From a virus, in the IMG/VR virus record IMGVR_UViG_3300042558_000393, positions 1-36,372 of that record: DNA of 36,372 nucleotides. One strand, 5' to 3'. The notes under the pieces are model-generated. The model was not told the DNA's origin. It was given only the letters and a program-made list of their open reading frames with translations, and did no database searches. The stretch's first letter is position 1; each line of letters opens with the position of its first letter. Positions 1-36,372 of the stretch are shown piece by piece. Made by a program: the position numbers and the translations under genes.

Positions 1-409
1 TCTCACGCTCCGCCATCGCAGCAATCAAAGAGTCCAACTCAGCATCAGTAAGTTCTGTTGCTTTCTTATTAGAACTAATCGTTACCGAAGGCGGAACCAT
101 ACGGTTCGTCGCCTGAAGGTACAACTGGGCAGACTTGGTGTCACCGTCAAGGGCTTTGGAGTACAGCGTGTCTAAGAGCCTTTGAGTGCGCTCTGGCGAC
201 CCCTGAACTTCGTCCACCGCCGCCTTCCACTGGTTGAGGAATACTTCTTTTTTTTCCCAGCGTCGGAGGGTCTTCGGGTCAACATTCAAGAACTCTGCCA
301 TCTTTGCTTTGGACGGTGGTTGGCGTTCACTAGGGGCCGTACAGAGCCAATCCAAATACTGCTGTTGCTGTGCTGTGAGCGTTAACTCTTCGTTTTGTTT
401 CATCACCAT
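1..409 (-). CDS. terS: Small terminase subunit, phBC6A51-type HTH (3' end cut by window edge)
   Basis: The reverse strand reads open from ATG 409 (or ATG 403) to base 1 without a stop, giving 136 codons. Residues ~34-56 (SKAKMAEFLNVDPKTLRRWE) form a helix-turn-helix; a helical middle (ERTQRLLDTLYSKALDGDTKSAQLYLQ) and a tail with LTDAELDSLIAAMAERE follow. This order is typical of phBC6A51-type small terminases, which bind the packaging site and load the large subunit. No clear Shine-Dalgarno is visible. If the molecule is circular, the frame continues at base 36372 for 12 codons (KLRRANWLLQLR) and stops at 36335, giving 148 residues with a basic tail. The position at the head of the virion arm fits. 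The family call is from memory, not a search. Confidence 0.78.
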   Translation of the reverse strand, partial: MVMKQNEELTLTAQQQQYLDWLCTAPSERQPPSKAKMAEFLNVDPKTLRRWEKKEVFLNQWKAAVDEVQGSPERTQRLLDTLYSKALDGDTKSAQLYLQATNRMVPPSVTISSNKKATELTDAELDSLIAAMAERE

Positions 410-573
410 TAGCGCACTTTGTTACACCACTGTGAGTGGTTTTGTGAACGCACAGAGTTATGTAACGCATGGGGGGGACTATAGGGGGGGAAAGAGCACA
501 TGTAACCGTGGTGCGGCTTCCCTCGGAAGCAGCCCACGGTCGTAGGCTACGGACACAAGTTCAGGGAGTAGTA
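410..573. promoter_or_regulatory. Divergent control region between the two arms
   Basis: This gap separates the leftward small terminase gene from the first rightward gene and is the only divergent junction in the window, so promoters for both arms are expected here (inference). Visible elements are an inverted repeat ACCACT-gtg-AGTGGT at 426-440, two G7 runs at 471-477 and 484-490, and a composite hairpin at 505-540. The hairpin has outer arms ACCGTGG/CCACGGT and inner arms GCTTCC/GGAAGC. The first gene follows with GGGAG six bases before ATG 574. No convincing -35/-10 pair was found by eye. Confidence 0.55.
505..540 (+). promoter_or_regulatory. Leader hairpin upstream of first plus-strand gene
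   Basis: Outer arms 505-511 and 534-540 pair over 7 bp, and inner arms 516-521 and 525-530 pair over 6 bp with a CTC loop; a small internal loop lies between. It ends 33 bases before ATG 574. No T-tract follows, so it is a leader structure rather than a terminator. A similar G-run plus hairpin arrangement lies at 8446-8499. Confidence 0.55.
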
Positions 574-855
574 ATGGCAACCAAAAAGAAAACTGCTGCA
601 TGGCAGCGCAAGGAAGGGAAAGACCCCAAAGGGGGCTTGAACAAAAAGGGTATTGCCTCTTACCGCAAGGAGAACCCTGGTTCGAAACTGCAGATGGCTG
701 TCACAACAAAGCCATCCAAACTAAAGCCTGGTTCTAAAGCAGCCAACCGCAGAAAGAACTTTTGCGCACGTATGAGTGGCATGCCAGGGCCAATGAAGGA
801 TGAAAAGGGTAGACCAACTCGCAAGGCTCTTGCACTCAAGAAATGGAACTGCTAG
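574..855 (+). CDS. Small basic protein, DUF6321-like
   Basis: 93 residues. ATG 574 is chosen because GGGAG lies six bases upstream; the frame is open further left but without a better start. The protein is Lys/Arg-rich: AAWQRKEGKDPKGGLNKKG near the N-terminus, a central KPGSKAANRRKNFCARM and a C-terminal MPGPMKDEKGRPTRKALALKKW. From memory this arrangement matches DUF6321, a domain of unknown function found in aquatic phages and large eukaryotic viruses. The charge suggests nucleic acid binding, but function is unknown. Its stop codon TAG overlaps the GTG start of the next gene, so the two are likely co-translated. Confidence 0.75.
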   Translation: MATKKKTAAWQRKEGKDPKGGLNKKGIASYRKENPGSKLQMAVTTKPSKLKPGSKAANRRKNFCARMSGMPGPMKDEKGRPTRKALALKKWNC

Positions 856-1247
856 TGGCGTACACAAACCCATCACTACGCAACAAAATTAAGAACCAAG
901 TCATGGCATCAAGTCAGGGCGGCAGGCCTGGACAATGGTCTGCTCGTAAAGCCCAACTTGTAGCCCAAAAATACAAGAAGGCTGGCGGAGGTTATTCCGG
1001 GGCTAAGACGGTTGCCCAGTCAAATCTGACCAAGTGGACTAAAGAAAAATGGACGACCTCGGATGGCAAAGAAGCAATACGCAAAGACAAGACAACACGC
1101 TACTTGCCAGAACGAGCATGGGCTAATCTTTCTGCTGCCGAAAAGGCAGCCACTAATAAGAAAAAGATAGAGGCATCCAAGCGGGGTAAGCAATTTGTGG
1201 CGAACACAAAGACAGCACAAAGGGCAAGCAAACAAGCACGTAGTTAA
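855..1247 (+). CDS. Small basic protein, DUF5872-like
   Basis: 130 residues from GTG 855, which overlaps the preceding TAG. An in-frame ATG at 843 is the alternative, but it would begin inside the upstream gene and lacks a ribosome site. Visible blocks are GGRPGQWSARKAQLVAQKYKKAGGGY, LTKWTKEKWTTSDGK, TTRYLPERAWANLSAAEKAATNKKK and a Lys/Arg tail. From memory these match DUF5872, of unknown function, often seen in aquatic phages and algal viruses. The pairing with the DUF6321-like gene suggests a joint role, perhaps binding DNA. A hairpin terminator follows 33 bases after the stop. Confidence 0.75.
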   Translation: MAYTNPSLRNKIKNQVMASSQGGRPGQWSARKAQLVAQKYKKAGGGYSGAKTVAQSNLTKWTKEKWTTSDGKEAIRKDKTTRYLPERAWANLSAAEKAATNKKKIEASKRGKQFVANTKTAQRASKQARS

Positions 1248-1280
1248 AAAATGGTTAAAAGCCTTGTAGTATATACAAAA

Positions 1281-1313
1281 GGTACCCTATTTGTCTATGG
1301 GTACCCCCCTTTT
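1281..1313 (+). terminator. Probable rho-independent terminator after the first gene pair
   Basis: GGTACCC at 1281-1287 and GGGTACC at 1299-1305 form a 7-bp stem with an 11-base loop, followed by a C-run and TTTT at 1310-1313. The long loop and short T-tract make it a moderate candidate. Confidence 0.5.
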
Positions 1314-1369
1314 GAAAAATGAGTTGTACGGCTACGGCTTGATGCCATCCATATTGTGCATGGGGCGCC

Positions 1370-1392
1370 ACCCCCCCACCCCCTCCCCCCCT
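1370..1392 (-). other. C7-A-C5-T-C7 tract (G-rich on the minus strand)
   Basis: Within the 276-base gene-free stretch 1248-1523 the plus strand holds C7 (1371-1377), C5 (1379-1383) and C7 (1385-1391). The minus strand could fold as a G-quadruplex. Apart from this tract and the hairpin at 1281-1305, nothing was recognised in the gap. Confidence 0.6.
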
Positions 1393-1523
1393 CGTCTTGT
1401 GTGCGTAAACACCAGTAAATACAGGCATTTGCCCCCGAACCGTATTTAGGAATATTGGACACACGCTTACTAGTGAGAGGCACTGTCACAAGACAGTATC
1501 CAACACACAAGGAGACACAGGCT

Positions 1524-1655
1524 ATGCAATGGATATCCACAGAAGATTACCTAGTGATAGTAATCAAATACGCTTATTGGTGCGCCAATAATTCGCAGAT
1601 ACCTAACCCAAGATACATGCGTGATACATGCAAGAACTTGAGTTCGGCACAATAA
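1524..1655 (+). CDS. Hypothetical small protein (43 aa)
   Basis: Starts at ATG 1524, preceded by AAGGAG about nine bases upstream; the frame is open further left but without another ribosome site. The sequence starts MQWISTEDYLVIVIKYAYWCANN and ends in a charged stretch with RYMRDTCKN. No family was recognised. It opens the run of tiny plus-strand genes that are probably early functions against the host (inference from position). Confidence 0.5.
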   Translation: MQWISTEDYLVIVIKYAYWCANNSQIPNPRYMRDTCKNLSSAQ

Positions 1656-1683
1656 TCCAAACACAATAGAAAGAGAGATAGAC

Positions 1684-1833
1684 ATGAATACAAATACAGA
1701 ATATCCAGTAAGTGATGACACCGAATACATGAAAGAAGAATTGCAGAGGCAAGGTAAATGCGTTTGCGTTACTTGCGTCAATGCGGCTCACGCCGACAGC
1801 ATTGAGCAATGGGTAGAGCGTTACGCCCTGTAG
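1684..1833 (+). CDS. Hypothetical Cys-rich small protein (49 aa)
   Basis: ATG 1684 follows a purine-rich AGAGAGATAGAC. The first 25 residues are acidic; three closely spaced cysteines (KCVCVTCVN) then suggest a metal site, and AHADSIEQWVERYAL ends the protein as a helix. No family was recognised. The TAG stop at 1831-1833 is followed one base later by the long hairpin that contains the first copy of the 20-bp repeat. Confidence 0.55.
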   Translation: MNTNTEYPVSDDTEYMKEELQRQGKCVCVTCVNAAHADSIEQWVERYAL

Positions 1834-1834
1834 T

Positions 1835-1894
1835 GATTAGCGTTAGCACACAATGTTGATAGACCTCTATCAACTTGTGTGCAATGCGGTAATC
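1835..1894 (+). repeat. Hairpin repeat copy 1 inside a 60-base stem-loop
   Basis: The core GTTGATAGACCTCTATCAAC (1855-1874) has 8-bp arms and an ACCT loop. Here the stem is extended by GCACACAA (1846-1853) with TTGTGTGC (1875-1882), GCGTT (1840-1844) with AATGC (1883-1887, one G-T wobble), and GATTA (1835-1839) with TAATC (1890-1894). The result is about 26 paired positions with small bulges. It begins one base after a stop codon. A second stem-loop, GTGTGAGTTA with TAACTC..ACAC, lies at 1903-1930 before ATG 1948. Confidence 0.85.
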
Positions 1895-1947
1895 ATTACC
1901 CCGTGTGAGTTACGGAATAACTCCATACACAAAAGGAAATAAATAAA

Positions 1948-2388
1948 ATGACAAACTACAGAATCCACGCAGCAAAAATTGCACAAGGTTCATCCAAAGA
2001 ATTTGATGGATGGATTGACATGGCATTGGAGGCTAAGGGCTACAAGTCCATCGCTTACTATGCACAACGCAGTCAAGTAGACAATTCACTCCACAGCGAA
2101 ACAACGGTGCGCCAGTATTGCTCGTTCATCGCCAAGGGCTTGGAATTGTTTGGTACTCGTAGCGCAATGGTCAAGGCTTACGATGCGGAATACACCTATC
2201 GCAACATCAGTTCGTTGCGTTCGTTTATCACTTCCGCAACCAAGAGCAAGGGCAACAACAAGGGCGCAAGCAAGAAAGCACCCGCCAAGCGTGTTGAGAC
2301 CTACTTGGTCAAGAAAGCAATGCGTGATGCAGGCATTCCAGCAAGCAAGATTGACTTGGTCATGTTTGCTCTTGCCACCAAGAAATAG
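1948..2388 (+). CDS. Hypothetical protein flanked by hairpin repeats; candidate DNA- or RNA-binding protein
   Basis: 146 residues; ATG 1948 follows AAAGGAAATAAATAAA. The N-terminal ~95 residues look helical (FDGWIDMALEAKGYKSIAYYAQR; TTVRQYCSFIAKGLELFG; YRNISSLRSFITSATK). A Lys-rich linker (KSKGNNKGASKKAPAKR) leads to a small C-terminal helical segment (TYLVKKAMRDAGIPASKIDLVMFAL). Net charge is strongly basic. No named family was recognised. One repeat hairpin lies upstream (1855-1874) and another overlaps its stop (2388-2407), so it is a reasonable candidate for the factor that recognises the repeat; this is inference from position and charge only. Confidence 0.7.
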   Translation: MTNYRIHAAKIAQGSSKEFDGWIDMALEAKGYKSIAYYAQRSQVDNSLHSETTVRQYCSFIAKGLELFGTRSAMVKAYDAEYTYRNISSLRSFITSATKSKGNNKGASKKAPAKRVETYLVKKAMRDAGIPASKIDLVMFALATKK

Positions 2389-2460
2389 TTGATAGACCTC
2401 TATCAACCGTAACTCGTGTGAGTTACCGCAACATTGTGTAGCCCCCTGCATAGTGTTGCG
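2388..2460 (+). repeat. Hairpin repeat copy 2 in a run of three abutting stem-loops
   Basis: The core repeat at 2388-2407 starts on the last base of the upstream TAG. One base later GTAACTC/GAGTTAC (2409-2426) forms a 7-bp stem with a GTGT loop. Directly after, 2427-2438 pairs with 2449-2460 over 12 bp (two G-T wobbles) around a ten-base C-rich loop. The next gene starts at 2506 with AAGGAG. No T-tract follows, so these do not look like terminators. Confidence 0.85.
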
Positions 2461-2505
2461 TCATGTTCACACAAGTGAGCAAATACACAAGGAGAAACAA
2501 ACAAC

Positions 2506-2721
2506 ATGAGTAATCCATTCCGCAAGAAGAAGAACACATTTGAGGCACTCAATATTCGTGCTTACAATTTGCGTTCACAGATAATGAATGACAAGGAAGA
2601 ACTTGCAGAGGTTCTTGCTTTACTTGACCAATTCAGCGACATTGTTGCTGTTGAGATGCGTATTACCAAAGAAGATATTGGCGTTACACCTCGCTTTCGT
2701 AACTCAGATTGGAGTATCTAA
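2506..2721 (+). CDS. Hypothetical protein (71 aa)
   Basis: ATG 2506 follows AAGGAG. Basic start (MSNPFRKKK), then a long helix with heptad-like spacing (LNIRAYNLRSQIMNDKEELAEVLALLDQFSDIVAVEMR), likely a coiled coil. No family was recognised. The stop TAA overlaps the next ATG as TAATG, so the two are coupled. Confidence 0.6.
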   Translation: MSNPFRKKKNTFEALNIRAYNLRSQIMNDKEELAEVLALLDQFSDIVAVEMRITKEDIGVTPRFRNSDWSI

Positions 2722-2876
2722 TGGAAACAAAAATAGAGGAACTGCGAAAGGTAGTCATGTACCATCTGGGTTTGTCCTACGACGATGCAGTGAATTATCT
2801 AATGGAAAGAATGTATAACCAAAAGTCCCACCGTCAAGCAATGAAAGCAATCAAAGGAGATAAATACAATGGATAA
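2721..2876 (+). CDS. Hypothetical protein (51 aa)
   Basis: ATG 2721 shares its first base with the preceding TAA. The protein is helical and charged (METKIEELRKVVMYHLGLSY; DDAVNYLMERMYNQKSH). Its last codons lie over the ribosome site and start of the next gene (8-base overlap). No family was recognised; the case for coding is the tight coupling on both sides. Confidence 0.5.
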   Translation: METKIEELRKVVMYHLGLSYDDAVNYLMERMYNQKSHRQAMKAIKGDKYNG

Positions 2877-3045
2877 AGAAACACTCACAATGGTCATCGT
2901 GTTCTGCGCATCAGCAGGACTCGTTATGACTGGTTATTACCTAGGCAAGTGGCTAAATGAAGATGATAGACCTCTATCAACTTTCATGTCTCGTGAATGG
3001 GTTATGCGTAATCATCCAACAAACAACAAAGGAGAATGGAAATGA
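2869..3045 (+). CDS. Small single-pass membrane protein (58 aa) carrying a repeat copy in its coding sequence
   Basis: ATG 2869 follows AAAGGAGATAAATACA. Residues ~6-25 (LTMVIVFCASAGLVMTGYYL) form one transmembrane helix, followed by a hydrophilic tail of about 33 residues. Codons 31-37 (EDDRPLS) contain repeat copy 3. The stop overlaps the next start as ATGA, and the last codons (GEWK) are the next gene's ribosome site. No family was recognised; a small early membrane protein could act in superinfection exclusion or host takeover, which is speculation. Confidence 0.6.
   Translation: MDKETLTMVIVFCASAGLVMTGYYLGKWLNEDDRPLSTFMSREWVMRNHPTNNKGEWK
2962..2981 (+). repeat. Hairpin repeat copy 3 (one mismatch, inside a gene)
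   Basis: GATGATAGACCTCTATCAAC matches the core repeat at 19 of 20 positions and keeps the ACCT loop and orientation. The changed base gives an A-A mismatch near the stem base, and flanking GAA/TTT-type pairs can extend it. It is the only copy within coding sequence. Confidence 0.8.
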
Positions 3046-3266
3046 TTAAGGAAACACTACAGCGTGAAAAACATGAGGAATTAGTTTACGGTTTACAAAA
3101 ACTTATCATCACACTTGAGTTGTACGAGGAAGAAGCACTAATTGATGATTTACAGCAAATGGAGCGATATATGTCACTTGTAAATTGTGAACGAGGCATA
3201 GAGATACTAGTTGCAATACTCTCAAGAGGTAGATACACAAACACAAACATAGGAGAAACAAAATGA
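3042..3266 (+). CDS. Hypothetical helical protein (74 aa)
   Basis: ATG 3042 is preferred to ATG 3036 because AAAGGAG lies at proper spacing, and the previous stop overlaps it as ATGA. The protein is almost wholly helical and charged (LQREKHEELVYGLQKLIITLELYEEEALIDDLQQ...), ending GETK, whose codons form the ribosome site for the next gene. No family was recognised. Confidence 0.6.
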   Translation: MIKETLQREKHEELVYGLQKLIITLELYEEEALIDDLQQMERYMSLVNCERGIEILVAILSRGRYTNTNIGETK

Positions 3267-3409
3267 GAAAAATCAAAGAGCATTACCGCAATGGAAGAAA
3301 CTGGGGCGATAGTTGGTATTTCATTACCAAGATGATGCTTACAGGCAATCTTCTGACCGATGAGAAGTACGAAAAGGTACTCAAGAACATACTGGGAGAA
3401 ACAAAATGA
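3263..3409 (+). CDS. Hypothetical protein (48 aa)
   Basis: ATG 3263 overlaps the preceding TGA (ATGA) and has AGGAG seven bases upstream. Basic and aromatic: MRKIKEHYRNGRNWGDSWYF, then a helical part ending NILGETK. The last codons again encode the next gene's Shine-Dalgarno. No family was recognised. Confidence 0.55.
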   Translation: MRKIKEHYRNGRNWGDSWYFITKMMLTGNLLTDEKYEKVLKNILGETK

Positions 3410-3570
3410 AAACGATGGAAGGAATACCTGTTTCAATCTGTTTAGATTGCATCACACTAGATGAATTGGATGAAATGAGTGACCACCACTACTTCGCATT
3501 GTTTGTCGGCCGTGATGAATCCTATTGCACTTGCATGAGGTGCAACGAAACAACAGGAGAAACAAAATGA
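3406..3570 (+). CDS. Hypothetical Cys-rich protein (54 aa), possible zinc ribbon
   Basis: ATG 3406 overlaps the preceding TGA. Cysteines form two knuckle-like pairs, C11-x2-C14 (ICLDCI) and C41-x-C43-x2-C46 (CTCMRC), around an acidic middle with HHYFALFVGRDE. This suggests a small zinc-binding fold. It ends GETK, overlapping the next gene's ribosome site. It resembles the following gene in layout, so the two may be diverged duplicates. No family was named. Confidence 0.6.
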   Translation: MKTMEGIPVSICLDCITLDELDEMSDHHYFALFVGRDESYCTCMRCNETTGETK

Positions 3571-3767
3571 AATCAGTATCAGAAATCAAATGGTTGAGGG
3601 TTCTTGGTTTCGCAAACAATGATGGTGCTTACTGTCTTGGTTGTATTGACCTAGATGCAATTCCAGAGGATGAATCATTCACAACGATATACGGTCGTGA
3701 TTACCCTGATGGTTTCACTTGCGTAGAGTGCTGTGATGTAATCAAAGGAGAATCAAATGAGAGTTAG
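3567..3767 (+). CDS. Hypothetical Cys-rich protein (66 aa), possible zinc ribbon
   Basis: ATG 3567 overlaps the preceding TGA, with AGGAG upstream; the frame is open further left but that would lie inside the neighbour. Two Cys pairs, YCLGCID and TCVECCD, flank an acidic centre with a TIYGRDYPDGF segment, similar in plan to the preceding protein (CLDC ... FVGRDESYCTCMRC). A small zinc-binding domain is likely. It overlaps the next gene by 11 bases. Confidence 0.6.
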   Translation: MKSVSEIKWLRVLGFANNDGAYCLGCIDLDAIPEDESFTTIYGRDYPDGFTCVECCDVIKGESNES

Positions 3768-3993
3768 TCAAGCAATAAAAATGTTGTCAGCACTAAACGC
3801 TGATGATGAAATTGCAATATCATGGTGGACTCGTGATTTATTTACAGATGACAACGAACAACCGATATCAGAAGATAGATGGAGTTATGCGGTTGATAAG
3901 TTTGATTCAGAAGATGGATACGACTCCGTGAATCAAGAAGTGTGGAACCACCTATGGATTACTTCATGGGAATCAACAGGAGAACAGCAATGA
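3757..3993 (+). CDS. Hypothetical acidic protein (78 aa)
   Basis: ATG 3757 lies inside the end of the previous gene with AAAGGAG at good spacing. MRVSQAIKMLSALNADDEIAISWWTRDLF is followed by a strongly acidic, Trp-rich stretch (WSYAVDKF..EVWNHLWITSW). Small acidic early proteins are often host inhibitors or DNA mimics, but nothing here proves that. The stop overlaps the next ATG. Confidence 0.6.
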   Translation: MRVSQAIKMLSALNADDEIAISWWTRDLFTDDNEQPISEDRWSYAVDKFDSEDGYDSVNQEVWNHLWITSWESTGEQQ

Positions 3994-4166
3994 ATAAATC
4001 CACAAAGACAGCGTTGCGCCAGATGCGTAAAGATGAACTCGTTGAGTTCACTTGGAATCTAGTTCAGCACTATAATGTCATGTCCAAGGACAATGACTAC
4101 CTACGCTCATTTGTCAATAAAACCCTTATACGACAAGGGTTTCCTGACAATGAGCAGACAGGTTGA
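3990..4166 (+). CDS. Hypothetical protein (58 aa)
   Basis: ATG 3990 has AGGAG eight bases upstream and overlaps the preceding TGA; this is preferred to the in-frame ATG 3942. Basic and helical: MNKSTKTALRQMRKDELVEFTWNLVQHYNVMSKDNDYLRSFV. The TGA stop falls inside repeat copy 4. No family was recognised. Confidence 0.55.
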   Translation: MNKSTKTALRQMRKDELVEFTWNLVQHYNVMSKDNDYLRSFVNKTLIRQGFPDNEQTG

Positions 4167-4257
4167 TAGACCTCTATCAACTCCATACAACATCACAGAT
4201 GCTTGTGTATGTTGCGTGGACTAGAGCACACGGGATTCGTTTCGTGTGTTCTCGTCC
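4162..4257 (+). repeat. Hairpin repeat copy 4 in a three-hairpin leader before the amidoligase gene
   Basis: The exact core repeat at 4162-4181 overlaps the upstream TGA. CAACATCACA (4188-4197) pairs with TGTG and ATGTTG (4204-4214, one bulged T). GGAC-T-AGAGCACACG (4218-4232) pairs with CGTGTGTTCT-C-GTCC (4243-4257) in 14 of 15 positions. No T-tract follows any stem. The amidoligase ATG is at 4304. Confidence 0.85.
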
Positions 4258-4303
4258 ATGACAATCGGTTATGGATAAACAAACAATAGAAAGAGAGAAA
4301 GAA

Positions 4304-5356
4304 ATGCCAACAGAATACGAAGAAGAAGAATATGTCTATGCACATTGCATGGACTGTGGTACGGAGTTGGATGAAGATTCAGCATGGTACTCAGAGCATG
4401 ACAATGAGTATCGTTGCGAGCGTCACCACGACCGCCACGAAGAACTATGTGCCGAGAACGAAGATGATGATGATGGTTTCATTCATAATTATTCGTTCAA
4501 GCCAAGTCCAAACTTTCTTGAAGATGACGGTACTGCGAGTTTCTACACTCCAGCGAACGGTCATACAAAGACTTTGTACATGGGCTTTGAGTTAGAAACA
4601 GAATTGACACGACCTACTGTCGTTCGTGGCAACTCGCTTACTCCTGGTGCTGAGCATGTTCTCAGTACCATCAACAAGCGGATTGGCTCTGACAATGTTG
4701 TGTATCTCAAAGATGATGGCTCAATCAGCCATGGCTTTGAGATTGTTTCTCACCCAATGACATTGGGATTCGCAATGAATCACTTTGACTGGTCAGGCAT
4801 TGAGGGGCTCAAGGGTCTTGGTTACGATGCATGGAAAGCAAGTTCATGTGGTCTCCACATTCACTTGTCTCGTGATGCATTCGCTGACTACGGTCATATG
4901 ATGCGTTTCTTCTTGCTCATACTCAAGAACAGGCAACAACTTGTTCAGTTCGCAGGTCGTGAATCACACTATGCCAAGTTTGACATGGATGCATTCTTTA
5001 ATGCGTATCATGACTACGACTCTGGCAAGACTGTTCGTGGTTCTACGCTTGCATCACATGCCAAGCAATACTCAACCAACAATGACCGTTACACGGCAAT
5101 CAACCTACAGAACAACAACACCATTGAGTTACGGTTCTTCCGTCCCTCGCTGTTGGCGTCTACTGTCAAGGCTTGCTTGCAGTTCTGTGACGCTGCATTC
5201 AACTACACATCAGAGATTACTCTGCAACAAATCCTACAGAATCAGGCAATTCAGTTTGCCTCATTCCATTCATGGGTTCGCTTTCAGGGTGACAAGTACC
5301 GCATACTTGACGAACGTATCGTTGAGCGTTGCGGTATTCGTGGTGAAGATATCTAG
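4304..5356 (+). CDS. Amidoligase-fold (COOH-NH2 ligase) protein with N-terminal zinc-binding segment
   Basis: 350 residues from ATG 4304, which has AGAGAGAAAGAA upstream; an in-frame ATG at 4271 lacks a ribosome site. The N-terminus holds C15/C18 and C38/C49 among His/Glu, a likely zinc knuckle. From residue ~90 the pattern fits the amidoligase family (Pfam Amidoligase_2; glutamine-synthetase-like COOH-NH2 ligases): GFELE 94-98, DDGS 137-140, EIVSHP 146-151, CGLHIHLS 182-189, RYTAINL 262-268 and TIELRFFR 273-280. Such enzymes are predicted to join a carboxylate to an amine using ATP, in peptide or protein modification. The glutamine amidotransferase gene follows, separated only by a repeat hairpin. 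Substrate is unknown. Confidence 0.8.
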   Translation: MPTEYEEEEYVYAHCMDCGTELDEDSAWYSEHDNEYRCERHHDRHEELCAENEDDDDGFIHNYSFKPSPNFLEDDGTASFYTPANGHTKTLYMGFELETELTRPTVVRGNSLTPGAEHVLSTINKRIGSDNVVYLKDDGSISHGFEIVSHPMTLGFAMNHFDWSGIEGLKGLGYDAWKASSCGLHIHLSRDAFADYGHMMRFFLLILKNRQQLVQFAGRESHYAKFDMDAFFNAYHDYDSGKTVRGSTLASHAKQYSTNNDRYTAINLQNNNTIELRFFRPSLLASTVKACLQFCDAAFNYTSEITLQQILQNQAIQFASFHSWVRFQGDKYRILDERIVERCGIRGEDI

Positions 5357-5360
5357 TCAA

Positions 5361-5421
5361 GTTGATAGACCTCTATCAACTTTCCAATAAACATACAAAC
5401 AAACCGTTGGAACAATCCAAC
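5361..5421 (+). repeat. Hairpin repeat copy 5 and a second stem-loop before the amidotransferase gene
   Basis: An exact core repeat lies at 5361-5380, four bases after the amidoligase TAG. GTTGGA-acaa-TCCAAC at 5406-5421 forms a second stem. AAAGGA and ATG 5436 follow directly, so the second stem lies close to the ribosome site. Confidence 0.8.
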
Positions 5422-5435
5422 AGAAAGGACACAAC

Positions 5436-6407
5436 ATGTGTCTGCTTACACTAATACCCGATTATGTCAATCCCGATATGGAACGGTTCAAGCATGCTGC
5501 TTTAGCCAATCCTGACGGCTTTGGCTTTGCCATCTCAACTGGCAAGAAAATAATCACAGGACACGGCATGAACTTTGATGAGGTTGCCAACAAGTTCACG
5601 GACTTGCGCACAACCAATCAAGGCCCAGCCATATTCCACTTCCGTTGGGCTACGCATGGCACGGAGACAGTTGATAACTGTCATCCGTTTGTGCTTGGTC
5701 AAGACAACAGCACGGTGCTAGGTCACAATGGAATCCTGCCAGTAGACATCAAGCCAGGTGATACTCGTTCGGACACAAAGGTGTTCGCTCAAGATATCTT
5801 TCCGAATCTTGGTGGCATCACAGCACTTGATGACAATGATTACTTTGTCAGACTTGCTGCATGGGCTAAGGGTTCCAAGTTGGCTTTCCTCACCGTCAAT
5901 GACGATGCCAAGTATGATTGGTACATCGTCAATGAGGCTGATGGTCATTGGGACAAAGAGATGTGGTGGTCTAACCATTCATATGAAGAGCGTCTCTATG
6001 TGCCATCTACGTATCGCTACGGTATGTACAACTCAGCATGGGATTACGGCTACACCGATTACGATGCCAAGCCGTTAGTCCACATACCATCTTCTGACGA
6101 AGATGATTATGATGATGAGGCTGGCATTCTTCTTGATGAGGCAATCCAACAGATGGAAGTGTACATGACGCAAATCAACGACACCACCGTGTTGCTTGAG
6201 TGCTACACATGCGCACATTCACAACATATCTCAGCAGATGCAGTGTATTCACATTGCCCTGCATGCGAGGCATGTTTATTCTGTGGTGCTCATCATGACT
6301 GTGGATGTTGGCAAGCATTTGATGTGTACAACATTGACTACTACAACCCTCATCACCAGTGGGCTCAGCCAAATAATCAAATGGGCGTACATCCGAGTTA
6401 CTACTAG
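5436..6407 (+). CDS. Class II glutamine amidotransferase (Ntn-hydrolase fold)
   Basis: 323 residues starting MCLL, so Cys2 becomes the N-terminal nucleophile after Met removal, the hallmark of class II glutaminase domains. Supporting motifs are NPDGFGFA 25-32, FRWATHG 69-75, NCHPF 81-85, GHNGI 96-100 and SDTKVFAQD 112-120. These would hydrolyse glutamine to supply ammonia. The last ~75 residues form a separate Cys/His-rich part (CYTC, CPACEACLFCGAHHDCGC), probably zinc binding. With the preceding amidoligase this gives ATP-dependent ligation plus ammonia supply in one operon. No synthase domain such as that of GlmS, PurF or GltB is attached, so the partner must be separate. AAAGGA precedes the start. 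Confidence 0.85.
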   Translation: MCLLTLIPDYVNPDMERFKHAALANPDGFGFAISTGKKIITGHGMNFDEVANKFTDLRTTNQGPAIFHFRWATHGTETVDNCHPFVLGQDNSTVLGHNGILPVDIKPGDTRSDTKVFAQDIFPNLGGITALDDNDYFVRLAAWAKGSKLAFLTVNDDAKYDWYIVNEADGHWDKEMWWSNHSYEERLYVPSTYRYGMYNSAWDYGYTDYDAKPLVHIPSSDEDDYDDEAGILLDEAIQQMEVYMTQINDTTVLLECYTCAHSQHISADAVYSHCPACEACLFCGAHHDCGCWQAFDVYNIDYYNPHHQWAQPNNQMGVHPSYY

Positions 6408-6415
6408 GAGGTAGA

Positions 6416-6568
6416 ATGAATCAAGAAGAAAGATACGAATACTGGCGCAACGCTGTGCAAACAGCGTTCGCCAAGTCAGGTCTGGTGCTCAAGGAAGTCA
6501 CACTTGATGACCTTGTTCCAGAAGCAAATACACAAACAAACACACAAACACAAGGAGAAATACAATGA
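6416..6568 (+). CDS. Hypothetical protein (50 aa)
   Basis: ATG 6416 has AGGAGG five bases upstream, one of the strongest ribosome sites here. MNQEERYEYWRNAVQTAFAKSGLVLKEVTLDDLVPEA is followed by a low-complexity TQTNTQTQGE tail made by CACAAACA-type repeats before the next ribosome site. The stop overlaps the next ATG. No family was recognised. Confidence 0.6.
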   Translation: MNQEERYEYWRNAVQTAFAKSGLVLKEVTLDDLVPEANTQTNTQTQGEIQ

Positions 6569-7074
6569 CAACAATCAGACTATCCACACAATCAGTTGAT
6601 ATACCAGTCACATTCAGTTCGGGAGATATTGGCAACTTGTTTGACCAATCCCTAACCGACATGATTGCAGAGCGTGTAAATGCTGCAATCTTGGTAAGTC
6701 AGCCAGATGAGACTGCGGTTGCTACAACGCTGGAGAACAGCACACGATTCAATCGCAACATCAGAAATCAGGTAATGGAAAGCATTGACTACAGCGAAAT
6801 CAGGAGGGATGTATTAGAAGAAATCAACTACTCCGAAATCGTTGAAAGTGTTGAGGGCTTGTTTGATGAAGCAAGGTTCGTTGTTGCTTTGACACGCAAT
6901 ATCAGGTTCAAGAACATGATTGAGAACACCATGAACTCAATCGTGTATTCAGATACACTTACTGAACTGGTCAAGAAGGCTGTTCAGGAGAGGACAGCAA
7001 ACATAGAAAACGAGATTGCCGATAAGGTTCTCGCCATTATCAGCAATCGTTTGAACGGAGGTATGGATGTCTAG
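6565..7074 (+). CDS. Hypothetical protein (169 aa)
   Basis: ATG 6565 overlaps the previous TGA and has AAGGAG upstream. The protein is acidic and largely helical, with near-repeated segments IDYSEIRRDVLEEI, INYSEIVESVEGLF and IVYSDTLTELVKKAV, suggesting an internal repeat of about 20-50 residues. There are no cysteines and no membrane helix. No family was recognised. It overlaps the WhiB gene by 8 bases. Confidence 0.65.
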   Translation: MTTIRLSTQSVDIPVTFSSGDIGNLFDQSLTDMIAERVNAAILVSQPDETAVATTLENSTRFNRNIRNQVMESIDYSEIRRDVLEEINYSEIVESVEGLFDEARFVVALTRNIRFKNMIENTMNSIVYSDTLTELVKKAVQERTANIENEIADKVLAIISNRLNGGMDV

Positions 7075-7348
7075 TACACCATTCAACTTATACACACCCT
7101 TGTTCTTCAAGGATGCTCTGTGCAAGGGGGCACCACAAGATTGGTTCTTCCCCGAGTTCAGCGGTAATCACCGAGGAATAAGACAAGCGAAACAGTTATG
7201 TTCCACTTGTCCTGTGTCCGAACAGTGCCTTGCATACGGAATGGAGACAAACTCTTCAGGCGTATGGGGAGGTATCACACTTGATAGAGGCAATAACAGA
7301 AGAAGAAAAAAATCAACAAACCAACAACAGAAAGAAGAAACAAAATGA
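7067..7348 (+). CDS. whiB: WhiB-family Fe-S transcriptional regulator
   Basis: 93 residues; ATG 7067 has GGAGG six bases upstream and overlaps the end of the previous gene. Four cysteines, C19, C45, C48 and C54 (ALCKG; QLCSTCPVSEQCLAYG), give the WhiB [4Fe-4S] pattern. GVWGG at 65-69 is the family's beta-turn, and RGNNRRRKK is the basic tail that contacts DNA. WhiB proteins bind region 4 of the primary sigma factor and alter promoter choice; actinophage copies are known, such as WhiBTM4 of mycobacteriophage TM4, which inhibits host WhiB2 and gives superinfection exclusion. Here it could redirect host transcription. The final codons (EETK) overlap the next start. Confidence 0.9.
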   Translation: MSSTPFNLYTPLFFKDALCKGAPQDWFFPEFSGNHRGIRQAKQLCSTCPVSEQCLAYGMETNSSGVWGGITLDRGNNRRRKKSTNQQQKEETK

Positions 7349-7827
7349 AAAACATAGAAAGAATCCACAAGTACATCAAAGAGTCAGGTATCAACCCCGA
7401 TGGTCACAACTCCAAGAGGGCTAAACTCTACGGCATCGACATGATGGGAGGTTTGGAACCATTCGTTGAACTCATTGGAGAGAACGGCGATGTGTACGAA
7501 CTACTGTCGGACTACAGCAACGCCGCAAACTGTGGTGAGTTCACCAAGTTCGCAATCGCAACATGTGGTTGGGCTGCACCGTTATCCGAAGATGATACAT
7601 ACGATGATTCAGTCAAACCATCAGAGCACCCAAAACGTAGGCGTGTGATGTTAGTTTCTATGTACGACGGTGGCAAGTTGTACTCAGCGATTGACTTTGA
7701 GGACAGCGATGAATATGTCTACGACGATAGCGGTCGTGGAGAACTAGCAGATGCGATGATGCAATTTGCAGCAATATCCCAGGCAATGAAGATAGTCAAG
7801 AAGACCATGGAGGGTCACAATGAATAG
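7345..7827 (+). CDS. Hypothetical acidic protein (160 aa)
   Basis: ATG 7345 overlaps the WhiB stop (ATGA) with AAAGAAGAAAC upstream. There is a basic N-terminal helix (MKNIERIHKYIKESGINP), a middle with GGLEPFVELIGENGDVYELL and FAIATCGWAAPL, a KRRRVMLVSMYDGGKLYSAIDF strand region and a very acidic DEYVYDDSGRGELADAMMQ part. The fold looks alpha/beta. No family was recognised. It overlaps the next gene by 8 bases. Confidence 0.65.
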   Translation: MKNIERIHKYIKESGINPDGHNSKRAKLYGIDMMGGLEPFVELIGENGDVYELLSDYSNAANCGEFTKFAIATCGWAAPLSEDDTYDDSVKPSEHPKRRRVMLVSMYDGGKLYSAIDFEDSDEYVYDDSGRGELADAMMQFAAISQAMKIVKKTMEGHNE

Positions 7828-8047
7828 GAAACTAGAACCAACACTGGAGGTGTCGCTAACTCTTTCTGAGTTACGTGCCGTAGTGAAATCACTGTCCATC
7901 GGTGTAGACCAACTGGCTAAAAAAATCCAGCGTCTGGGCGATGGTCGAAGGGCTGACTCAACACACGATGAGTTCAGCGAACTTCTATCTGCGAAACAAG
8001 AGATGGAAGATGTCATGTCAGCCGCACTACAAGGAGATAATCATTGA
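7820..8047 (+). CDS. Hypothetical coiled-coil protein (75 aa)
   Basis: ATG 7820 lies within the previous gene's end with GGAGG about eight bases upstream. LTLSELRAVVKSLSIGVDQLAKKIQRL and DEFSELLSAKQEMEDVMSAAL form two helices with leucine spacing. No family was recognised. Its TGA overlaps the TTG start of the lysozyme-like gene as TTGA. Confidence 0.6.
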   Translation: MNRKLEPTLEVSLTLSELRAVVKSLSIGVDQLAKKIQRLGDGRRADSTHDEFSELLSAKQEMEDVMSAALQGDNH

Positions 8048-8433
8048 TAGCGAAACTAGTAATCTCATTCATGCTGTTCACGGGGGGCTCTTACGAGCCT
8101 CCCGTTTCAGTTGCATCATGGGCTTTGTGTCCGCAGTACTGGCAGATGGCAATAGACCAAGGGTTCAGGCAATCACAACTTCATGTACTGGATGCAGTCA
8201 TGTGGCGTGAGAGCAGGTGTCAGCCACATCAGCACAACATCAAAGACCCAAACGGTGGTTCCAGAGGGCTTATGCAAATCAACGGCTCTTGGACTCGCTG
8301 GTTGCGCTCTAGAGGCATCCTAAGCACCGCTGAGGACTTGTTCAAGCCTGAAGTGAACCTGAGAGCCTCTCTCGCCATTCACAACTATGCGCATGGAAGA
8401 TATCAGAAAGGATGGAACCCATGGGGAATGTAG
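8044..8433 (+). CDS. Secreted lytic transglycosylase/lysozyme-like protein
   Basis: 129 residues from TTG 8044, supported by AAGGAG seven bases upstream and a TTGA overlap with the previous stop. Residues 1-23 (MIAKLVISFMLFTGG...) form a signal-like hydrophobic segment. The rest fits the SLT/goose-lysozyme-like fold: MWRESRC with catalytic Glu56, then NGGSRGLMQIN 70-80 and a late AIHNYAHGRYQKGWNPWG. It would cleave the glycan backbone of peptidoglycan outside the membrane. The gene sits in the early plus arm, far from the M15 endolysin and the holin candidates. It could serve in lysis, wall remodelling, or be virion-borne. It is shorter than most SLT proteins. Confidence 0.8.
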   Translation: MIAKLVISFMLFTGGSYEPPVSVASWALCPQYWQMAIDQGFRQSQLHVLDAVMWRESRCQPHQHNIKDPNGGSRGLMQINGSWTRWLRSRGILSTAEDLFKPEVNLRASLAIHNYAHGRYQKGWNPWGM

Positions 8434-8437
8434 ACCT

Positions 8438-8499
8438 GTTACAATGGGGGGGAACGGGGGGGAACCACAGTCCTCGCTTCTGCCCCGTTGGGGCGAAGC
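8438..8499 (+). promoter_or_regulatory. Probable promoter and structured leader of the replication operon
   Basis: TGTTACAAT at 8438-8446 (final T at 8445) resembles an extended -10 element (TGn-TACAAT); no -35 is visible at 17 bases. G7 (8446-8452), AAC and G7 (8456-8462) follow, placing likely initiation in the first G-run. A hairpin at 8476-8499 pairs GCTTC/GAAGC and GCCCC/GGGGC with one bulged T and a GTT loop. The nuclease ATG is at 8548. The arrangement parallels 461-540. Confidence 0.5.
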
Positions 8500-8547
8500 G
8501 CACAAGATACAGACACAAAGAAAACAACACAAACAAAGGAGAAAACT

Positions 8548-9414
8548 ATGAGAATAAATAACCGTGAGTCCGCTTTGACACAGGTGTTCGTTCGCCAGTC
8601 ATGGCTAGGTGATGCACTGATGTGTCCCGAACGAGCAAGGCTTTCCGCCTTGCATCCCGAGATGCGTAAAGAGAATGATTCAGCAATGATGGGTACGGCT
8701 GTTCACGCAGGTATTGAAGCCGTTCTTGAAACTCAGATTCCTGCATCTGACATTGCTGAGTTTTCCGTGACCGCATTCCGTGCCAAGGAATACACGATGA
8801 TGAAAGACGAGGGCAAGTCAATCAACATCACCAACACAGACCCAAAGAACTGGGATAAGCACATTGCCTCGATGGCTGAAGCATGGGTCAAAGACATCAT
8901 GCCTCATGTTCCAGAGGGTGGTACACCTGAGTTCAAGTTTGAGACAAAGATATGTGAGGTGCAGACCGAGCAATTCGAGTACGAACTTTGGTACGAGGGA
9001 ACGATGGACTACTTCCATCCCCAAGGTATCTGGGACTGGAAGACTGCTGCTCGTAAGTACTACGAGGCAGAGAAGCAGTCACAGAACATCCAGTCATCTG
9101 TGTACGCATTGTCCGCAGTTGCGCTTGGTCTCACAGAGTTTGACGTCAAGTTCAACTTCGGTGTGATGATTCGCAATGGCTCATCCACTGGACAGATTGT
9201 GACCGTAGAAAGAACTGCTGGTCACGGTGAATGGATTAAGCAACAAACGATTTCACTCGTAAACACTTTGTTTGCGATGAAAGCAAATCTTCCATCAGAA
9301 CGATGGTTGATGAATGACCAGCACTTCCTCTGTTCGCAGAGGTGGTGTCCAGTATGGTCACTATGCAAGGGGAGTCATGTTGGCTCCGATAACAATGCCG
9401 AGGAGGCAAACTAA
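8548..9414 (+). CDS. RecB/Cas4-type PD-(D/E)XK exonuclease with Fe-S cysteines
   Basis: 288 residues from ATG 8548, with AGGAG eight bases upstream. The order CPERARLS (C26), GTAVHAGIE (H53), EGTMDYF (D154), WDWKTA (D163, K165) and QSQNIQSSVYAL (Q/Y motif) is that of the PDDEXK_1 family. C262, C267 and C273 with C26 would complete the Fe-S cluster seen in Cas4 and AddB. It should degrade or resect DNA, for recombination-dependent replication or host DNA recycling. It leads the replication operon, and no cas genes are nearby, so a CRISPR role is unlikely. The stop overlaps the next ATG (TAATG). Confidence 0.85.
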   Translation: MRINNRESALTQVFVRQSWLGDALMCPERARLSALHPEMRKENDSAMMGTAVHAGIEAVLETQIPASDIAEFSVTAFRAKEYTMMKDEGKSINITNTDPKNWDKHIASMAEAWVKDIMPHVPEGGTPEFKFETKICEVQTEQFEYELWYEGTMDYFHPQGIWDWKTAARKYYEAEKQSQNIQSSVYALSAVALGLTEFDVKFNFGVMIRNGSSTGQIVTVERTAGHGEWIKQQTISLVNTLFAMKANLPSERWLMNDQHFLCSQRWCPVWSLCKGSHVGSDNNAEEAN

Positions 9415-9851
9415 TGGATAAGGACAGAGCAATCATTACCCAAGTCTGTGCAAAGATTGCAGCAGACCTAACAGATAAGAGTACGGATGTGGACACACGA
9501 CTCGGTGAGTTCGCAACCTTATTCTCTACCGTCAGCGACATCCTCATGGAGTCGATTTATGGCGAGACAGCAACCACAACACCAACACTTGCAGAACAGA
9601 ACAGCAAGGTAGTGAGCATGGTCAAAGAAGCATTCAACGCTGAAGAAGTATTCACACCGAATGCATCAGCAGGTGTTTCTGTAAAGGGTCAGCAACACGG
9701 TCCTTTGCCAGAGTGGCTAATCAAAGCATGTAAGCGTGATGGCGTAACACTTGTGTACGACAACCGTGACGGTCTTGCAGCAAATCCAAAGCGACCATCC
9801 TTCAAAGCAGTAGATGCTGAGAAGGCTTACTGGCCACCACGGAGCCGATAA
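9414..9851 (+). CDS. Hypothetical protein between nuclease and helicase; candidate ssDNA-binding partner
   Basis: 145 residues, ATG 9414 overlapping the previous TAA. The N-terminal half is helical (IITQVCAKIAADLT...FATLFSTVSDILME). A Thr-rich linker leads to a C-terminal module, PEWLIKACKRDGVTLVYDNRDGLAANPKRPSFKAVDAEKAYWPPRSR, with many aromatic and basic residues. The position between a RecB-like nuclease and a DnaB-like ATPase is where actinophages often carry an ssDNA-binding or loader protein, but no OB-fold is provable by eye. The stop overlaps the helicase start. Confidence 0.65.
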   Translation: MDKDRAIITQVCAKIAADLTDKSTDVDTRLGEFATLFSTVSDILMESIYGETATTTPTLAEQNSKVVSMVKEAFNAEEVFTPNASAGVSVKGQQHGPLPEWLIKACKRDGVTLVYDNRDGLAANPKRPSFKAVDAEKAYWPPRSR

Positions 9852-10867
9852 TGAGACTAACCGCAGAACAAATATCTGCGGGCTGGGAATCGGTGGGGCG
9901 ACCACAAGTCGCTCCACCTTCCGAGTATCGGATGTACTCACCACTCTCTGAGGCTGCTGACTCTTTCGTAAGATGGGCTCAGTCGCCACAGGAGCGTGTG
10001 CATTTAGGTATTGCTCGCATTGACGCAGAGATGCGTGGTATTGCGGCAGGAGAAGTGGCAATGATGTTGGGCTTTGCGCATGGTGGTAAGACACTCTTAC
10101 TACTTCACGCATTGCGTCACAACCGTGACAAGCACATCGCCATGTTCATTCCTGACGAGCCACGACAACTCGTATTGACCAAACTCACCTGCATGCATCA
10201 TCGCATTGATGCACGAGAACTGGAAGCACGAGTAGCAGCAGATGACAAAGATGCCATCGAATTGCTACGCAGAACGGCTGAGGAAGATTTCCCCAACCTT
10301 GCTGTGTTTGACCAGCCACTAACTTCATCCGACATGGAACGTGCCTACAACGAGGTATGTGATGTGTGGGGTCAAGCACCTGAACTTGTAGTTGTTGACT
10401 ACTTGGATTTGGTAGAAGCAGGAGAGACAGTTCCGGATAAGGCAAACTTCATCAAGTCATTCGGGCGTAGGCACGACATTCCAATGTTGGTCTTACACCA
10501 GACATCACGCACCGCAGGTGCGGATGGCAAGAAGATGACCATGAGTTCAGGCTCATACGGCGGTGAACAACAAGCAACACAAATCATTGGTGTTCGCCGT
10601 AAGAAGTATGAGATTGCTGCTGAGATACATGAACTGACACAGAAACTTGACCGTTCGCATTCCGAACGAGCACAAGACCGATTGGACTTCTTGCGACATG
10701 AACAGCGTGTTCATGAGTACACAGTCACAATCAACCTGTTGAAGAACAAGCGTCCAGCAGGACAACTCGTAGATGACATTGACTTTGAGTTGGATGTTGC
10801 CACGGGTCGTCTTACCGACCTCAGCGGTGCACTGCCCGACCAGTACCATCAGGAGTCTGCTTTCTAA
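9851..10867 (+). CDS. DnaB/RecA-like replicative helicase ATPase
   Basis: 338 residues. Walker A is GFAHGGKT at 74-81, Walker B is LVVVDYLDL at ~179-187, and LHQTSR at 215-220 corresponds to the DnaB/RecA sensor region. A Tyr/Gly-rich SSGSYGGEQQATQIIGVRR motif and a late MLKNKRPAG-like segment (INLLKNKRPAGQ) fit the DnaB C-terminal domain. The long helical insertion (~250-300) is unusual. It lacks the DnaB N-terminal domain, as many phage helicases do. With the primase encoded next it probably drives the phage fork, using the host polymerase. TAATG overlap with the primase gene. Confidence 0.82.
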   Translation: MRLTAEQISAGWESVGRPQVAPPSEYRMYSPLSEAADSFVRWAQSPQERVHLGIARIDAEMRGIAAGEVAMMLGFAHGGKTLLLLHALRHNRDKHIAMFIPDEPRQLVLTKLTCMHHRIDARELEARVAADDKDAIELLRRTAEEDFPNLAVFDQPLTSSDMERAYNEVCDVWGQAPELVVVDYLDLVEAGETVPDKANFIKSFGRRHDIPMLVLHQTSRTAGADGKKMTMSSGSYGGEQQATQIIGVRRKKYEIAAEIHELTQKLDRSHSERAQDRLDFLRHEQRVHEYTVTINLLKNKRPAGQLVDDIDFELDVATGRLTDLSGALPDQYHQESAF

Positions 10868-11763
10868 TGAATGATGCAATAGAAACATTCATGGATTTAT
10901 TCCAAGGCAGAACTGATGCGTATGGAAGTTGGGAAGGTTCTTCTGTCAAGAAGCCAGTGTCATACGATAACTTTGCTCGCCATCTGTACGGAGAGGAACT
11001 CATCGGGATATATCCCTTGCTCGATAACTCAACCGTCAGGTGGGGATGCTCAGACATTGATGTTGATGACATTGACTCAGCCAGGAATCTCCAGATGGCA
11101 CTACACACCAAGAGCATTCCATCGTTCGTAGAACGAACGGTAAAAGGCTTCCATGTGTGGGTGTTCGCCACCGAGTGGATACCAGCACCAATCATGCGCA
11201 GAGCATTCTTGTCTGCACATGAAGCCATTGGTCTGCCACCCAAGGAGGTCAACCCAAAGCAGGAGGAATGCACAGGGCTTGGTAACTACGTCAGATTGCC
11301 GTACCCCAACGGCATGAATGCAGAACCCGATGTTCGCTACATCATGAACCACGATGACAGTCCCATGAAGTTTGATACCTTCCTGAAGATTGTGTCCGCA
11401 CAGCGAGTTGATGCCGAGAGGCTGAGACCGCTTGCTGAGTTGCATCGTGTCAGACAGAAGGCTTTACTTGAGCCAGCAGTCATGACAGCCTCTGTCCAAG
11501 AGGCGTTGGATTATGTAGATGCTTATGTCGCCACCATCTGGCGCAATGGTCCTCTTGACGGTCGTGACCGTTCCAACACTTTGTGCAAGATGGTGCACAA
11601 GATGCACCAGGGCAATGTGCCAATGAAGTATGCTTATACCATCTTGAAGGATGCTGACAAACGATGGGGGAAGTTTCACCTCAGAGTTGATTGCGTTGAG
11701 CAACTGGTGAAGATAGTAGAAGACATCTACGGGCAAGAAACCAAGGAACCATTCAGACCATAA
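10867..11763 (+). CDS. Archaeo-eukaryotic-type primase (TOTE/phage AEP-like)
   Basis: 298 residues, ATG 10867 overlapping the previous TAA. The core reads ELIGIYPLLDNSTVRWGCSDIDVDD (metal site D63/D65, then D67/D68), KGFHVWVF 93-100 (the sxH-type motif with His96), EVNPKQ 127-132 and GNYVRLPYP 139-147. This order fits the AEP domain found in TOTE conflict systems and in many phage and plasmid primases. The C-terminal ~100 residues (RSNTLCKMVHKMHQGNVPMKYAYTIL...) resemble the helical PriCT-like tail. It should make primers for the adjacent helicase; no DNA polymerase gene is present, so whether it also extends DNA is open. Confidence 0.82.
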   Translation: MNDAIETFMDLFQGRTDAYGSWEGSSVKKPVSYDNFARHLYGEELIGIYPLLDNSTVRWGCSDIDVDDIDSARNLQMALHTKSIPSFVERTVKGFHVWVFATEWIPAPIMRRAFLSAHEAIGLPPKEVNPKQEECTGLGNYVRLPYPNGMNAEPDVRYIMNHDDSPMKFDTFLKIVSAQRVDAERLRPLAELHRVRQKALLEPAVMTASVQEALDYVDAYVATIWRNGPLDGRDRSNTLCKMVHKMHQGNVPMKYAYTILKDADKRWGKFHLRVDCVEQLVKIVEDIYGQETKEPFRP

Positions 11764-12101
11764 TGTTTACTCCATTCATCAAAGATTCAAACACAAGATT
11801 TGATAGCAAGATAATCAAGACTGATGCGTGTTGGATTTGGGATGCAGCAAAAAATAGTAAAGGTTATGGATTGTTCCAAGCAGATAAGAAAAGATGGCTT
11901 GCCCATAGATACTCCTACACAATCCACAATGGAGAGATTCCACAAGGAATGTTCGTTTGTCATGAATGTGACAATCCTGAATGTGTCAACCCAAAACACT
12001 TGTGGCTTGGAGATAACTCAGCCAACATGAAAGACGCTTACAAAAAGGGTCGACTCAACACAAATCAAAATCCGTATGGAAGGAATCAGTTTACAAAATG
12101 A
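11763..12101 (+). CDS. HNH endonuclease (free-standing, homing-type)
   Basis: 112 residues, ATG 11763 overlapping the primase TAA. CWIWDAAKNSKGYG 23-36, AHRYSYTIHNGEIPQG 47-62 and VCHECDNPECVNPKHLWLG 65-83 give the phage HNH_3 pattern with catalytic His67 and metal ligands. NMKDAYKKGR 88-97 is the usual tail. Such genes are often mobile intruders in replication operons; some cleave DNA for packaging, but those sit next to terminase. No intron or insertion scar is visible, and overlaps with both neighbours are intact. A shift to more AT-rich codons than the primase gene is suggested by eye. Confidence 0.85.
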   Translation: MFTPFIKDSNTRFDSKIIKTDACWIWDAAKNSKGYGLFQADKKRWLAHRYSYTIHNGEIPQGMFVCHECDNPECVNPKHLWLGDNSANMKDAYKKGRLNTNQNPYGRNQFTK

Positions 12102-12460
12102 AAAAAATCAAACACCACCAAGTGTTCTCGGTGCGACCCAAGACAAAGGGTCGCCCGAGGATGACACGATTCGGCAAGGCGTACACACCAAAAGAAACGG
12201 TTGCATACGAAAAAGAAATTAGCGAGTTGTATGACGGCCCACTCTTTGAAGATGAACTGTTGAGCATGAAGTTGAGATTCACCGTAGAGGGAACAGAGTT
12301 GCTATTAGAGAAGTTGGAAAAGAATCCCAAGGTAAAGCAACCGAAGTCAAAGTTGACTGGGGATATTGACAACTACGCAAAGTCAATTCTTGATGCACTC
12401 AACGGCGTAGCATACGCCGATGATAAGCAGATAGTAAGTTTGTATTTGGAGAAGGCATGA
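12098..12460 (+). CDS. rusA: RusA-family Holliday junction resolvase
   Basis: 120 residues; ATG 12098 overlaps the HNH stop (ATGA). The N-terminal VRPKTKGRPRMTRFGKAYTP is the basic substrate strand. The C-terminal GDIDNYAKSILDALNGVAYADDKQI (D89, D91, K95, D99, D108, D109) is the RusA catalytic signature. Length matches the family (~120). It would resolve four-way junctions made during recombination or replication, in line with the Fe-S nuclease upstream, and may debranch DNA before packaging. The stop overlaps the start of a tiny membrane ORF. Confidence 0.9.
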   Translation: MKKIKHHQVFSVRPKTKGRPRMTRFGKAYTPKETVAYEKEISELYDGPLFEDELLSMKLRFTVEGTELLLEKLEKNPKVKQPKSKLTGDIDNYAKSILDALNGVAYADDKQIVSLYLEKA

Positions 12461-12519
12461 TACGCATAGCACTATTCATCATTGGCACATTAGTCATAAC
12501 AGTATTGTTCATCTCATGA
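12457..12519 (+). CDS. Micro-ORF for a 20-residue membrane peptide
   Basis: ATG 12457 has GGAG six bases upstream and overlaps the RusA stop as ATGA; its own stop overlaps the next start as ATGA. The product MIRIALFIIGTLVITVLFIS is a single hydrophobic helix. It exactly fills an otherwise empty 55-base gap while keeping coupling on both sides, which argues for real translation. The role may be only to carry ribosomes to the next gene, or to act in the membrane. Confidence 0.5.
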   Translation: MIRIALFIIGTLVITVLFIS

Positions 12520-12941
12520 AACCTGCATCGAAACCATTTGACCGCAATCTGTACAACGCAGATGATTCTGTAAAAGAGATTCTTATTGATTGGTTGCGCT
12601 CAAAAGGATTCGAGGCAGAAGTAAATCCAGACCAGTACGGAATAGATGTACTGAGCAACTGGATGGGGGAAGACACTGGTGTTGAAGTTGAAATCAAACA
12701 CAACTGGCGTGGTGCAGAGTTTCCGTATCCAACGGTTCACTTCGCATCACGAAAGTACAAGTTCCTGGAGGGAACCAAAGAGGTGCGCTTCGTGATGTTC
12801 AATCACGAGCGAACCCATATCTTGATAGTTGATGGTAAGGAGTTCAAGAAACTTGTAACCAAGAACACCATCTACACTGATGGTGAAGCCTTCTTTGAGA
12901 TACCAGTTGAGAACTGTAAGATTGTAAGTCTTGAGGAATAA
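12516..12941 (+). CDS. PD-(D/E)XK nuclease-like protein (141 aa)
   Basis: ATG 12516 has no Shine-Dalgarno but overlaps the micro-ORF stop, so translation is probably coupled. ILIDWLRSKGFEAEVNPDQYGIDVLSNWM and VEVEIKHNWRG place D44 and E59-x-K61 as a PD-(D/E)XK site after an N-terminal helix, and YPTVHFASRKYKF follows. The C-terminal half holds strands typical of restriction-endonuclease-like folds (VRFVMFNHERTHILIVDG). It may be a structure-specific or recombination nuclease. The family was not named; the fold call is moderate. Confidence 0.62.
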   Translation: MKPASKPFDRNLYNADDSVKEILIDWLRSKGFEAEVNPDQYGIDVLSNWMGEDTGVEVEIKHNWRGAEFPYPTVHFASRKYKFLEGTKEVRFVMFNHERTHILIVDGKEFKKLVTKNTIYTDGEAFFEIPVENCKIVSLEE

Positions 12942-13314
12942 AGACGTACCCCTTACTCCCGAATCGGTAGGGCGCATCCGTAGTCGTCGCCGTCCCGAGA
13001 CACCTATTGAAGCGTTGATGATGGCTGGTAGCCGTGATGTCATTGAAGAATCCGTAGAAGAACTACAACCTCTACGAGAAGCAGTCGCAGACTGCATTGA
13101 ACTGCTGAGTCCACAAGACCAATTCATTGTTGATGCACTCAACTCAGAAATGATATCCCTAGAGGAACTTGGTTCAAGACTTGGTGTAACAAAAACACAT
13201 GCTTGGAGACTACGCAACGCCGCCTACGGTCGGCTACAGTTGCATCTCCAAGAACACCCAATCATTCGAGAAAGGCTCGGCTTTGACGACGAGACAGATT
13301 ACAGTGGGATTTGA
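12931..13314 (+). CDS. Sigma-70 region-4-like HTH protein
   Basis: Up to 127 residues from TTG 12931; the start is uncertain, with ATG 13018 as a shorter option. The N-terminus is Arg-rich (VGRIRSRRRPETPIEALMMAGSRD). The C-terminal part LLSPQDQFIVDALNSEMISLEELGSRLGVTKTHAWRLRNAAYGRLQLHL reads like sigma factor region 4, with the helix-turn-helix SLEELGSRLGVTKTHAWRLRNAA. It lacks a region 2, so it is not a full sigma factor. It may be a late-gene activator, or an anti- or co-factor for host RNA polymerase. Its position at the end of the early arm suits a late switch. Confidence 0.65.
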   Translation: MRNKDVPLTPESVGRIRSRRRPETPIEALMMAGSRDVIEESVEELQPLREAVADCIELLSPQDQFIVDALNSEMISLEELGSRLGVTKTHAWRLRNAAYGRLQLHLQEHPIIRERLGFDDETDYSGI

Positions 13315-13459
13315 TGTTGAAGTCAGTCCGAACACGGTTGCTCGCATTCTTGCGGCGCATTACGGCGACGTTACTGTGGGTCAGGGAGTACAAGAAAACG
13401 GTCTGCCCCAAGGGTTCATATATGTTGCTAATAAGAAAAGGAAGAAGAAAAATGACTGA
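13304..13459 (+). CDS. Hypothetical small protein (51 aa), GTG start
   Basis: GTG 13304 begins inside the end of the previous gene; no strong ribosome site is visible, so coupling is assumed. VGFDVEVSPNTVARILAAHYGDVTVGQGVQENGLPQGFIYVANKKRKKKND: an alpha/beta-looking core with a very basic tail whose codons overlap the next ribosome site. Frame conservation to the stop and the neat overlap with ATG 13452 support it. No family was recognised. Confidence 0.5.
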   Translation: MGFDVEVSPNTVARILAAHYGDVTVGQGVQENGLPQGFIYVANKKRKKKND

Positions 13460-13730
13460 TGAAAATGATTGGATATACAAAATCATTCCATCAGATGAAG
13501 TTGATTCCATGAACAGCAACGCCGAAAGGATTGAACGCAACATGACCGGCGGGGTCAGCGTGGTTATGAGTGCAGACAATCAGTCTGCTGTGGAGATGTG
13601 TCAATACTGGCAGAGGTGCATGATGGGAGACCCAATGGCTTGGCTTCGCATCAGTTCATTCATGTCAGGAATAATTACTACACTAGAAATACACCTATAC
13701 GAAGAAGGAATCAACCCATATGAAGACTAA
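13452..13730 (+). CDS. Hypothetical protein (92 aa)
   Basis: ATG 13452 is preceded by AAAAGGAAGAAGAAAA; the frame is open upstream but would run through the neighbour. MTDENDWIYKIIPSDEVDSMNSNAERIERNMTGG is followed by a Met/Trp-rich helical part (MCQYWQRCMMGDPMAWLRISSFMSGIITTLEIHLYEEG). No family was recognised. It overlaps the next gene by 11 bases. Confidence 0.6.
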   Translation: MTDENDWIYKIIPSDEVDSMNSNAERIERNMTGGVSVVMSADNQSAVEMCQYWQRCMMGDPMAWLRISSFMSGIITTLEIHLYEEGINPYED

Positions 13731-14073
13731 AGAAGTACGTTGCCCATGGCCGCTTGTGTCCGTTCATTGGCGTGATGCCTTTGATGGCGAGAACGGCTGG
13801 ACAGACATCGAGAAGTACGAACCAAAGGAAGCCACCGTTGTGACGGTGGGTTGGCTTTGGGCTGATTGTCTACGGGGTTATATAACCGTGGTCAACTCAT
13901 ACTTTCCTGATGAAGTACCAGACCTCAAGACTGCTGGGATGCCAGTTCACATTCCTGTCGGAATGGTGATTGACATTATTGTTCTGGAGCAGGCTCTGGT
14001 GAAACTGGAGGACTCTGAGGAATCACAAGATTCTGAAACGCCTGTTTCATCTTTGAAGCGTCGTCTGCCATAG
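13720..14073 (+). CDS. Hypothetical Trp-rich protein (117 aa), last gene of the plus arm
   Basis: ATG 13720 lies within the previous gene's end, with AAGGAATC nearby. PWPLVSVHWRDAFDGENGWTDIEKYEPKEATVVTVGWLWADCLRGYITVVNSYF reads as a compact beta-rich domain, and VHIPVGMVIDIIVLE is a further strand-helix. The C-terminal ~35 residues (EDSEESQDSETPVSS...) are polar and overlap the opposite-strand endolysin gene by 98 bases. From memory, similar short proteins occur in other phages, but no function is known. Confidence 0.62.
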   Translation: MKTKEVRCPWPLVSVHWRDAFDGENGWTDIEKYEPKEATVVTVGWLWADCLRGYITVVNSYFPDEVPDLKTAGMPVHIPVGMVIDIIVLEQALVKLEDSEESQDSETPVSSLKRRLP

Positions 14074-14500
14074 CAGGAGAAATTTCACAATGTATCCAGT
14101 CGCCACCTGGTGCTCCTGTGATTTCTTGTTTCTTGTATGACGACCATGCATTACGGTCACAACGCCAGCCTCGACCGTGTGGCTTCGGGAAGTAATCCAA
14201 TATTGCTTCCAGACCAAGCAACTCTGCATTGCTTGTAAGAATGTTCATCACACGGATGGCTTCACGCCTTCCGTTCTTCACACCCTTCTTGGGAGGCATG
14301 TGTCTGTAGGAGAGGTCAACGGCACGACCAGTGGCGTGAACCGACAGTGACTCTTTTCCACGCATGGTTCGTACACCAAAGTCACCGTTGTTCCAGAGAG
14401 CACCATTGGAGAGTTTGATTACCTCATCAATGAATACTTTCATGCCTGGGCGCAAGCCTTTGGCTTCGCCATCTTTGTTGCCAGTGTAATGTCGTTTCAT
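13976..14500 (-). CDS. Endolysin, peptidase M15-type (D,D-/L-Ala-D-Glu peptidase-like)
   Basis: 174 residues; ATG 14500 has AAGGAG upstream. SVHATGRAVDLS gives H55-x6-D62, and GGDWIHCEIS gives H137: the zinc triad of M15/VanY-type peptidases, with Arg59 as the usual substrate contact. It would cut peptide stems or cross-links of peptidoglycan. The C-terminal tail (PQSPPVSPEPAPEQ) is Pro-rich and has no recognisable binding domain. There is no signal peptide, so it needs a holin or virion delivery. It is the last gene of the minus arm, directly after the giant virion protein, and its 3' end overlaps the plus arm. Confidence 0.82.
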   Translation of the reverse strand: MKRHYTGNKDGEAKGLRPGMKVFIDEVIKLSNGALWNNGDFGVRTMRGKESLSVHATGRAVDLSYRHMPPKKGVKNGRREAIRVMNILTSNAELLGLEAILDYFPKPHGRGWRCDRNAWSSYKKQEITGAPGGDWIHCEISPAMADDASKMKQAFQNLVIPQSPPVSPEPAPEQ

Positions 14501-14502
14501 TG

Positions 14503-17500
14503 TTATTCTCCTTGTAGTGCTTTTTCTTTAGAAACAATTTTGTTGATGTTCGCATTCCTGCGCTTCAATTCGGAAAGCATCTCTTGCTCTTTAACCTGAC
14601 GACCAGGTACACCCAAGAAACCAAGTAGTGGGTTCACGTATCCACGTTGCTGGTAGGTGTCGATAGATGGTGTTAGACGCTCTGCTGTTCCGAGGAATGG
14701 TATGAGGTTTCTCAAAGCGTAGAACGCTTTGTCGTCCACGAAATTCTTACCATCACGAGACTCGCCGTAGCCGGCAGCAGCAAGGAACGGCTGCAACAGT
14801 GCACCAGCACCACCCTCAACTTCAACTGGCTTGTCAGAGAACTGTCTGTTGCTGTACAACTGCCTGCCACCCATCAACTCGACTGGTACACGAAGCAGTG
14901 GGTTGACGTTTGCTAGGAATCTTGTTGGGTCTGAAAGTTCTTGAATTTGCTGACCAACACGATTGAATCCAAAGTCTGCAGTTGCGTACACATTGTTTCC
15001 GAATGGGAGTTTGAATGCACCAATCTCTGTCATCCACTGCGGGATAACATCGCCTTCTTCGTCAGCACTAATGTTGCGCTTGATGTTGTTGTAGATTGCA
15101 TAAGCCTTCGGGTTGAGCCACATGTTTCCAAGTTGCATTGGCAAGTTCCTAGATGTCCACATCCAAAACGGAACAATCTGACGCATGTATTGGTCGGCTG
15201 TTGATACGTCGGTGTAGTCAATGAGATACTTGCGTACTCGTGCAGAAGCAGAGTTCGCATCAAGACCTTGAGAGACACCATCCCATGCAAGCATGAATCG
15301 TGAATGATTCTCAATCCACTTACCAAACTCTTTGGACTTCTTGGTTCCCTTGGGGGCAAGACCTCTGTCAAAGAAGTCATTGGACAAACCACCACCAGCA
15401 CCAAAGAATGCATCTATGGCATCTCGTGCCTTCTGCTTCATTGCTGCTGGCACAGCATCTGATGCAATCCACTGCTCGATTGTTTTTCCAGCCTTGGATG
15501 CCTCAAGCCAAGACCTACTCATTGACAGACCTTCGTTCAGGTACTTCAACTCAGCACCAGCAGCGAACAACATAAAGGTGTTCGACATACCGTTTCTGAT
15601 ATGGAAGCCAGGAGTCAACGTGGCGTAAGCCTTGAAGAACTTTGTGTACTTGCCCATGAACTTACTGAGTTCTCTAACCATCTGTGGTTCGTTGAGTCTG
15701 TGTACGTTCTGGAATATCTCAGCAATCTCTTTTCTCACACCAATATCAGGGAAGAACTTGCTCAACTGAACAAATCCATCATCAAATGTTTTTACGATGT
15801 TGAACTGCTCTGGCGGCACCTTGCCGACCAGAGACAGTGGCAAAGTAGAGCCAGTGAACTCCATGTTCTTCAAGCCGGCAGCAAACGCTGCCTCTTGTTG
15901 GAACGCTGTCATCTCAGATGACTTCATCATGTAGTTGTTTCTAGCGTCAACATAAGTTCCAATAATTGTTCTAATTGGTTGAGGAATGGACTCACCAGAT
16001 ATCTGTTGAATCATGTAAGACGAGTCATCAATATGTTGGTCTACTTCGGCAATCCAATCATCAGAACCAGCCTTTATTCTTCCACTGCTCTTTGATGATG
16101 TCCAGTACCTAGTGTCTTTTGCCATCTTCTGAATGTCAGCCAATGTCTTCTTGGTTTCTTCAATTTGTTTCGGGCCGTGTTCTGCAAACGTAACAGCAGC
16201 ATCGTAAGCCTCCTTGGCTTTCTGATGCGCCTTTGATGCTTGAGCAAACGATTCACTTGACTTAACAGCCTTTTGATTAGCCTTGTTTGTCGGCAACAAC
16301 ATTCTTTCTTTAACTTCCATTGCTTTCTGCAGTTGTTGCATCTGCTTCATCTTCTCGGCAAGAAGTTCCTTGCGACCAGCACTCATCTGGCTAAGCAATT
16401 CAAGAACATCGTTCTGACGACCCTGTTCAACAATCAAATCGAACCTCAAGTTGTTGAGGAGTTTCATTGTTTCTTCGGTCTTTGTGTCTGGAATGAAAGC
16501 ACGACGGTTGATTGTCTTGTCGCCAATCACACCCTTCGCAGCACCAGTCCTATCTGCTTTCCAAGCATCGATAGCACGTTGCTCTGCCTTCATTTCCAAC
16601 TGACGCTGTGTTCCACCAGCCTCTACAGTGCTTTTATCTATTCTTACATATTCAGCCCTGACTGAATCATCAAACATTTCAAACAAGTCTGCCAACTCTT
16701 CTTTGGTTGGCTCACGACCAATGTCGGACTTAAGTCTATTCTTTAGGCGGACACGAGCATCCTTTAGTCCCTTGGCATCAATCTCACGCAATTCCTTGGC
16801 GACACCCTTTGCCTCATCTGCCAGTCCTTTACCGTACTTTGTTTTTGGAACAGCAGTAGTTGTTCCCAGTTCTGCAAGAACTTGTTCTTGCAATCTGGAA
16901 ACCTTTGTATCGTTTGCCAAGATGGTTCCACGAAGTCTTGAAATTTCAGCACGAAGAAACTCTTGATGGTCTAACACACCCTGCCTGTTTGCAATCCAGG
17001 CATCATGCATTCTTGTATCAAGTTTTGATTCAAGTTTCTTGTATTCATCCAGCAACTGCAACTCTTCGCTAGAAGACCAAGATTCAGACAAGAAATTTCT
17101 ACGAATTCTAGTATCAGAAACTTTTGTATAAACCATAAGAGGTTGGTTGTATTTAGTGCGTTGATTTACAAACTCTCTTATTGCTTCATCAGAAGTGTAT
17201 GGCTGCCTCTCTACCGTTGAACCAATTTGCCTCATGTCCGGACCATAAGAGTCGTTGATTGGTGCTCTTGTCGTCTTCTTCGGCTTTAGACCAATGCTTT
17301 CCTGGAAGTCAATATCATCAAATGAATCATGAAGTTTGGCAAACTTGTTTAGAGCAGAAGTCCTTGAATCGTGCTGAAGTATCTGTTCTTCTACTGCAAG
17401 GATAGTGTCGTCAATCTTTTGCAACTTGTCATCAAAACCTACAGTTGACTTACCAGTTCTCGCAAAGGAACCACGCTGTTGAAGAAGCCTCTTCCTCTGT

Positions 17501-20500
17501 CCAAGGTATGCGTTCCTCTGTGAACGTATACTCGCTATGTTCGTTGGTCGTAGTGGGTCGTCCCACAGAGAGTTCCATTCTGCTCTGGTAAATCCCAAAG
17601 CAACTGCAGACTCTTCATCTAGTCGTGCAAGTTGCAAGGCGAATCTGTGTTCGCTTTCTCGCTTTAGCGCACGAATGTATTGCGGAGTTGAAGCAACATC
17701 GTCAAGTTGTTGCTGAATAACAATATTCTTTGCCGCTTCTTTGGCAACCTTCTGTGGTTCTTCAACAGGCTTTGCAGCCCTTTCCGTTGCTCTCTTTAGT
17801 TTTCTTTCTGTAGCCCTTAACTCGGAGTTGTAATCCTTGCCCTCTCCAATAACTCGAAGTAGGTCATCTGCATGTTCTTCCAATGCGTTAGCCATCGCTG
17901 CGGGTCCACGCAGTTCTGTTCTGAGTAACCAAGCACCAGGAACATATTTGCCATCAACAAAGTTTCCAACTTTGCCATCGAGCAAAACTTCCGTAGGCAA
18001 GTTTGGCTCATCGACAAGAGTGGTTAGTCCGTTAATTCTGCTGTTGATTCTTGCGTCAAGACGACCAAAGAATGAATCAGATTCGAGCACAGTCCTGTAC
18101 TGCCTAGCACCTCTGGTTGCGGAGAAGTCGTAAACTTCTCCACCAAGAATGCTTCCCCAGAAATCAGTCATTGCTTTTTCGCTACCACGGAATGTCCTCT
18201 TCAACATTCCAACATAGCCGTACTCACCATCCTGCGAAGAAGCAAGAGCAGACAAACGTTTCCTTAGTTGACGTTGGTTCTTTGTTCCAACAACTTTTTT
18301 AGCAGCGTCAGATGCCAACTTTCTGTCTACTTGCATTTGTTTGATGATTTCGTCGTACCTATTTTTTAGGTCTTTTGCAATATCAGAGTTGTTGGTTTTT
18401 TCCATCAATTCATTAATGGATTTTTCGATGTGTCCTCTTAATTTTTGATATTGGTAATCAGCAGACTCTGAAGTCTTTGGAACGTACTCTTCGATACCCT
18501 CATCTGTAAACGTTGTTACTCTGGCTCGTCTAGTGGTAGGTCTTCCGAAGTCTTTATATATACCAACCTTTTGGAGTTCTTGAATTACAGCACTCTCTAG
18601 AGAAAGAGCATCTGGATGCTTGTAGAACAATTGGTTAATGTTTCCAGTCCTTGACTCAAGCCAAACTGCTTCAATCTCTGGGAAGTGTTCTTGAAGCAAT
18701 CTTTTTTGTTCAAGCAATTTTTCCAACTCTTTGGTTGTCCTACCCTTTGTCGGCGGTTGTGCTCGCAGAATCTTGGCAATTTCTTCCATCATTATATTCG
18801 AGCGACTGATGTCGTCTATCTTTAACTGTTCAACAAACTCAGCACGAAGTTGCTGATTTGTTGGAACACCGCCAATTTTATCAATTAGATTTTTTTCTAT
18901 TTGAGTTAATTGTGCTGGAGTTAAATCACTATATTTTCTTGTCCTTAATCCAAAACTATTAATCTTTGAGTACATATCAGAAAACAATTCTTTCAACGAT
19001 TTAGATTCATTCATGAAATCTAAAGCAGCGTCAAGTTCAGGCTTGGCAACCGCAGAAAGAATTGCGTTGTACATATTTTCTGTTGGTGCAACTCCGAACA
19101 AATCAAGTGTCTGCATCAATCGCTTGAAGTTGTGTACGGTTTCACGGTGTAAGTAGTACTCAGATATACCAGATGACAAATCCGCCATAACATCCCTAAC
19201 ACCATTCAGCGTTACTGCTGTTTGTGGTGCAGACATGTCATGTCGATTTAATCTAGAAGATAGTCTTTCCTGTAGTTTTTTTTCTGAAGTAATTCTTTTT
19301 TCTACTAATTTTCTTCCTTCGTTTAATTTGGCTAATTTCTTTTCATCCATATCACCAAAGTAACCAATTTGGCCATCAATTTCGAATGTTGTGGAAATTT
19401 CATCAAGTTGTTCTAGTTGTGACTCTAGGTTCGCAAGTTTTTGAACAGACCTGTTATATGCAATTGTTCCAGAGTCTCCAATCTCACCAAAGATGTATTT
19501 CTCTGTTGCATCAGCCTGTCGCAACAACTCAACAAGGTTGGAGAACCTTGTCTGAGTTGCACCAGTTGTTGACGCTTCTTGGAATCCTTTTACCAACTGT
19601 CCAGCGAGTTCTGAATCACTTAGCACGTCACGCACAACCAACCAGATACCTGCTTCACGAAGTTCACGTAGGTCGGTTGGTGTAACTGCCGGCTTGGCCA
19701 AACGCTTGCGTATATCTGATATCTTTATTCTTGACAACATTTCTGCGGACACAAGACCGTCAGGGTCGAGTATGGACTTCAGTTGTTTTAGTTCTAAAGG
19801 AATATCCTTAAGTTCTTTTGCTCCCCATACTTTCCTAATGTTTAACGCATTCATTGCGGGTAGACGTTTAGCCCTTTTACCATCGTAACTTATTGCATCA
19901 AGAATTTCATCGTAAACATCGGAACCATCAATACTTGTTATGTCAATTTTTCCAGCAATAATGTTGTCCATAAAGTTGTGCAACTGCATAACTTTATTCC
20001 ACTGGTCTTGTGAGTCCTTCAACGCTGCAGCGGCAGCCTCCATCTTCCTATCAAGTGTTTTGATGAGTTCATCAACGGTTGTTAGTTTTGCATCAACCTT
20101 ATTGCTGAGAGAATTAAGGATTAATGTTTCGTCTGGTGTGATTGTTTTGTTTTTTGTTTTTTCGGTGAGCAACTTAATAGTTGTTTTTTCTTCTGGTGTC
20201 AACATTCTTCCGATTACTTCAGCAACCTCATCACCACTTGCAATTAGTTCCCCACCAGTTCCAACAACAACTTGTGCTTGTCCAGGAGCATCTGTTAGTC
20301 CAACACCCATCCTTGAGTATCGCTCTGAATAGTTGTTGACCAAATCGTCAACAGCCTTCATCAACTCATCGTATGTATCCTGAGAGTTCTGTATACTTTT
20401 GTTAAGCACATCGATAACATGTGTCTGCCCATCAAGAGAATCCTTGAAAGCATTCCATGCTTTTGCCCTGTCGTTGAATGCCTTGAGCATCAACTCTTTG

Positions 20501-22638
20501 GCATTGCGAATACCAGCAAGTCTTTCTTCTGGGGTTCCAACTTGTTTGGCCTGCTTTAGCAACTCATCAAGTTGTTTGCCAACTTGACCAGTTTCTGCAG
20601 CCATTGAATCCAGGTGCAACTTTACTGCTCCCAATGCATTTCTTCCAGCCAAAGCCATTTCAGCATGTGCCTCAGTTACTGCACCCTCAAGCATCTTGGC
20701 GTGGTCAGCAATTGACCTAATCCATTCCTTTGTGACCGAACCCATTGCAACAGACTCAGAAAGCATTCCACCCTCTTTGGCAATACGCATAAACTCCGCA
20801 GTTCCATACTGCGAAGAAAAGTGCTCACCATACTTCTGCATAATCTTGTTGATGTCTGTTTCAAAGAACTGTCCCTTAAAACCACGATTCGATTCACGTG
20901 CTATCTTGTTCAGTGTGTCAAGACCACCGAGCACATCTTCTTCGGTCAATGTCTTTCCAAAAAACTCTGCACCCTTGACAAGATTTCGTGACTGAAACGA
21001 TGCAGTCGGGTCTGTCATGTTTACCTTGAGATACTTCAAGATGTCTTCGGCTCTTGCGGATGACATGCTGTTAATCCAATCACGTGCCTCGTCTGTCATA
21101 AGGTGAGGCAGGTAGTCTTTGATACCCTTCATTTGGAAGTTTGGGTCTACTAGTTGATACTTGGATTCAATGTCAACCCGCCAACCCTCGAATGCTGCAC
21201 GAAGTTTGTCGTATGCAGTTCTTTCGGTTGGGGATAACTGGCGTGGCCAGTTCAAAGCACCATTGGGCTTGAACTCTGGAGTATCCAAAAACTTGTAGAA
21301 GTCTGCACCAACAGCCTTAACATCTGGTTCTTCAAGCAATGGTGCAACAATCTTTGCGTAACTATCAAGCATCTGTGCCTGTAGACTTCGTGCTGCCTGG
21401 TCTGCACCCTCAAGACGAACAGCCCACCGAGCAATCTGTGGGTCCATCTTCTGCAATCTTCCATCAATGTACATCTTGCCAGTTGCAAGACCACGACGAA
21501 GTTCAGTCATGTTCCTAGATGCCGATGTTCCCTTGGGCATAAAGTTTTCTGCAAGCCATTCCAAGGGACGGCTACCCATGATGCCGACACGAGAGGAAAC
21601 TAAACCAGTCTGAATTGCTTCAGCAACTGGACCAGTAAATGGAATCCTCTTTTGTGTGCCTGCAATATACAAACCAGTTTTCTTGAGACCAATCTTTGCT
21701 GCAAGTTCCTGACCCTCAACAGTGCTATCAAGAGCAACTCTTCCTCGTTTTGCAACATCTTGCACAAGTTCTGGTGATGCACCAAGTTTGTCGGCAAGGC
21801 CGGCAAGATTGGTGCGAGAGGTACGACCAGTAATTCTTTTGCCGATTAAAGCCCTAAGTTTCCTTCCCTCTTGAGCACTTGCTACACGTGTTGCTTCTGC
21901 AGCAACTTCTTTTGCTACTGCTCGTTCTATGTATGCTGGACCAAGAGCAGCAAGTTCCTCTGCTGTTTCAACAACAGCCTTACTTGCAATACCCTTAGCC
22001 GTAGCACCAACCTTTAGGGCAGCGGTTGCTGGTATCGAGGTACCAAGTGTTAACCAGTTGATTGGGTCAAGAACCAAGTCACCGAACAAACCAACAGCCC
22101 TACCCCAGTTTCCCTTCATCGGGAATGCTGTACCAAATCCGTAGGTTACATCTTTGGTTTGATTGAACCAATCACCCAAAGATGCTTTCGTGTTCTTATC
22201 GGTGTCAAGAATATCTGCCACCTCACGAACACCAGAAATTACCGCACGACGACCAGTGTCAAGAACCATCAACGGTGCAAGTGCAACCTTAGCAACTGGG
22301 TTGTTGAGTATGTTCCCAAGAACTCCAAGCGCACCAGATGGTTCACTCTTGCCAGCAGCAGCACTATTGATTTGGTCCGTAAGTTTTGGATAGTTTACTG
22401 ACTGCTGTGTTGCGTAGTTAGTAAGTTGGTTTGACTTCATGCGTACAGCGGGTGAGCCACCAACCTGTGGCGCACCAGCGACAGTGGATGTAAGGGTGGG
22501 GAATTTAGAAGCAGCAGCAGGTGGCGTAGCCGTTCGACCAGTCGGAGCAACGCTCGGCATCTGACTTGGAGCAGAGCGTGTATAGGACTGCTGTGTCAGC
22601 CCCTGAAGTGCATTAAGTAAATCTTGTTGTGTGGCCAT
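14503..22638 (-). CDS. Giant internal virion protein (2711 aa), putative DNA-ejection protein
   Basis: About 22% of the window. A disordered Ser/Pro/Ala-rich N-terminus leads to a segment with hydrophobic Gly/Ala helices (~110-230: VAKVALAPLMVLDTGRRAV; GLFGDLVLDPINWLTLG). Most of the rest is long charged helices (~350-2150), likely coiled coil. A distinct C-terminal ~450 residues includes LTPGFHIRNGMSNTFMLFAAG and IVPFWMWTSRNLPMQLGNMW, which look membrane-active. Podoviruses place such giants last among the ejection proteins (compare T7 gp16). No lysozyme, RNA polymerase or protease motif was found by eye. The TAATG overlap with the preceding gene shows coordinated expression. Confidence 0.72.
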   Translation of the reverse strand: MATQQDLLNALQGLTQQSYTRSAPSQMPSVAPTGRTATPPAAASKFPTLTSTVAGAPQVGGSPAVRMKSNQLTNYATQQSVNYPKLTDQINSAAAGKSEPSGALGVLGNILNNPVAKVALAPLMVLDTGRRAVISGVREVADILDTDKNTKASLGDWFNQTKDVTYGFGTAFPMKGNWGRAVGLFGDLVLDPINWLTLGTSIPATAALKVGATAKGIASKAVVETAEELAALGPAYIERAVAKEVAAEATRVASAQEGRKLRALIGKRITGRTSRTNLAGLADKLGASPELVQDVAKRGRVALDSTVEGQELAAKIGLKKTGLYIAGTQKRIPFTGPVAEAIQTGLVSSRVGIMGSRPLEWLAENFMPKGTSASRNMTELRRGLATGKMYIDGRLQKMDPQIARWAVRLEGADQAARSLQAQMLDSYAKIVAPLLEEPDVKAVGADFYKFLDTPEFKPNGALNWPRQLSPTERTAYDKLRAAFEGWRVDIESKYQLVDPNFQMKGIKDYLPHLMTDEARDWINSMSSARAEDILKYLKVNMTDPTASFQSRNLVKGAEFFGKTLTEEDVLGGLDTLNKIARESNRGFKGQFFETDINKIMQKYGEHFSSQYGTAEFMRIAKEGGMLSESVAMGSVTKEWIRSIADHAKMLEGAVTEAHAEMALAGRNALGAVKLHLDSMAAETGQVGKQLDELLKQAKQVGTPEERLAGIRNAKELMLKAFNDRAKAWNAFKDSLDGQTHVIDVLNKSIQNSQDTYDELMKAVDDLVNNYSERYSRMGVGLTDAPGQAQVVVGTGGELIASGDEVAEVIGRMLTPEEKTTIKLLTEKTKNKTITPDETLILNSLSNKVDAKLTTVDELIKTLDRKMEAAAAALKDSQDQWNKVMQLHNFMDNIIAGKIDITSIDGSDVYDEILDAISYDGKRAKRLPAMNALNIRKVWGAKELKDIPLELKQLKSILDPDGLVSAEMLSRIKISDIRKRLAKPAVTPTDLRELREAGIWLVVRDVLSDSELAGQLVKGFQEASTTGATQTRFSNLVELLRQADATEKYIFGEIGDSGTIAYNRSVQKLANLESQLEQLDEISTTFEIDGQIGYFGDMDEKKLAKLNEGRKLVEKRITSEKKLQERLSSRLNRHDMSAPQTAVTLNGVRDVMADLSSGISEYYLHRETVHNFKRLMQTLDLFGVAPTENMYNAILSAVAKPELDAALDFMNESKSLKELFSDMYSKINSFGLRTRKYSDLTPAQLTQIEKNLIDKIGGVPTNQQLRAEFVEQLKIDDISRSNIMMEEIAKILRAQPPTKGRTTKELEKLLEQKRLLQEHFPEIEAVWLESRTGNINQLFYKHPDALSLESAVIQELQKVGIYKDFGRPTTRRARVTTFTDEGIEEYVPKTSESADYQYQKLRGHIEKSINELMEKTNNSDIAKDLKNRYDEIIKQMQVDRKLASDAAKKVVGTKNQRQLRKRLSALASSQDGEYGYVGMLKRTFRGSEKAMTDFWGSILGGEVYDFSATRGARQYRTVLESDSFFGRLDARINSRINGLTTLVDEPNLPTEVLLDGKVGNFVDGKYVPGAWLLRTELRGPAAMANALEEHADDLLRVIGEGKDYNSELRATERKLKRATERAAKPVEEPQKVAKEAAKNIVIQQQLDDVASTPQYIRALKRESEHRFALQLARLDEESAVALGFTRAEWNSLWDDPLRPTNIASIRSQRNAYLGQRKRLLQQRGSFARTGKSTVGFDDKLQKIDDTILAVEEQILQHDSRTSALNKFAKLHDSFDDIDFQESIGLKPKKTTRAPINDSYGPDMRQIGSTVERQPYTSDEAIREFVNQRTKYNQPLMVYTKVSDTRIRRNFLSESWSSSEELQLLDEYKKLESKLDTRMHDAWIANRQGVLDHQEFLRAEISRLRGTILANDTKVSRLQEQVLAELGTTTAVPKTKYGKGLADEAKGVAKELREIDAKGLKDARVRLKNRLKSDIGREPTKEELADLFEMFDDSVRAEYVRIDKSTVEAGGTQRQLEMKAEQRAIDAWKADRTGAAKGVIGDKTINRRAFIPDTKTEETMKLLNNLRFDLIVEQGRQNDVLELLSQMSAGRKELLAEKMKQMQQLQKAMEVKERMLLPTNKANQKAVKSSESFAQASKAHQKAKEAYDAAVTFAEHGPKQIEETKKTLADIQKMAKDTRYWTSSKSSGRIKAGSDDWIAEVDQHIDDSSYMIQQISGESIPQPIRTIIGTYVDARNNYMMKSSEMTAFQQEAAFAAGLKNMEFTGSTLPLSLVGKVPPEQFNIVKTFDDGFVQLSKFFPDIGVRKEIAEIFQNVHRLNEPQMVRELSKFMGKYTKFFKAYATLTPGFHIRNGMSNTFMLFAAGAELKYLNEGLSMSRSWLEASKAGKTIEQWIASDAVPAAMKQKARDAIDAFFGAGGGLSNDFFDRGLAPKGTKKSKEFGKWIENHSRFMLAWDGVSQGLDANSASARVRKYLIDYTDVSTADQYMRQIVPFWMWTSRNLPMQLGNMWLNPKAYAIYNNIKRNISADEEGDVIPQWMTEIGAFKLPFGNNVYATADFGFNRVGQQIQELSDPTRFLANVNPLLRVPVELMGGRQLYSNRQFSDKPVEVEGGAGALLQPFLAAAGYGESRDGKNFVDDKAFYALRNLIPFLGTAERLTPSIDTYQQRGYVNPLLGFLGVPGRQVKEQEMLSELKRRNANINKIVSKEKALQGE

Positions 22639-23822
22639 TACTTGCCCATGGATGTGTTCAATACGATTCTATTAAGTAACGCTTGATTGAACGGTGTTTC
22701 TCCTCTTGCTGCCAAACCTTCCTGAACTCTCTTCGTAAGCAATTCTTTAATTTTTTGTTGTTGCAATACTGGGTCACGAAGATTGTCTACACCAAGGTCA
22801 GTTACTGCACCTCCAGTGTTACCAACTTTCAAGTTGGTTGCTGGAGCACCAGCAAGTTCCATCTCGTAGTTCATTTTTGCTTTATTGCCTTTTTCTTTTT
22901 GACTAGACATTTTGGTCATTGAAAGTGGAGAGGCAATTTTGAGTCCACTCATATCTTCAAGTTCTGCAAGTTTCCTTCTGTACGTTTCGTCATTAAAGAA
23001 AACACTTTTACCAGAATCAGATGTAGCCTGTGCATCAAGCACGGGCTTACCCTTAGCATATTGATTAAGTTGATTTGCAAGTGTCTTGTAACCCTGAATA
23101 TCTGTTGTGGTTTTTGCTTTAGGAAACAAAGACTTATCAACTTTGCCAGAGGCAAAGTCTGTGTAGCCAAATCCCTTTCCTTTTGCAAGGTCTTCCAAAG
23201 AAAGACTACGCCTATAAGGTTCTGAACCCTTTTGGGGCATGTACTTATCCCTGATTGCTTTCGTGCGAGCATCAACACCCTGTTTTGCTACAGCCTCTTG
23301 TGCGTCTAAACCTGCGTACACATCTGGGAACAACTGTTGTGGGTCAAACTGTTCGTTCGGGTCTGGAAGACCATACTTCTCATAGATTGTCTCTTTGTTC
23401 GCAATCTTATAACGCTCTTGGTCAACAGATTTCTTTTCGGAGTACAAGTCATCAACCAAACCGTCATACATGCTGAGGTCTTCTGGGGTCGACAACTTGA
23501 TATTGCCAGTTTCGTAAACACCCCTGCGGATTGCTTCTTTGATTTTCAAGGCTGGAGTACCAGACTCAATGTCAGCCAATATTCCCTGAAGGATGGGGTC
23601 ATCGCTACCCCTGACCGCATTGGTCTGTGGGGCGTAGATACGCTGGATTTCCTCATCGGAAATCTCAGATGGAGGTGTGTACGAATTGGACATCAGACCC
23701 ATTAACTCGTTGAAGATATTGGACATATCCCCAGAATTGGCCCCTCCCTTGCGGTTCATGTACTGAGCCAAAATAGGCAGCATTGTCATGAAATTAGGGT
23801 TAACTGGTTGCTGTGGTGCCAT
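22638..23822 (-). CDS. Putative internal virion protein (394 aa)
   Basis: ATG 23822 with AAAGGC upstream; the stop TAA overlaps the giant gene's ATG. The N-terminus MAPQQPVNPNFMTMLPILAQYMNRKGG is followed by polar helices with many Lys, Gln and Asp (EISDEEIQRIYAPQTNAV; YSEKKSVDQERYKIANKETIYEKYGLPDPNEQFDPQQLFPDVYAGLDAQEAV). No catalytic motif is visible. Its place between a Gln/Gly-rich protein and the 2711-residue protein suggests a core/ejection protein like T7 gp14-15 or P22 gp7/gp20. Function is by position only. Confidence 0.68.
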   Translation of the reverse strand: MAPQQPVNPNFMTMLPILAQYMNRKGGANSGDMSNIFNELMGLMSNSYTPPSEISDEEIQRIYAPQTNAVRGSDDPILQGILADIESGTPALKIKEAIRRGVYETGNIKLSTPEDLSMYDGLVDDLYSEKKSVDQERYKIANKETIYEKYGLPDPNEQFDPQQLFPDVYAGLDAQEAVAKQGVDARTKAIRDKYMPQKGSEPYRRSLSLEDLAKGKGFGYTDFASGKVDKSLFPKAKTTTDIQGYKTLANQLNQYAKGKPVLDAQATSDSGKSVFFNDETYRRKLAELEDMSGLKIASPLSMTKMSSQKEKGNKAKMNYEMELAGAPATNLKVGNTGGAVTDLGVDNLRDPVLQQQKIKELLTKRVQEGLAARGETPFNQALLNRIVLNTSMGK

Positions 23823-23839
23823 ACTCTATATGCCTTTCG

Positions 23840-25051
23840 TTACCCGAAGATGTTTCCGAAATTCATCCCACCGAGTTCTGCCTGGAGTTGTGCCAGTACA
23901 TCTGGAGAGACCAGAGAGCCACCGCCTGCTGGAGCCTGTGGTGCGGCAGGTGGGTTTGGATTACCACCAGCAGCAATAATTTGATTTATCAAATCTTGCT
24001 GTCTGTTGCCTGCTGCAGACTCTTGCTCAAACCTTGCTTGGGCAATCTGCTGCTGTAGAGCAGCCATTGCCTGCTGTTGCTGGTTGGCTGCTTGAGACTG
24101 ATAAGCAGCACGTTGCTGACCTAGACCAACATTGCCCATGTTCCGTGCCATCAACATTTCGGCAAGTCGTGACTTGTCGGACTGCTGTGAGGCACCACTC
24201 AAGAGTTTTACAAAATCATTGTATGCATTGGAACCCTGGTTAGCAGATTGCTGTTCTGCAGCAACCTGCGCCTGAACATCTGGACTTGATGCACCATACG
24301 CCTGCAAGAACTGTTCCATTGGATTTGTTACGTTCACAGTCGATGCAGTTAAATTGGCGTATGGGTTGTTTGGGTTGTCACGAAGATATTGGTCTGCAGC
24401 GTCGTAACCTTTGGTTAGTAAACCAGTTGCTGCGTCATAACCCTGTCCAATATTACCAACAGAGGTATCGTAAATATTACCAATGTTCTTTTCACCAGTC
24501 GTTTCCATTCCTGTAATAAGTTTTAACAACGCATCAATGTTCCCACGGTATCCACCAGTGTTTAACTGATTCTGCATTTGTTGAAGTGCTTGTTGTTGTT
24601 TCGCCAAAGCAGCAGCGTCTTGTTCTTTGTCGTAGTTGAACTTATCACGGTCAAGTTGTGCACCGAGCAATGCTGCTTTTTGCGCTGCGGTCATACCACC
24701 ACCACCGCTTCCACCGGAACTACCAAGAAGTCCGAGTGATTGTTGAAAGGGTGTTGGCATTCCAAGTACTCCACCAACTCCACCTGCAGCACCAGCACCG
24801 CCTGCACCCAATCGAGCCTCTACTGCTGCTTCTATTTCTGCGTCACGCATTGCTTTGGTTCTATATGTTGTCGGAGCAACAGTCGGACTTAGACCGATTC
24901 TGTTCAAAGCAGGTTCACGGCTCATAGCGGTCATGGCACCGCCAACGGGTGGTTTTGGTGCGGTAGCAACAACTTGTCCTGCTGGTTTGCGATTAAGCAA
25001 CGGCTCGTATGTACGAACCTTGCCCTTACCCATTGTGTTCGGATTAACCAT
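23840..25051 (-). CDS. Putative internal virion protein, Gln/Ala/Gly-rich (403 aa)
   Basis: ATG 25051 overlaps the previous stop (TAATG). The composition is striking: poly-Gly/Ala turns (GAGGAGAAGGVGGVLG; GSSGGSGGGG), long Gln-rich helices (AALAKQQQALQQMQNQLN; RQQDLINQ) and tandem GNIYDTSVGNIGQGYDAATGLLTKGYDAADQYL segments. This resembles phage internal or ejection proteins in low-complexity style. There is no enzyme motif. A 17-base gap separates it from the 394-residue gene downstream. Confidence 0.68.
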   Translation of the reverse strand: MVNPNTMGKGKVRTYEPLLNRKPAGQVVATAPKPPVGGAMTAMSREPALNRIGLSPTVAPTTYRTKAMRDAEIEAAVEARLGAGGAGAAGGVGGVLGMPTPFQQSLGLLGSSGGSGGGGMTAAQKAALLGAQLDRDKFNYDKEQDAAALAKQQQALQQMQNQLNTGGYRGNIDALLKLITGMETTGEKNIGNIYDTSVGNIGQGYDAATGLLTKGYDAADQYLRDNPNNPYANLTASTVNVTNPMEQFLQAYGASSPDVQAQVAAEQQSANQGSNAYNDFVKLLSGASQQSDKSRLAEMLMARNMGNVGLGQQRAAYQSQAANQQQQAMAALQQQIAQARFEQESAAGNRQQDLINQIIAAGGNPNPPAAPQAPAGGGSLVSPDVLAQLQAELGGMNFGNIFG

Positions 25052-25482
25052 TAGTAACCACTCCTTAGTCTCAATAATTCTGCTGCAGTTTGTTCTATCT
25101 CCCTAGCCTTCTCTGCTTCAAGGTCAGCCAAACTACCCCTGTAGCCAGCACCCAGTTGTGCCATTCCCAAACCGTACTGTTGGTCACTCTGTGCCATGTC
25201 CTGCCGTGCACGAGATTCAGACTTTATTCTATTCTTTGCAAACTCCTGCATCGCTTTATTAAATGCACCAGAACGAACATTTGGAGTAAGAAGACCACGT
25301 TCACCATAACCAGCAACAACCCTTGGAGCAGCCTTTTTGTATTCTTCTTGCAAATCTGCAAAGTTTCTAGCCTGTCCCTGTTTCGATATAAAGTTGCCGT
25401 ATGTATTAGCAGCACCAGTTGCAGCGTAGTTCTCCATAAGACCACGGCGTCGTGCTTCAAACAAACTTGGGTCGTAAGCCAT
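25051..25482 (-). CDS. Putative internal virion protein (143 aa)
   Basis: ATG 25482 overlaps the preceding TAA. The protein is helical with Arg/Ala/Gln bias (FEARRRGLMENYAATGAANTYGNFISKQGQARNFADLQEEYKKAAPRVV...QMAQLGAGYRGSLADLEAEKAREIEQTAAELLRL). The C-terminal helix is a probable coiled coil. The size and position recall T7 gp14-type core proteins. No named family was recognised. Confidence 0.65.
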   Translation of the reverse strand: MAYDPSLFEARRRGLMENYAATGAANTYGNFISKQGQARNFADLQEEYKKAAPRVVAGYGERGLLTPNVRSGAFNKAMQEFAKNRIKSESRARQDMAQSDQQYGLGMAQLGAGYRGSLADLEAEKAREIEQTAAELLRLRSGY

Positions 25483-25658
25483 TATCTATCGTTCCTTTGC
25501 CTTGTGTACGCACTATTTTGTGGACGACTCTTTAGAGTCTCCACCTCTTTCTTAATATCCTCAATTGCTTCAACCAACGACAAAGTAATCTGACGGATAG
25601 CCGTAGCATCGACAGAAGACAGTGCAGTGATTGCAGGAATGTGAAGTGCTTCTTTCAT
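25482..25658 (-). CDS. Hypothetical small helical protein (58 aa)
   Basis: ATG 25658 overlaps the upstream gene's TGA (ATGA), and its TAA overlaps the downstream ATG (TAATG), so it fits the operon without a gap. It starts MKEALHIPAITALSSVDATAIRQ and continues with a long helix (LSLVEAIEDIKKEVETLKSR) ending in a basic tail. A short trimeric coiled coil is possible. Pro-less helices of this kind recall chaperone or needle-like small virion proteins, but no family was recognised. Confidence 0.62.
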   Translation of the reverse strand: MKEALHIPAITALSSVDATAIRQITLSLVEAIEDIKKEVETLKSRPQNSAYTRQRNDR

Positions 25659-25936
25659 CCAAATACCTGAACCGAAAGAATAACTTGGTCATCTTGTGAA
25701 ATACCATTAGAAACAGTTGTGCTATCTAATTTTGCATAAGTAACAGAACCGTCAGCAATCTTGGTTGTTGTTACGGCATTGGTAGCAAGTTTTACTGCAG
25801 TAATTGCCGATGAATCAATGTTTGTTCCATCAGACAAACCATTGACATAGTTTTCAACGTCGTTAAAGTTTGCGTTTACTTCAGCGGCCTCAGCAATAGT
25901 TCCGTTAGTAAAAGTATGTGTAATTGTGATAGCCAT
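25655..25936 (-). CDS. Short tail-fibre-like protein (93 aa)
   Basis: ATG 25936 overlaps the nozzle gene's stop (TAATG). MAITITHTFTNGTIAEAAEVNANFNDVENYVNGLSDGTNIDSSAITAVKLATNAVTTTKIADGSVTYAKLDSTTVSNG reads like the repeated I.A..AVTT.KIADGSVT.AKL triangular neck motif of trimeric phage fibres. At 93 residues it is only a neck or adaptor, not a receptor-binding domain, so the receptor-binding function must lie elsewhere or be supplied by another protein. Confidence 0.7.
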   Translation of the reverse strand: MAITITHTFTNGTIAEAAEVNANFNDVENYVNGLSDGTNIDSSAITAVKLATNAVTTTKIADGSVTYAKLDSTTVSNGISQDDQVILSVQVFG

Positions 25937-27549
25937 TATCCAGTAACCTTTCGTGTATTAAATTTGTAAGCAATGCTGTCAATCCCCCAAAACAAACCAG
26001 TAGGACCAGTAAACAACAACTGAACAGCACGTGCTAAACCAAGATTTGAACCCCGCACAACCTGCGCACCTGCGGCCTGAAGACCCCATTTTCCAACACC
26101 CCAGTAGCCTTCACCCCAAAGCATTCCTGATGCTGATGCTTCTAGCGAAATATTGAAAGACTTTCTTTCGTTGCCCAAAGCCTCTTCAAAGTTGTGAAAT
26201 ACTTTGACATTTATTTGTCGTGCTGTATCTGTTTGTTTAACAACAAAGTCTGGTCTACGCCACATTTTCTTCATTGAATAAGAACGACCATCAACCCAAC
26301 CTGTTCGATAATATGATTCAAAGTTTGATTCAGTACCACCAAGTAAATCCTTTTCTTCATCATAAACATCTATCTCAACAACACGAGGAATGTTCGGATG
26401 AATCATGAACGGCTTGGATTCACCAGAAGCATTAGTCCAATCGGTTCCACCGATTAGACCATAACCGTCTGCAGTCTTGTGGGCAACATAAGTTCCATTG
26501 TTGATTGTTGGGTCGTACACAAAAGAGATGGCTGTATAATCAACTGATGTTATTTTAGAAAATGGCATTGAAAGCCAAACACGGTCATTAACATACGAAA
26601 CACTTATCTTGTCATCTGCTGTTGAGTTTATGTAACCATCTGGGTACATTGACTTTAAGTTTGTAAAAATATCAATTACTTGTGTTCCGTTATAGAAATA
26701 CAATCCTTGTGGATGAGAAAAGAAGTAAACACCGTTTGGTGCAACAGCAACGTGCTCATGTTCTAATGCACCAAGTTGTGGTGACAATTGAACAACTCTA
26801 AAGTCTGTCGAGTCGTATCCATACACAACAAACATTGCTGTTTGTTTGAATACAACAAGTTGACCGCTAACTACAGCAAGGGCGGTAATTCCTTCTCCAC
26901 CACCCTCGAAGTCAATATAATCATCTTGGTCCCAGTTGTCTGGGATTGATTCAAGTGACCAACGAACACGATTAGGATGTGCCACACCAGCCTCTGTTGT
27001 GTTCGCAACAAACATCTTGTTCGCATGAACAATAATGTGTTCAGCCGTTGGCATCTTATGTTCCGATGAAGTTGGTGAAGTCTGCCACGCATGGGGAGAC
27101 GAACCAGAAGCAGTCAAAGCAGTAGCGTATGTATCCGTAGTAACCCAAGAATAACCACCACTACCTGCGGTACCAGTTGTTAGATACAAAGTCTTACCCC
27201 ATGCAGCCATGCACGAACCATGGGTTTGTGCTGCAGTTACATCATTACCAGATGAGTACTGCAGAGTAGTGAAGTTTCCACCAGTTGACTTGTACACCTT
27301 TGTGTGGTTCGCCAACATCAAGTGCGGTGTAGCACCAGGAAACGCATACAGTTTGTGTGGGTTCCATGTTCCAGTAATTGCTGTTGAGTTTATCTCACGA
27401 ATTCCACCACGAGTAAACAATCCACCACGTGGGTCAACCTCGACATTTAACATGTCGGGTGACTCATTGCGCTTCAACTGGAATTGGTCAGCCCGAAGGT
27501 TTAGACCACCAGTGAAGTCGTCGTAGCGTTCAACAGATACAGCACTCAT
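25936..27549 (-). CDS. Tail nozzle/stabilisation protein (P22 gp10- or T7 gp12-like)
   Basis: 537 residues; ATG 27549 overlaps the adaptor gene's TGA. The N-terminus FTGGLNLRADQFQLKRNESPDMLNVEVDPRGGLFTRGGIREI is the conserved opening of podovirus nozzle proteins. The rest is beta-rich with repeated blades (LYAFPGATPHLMLANHTKVYKS; GKTLYLTTGTAGSGGYSWV; NKMFVANTTEAG; GVYFFSHPQGLYFYNGTQVID), consistent with a beta-propeller. It would extend the portal-adaptor channel and hold fibres. The position directly after the adaptor matches the usual gp11-gp12 order. Confidence 0.78.
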   Translation of the reverse strand: MSAVSVERYDDFTGGLNLRADQFQLKRNESPDMLNVEVDPRGGLFTRGGIREINSTAITGTWNPHKLYAFPGATPHLMLANHTKVYKSTGGNFTTLQYSSGNDVTAAQTHGSCMAAWGKTLYLTTGTAGSGGYSWVTTDTYATALTASGSSPHAWQTSPTSSEHKMPTAEHIIVHANKMFVANTTEAGVAHPNRVRWSLESIPDNWDQDDYIDFEGGGEGITALAVVSGQLVVFKQTAMFVVYGYDSTDFRVVQLSPQLGALEHEHVAVAPNGVYFFSHPQGLYFYNGTQVIDIFTNLKSMYPDGYINSTADDKISVSYVNDRVWLSMPFSKITSVDYTAISFVYDPTINNGTYVAHKTADGYGLIGGTDWTNASGESKPFMIHPNIPRVVEIDVYDEEKDLLGGTESNFESYYRTGWVDGRSYSMKKMWRRPDFVVKQTDTARQINVKVFHNFEEALGNERKSFNISLEASASGMLWGEGYWGVGKWGLQAAGAQVVRGSNLGLARAVQLLFTGPTGLFWGIDSIAYKFNTRKVTG

Positions 27550-28241
27550 TGTCCAAGTGTCGCCCCAAGCGTCTGCAACCAGCGACGCATAGTTGGATAC
27601 TGTCGACCAGCAGACATAATAACCGGCTGTGCACTTGATGCTTTCATCAGGTCACGGCGAGCAAGTCCAACACCTTCTTCAAACGAACGCATGTACATAG
27701 CGGACAAATCAGAGTCTTCCTGACGCTGGTAAACCCGTGCAATCACAAAGTAAGGAAGCAGGGCATGGAACCACTCGTCAAGGTCAATTGCTTCGCTTGT
27801 GTTCGTTAGCCATGTATATACAGGGTTACGATAAGCACGAACAGTGATTGGGTAAATTGCATCAGGCTTGGCCCACAACTGCAACTTCTTATCCCAGAAA
27901 GAAAAGAAGTACGGTCGGCTGGGAACATCTGTGTTCCCAAGCCAAATCTCTTCAGCATTGTCATACGGAATCAAAGTTAACCGAGCACCCGAGGTGCTCG
28001 TATCAACAACAGAAATTATTTCTCGAATATCACCGATGGTAGAAATGGTGTATTCACGCTGGTTAGCGACCGTGTTGAATGTGTATGTCTCTTGTAGATA
28101 CGGCCACCTGCGCTCAAGTGAGTAGATGCGCTGAAAGCCTTCACGAGCGAACTGGTCAACAATGCTGTCTGGAAGGTCGGTTTCGTCTAGGTCAACCATG
28201 TTCCTGACTTGTGTACGGAGTTGTGTAAGGGTAATGCTCAT
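27546..28241 (-). CDS. Head-tail adaptor (T7 gp11/P22 gp4-type tail tubular A-like)
   Basis: 231 residues; ATG 28241 overlaps the upstream TGA. MSITLTQLRTQVRNMVDLDETDLPDSIVDQFAREGFQRIYSLERRWPYL is the helical opening of podovirus adaptor proteins, in which a short gp6-like helical bundle is followed by a beta domain (YTFNTVANQREYTISTIGDIREIISVVD) and late helices (EWFHALLPYFVIARVYQRQEDSDLSAMYMRSFEEGV). It would form a ring between portal and nozzle. Neighbour order supports the call. Confidence 0.75.
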   Translation of the reverse strand: MSITLTQLRTQVRNMVDLDETDLPDSIVDQFAREGFQRIYSLERRWPYLQETYTFNTVANQREYTISTIGDIREIISVVDTSTSGARLTLIPYDNAEEIWLGNTDVPSRPYFFSFWDKKLQLWAKPDAIYPITVRAYRNPVYTWLTNTSEAIDLDEWFHALLPYFVIARVYQRQEDSDLSAMYMRSFEEGVGLARRDLMKASSAQPVIMSAGRQYPTMRRWLQTLGATLGQ

Positions 28242-28450
28242 TTAGCCTCGCCTTTAGAACGTAGATGTCCAATACAGAAATCAGTGCCCCGTGCCTTCGG
28301 ACCTTCACAGGTGTCATCGTTGGCTGTACAGCGATTGCGCCCAATATAGGGCGCAGAAGGTGGTGCCAGTTTGGCACCCGCTGTCGGGGCAAGTCGGATA
28401 CCAGCCACGGGCTGTCCGTACATTGAATGTGCTAATTTGGCATTTTTCAT
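28238..28450 (-). CDS. Hypothetical small Cys-containing protein (70 aa)
   Basis: ATG 28450 (MKNAKLAHSMYG...) is chosen; a TTG at 28492 in the same frame would start inside the hairpin at 28464-28491. AAGG lies about ten bases upstream. The N-terminal part is Ala/Pro-rich (GIRLAPTAGAKLAPPSAP). The C-terminal part NRCTANDDTCEGPKARGTDFCIGHLRS has three Cys and a His, a likely zinc site. From memory, similar short proteins occur near structural genes of other environmental phages. Function is unknown. It overlaps the adaptor gene as ATGA. Confidence 0.6.
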   Translation of the reverse strand: MKNAKLAHSMYGQPVAGIRLAPTAGAKLAPPSAPYIGRNRCTANDDTCEGPKARGTDFCIGHLRSKGEAK

Positions 28451-28463
28451 ATACCAATAGCCT

Positions 28464-28491
28464 TGTTTGTTACCTGCGAAGGTAACTAACA
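28464..28491 (-). other. Intergenic stem-loop after the basic protein gene
   Basis: GTTACC (28469-28474) and GGTAAC (28481-28486) pair around a six-base loop; after one mismatch TGTT/AACA extends the stem to 10 bp. It begins two bases after the upstream stop on the minus strand. No T-tract follows in the transcribed direction, so it may stabilise or partition mRNA rather than terminate. Confidence 0.55.
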
Positions 28492-28492
28492 A

Positions 28493-28882
28493 TTATTTAT
28501 TCTTGTAAAGAGCCTTTACTGGACGCTTGTTCATATCCTGCGAAGCACTCTTGCCTCTGCCTGCTGCATTTGTCTTTGCACGACTTGCTGCTTTTGCACG
28601 ACCAGCGGCAACTGCTTTTGCAGCAGCGCCACTTGACTTTGCTTTTGGCTTTCCAGATGCGGCACCTGGTTGAACAATGCGGCCTGAACGGAACATGTCT
28701 CCTGGCTTATAAGCGGCATCTTTGCCTGGTCCTTTGGCTTTAGCCTTTGGCATGCTGTCTGCACGACCACGACCCATACCTGCTGCAGATGTACCAGCCA
28801 TTTTTGGCTTTACATAAGCCTTGCCGATTGCATTACGTGCAGCCCCACCAGTTGACCTGACCATTCGATTTGGATTTGCCAT
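28493..28882 (-). CDS. Very basic Ala/Lys/Gly-rich protein (129 aa), histone-like composition
   Basis: ATG 28882 overlaps the previous TAA. Nearly the whole protein is Lys/Arg/Ala/Gly/Ser: MPKAKAKGPGKDAAYKPGD, GKPKAKSSGAAAKAVAAGRAKAASRAKTNAAGRGKSAS. This resembles histone H1-like or protamine-like tails and is expected to bind nucleic acid. The place just behind the capsid genes suggests a packaged, DNA-condensing or minor head protein; expression is downstream of a terminator. No family was recognised. Confidence 0.68.
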   Translation of the reverse strand: MANPNRMVRSTGGAARNAIGKAYVKPKMAGTSAAGMGRGRADSMPKAKAKGPGKDAAYKPGDMFRSGRIVQPGAASGKPKAKSSGAAAKAVAAGRAKAASRAKTNAAGRGKSASQDMNKRPVKALYKNK

Positions 28883-29028
28883 TAGTACATTCCTTTGCTA
28901 GATGATTTCATTTTTTTGGATGATTTAACTGACTTAGTTGACTTACCACCTGGGTAGGTAGAAGTCTTTGTTCCAGCCTTTGGAGTTGCACTCGCATGGC
29001 TGTCAAGAATTCGATACTTTACTGGCAT
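28882..29028 (-). CDS. Hypothetical small basic protein (48 aa)
   Basis: ATG 29028 has AAGGAG about four bases upstream, and TAA overlaps the next ATG. MPVKYRILDSHASATPKAGTK is followed by a Ser/Lys-rich tail (KSTKSVKSSKKMKSSSKGMY). The composition is like the neighbouring 129-residue basic protein, so both may bind DNA or RNA in the head. Found by direct reading of the gap. No family was recognised. Confidence 0.6.
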   Translation of the reverse strand: MPVKYRILDSHASATPKAGTKTSTYPGGKSTKSVKSSKKMKSSSKGMY

Positions 29029-29038
29029 GATTCTCCTT

Positions 29039-29074
29039 AAAGAAAAGGGGAGTGGAGTGTGGCCTCCACCCCCC
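29039..29074 (-). terminator. Rho-independent terminator behind the capsid/decoration genes
   Basis: On the minus strand a stem of GGGG-x-GTGGAG with CTCCAC-x-CCCC (29047-29074, six-base loop) is followed directly by TTTTCTTT (29046-29039). It sits 13 bases after the decoration-protein stop, where T7 has its T-phi behind gene 10. Partial read-through would give high capsid and lower tail-gene expression. Confidence 0.8.
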
Positions 29075-29086
29075 GATTCAAATTAC

Positions 29087-29512
29087 TTACTTAACTGCAC
29101 CGCCAGAACTCTTGCGGTACAACTGGATTGCCGATGTCGAAGTTACAACAGCAAGGAAAGTTGCTGCAGTACCATCGAATACGGTCATCAATCCACCACT
29201 AGTGATTGTCCAACCAGTGTTGGTTGTAACAACGATTTCGAAGGACGACGCAAGGTTCACAATCGTGAACTCAAACGACGTACCCACGACTTCATCCGTC
29301 AACGCTGCAAGCACAAGTGCTGCAGTTGGAAGGGTGAAGGTTGTGTCTTCTGTTGGTGTTGCAACGAACAACTTGCTGTCAAGCAGTTGTGCTGCGGTTG
29401 GTGTTGCTGCGTTTGTTACTGCTACTGCCGTAACCTTTTCACGCTGTGCAACATAGTTTTCTAGACGCTTGCGTGTTACCGCACCGTCTGTGCTGTTTGC
29501 TAATAGTGGCAT
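29087..29512 (-). CDS. Putative capsid decoration/head fibre-like protein (141 aa)
   Basis: ATG 29512 with AAGGAG upstream. The N-terminus MPLLANSTDGAVTRKRLENYVAQREKVTAVAVTNAATPTAAQLLDS leads to a beta-rich domain rich in Thr/Val/Ala (LFVATPTEDTTFTLPTAALVLAAL..FTIVNLASSFEIVVTTNTGWTITSGGLM..FLAVVTSTSAIQLYRKSSGG). The size, position just after the major capsid gene and beta composition fit a capsid-binding decoration protein. The repeats in its C-terminal half resemble those of phage surface beta-domains. The call is by context, not motif. Confidence 0.65.
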   Translation of the reverse strand: MPLLANSTDGAVTRKRLENYVAQREKVTAVAVTNAATPTAAQLLDSKLFVATPTEDTTFTLPTAALVLAALTDEVVGTSFEFTIVNLASSFEIVVTTNTGWTITSGGLMTVFDGTAATFLAVVTSTSAIQLYRKSSGGAVK

Positions 29513-29538
29513 TTCATTCTCCTTTTAGGTTAGTTAAC

Positions 29539-30471
29539 TTAGGCGGTCTTTGCCGTGAGTTTGCCCTGCTTGGCACGGTTACGTACTGTCAGGTTGCCGT
29601 AGCACATGATGAGCGCATAGCGAGCATCGGTGTCTTCTGGTTTGATGAACTCAGTCTGCGAGAACCACTTGTTGGAGTGACCAACCAAGGTGATGTACTT
29701 GCTGTTGAGGAAATAGAACACGCCTGCGGTGCAGTGTACGTCGTACATTACAGGAGCAGCCTTGAACAACAGGTTCTGGAATCCAGCATCTGCAGTCTTG
29801 GTGTCCGTGTAACGGAGGTTTGGCTGAAGCAATGCTTCGTACTTCTCAAACAACGTCTGAGTTGTCAACAAGGTGTCTGGGTGGTCATTACCAACCGAAA
29901 CGTTGTTGTACATCGTGGACATCTGAGCAAGAGTCAATGCAGTTGCAGTGTTCTCTTCTTTTGACTGCCAGTACGAGTAGGTGCTGGAGTTGATTCCACC
30001 AACGGTGTTGCCGGATTCAACCAAGTTGCCAAGGCCGTTCCAGTCTTTTCCGCTGTTGCCAGTTCCGTCACCGAAGAACATCTGGTTGAAGGATTCACGC
30101 ATGGACTCTTCAGCCTGCATAATCTTTGCTTCCAAAAGGTTGATGATTTCTTGTTCGCCGTTGTTCTTGGCTTCTTCGATACCACTGATTGCGATAGAAG
30201 CAGCGTACTGCTTCCAGTCGTACTCAGCAGCCGAGATACCCTCTTGTGGGGTCAAGGCAAGCGAATCATAACCGCTGTATGAAGCAACAGTTGAGTTCTG
30301 ACCGTAGATAAGTGGTTCAACAATCTTCGTACCGCCGTTAAGCATACGGATGCGACCCTTGTCCATCAAGGTGTAGGTGAGTGGGCGGGCAGTAAATACG
30401 TTGTCGGTCAATTGCGAACGGTAGTTAGCAAGGGTTGTAGACAGAAGCGCATCAAAGTTGGCGTTAGCCAT
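29539..30471 (-). CDS. Major capsid protein, HK97-fold
   Basis: 310 residues; ATG 30471 follows AAGGAGAAAATATC. Features include an N-terminal helix (NFDALLSTTLANYRSQLTDNVFTARPL), G-loop/E-loop-like LNGGTKIVEPLIYGQNSTVASYSGYDSLALTPQEGISAAEYDWKQYAASIAISG, the spine helix EEAKNNGEQEIINLLEAKIMQAEESMRESFNQMFFG and a P-domain with SKYITLVGHSNKWF. This is a standard HK97-like capsid pattern from environmental phages. A scaffold gene precedes it and a decoration-like gene follows. Its SD is strong, as expected of the most abundant virion protein. Confidence 0.85.
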   Translation of the reverse strand: MANANFDALLSTTLANYRSQLTDNVFTARPLTYTLMDKGRIRMLNGGTKIVEPLIYGQNSTVASYSGYDSLALTPQEGISAAEYDWKQYAASIAISGIEEAKNNGEQEIINLLEAKIMQAEESMRESFNQMFFGDGTGNSGKDWNGLGNLVESGNTVGGINSSTYSYWQSKEENTATALTLAQMSTMYNNVSVGNDHPDTLLTTQTLFEKYEALLQPNLRYTDTKTADAGFQNLLFKAAPVMYDVHCTAGVFYFLNSKYITLVGHSNKWFSQTEFIKPEDTDARYALIMCYGNLTVRNRAKQGKLTAKTA

Positions 30472-30496
30472 GATATTTTCTCCTTGGGGTTAAATG

Positions 30497-31288
30497 CTAA
30501 ACGCTATGTTGCCGTTTTGCGGCTTCGTAGGCATCTCGCAATGATGTGATTGGTTTAGCCGATACATCGGCGCTAGATGCTGATGAGCCGTTACTCACAA
30601 CCGATGCTTGACGTTTTGCCTGAGTAACTTGTGTCTGTTCTTGAGCCTTCTTCTCACGAAGATGGCGAACAGCCAAAGCGTCCTCATACAACCTGTCAAA
30701 CGCCACTTGCTTGTAAACTGCTTCCAAATCCGAAGAGCCAATGGCGAGAGCCTTGGCTACAACTTCATTGGCATCAAAATCCGAGCCGTATCGTGTTTGC
30801 AGAGACTGAACAGTTTTCTCCAACTGGTCCATCGCCTTTTGTTGTTCAAAAGCCGCTAGACGCTGGTCTAACTGTCGGTACTGTTTCTCCACTGGGTCCA
30901 TGTACAGTTCCTCTTCTTCAGAGGGTTGCTGTGCAACGCCGTAGTGCTGTGAAAGCAGCGCCAAAGTACCATTCGGGTCATTCTGCAGGGCTTCCTGCAA
31001 AGCAGCACCAAATTGTACTTGTTTCCGTTGCTCACTGAGTTCCTGTGTCTTGCGGGTATAGTCCGCTTGACGCTGGTATCCAGAAAGCGCCTCTTTGAGA
31101 GGCACTCTGATGTCTTCTCCACCGACGGACACAGAAACATATTTGTCTCCGTACTCATCAACGGGAAGCAAATCAATTTGCTCTTCAGTGAGGTTTTCAA
31201 CTACATCTAAAACTTCTTCAACTTGTCCATTGCTTTCTAACTCTGGGGTTGCTTCCGTACTGACTTCATTGCTATTTATATCGCTCAT
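30497..31288 (-). CDS. Capsid scaffolding protein
   Basis: 263 residues; ATG 31288 with GGAGG eleven bases upstream. An acidic N-terminus (NSNEVSTEATPELESNGQVEEVLDVVENLTEEQIDLLPVDEYGDKYVSV) precedes a long coiled coil (LSEQRKQVQFGAALQEALQ; YMDPVEKQYRQLDQRLAAFEQQKAMDQLEKTVQSLQ). A basic C-terminal helix (SLRDAYEAAKRQHSV) is the usual capsid-binding end. This build and position between portal and major capsid are typical of podovirus scaffolds. No protease motif is seen. Confidence 0.8.
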   Translation of the reverse strand: MSDINSNEVSTEATPELESNGQVEEVLDVVENLTEEQIDLLPVDEYGDKYVSVSVGGEDIRVPLKEALSGYQRQADYTRKTQELSEQRKQVQFGAALQEALQNDPNGTLALLSQHYGVAQQPSEEEELYMDPVEKQYRQLDQRLAAFEQQKAMDQLEKTVQSLQTRYGSDFDANEVVAKALAIGSSDLEAVYKQVAFDRLYEDALAVRHLREKKAQEQTQVTQAKRQASVVSNGSSASSADVSAKPITSLRDAYEAAKRQHSV

Positions 31289-31332
31289 TCGTTCGAGTCC
31301 TCCAAGGTTGCTCTACTAGTATGTTTTTATCG

Positions 31333-33165
31333 TTACATCCCCTGAGGTGGCATTCCGCCACCCTGCAATTGTTGCATTAATTGGGCTAATACTTCAGGTG
31401 GCAATTGTGCCAATTCTGGTGGTAAACCACCACCCATTTCTGGTGGCATGCCGCCTGGCATGCCTTCTGGCATTCCCTGTGGAGGCATTCCCTCCATTGG
31501 TTCAGGAACTCCCTGAGGCGTAATTGGCTCTGGTGGCAACTCTGGCTGCATAACAAAGGAGGCAGCGTTCTTGATGCCGAAACCGTACTGAAGCACATAG
31601 TTGGCTAGTTTTGGCATGTCAACAATACCGGCACTGGCAAACGGTGCCATTGCATCAACAACCTGCATTGCCATTTGACGACGGAACGATTCGTTAACTG
31701 GCTGGGTTGAACCACCCTCAACCTCAAAGTCGAACTCACCCTGAAGGTAATCGCTGTCAAAGTTCACCCAACTTTGTTTTGACTCTGAACCAATAATTCT
31801 AATTGCTTGCTCACCAGTCATAAACTGTTGTGCAAGCATTACGAGTCTGCGAGCACAATCTCCAATAGCACGTTCGATGATTGCCAATTTGTCAGCAGAG
31901 CGAGCGTTGGCGGCATCTTGAATGATTCCAGCCTCAGTCGCTGTGCGACGAATTTCTGGCATTGCACCACGCTGGTATTCAGATACACCAGATACACGGT
32001 CAATGTCAGAAGAGATGAGATTTGATTGGTTGTAGAACTCTGGTGGGCTAATTACCGCTGGCATTGGAACAACAACGTTGTTCAATGAGTCTTCGGAAAT
32101 AACAGGAACCAAAACGTTGTCCTCATCGGATTCCAAAGCAGAACGACCGTCAGCGTCAAACGAAGATTCCTTATACAACCACTTGCGTGAGAACCTCTTG
32201 CGGTGGTTCATCATTTGTGTACGAGTTTGGTTAAGTTCCATCTGCAATGGTTCAATTGCTTCAAGTTCACCCATGGTGTAGAAATAGTCAGGAACGTCGT
32301 AGTTGCGGAGCATCACAAAAGGATGTCCGAATGCAAAAGGAATCTTGATTGGTGCAACCAAGAACTTGTCGCTTCCATCACAGAACACCGACATCATGTT
32401 TCTGTCAATGTCGTAGTACTCCCAAATCTCTACATAGGCATCATCATCGCCCTCGTTTCGACGAGGACGAAGATTGCCACGGAAGTCATCAATTCCCCAC
32501 TTGGAATAGTGTGATGGTGCTGCTTCATTTCTTGCTGTTGAGTTGTAACGCTTGTCTTTCTTTACATCTTTGAGAGACCTACGTACTCTTTGAGCAATCC
32601 ATTTTATGTCAGACATTGAAGTTGCATCTGGGTCAACAAACACATCGAACATTGAAATACGCTCAACAAATGGGCGGTCTTCAGTAATGACCAATTCGCT
32701 TTCTGTGACTGATTCTGGTGCAGCAGACGCCAACTCATCTGAGTTCTCGTAATAATCGTTTTCTTTTTCAACAAAACGATAACCAGTCTTTAACCATCCA
32801 TGTCCACAGATAAGCATGTCTTTGACGGCACGGCGAAATTCCTTTTGACACTCGTAGTGTCTCCACCAGTAGTTGACAACCGCTTCTGTCACAACAGCAC
32901 GTGGAGCATCTTCATACTTTCGTGCATTAACAGTAATCTTTGGATAGTTAACAGAAACTCCAGGAGCAATTACGTTGATGGTTGCAAAAGCCACATTGAC
33001 CAGCAACTGGTCTTCTTCCGTGCTTGCCTTGTAGTGCTTGCCACGATACATGTCAATCATTCGTGACCACAAATCGTCGTAACGCTCTTCACGCCTCCAA
33101 CGGCGTGACTGTTCAATCCTGTCTCGATAACGCTTAATGTATTCGGAATTAGATGTCCTAGCCAT
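31333..33165 (-). CDS. Portal protein
   Basis: 610 residues from ATG 33165, which has AGAGG upstream and overlaps the previous TAA (TAATG); an in-frame TTG at 33192 gives nine extra residues but a worse start. Helical N-terminus (YIKRYRDRIEQSRRWRREERYDDLWSRMIDMYRGKHY), then typical portal wing and stem segments (FRRAVKDMLICGHGWLKTGYRFVE; FVERISMFDVFVDPDATSMSDIKWIAQRV; LIPFAFGHPFVMLRNYDVPDYFYTMGELEAIEPLQMELNQTRTQMMNHRKRF in near form). The C-terminal ~70 residues are Pro/Met/Gly/Gln-rich. It forms the dodecameric DNA channel and motor dock. P22/environmental podovirus type. Confidence 0.85.
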   Translation of the reverse strand: MARTSNSEYIKRYRDRIEQSRRWRREERYDDLWSRMIDMYRGKHYKASTEEDQLLVNVAFATINVIAPGVSVNYPKITVNARKYEDAPRAVVTEAVVNYWWRHYECQKEFRRAVKDMLICGHGWLKTGYRFVEKENDYYENSDELASAAPESVTESELVITEDRPFVERISMFDVFVDPDATSMSDIKWIAQRVRRSLKDVKKDKRYNSTARNEAAPSHYSKWGIDDFRGNLRPRRNEGDDDAYVEIWEYYDIDRNMMSVFCDGSDKFLVAPIKIPFAFGHPFVMLRNYDVPDYFYTMGELEAIEPLQMELNQTRTQMMNHRKRFSRKWLYKESSFDADGRSALESDEDNVLVPVISEDSLNNVVVPMPAVISPPEFYNQSNLISSDIDRVSGVSEYQRGAMPEIRRTATEAGIIQDAANARSADKLAIIERAIGDCARRLVMLAQQFMTGEQAIRIIGSESKQSWVNFDSDYLQGEFDFEVEGGSTQPVNESFRRQMAMQVVDAMAPFASAGIVDMPKLANYVLQYGFGIKNAASFVMQPELPPEPITPQGVPEPMEGMPPQGMPEGMPGGMPPEMGGGLPPELAQLPPEVLAQLMQQLQGGGMPPQGM

Positions 33166-33365
33166 TATTCCTCTTTCTTTCCTTGGTGCCAACCGATATG
33201 TTGGTCAAGTTTGCTTCCGATTTTGTCGACTTTAATTCCCACAAGTTTGAGCAAGTCCCTGCCCTCCTCATGTTGTTGCGTATTTTCCCGTCTGAGTTTT
33301 TGTAGTACCACCACGACTGGTCCTGTGATGACCGCCACGACGATAGGAACCCAGACTGCATCCAT
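33165..33365 (-). CDS. Small single-pass membrane protein (66 aa), holin-like candidate
   Basis: ATG 33365 (MDAVWVPIVVAVITGPVVVVLQKLRREN...). One transmembrane helix at ~4-21 is followed by a charged helix (QQHEEGRDLLKLVGIKVDKIGSKLDQHIGWHQGKKEE), probably coiled coil in the cytoplasm. The upstream TGA overlaps its region (4 bases apart), and its TAA overlaps the portal ATG. Such proteins are often annotated as holin-like or as 'minor tail' membrane proteins in actinophages. It could also be a pinholin or antiholin. Confidence 0.62.
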   Translation of the reverse strand: MDAVWVPIVVAVITGPVVVVLQKLRRENTQQHEEGRDLLKLVGIKVDKIGSKLDQHIGWHQGKKEE

Positions 33366-33366
33366 G

Positions 33367-33594
33367 TCACACCCACCTGTTTCCGACAGGTTCGGCTTTG
33401 ATGCCGGCTTCAGCCGCTAGACGCTCTTGTTCTTTGGCACGTTCACGGACTGTTGGTCCGTGAAAATCTTCTTGACCATAAGTAAAACCAAGATTGATTG
33501 TACGAATATGGCATTTGAAACAATATGAGCCACGGCGAGGCAGTTCATCAGCCTCAAACTCAGTTAAACACTCTAGACAGCGAAAGTTCTTCAT
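33367..33594 (-). CDS. Zinc-binding small protein (75 aa)
   Basis: MKNFRCLECLTEFEADELPRRGSYCFKCHIRTI: two CxxC pairs (C6/C9 and C25/C28) form a rubredoxin/zinc-ribbon knuckle. The rest is charged and helical (GPTVRERAKEQERLAAEAGIKAEPVGNRWV). It lies between terminase and portal. No SD is visible before ATG 33594. Zinc-ribbon proteins of this size next to terminase are common in actinophages, function unknown. Confidence 0.65.
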   Translation of the reverse strand: MKNFRCLECLTEFEADELPRRGSYCFKCHIRTINLGFTYGQEDFHGPTVRERAKEQERLAAEAGIKAEPVGNRWV

Positions 33595-33612
33595 AGATAT
33601 AAGGTTGATTCG

Positions 33613-35199
33613 TTACTCTCTTGTATTAAAAGCACCGATTGGTGTCTTCTTTGGTTTTTTTTCCTTAATAATGAATTGTTCCCACCATCCCAAGGTATTC
33701 CTTGGAGGTGCTGGGTCGAAACGGTACTCAGGAAGCCAAACATACTTTAGCATCTGATTTGTGATTGCCAACGACATCACCCTGTCGTCGTGTGGACTGC
33801 CATGCATCTTGCCATTTGACTCACGCACAAATGTGCGTAACTCAGCCATTGTCAAAGCGTCATACAACGAGATGCCTTCATCTCTGATGGCGGCATTGAG
33901 TTCGTCAATTGCCAGTGGCTTGGATACCGAGGTTGTTCTCCAACCCATTGTCTCACTAGCCACGGGATTCCTGGCGTTCATCTTGCGCTGTCGGTAGGTG
34001 TTGCGATAACCAATCCTTTGCAGACCCTTAATCGTGGTTAGACCGTGGTTGTTGGACTCTACGCCAATCAAGGCGTGGTTGTAGTAATACCCCAGAGCAG
34101 AAAGAATCTCTTCGCCAAACAAGTCGGGGTCAACGTGACCGTGCCAATGAGCAACCATCATTCCTGTGTCTGCAGAAATTACATGGGCTGAACTGTAGTC
34201 ACCATGACCAAGACCTTCTGCAACGTCAGCACCAATGACATAGTTTTCGTGCAGGTTTGGGAAATCCCAAACTGCTAAAGCACCACCATCTTGAATGAAG
34301 TTGTAAACATTTTTTCCGTAGCCTTTCTTTAAGTATCCACGGTCTGGGTCAATCGGTTCAATTGCACGGATTGCCTCCAGGTCGAACACAGGACGGCCAG
34401 AACGGATAAAGGCTTCTTCTGGGTCTGATGGGTACTCTTGCGCCAACTGCCAGTCTGGGAGGTCACGCTTCTTGGCTTCGTACCATGCTTCGTCACGGTC
34501 TCCAGCAGACCAAGGAAAGAATACTCCTTCGAATCGGTTGGTTTTGTTTTGTGAGCCAACCCATAGCGTGTGGAATATGTTGCCCTCACCATTGGCTGTG
34601 CTCAAACAAATAACACGACCACCTACGTCAGCAATTGGTTCAATAGATGCCCATGCTTCATCGGGGTTGGGCAAGAACGCCATTTCGTCGATTACTACAC
34701 GGTATACCGCTTCACCACGAGCAGGGTCGTTTCCTGATGGCAAAGACTCCAAGGAAGAGTCGTTTGCAAAAACCATCTTTAGTTGGTTGTCAGACAGTAA
34801 GTCTGGACCACGTACTCTCATCCAGGGTGGCAACATCTTGTAGCCATATTTGGTTTTTTGCAGCAACTTGGATGCTTCACGCTCCGTGCGTGAGAGCATT
34901 ACCGTAAAACGGTCAGGCCAGAAGAATGTCTCCCAGAATGTGAACGCAGAAGCAAGAGTCGAGAATCCAATCTGACGGGCTTTGAGCACAATGCTATATC
35001 GTGCGTCAATCCACACACGAACGGTTTCTTCTTGCGCTTCACGCAAAGCAAACTTGATACGCCCACGCTCAGGATGGCGGATAGTCCAATAGGTAGAACA
35101 GAAATGCGAAAATGCAGCCACCAATTCTTCGGTGGTTGCACCTTCTGCACCTTTACACTTACGCCACTCCTTCTCGTTGAGAAGGTCTGTAAGTTCCAT
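33613..35199 (-). CDS. terL: Large terminase subunit
   Basis: 528 residues; ATG 35199 overlaps the previous TAA. ATPase: KARQIGFST 73-81 (Walker A-like of Terminase_6), VVIDEMAF 168-175 (Walker B with D171/E172), CLSTANGEGN 198-207 (coupling motif). Nuclease: VIGADVAEG (D325), IGVESNNHG (E381) and HDDRVMSLAI near 485 give the RNase H-like triad. Together with the partial small subunit it cuts and packages DNA through the portal encoded two genes later. Length and motif order match headful- or T7-type podovirus terminases; packaging mode is not decided. Confidence 0.9.
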   Translation of the reverse strand: MELTDLLNEKEWRKCKGAEGATTEELVAAFSHFCSTYWTIRHPERGRIKFALREAQEETVRVWIDARYSIVLKARQIGFSTLASAFTFWETFFWPDRFTVMLSRTEREASKLLQKTKYGYKMLPPWMRVRGPDLLSDNQLKMVFANDSSLESLPSGNDPARGEAVYRVVIDEMAFLPNPDEAWASIEPIADVGGRVICLSTANGEGNIFHTLWVGSQNKTNRFEGVFFPWSAGDRDEAWYEAKKRDLPDWQLAQEYPSDPEEAFIRSGRPVFDLEAIRAIEPIDPDRGYLKKGYGKNVYNFIQDGGALAVWDFPNLHENYVIGADVAEGLGHGDYSSAHVISADTGMMVAHWHGHVDPDLFGEEILSALGYYYNHALIGVESNNHGLTTIKGLQRIGYRNTYRQRKMNARNPVASETMGWRTTSVSKPLAIDELNAAIRDEGISLYDALTMAELRTFVRESNGKMHGSPHDDRVMSLAITNQMLKYVWLPEYRFDPAPPRNTLGWWEQFIIKEKKPKKTPIGAFNTRE

Positions 35200-35468
35200 T
35201 AGATTTTCTTAGGGGCTGCCTTCTTGGCTGCAATCTTCTTTGGGCTTGCACCAAAGGCTGCATCAATTTCATCCTTGGTCAAAACGCCATCGATGCTTGC
35301 CTTGGCAAGACCTTCGGCAACCTTGAAAATTGAGACTGCACCAGCAATCAACGCTGACTTCCAGACTTCCAAGTCGGGGGCGATAACAGCAGCACCAGTG
35401 ACAACGCCGAGGGCGTTAGTCAAAAACAGTGCAACAATACGGCCAGCAATATCTTTTGCCTTATTCAT
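35199..35468 (-). CDS. Small membrane protein with basic tail, holin candidate
   Basis: ATG 35468 (or the adjacent ATG 35471) follows AAGGAG. MNKAKDIAGRIVALFLTNALGVVTGAAVIAPDLEVWKSALIAGAVSIFKVAEGLAKASIDGVLTKDEIDAAF: two hydrophobic helices (~8-30 and ~37-55) separated by a short loop, then an acidic linker and a KKIAAKKAAPKKI tail. This layout is common for phage holins in actinobacterial phages. It would open the membrane for the M15 endolysin. It overlaps the preceding membrane ORF by 8 bases and the terminase gene by one. Confidence 0.65.
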   Translation of the reverse strand: MNKAKDIAGRIVALFLTNALGVVTGAAVIAPDLEVWKSALIAGAVSIFKVAEGLAKASIDGVLTKDEIDAAFGASPKKIAAKKAAPKKI

Positions 35469-35628
35469 CATTCTCCTTGAAGTAAACACCAAGTAGGTGT
35501 ATGAGTATTGCGATAAAGGTAATTCCCCAACCCAATGTCTTAGTTTGACCAGACAACGTAATAAGCACCATTCCAGTGCCGGCCAGTGTCCAAGTCAATG
35601 CATGGATTTCGGAAAGAATCTTCTTCAC
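35461..35628 (-). CDS. Small two-helix membrane protein (55 aa), holin-like; GTG start
   Basis: Read directly from the gap: GTG 35628, then KKILSEIHALTWTLAGTGMVLITLSGQ with a first hydrophobic helix, GWGITFIAILIHLLGVYF as a second, and a charged end KENDE. The last codons contain the ribosome site of the next gene. No strong SD precedes the GTG, so initiation may couple to the upstream gene ending at 35646. The two-helix build next to another membrane protein suggests a holin/antiholin pair. Confidence 0.55.
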   Translation of the reverse strand: MKKILSEIHALTWTLAGTGMVLITLSGQTKTLGWGITFIAILIHLLGVYFKENDE

Positions 35629-35645
35629 ACCATTAGGTGCATTCG

Positions 35646-36338
35646 TTACGGTCTACGGGTACCTGCAGCAGCAATGGCTGCGCCAGCAGCAACAGCAATA
35701 AGGGTTCTACGGGTGCTTACGGGGATGTTGCTACCTAGTGGAACGTAGTTGTCAAAGCCAGGGCTGAAGATGTTGATTTCTTCTTCAAAGGCTTCACGAA
35801 CCTCGGCTGGTGCATCCTGCACAGCCTCCACAATGGCTTGTGCCTCTTCTTCGGAGAGATTGTCTACCTCGATGGCCTCGAACACAGCAGTAGCCTCTTC
35901 TGAGGAAAGAGATGCCACCACCTCTGCGCTTTGGGCTACAGCCACAGCCAGTTCTTCGCTAACTTCCATACCTTCCTCAATTGACTCAATTGCGGTTAAC
36001 AACTCCTCATCGTTGAGTTCCTCAACTGGGGTCTCCTCAAGAGGAATGGTCTCCTCTGTTACCTCATCAGGCAACACCTCTGTGGGGGTAGTGTCATCTG
36101 GCAGTTCTTCGACAAGCGGTAGGGTATCTTCTGTCTCAACAGTAGGGTCTGTGTCTGGAGGTTCCAATGGGATTGTTTCTTCAACTATTTCTTCAGGCTC
36201 TTGGATGGGTTCCGTATCTTCTGTGGTTGGCTCTTCTATGGGTTCAGGCTCAACCACTGCAGGTGGTTGCGCTACTGGTGGGGATACGTATTCTGTGGTG
36301 GTTGTGGTTTCAACGGACGTCGAGGTTTGGGCCGTCAA
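35646..36338 (-). CDS. Acidic Thr/Pro/Glu-rich protein with C-terminal membrane anchor (frame open to right edge)
   Basis: 230 residues from TTG 36338; the frame is open through base 36372, so in a linear reading it is 5'-partial. If the molecule is circular, a stop lies just across the junction and TTG 36338 overlaps the small terminase stop as TTGA. The N-terminal ~105 residues are Thr/Pro/Glu repeats (PEPIEEPTTEDTEPIQEPEE...IPLEE); the middle is acidic helices (LTAIESIEEGMEVSEELAVAVAQSAEVV; LSEEEAQAIVEAVQDAP). The end, RRTLIAVAAGAAIAAAGTRRP, is a short membrane helix with Arg on both sides. A membrane-tethered extended protein next to holin candidates might help lysis, but the function is unknown. 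No SD is visible. Confidence 0.6.
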   Translation of the reverse strand: MTAQTSTSVETTTTTEYVSPPVAQPPAVVEPEPIEEPTTEDTEPIQEPEEIVEETIPLEPPDTDPTVETEDTLPLVEELPDDTTPTEVLPDEVTEETIPLEETPVEELNDEELLTAIESIEEGMEVSEELAVAVAQSAEVVASLSSEEATAVFEAIEVDNLSEEEAQAIVEAVQDAPAEVREAFEEEINIFSPGFDNYVPLGSNIPVSTRRTLIAVAAGAAIAAAGTRRP

Positions 36339-36372
36339 CGAAGTTGTAGTAACCAGTTCGCTCGACGTAGTT

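Follow-up and report, generated by a model that had tools for sequence, protein, structure and literature searches.

The 36,372-nucleotide stretch of viral DNA analysed here (IMG/VR record IMGVR_UViG_3300042558_000393, hereafter the window) ends within the gene of a modular protein, CT, which is paired with a small two-helix protein, M1, and in many relatives sits in a lysis cassette. The heads of CT are swapped between phages and evolve under purifying selection. We give about an even chance to the reading that CT assists lysis as an accessory factor, its modular head engaging a glycan conserved in the envelope and M1 acting together with it.

The CT gene is cut by the right end of the record, with its frame still open at the window edge. 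Its 5′ 204 codons lie beyond the record and are known from a relative, L002 (positions 4117–5454), which shows 2 mismatches over 3,673 nt against the window's right end. The full gene in L002 has 445 codons, so the protein of about 230 residues described in the initial annotation is a truncated product; the missing 204 codons encode, as judged from L002, the export signal, the PA14 head and the start of the stalk. The TTG at 36338 is merely the first start-like codon within the open frame. A circular record with CT starting at this TTG had been suggested when the two ends were joined, and was dropped because six relatives carry 3.06–3.67 kb between these ends (the absent stretch is about 3.1 kb in L002). 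The gene order in L002 – TerS, about five genes including a tail-fibre-like one, CT, M1, M2 and TerL – also moves CT away from the head of the operon, where it had been placed. At the window's other end, the last 400 nt of the terminase small subunit piece are identical to L002:1237–1636 at 392 of 400 positions. The features of the window are collected in Table 1.

Table 1. Features of the window discussed in the text, in order of position.
Feature	Position	Strand	Basis
Terminase small subunit, cut by the record's left end	1..409	-	phrog_2538, 5.8e-06
M15b, M15-like endolysin candidate	13976..14500	-	seed of M15b model; ~21 kb from cassette
Terminase large subunit (TerL)	33613..35199	-	Pfam Terminase_6N, PHROG terminase large subunit
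M2, 89–90 aa, two hydrophobic segments and charged tail	35199..35471	-	r1t-type holin-like
M1, 55 aa with two hydrophobic segments and an invariant TLSG core	35461..35628	-	phrog_29041, unknown function
CT protein, 3′ part, 241 codons and stop	35646..36371	-	open frame at the record's edge
CT: C-terminal membrane helix, Arg on both flanks	35661..35720	-	model helix, hydropathy
CT: conserved juxtamembrane segment, NIFxxxFDxYVPxGSxIPVxxRR type	35721..35777	-	alignments A1, A4
CT: helical bundle, conserved among aligned relatives	35778..36011	-	AlphaFold2; alignment A1, 19 sequences
CT: acidic Thr/Pro/Glu stalk (window portion)	36021..36371	-	composition, low pLDDT

Searches of IMG/VR with the C-terminal part of CT reported 361 relatives, the best 80 of which were examined; further searches reported at least 539 and 283, again with the best 80 of each taken. 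Among 50,697 named phage records, tblastn with the C-terminal part found DSL-LC01 only, M2 and the PA14 head matched none of the named phage records, and searches of the open-access PMC literature brought up nothing recognisable as the CT family. Two scans by sequence pattern, both of limited sensitivity, covered 84,980 species genomes and returned no cellular copy of CT: the one with alignment A1 found no relative, and the one with A4 gave a single match, which is a phage cassette on a contig that bears the label Gammaproteobacteria MAG. These environmental phages probably infect Actinomycetota, and the host is a probable monoderm.

Read from its N-terminus, the L002 protein comprises an export signal, a PA14 head, a disordered stalk, a helical bundle and a C-terminal membrane helix. 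Complete CT relatives span 322–1341 aa; 96 of 99 such genes encode an N-terminal hydrophobic stretch and 98 of 99 proteins have a permissive A-x-A type match, while a lipobox-like motif is absent from all 99 (residues 6–45 scanned). The stalk runs for about 145 residues, most of them disordered (pLDDT below 50 over most of L002 residues 176–321), and has a net charge of −36 over residues 177–321; its length varies from 98 to 413 residues among PA14-headed proteins. The initial annotation had called this region Thr/Pro/Glu-rich and acidic, and its composition agrees: the first 130 residues of CT in the window contain 28 T, 19 P, 30 E and 8 D, with no K or R, for a net charge of −38. The helical bundle (L002 residues 325–402) is modelled by AlphaFold2 at a pLDDT of about 60–90, mostly about 85, and the columns of the juxtamembrane segment are near-invariant both in A1 (19 sequences) and in A4 (18 sequences). 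The Arg-flanked hydrophobic helix previously noticed at the C-terminus is likewise confirmed: CT ends in RR-TLIAVAAGAAIAAAGT-RRP in the window, the helix has a 15-mer hydropathy of 1.99 and occupies residues 422–441 in the L002 model, and a C-terminal hydrophobic 15-mer is found in 109 of 111 separate CT genes. Single-sequence folding of a fused CT–M1 part was poor past the helical bundle and left M1 without resolved structure. Pfam matches to RskA_N and FANC_SAP scored under the cut-off and were set aside.

Pfam PA14 (PF07691) matches residues 47–160 of L002 at 25.3 bits against a cut-off of 24 (E 1.4e-05). Compared with known structures, the head model is closest to the PA14 domain of the anti-sigma factor RsgI3 (6qe7; Z 18.7 over 142 residues, rmsd 1.9), followed by sugar-bound Marinomonas PA14 (Z 16.3–16.7 over 151–157 residues) and the yeast flocculins and adhesins Flo1/Flo5 and Epa (Z 12.6–14.6). 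The Asp-Asp-Gly motif, which serves calcium and sugar binding in PA14 domains, is invariant in all 21 PA14-headed proteins. The CT head may bind carbohydrate; the fold itself points to no ligand. Head ends could be located in 74 of the 99 complete genes, and other heads replace PA14 in relatives: the head of L062 is an L-type lectin (1e-40), while the B, C and PPC-like heads gave no recognised fold.

CT and M1 are tightly paired. Across 125 records, the window included, M1 follows CT as a separate gene in 111, is fused to the CT C-terminus in 13 and is undetected in one; these counts leave out L001, L082 and 21 contig-repeating loci, and the later loci L148–L303 are not included. Among 76 new loci found with M1 as seed, CT lies directly upstream in 73, the remaining three being cut too short. 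Of the trio that had been proposed at the outset as a check in relatives, M2 too is a common neighbour of CT. No holin family appears among the Pfam matches of 23 M1 members. Proteins to which M1 is fused reach about 1,100 residues, and the role of an anchor or partner fits such fusions better than that of a pore.

M2 overlaps M1 by 11 or 8 nt, depending on whether it starts at 35471 or 35468, and its stop shares one base with the TerL start at 35199; with TerL identified by both Pfam and PHROGs, the earlier description of two overlapping small membrane genes before the terminase stands. All 18 M2 members have two hydrophobic 17-mers, seven of them match the holin family phrog_443 (best 2.3e-07) and one matches Pfam Phage_r1t_holin (5.3e-04). 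The window's own M2 matched no holin model, its sole match being phrog_26427, labelled as a nuclease.

Endolysin proximity was counted in the 98 records whose downstream sequence runs to 2,600 nt or more. VanY lies near CT in 47 of these (no more than 2.5 kb downstream in 41, up to 4 kb upstream in 6), and an M15b candidate lies downstream of CT in another 23; with these models neither is found nearby in 28, of which 12 form the window's own subclade, whose M15-like candidate lies about 21 kb off. Three records (L074, L076 and L077) with VanY about 4 kb off were scored as having none, and three others (L075, L078 and L083) have no endolysin within the stretch searched. The records are heavily redundant; after clustering at 80%, VanY is near in 15 of 32 representatives and M15b in 5. 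Of six neighbour proteins searched, those of L023, L039, L047, L071 and L062 match Pfam VanY above the cut-off (E 2.2e-10 to 3.2e-16), with PG_binding_1 additionally present in L039 and L062, and the one from L027 has no Pfam VanY match.

In sister phages VanY sits precisely between M2 and TerL, a place that holds no VanY in the window. The endolysin that had been placed about 21 kb away does correspond to a candidate, M15b, whose own family matches are weak: the window protein matches Peptidase_M15_4 at 0.034, below the cut-off, and the endolysin family phrog_17001 at 0.029, and three of the five M15b proteins searched gave no such sub-threshold match. With sub-threshold matches alone, a firm endolysin identity for this gene was set aside. 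The M15b model, built from two seeds of which the window gene is one, aligns with VanY in a profile comparison over 36 columns around SxHxxGxAxD (probability 39.7%, E 0.0003). Relatives of the window protein, 73–79% identical, occur in 5 of 10 related records; these ten divide into five with M15b alone, three with VanY alone, two with neither and none with both.

M2 and an endolysin commonly neighbour CT and M1, and the lysis cassette first proposed for this locus is supported in many relatives by the holin-like M2 and the VanY or M15-like candidate; against it stand the 28 of 98 records with neither endolysin nearby. Synteny falls short of proof, as proteins for receptor masking or superinfection exclusion might also be carried in a late operon. 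Working in the manner of T5 Llp, such a protein would display its lectin to cover the host receptor glycan, sparing progeny from debris and barring sister phages. CT is predicted to be exported and surface-facing, with a sugar-binding fold, and in the window's clade a tail-fibre-like gene lies upstream of it; late expression alongside lysis genes would suit such a role. A mask matched to its receptor would, however, be expected to co-vary with the variable Gly-rich neighbour (phrog_2295, no known function), whose identity as a receptor-binding protein is only a guess, and no such co-variation appears among the 22 records compared. Heads are instead exchanged between phages independently of it: in L087 and L092 the C-terminal 150 residues of the Gly-rich protein are 89% alike and the heads unrelated (27%), while phages with 91–99% identical heads carry Gly-rich proteins just 18–58% identical. 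The heads moreover evolve by purifying selection and not by diversification, with pN/pS of 0.07–0.16 in three groups (4, 6 and 6 records); in these groups the conserved C-terminal part gives 0.04–0.21. The low ratios and the 361 relatives reported in IMG/VR also speak against a chance feature. Untracked heads and purifying selection together disfavour masking tuned to the Gly-rich protein, and we consider masking or exclusion unlikely.

We think it quite improbable that CT is a lysis-timing sensor, in which the swappable head would read an outside ligand, such as a glycan or the envelope's condition, and the membrane helix and juxtamembrane segment would act through M1 to set the firing time of the M2 holin. 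The tie between M1 and CT (including the 13 fusions in 125 records), the conserved juxtamembrane segment and the closest structural match, an anti-sigma factor, are consistent with it. T4 RI antiholin and the RsgI-type sensors are models for outside-in sensing; to our knowledge, no known lysis regulator resembles an outside-in, glycan-reading switch. Against it, sensing is read from architecture alone, the M1–M2 contact is purely hypothetical, and a stalk of such variable length is a poor fit to mechanical coupling. If true, an extracellular-sensing lysis timer would be widespread among uncultured actinobacteriophages. We hold it similarly doubtful that CT is a virion component or a cell-aggregation adhesin unrelated to lysis, as its sugar-binding-fold head close to a tail-fibre gene and its flocculin-like layout might suggest: CT has a predicted signal peptide and membrane anchor, which are unusual in virion proteins, it adjoins an endolysin and a holin-like gene in many distant relatives, and the two genome scans, of limited sensitivity, turned up one phage cassette only.

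In the preferred reading, that of an accessory lysis factor, a cleavable signal peptide would export CT, its C-terminal helix and M1 would keep it anchored in the cytoplasmic membrane, and the disordered acidic stalk would carry it outward through the cell wall, displaying a head of carbohydrate-binding fold – PA14 here, L-type lectin or other folds in relatives. The head would grip a conserved envelope glycopolymer; once holin and endolysin are at work, this might destabilise the outer layer or pull it off and so release progeny, as proposed for LysZ. How phages of monoderm or actinobacterial hosts pass through layers beyond peptidoglycan is poorly known, LysZ being a recent case, and CT and M1 hint at an unrecognised step in phage exit. 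The family is large, combining a lysis cassette with an exchangeable head (sugar-binding in those folds that were recognised) and a two-helix partner of its own. It offers testable predictions on the envelope polymers that restrain lysis, and a way into the study of lysis in uncultured hosts.

Among known systems, T1 gp11 is a u-spanin, and CT resembles u-spanins and i/o-spanins in its predicted wall-spanning build, anchored at one end in the cytoplasmic membrane, and in its lysis-cassette location (VanY in 47 of 98, M15b in 23 more, neither in 28). The C-terminal transmembrane helix is found here as in u-spanins (hydrophobic 15-mer in 109 of 111; predicted at 422–441). The initial annotation had likened the build of CT to that of a spanin while keeping it outside the spanin family: as geometry this is reasonable, with predicted export, a stalk of about 145 residues and a C-terminal helix, but with no lipobox-like motif in 99 complete proteins CT is no fit for a lipid-anchored u-spanin, its sugar-binding-fold head replacing the lipid anchor in a probable monoderm host. 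The PA14 proteins (Marinomonas PA14, Flo1/Flo5, Epa and RsgI3) share the head fold (Z 12.6–18.7), and flocculins, which consist of a head, a Thr-rich stalk and a C-terminal anchor, share the layout; CT differs in being viral, in its lysis-cassette setting, in a predicted transmembrane rather than GPI anchor, and in its replaceable heads. T5 Llp, a receptor-masking lipoprotein, is likewise a phage-encoded, exported envelope protein, whereas CT has no lipobox-like motif, bears a sugar-binding-fold head and is untied to the Gly-rich neighbour. M2 and many relatives' endolysins belong near r1t-type holins and VanY endolysins, to which M1 and CT showed no match in the searches made. LysZ, from phages CL31 and Cog of Corynebacterium (work of McKitterick, Lyerly and Bernhardt, as related in PMC13056207), is an accessory lysis membrane protein of 177 aa, with one membrane helix oriented N-in/C-out; it has been proposed that LysZ engages lipid-anchored glycans on the outer side of the membrane. 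CT would share with LysZ an accessory lysis role, phages of Actinomycetota, a single membrane helix and proposed glycan engagement; it differs in its 322–1341 aa, its modular heads, its partner M1 and a predicted signal peptide and C-terminal helix that imply the opposite orientation. With its sugar-binding-fold head, CT more likely acts by engaging a glycan in the way of LysZ, and on the best reading it would work like LysZ or a u-spanin, yet is filed in neither family.

An open reading frame lacking a start of its own, the 55-residue two-helix gene M1, the holin-like M2 (89–90 residues) and the terminase gene TerL succeed one another on the minus strand at the right end of the window, neighbours overlapping or almost touching. 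The virus record that makes up the window is linear, 36,372 bases long, and its ends share no exact repeat of 10 or more bases. The edge frame is the 3′ part of a longer gene, here called CT for its conserved C-terminal part and found complete in a near-identical relative, the IMG/VR contig L002 (2 mismatches over 3,673 nt of the window's right end); the roughly 230 residues given in the initial annotation were counted from an internal TTG. The record break falls in a variable region between TerS and the CT-protein head, and about 3.1 kb of L002 is absent between window ends 1 and 36372.

Probable lysis-cassette genes, TerL and the endolysin candidate
Feature	Location	Strand	Remark
CT protein, 3′ part	36371-35646	-	open frame, 241 codons; runs off right edge
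M1	35628-35461	-	
M2	start 35471 or 35468, stop at 35199	-	
TerL	35199-33613	-	
M15b endolysin candidate	13976-14500	-	about 21 kb from the cassette, which has no endolysin of its own
Complete CT-protein gene	L002:4117-5454		445 codons

In the AlphaFold2 model of the L002 protein – built on an alignment of 21 relatives, with a mean pLDDT of 65.3 overall and a pTM of 0.38 – a beta-rich head (about 28–170; pLDDT about 90, weaker stretches 65–80) is followed by a mostly disordered stalk (176–321), a helical bundle (325–402; most of it near 85), a juxtamembrane piece in extended form and, at the C-terminus, a helix (422–441). By sequence, the N-terminus resembles a signal peptide: a strong hydrophobic stretch is present in 96 of 99 complete relatives (a count biased upward, as start codons were picked to favour such a stretch where available) and a permissive A-x-A match in 98, while a lipobox-like motif occurs in none of the 99. 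In the cell, the head would be exported and the C-terminal helix would lie in the membrane.

The L002 head matches PA14 in Pfam, and structure searches with the predicted model support that fold, the nearest solved structure being the RsgI3 PA14 domain (Z 18.7), with a sugar-bound Marinomonas PA14 at Z 16–17 and yeast flocculins and Epa adhesins at 12.6–14.6. Heads are interchangeable, and phages with near-identical C-terminal parts carry either PA14 or an unrelated head, 'B' (19–28% identity). Other relatives carry a head called PPC-like for its sequence pattern, a type 'C' or, in L062, an L-type lectin (Pfam 1e-40). A boundary between head and stalk was assigned in 74 of the 99 complete genes, and these 74 divide into 41 PA14 (stalks of 98–413 residues), 11 B (187–260) and 22 PPC-like (110–165). 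Since B and PPC-like heads have no Pfam match, the putative sugar-binding role may not extend to every head.

Receptor masking, in which the head would hide the receptor bound by the neighbouring Gly-rich protein, predicts that the two co-vary, and they do not. Among 22 records, L087 and L092 are 89% identical over the last 150 residues of the Gly-rich protein with unrelated heads; conversely, heads 91–99% identical accompany Gly-rich proteins 18–58% identical over the same C-terminal length. This comparison takes the Gly-rich protein to be receptor-binding, an assignment made by eye for a protein whose PHROG has no known function. Mean pN/pS in three groups was 0.07–0.16 for heads and 0.12–0.24 for TerL, and the heads are under purifying selection. 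A conserved ligand would account for this better than an arms race. In the same groups CT, M1 and M2 gave 0.00–0.25, so all three behave as real genes. The Gly-rich protein, encoded upstream of the cassette (L002:2897-3781 and relatives), differs greatly among close relatives; a tail-fibre-like protein was confirmed at L002:2075-2491.

M1 is tied to CT. Profile models of CT, M1, M2, the two endolysin types VanY and M15b, and TerL, made from hand-picked seeds, were run on a first set of loci; in 125 CT records, including the window and the lake phage DSL-LC01 (L001, L082 and 21 repeat contigs being left out), M1 directly follows CT in 111, forms a fusion with it in 13 and goes undetected in one (L062). 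Searched the other way, the best 80 of at least 539 M1 loci in IMG/VR contributed 76 new locus ids, many on contigs seen before, with CT immediately upstream in 73 and the other three ending too close to tell. The best 80 of 283 loci for one M2 subfamily contained both CT and M1 in 78 of 79 new loci (the exception starts just upstream of M1) and an endolysin-model match in 76. The TLSG core of M1 is invariant in 23 of 23 members, of which 16 show two hydropathy segments at the threshold used and seven show one.

In many relatives, CT lies in a lysis cassette. Of the records, 98 extend 2,600 nt or more past CT; in 41 of these a VanY-type endolysin is found no more than 2.5 kb downstream, in six it is up to 4 kb upstream, and in 23 the M15-like candidate, M15b, is downstream; neither is nearby in 28, 12 of them the window's own subclade, and L074, L076 and L077 were scored as neither although VanY lies about 4 kb downstream. 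Clustering CT at 80% left 32 representatives (VanY near in 15, M15b in five, neither in 12). The initial annotation had read the anchored protein and two membrane genes before terminase as an unusual lysis cassette; that reading is supported in many relatives by VanY or M15b and M2 beside CT–M1, and the CT protein itself is proposed to take a step in lysis. By eye, L023 has a 136-residue exported lysozyme/transglycosylase-like protein (L023:5909-6319) between its VanY endolysin and TerL, and L148:2-3212 holds a phage lysis cassette (CT–M1 fusion, VanY-like gene, M2) in a contig whose Gammaproteobacteria MAG label is probably a binning error.

Five of six neighbour proteins matched Pfam VanY above cut-off, two with a peptidoglycan-binding domain as well; the sixth, from L027, had no Pfam match and belongs to the M15b type. 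M15b and VanY share an SxHxxGxAxD motif in profile comparison (36 columns, probability 39.7%, E 0.0003), and two of five M15b proteins matched Peptidase_M15_4 and an endolysin PHROG below threshold. M15b is a candidate endolysin, a weaker call than VanY, argued chiefly from position in relatives' cassettes; this leaves the odds of the lysis reading as they were, since the VanY records support it by themselves. In sequence, M2 is similar to holins of the r1t type (phrog_443 holin in 7 of 18 members, Pfam Phage_r1t_holin in one, the window's own M2 matching neither); all 18 match phrog_26427, whose 'nuclease' label is probably wrong. Of ten related records, five have the window's M15b protein, three VanY instead, two (19–20 kb fragments) neither and none both, and in a sister clade VanY sits between M2 and TerL; the trio therefore looks like the remnant of a four-gene cassette after endolysin exchange, a direction of change that we infer.

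Elsewhere in the window, a 2,711-residue ORF (14503-22638, minus strand) lies immediately upstream of the M15b candidate. Adjoining plus-strand genes at 4271-6407, one match to Amidoligase_2 above cut-off and a weak one to class-II glutamine amidotransferase below it, are a possible phage amide-ligase pair, and a primase-like protein (10867-11763, plus strand; AEP-TOTE, 7e-20) adjoins a DnaB-like helicase (9851-10867).

Direct host evidence for CT-carrying phages is thin. The only CT relative among named phage genomes is DSL-LC01, a metagenome-assembled lake phage that carries whiB genes and for which its authors predict an Actinomycetia host (PMC10611076); Acidimicrobiia and Nanopelagicales are possible hosts of freshwater phages in PMC6802176, whose text, as excerpted, contains neither 'endolysin' nor 'holin'. 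Two scans of 84,980 species genomes by sequence pattern, a method of limited sensitivity, found no cellular copies of CT.

The initial description of the protein as spanin-like in plan, not in family, is reasonable: the predicted plan is common to u-spanins, and the lipid anchor that u-spanins need was not found. LysZ of Corynebacterium phages is described as a lysis protein of 177 residues with one helix, oriented N-in/C-out, for which lipoarabinomannan-type polymers are the proposed target (PMC13056207). The CT protein would act at a comparable site; it differs from the description of LysZ in its predicted orientation, which is the reverse, in its modular heads and in having the partner M1. 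Because of these differences and the u-spanin anchor, we place the CT protein outside both families and file it as a putative accessory lysis protein of a new form.
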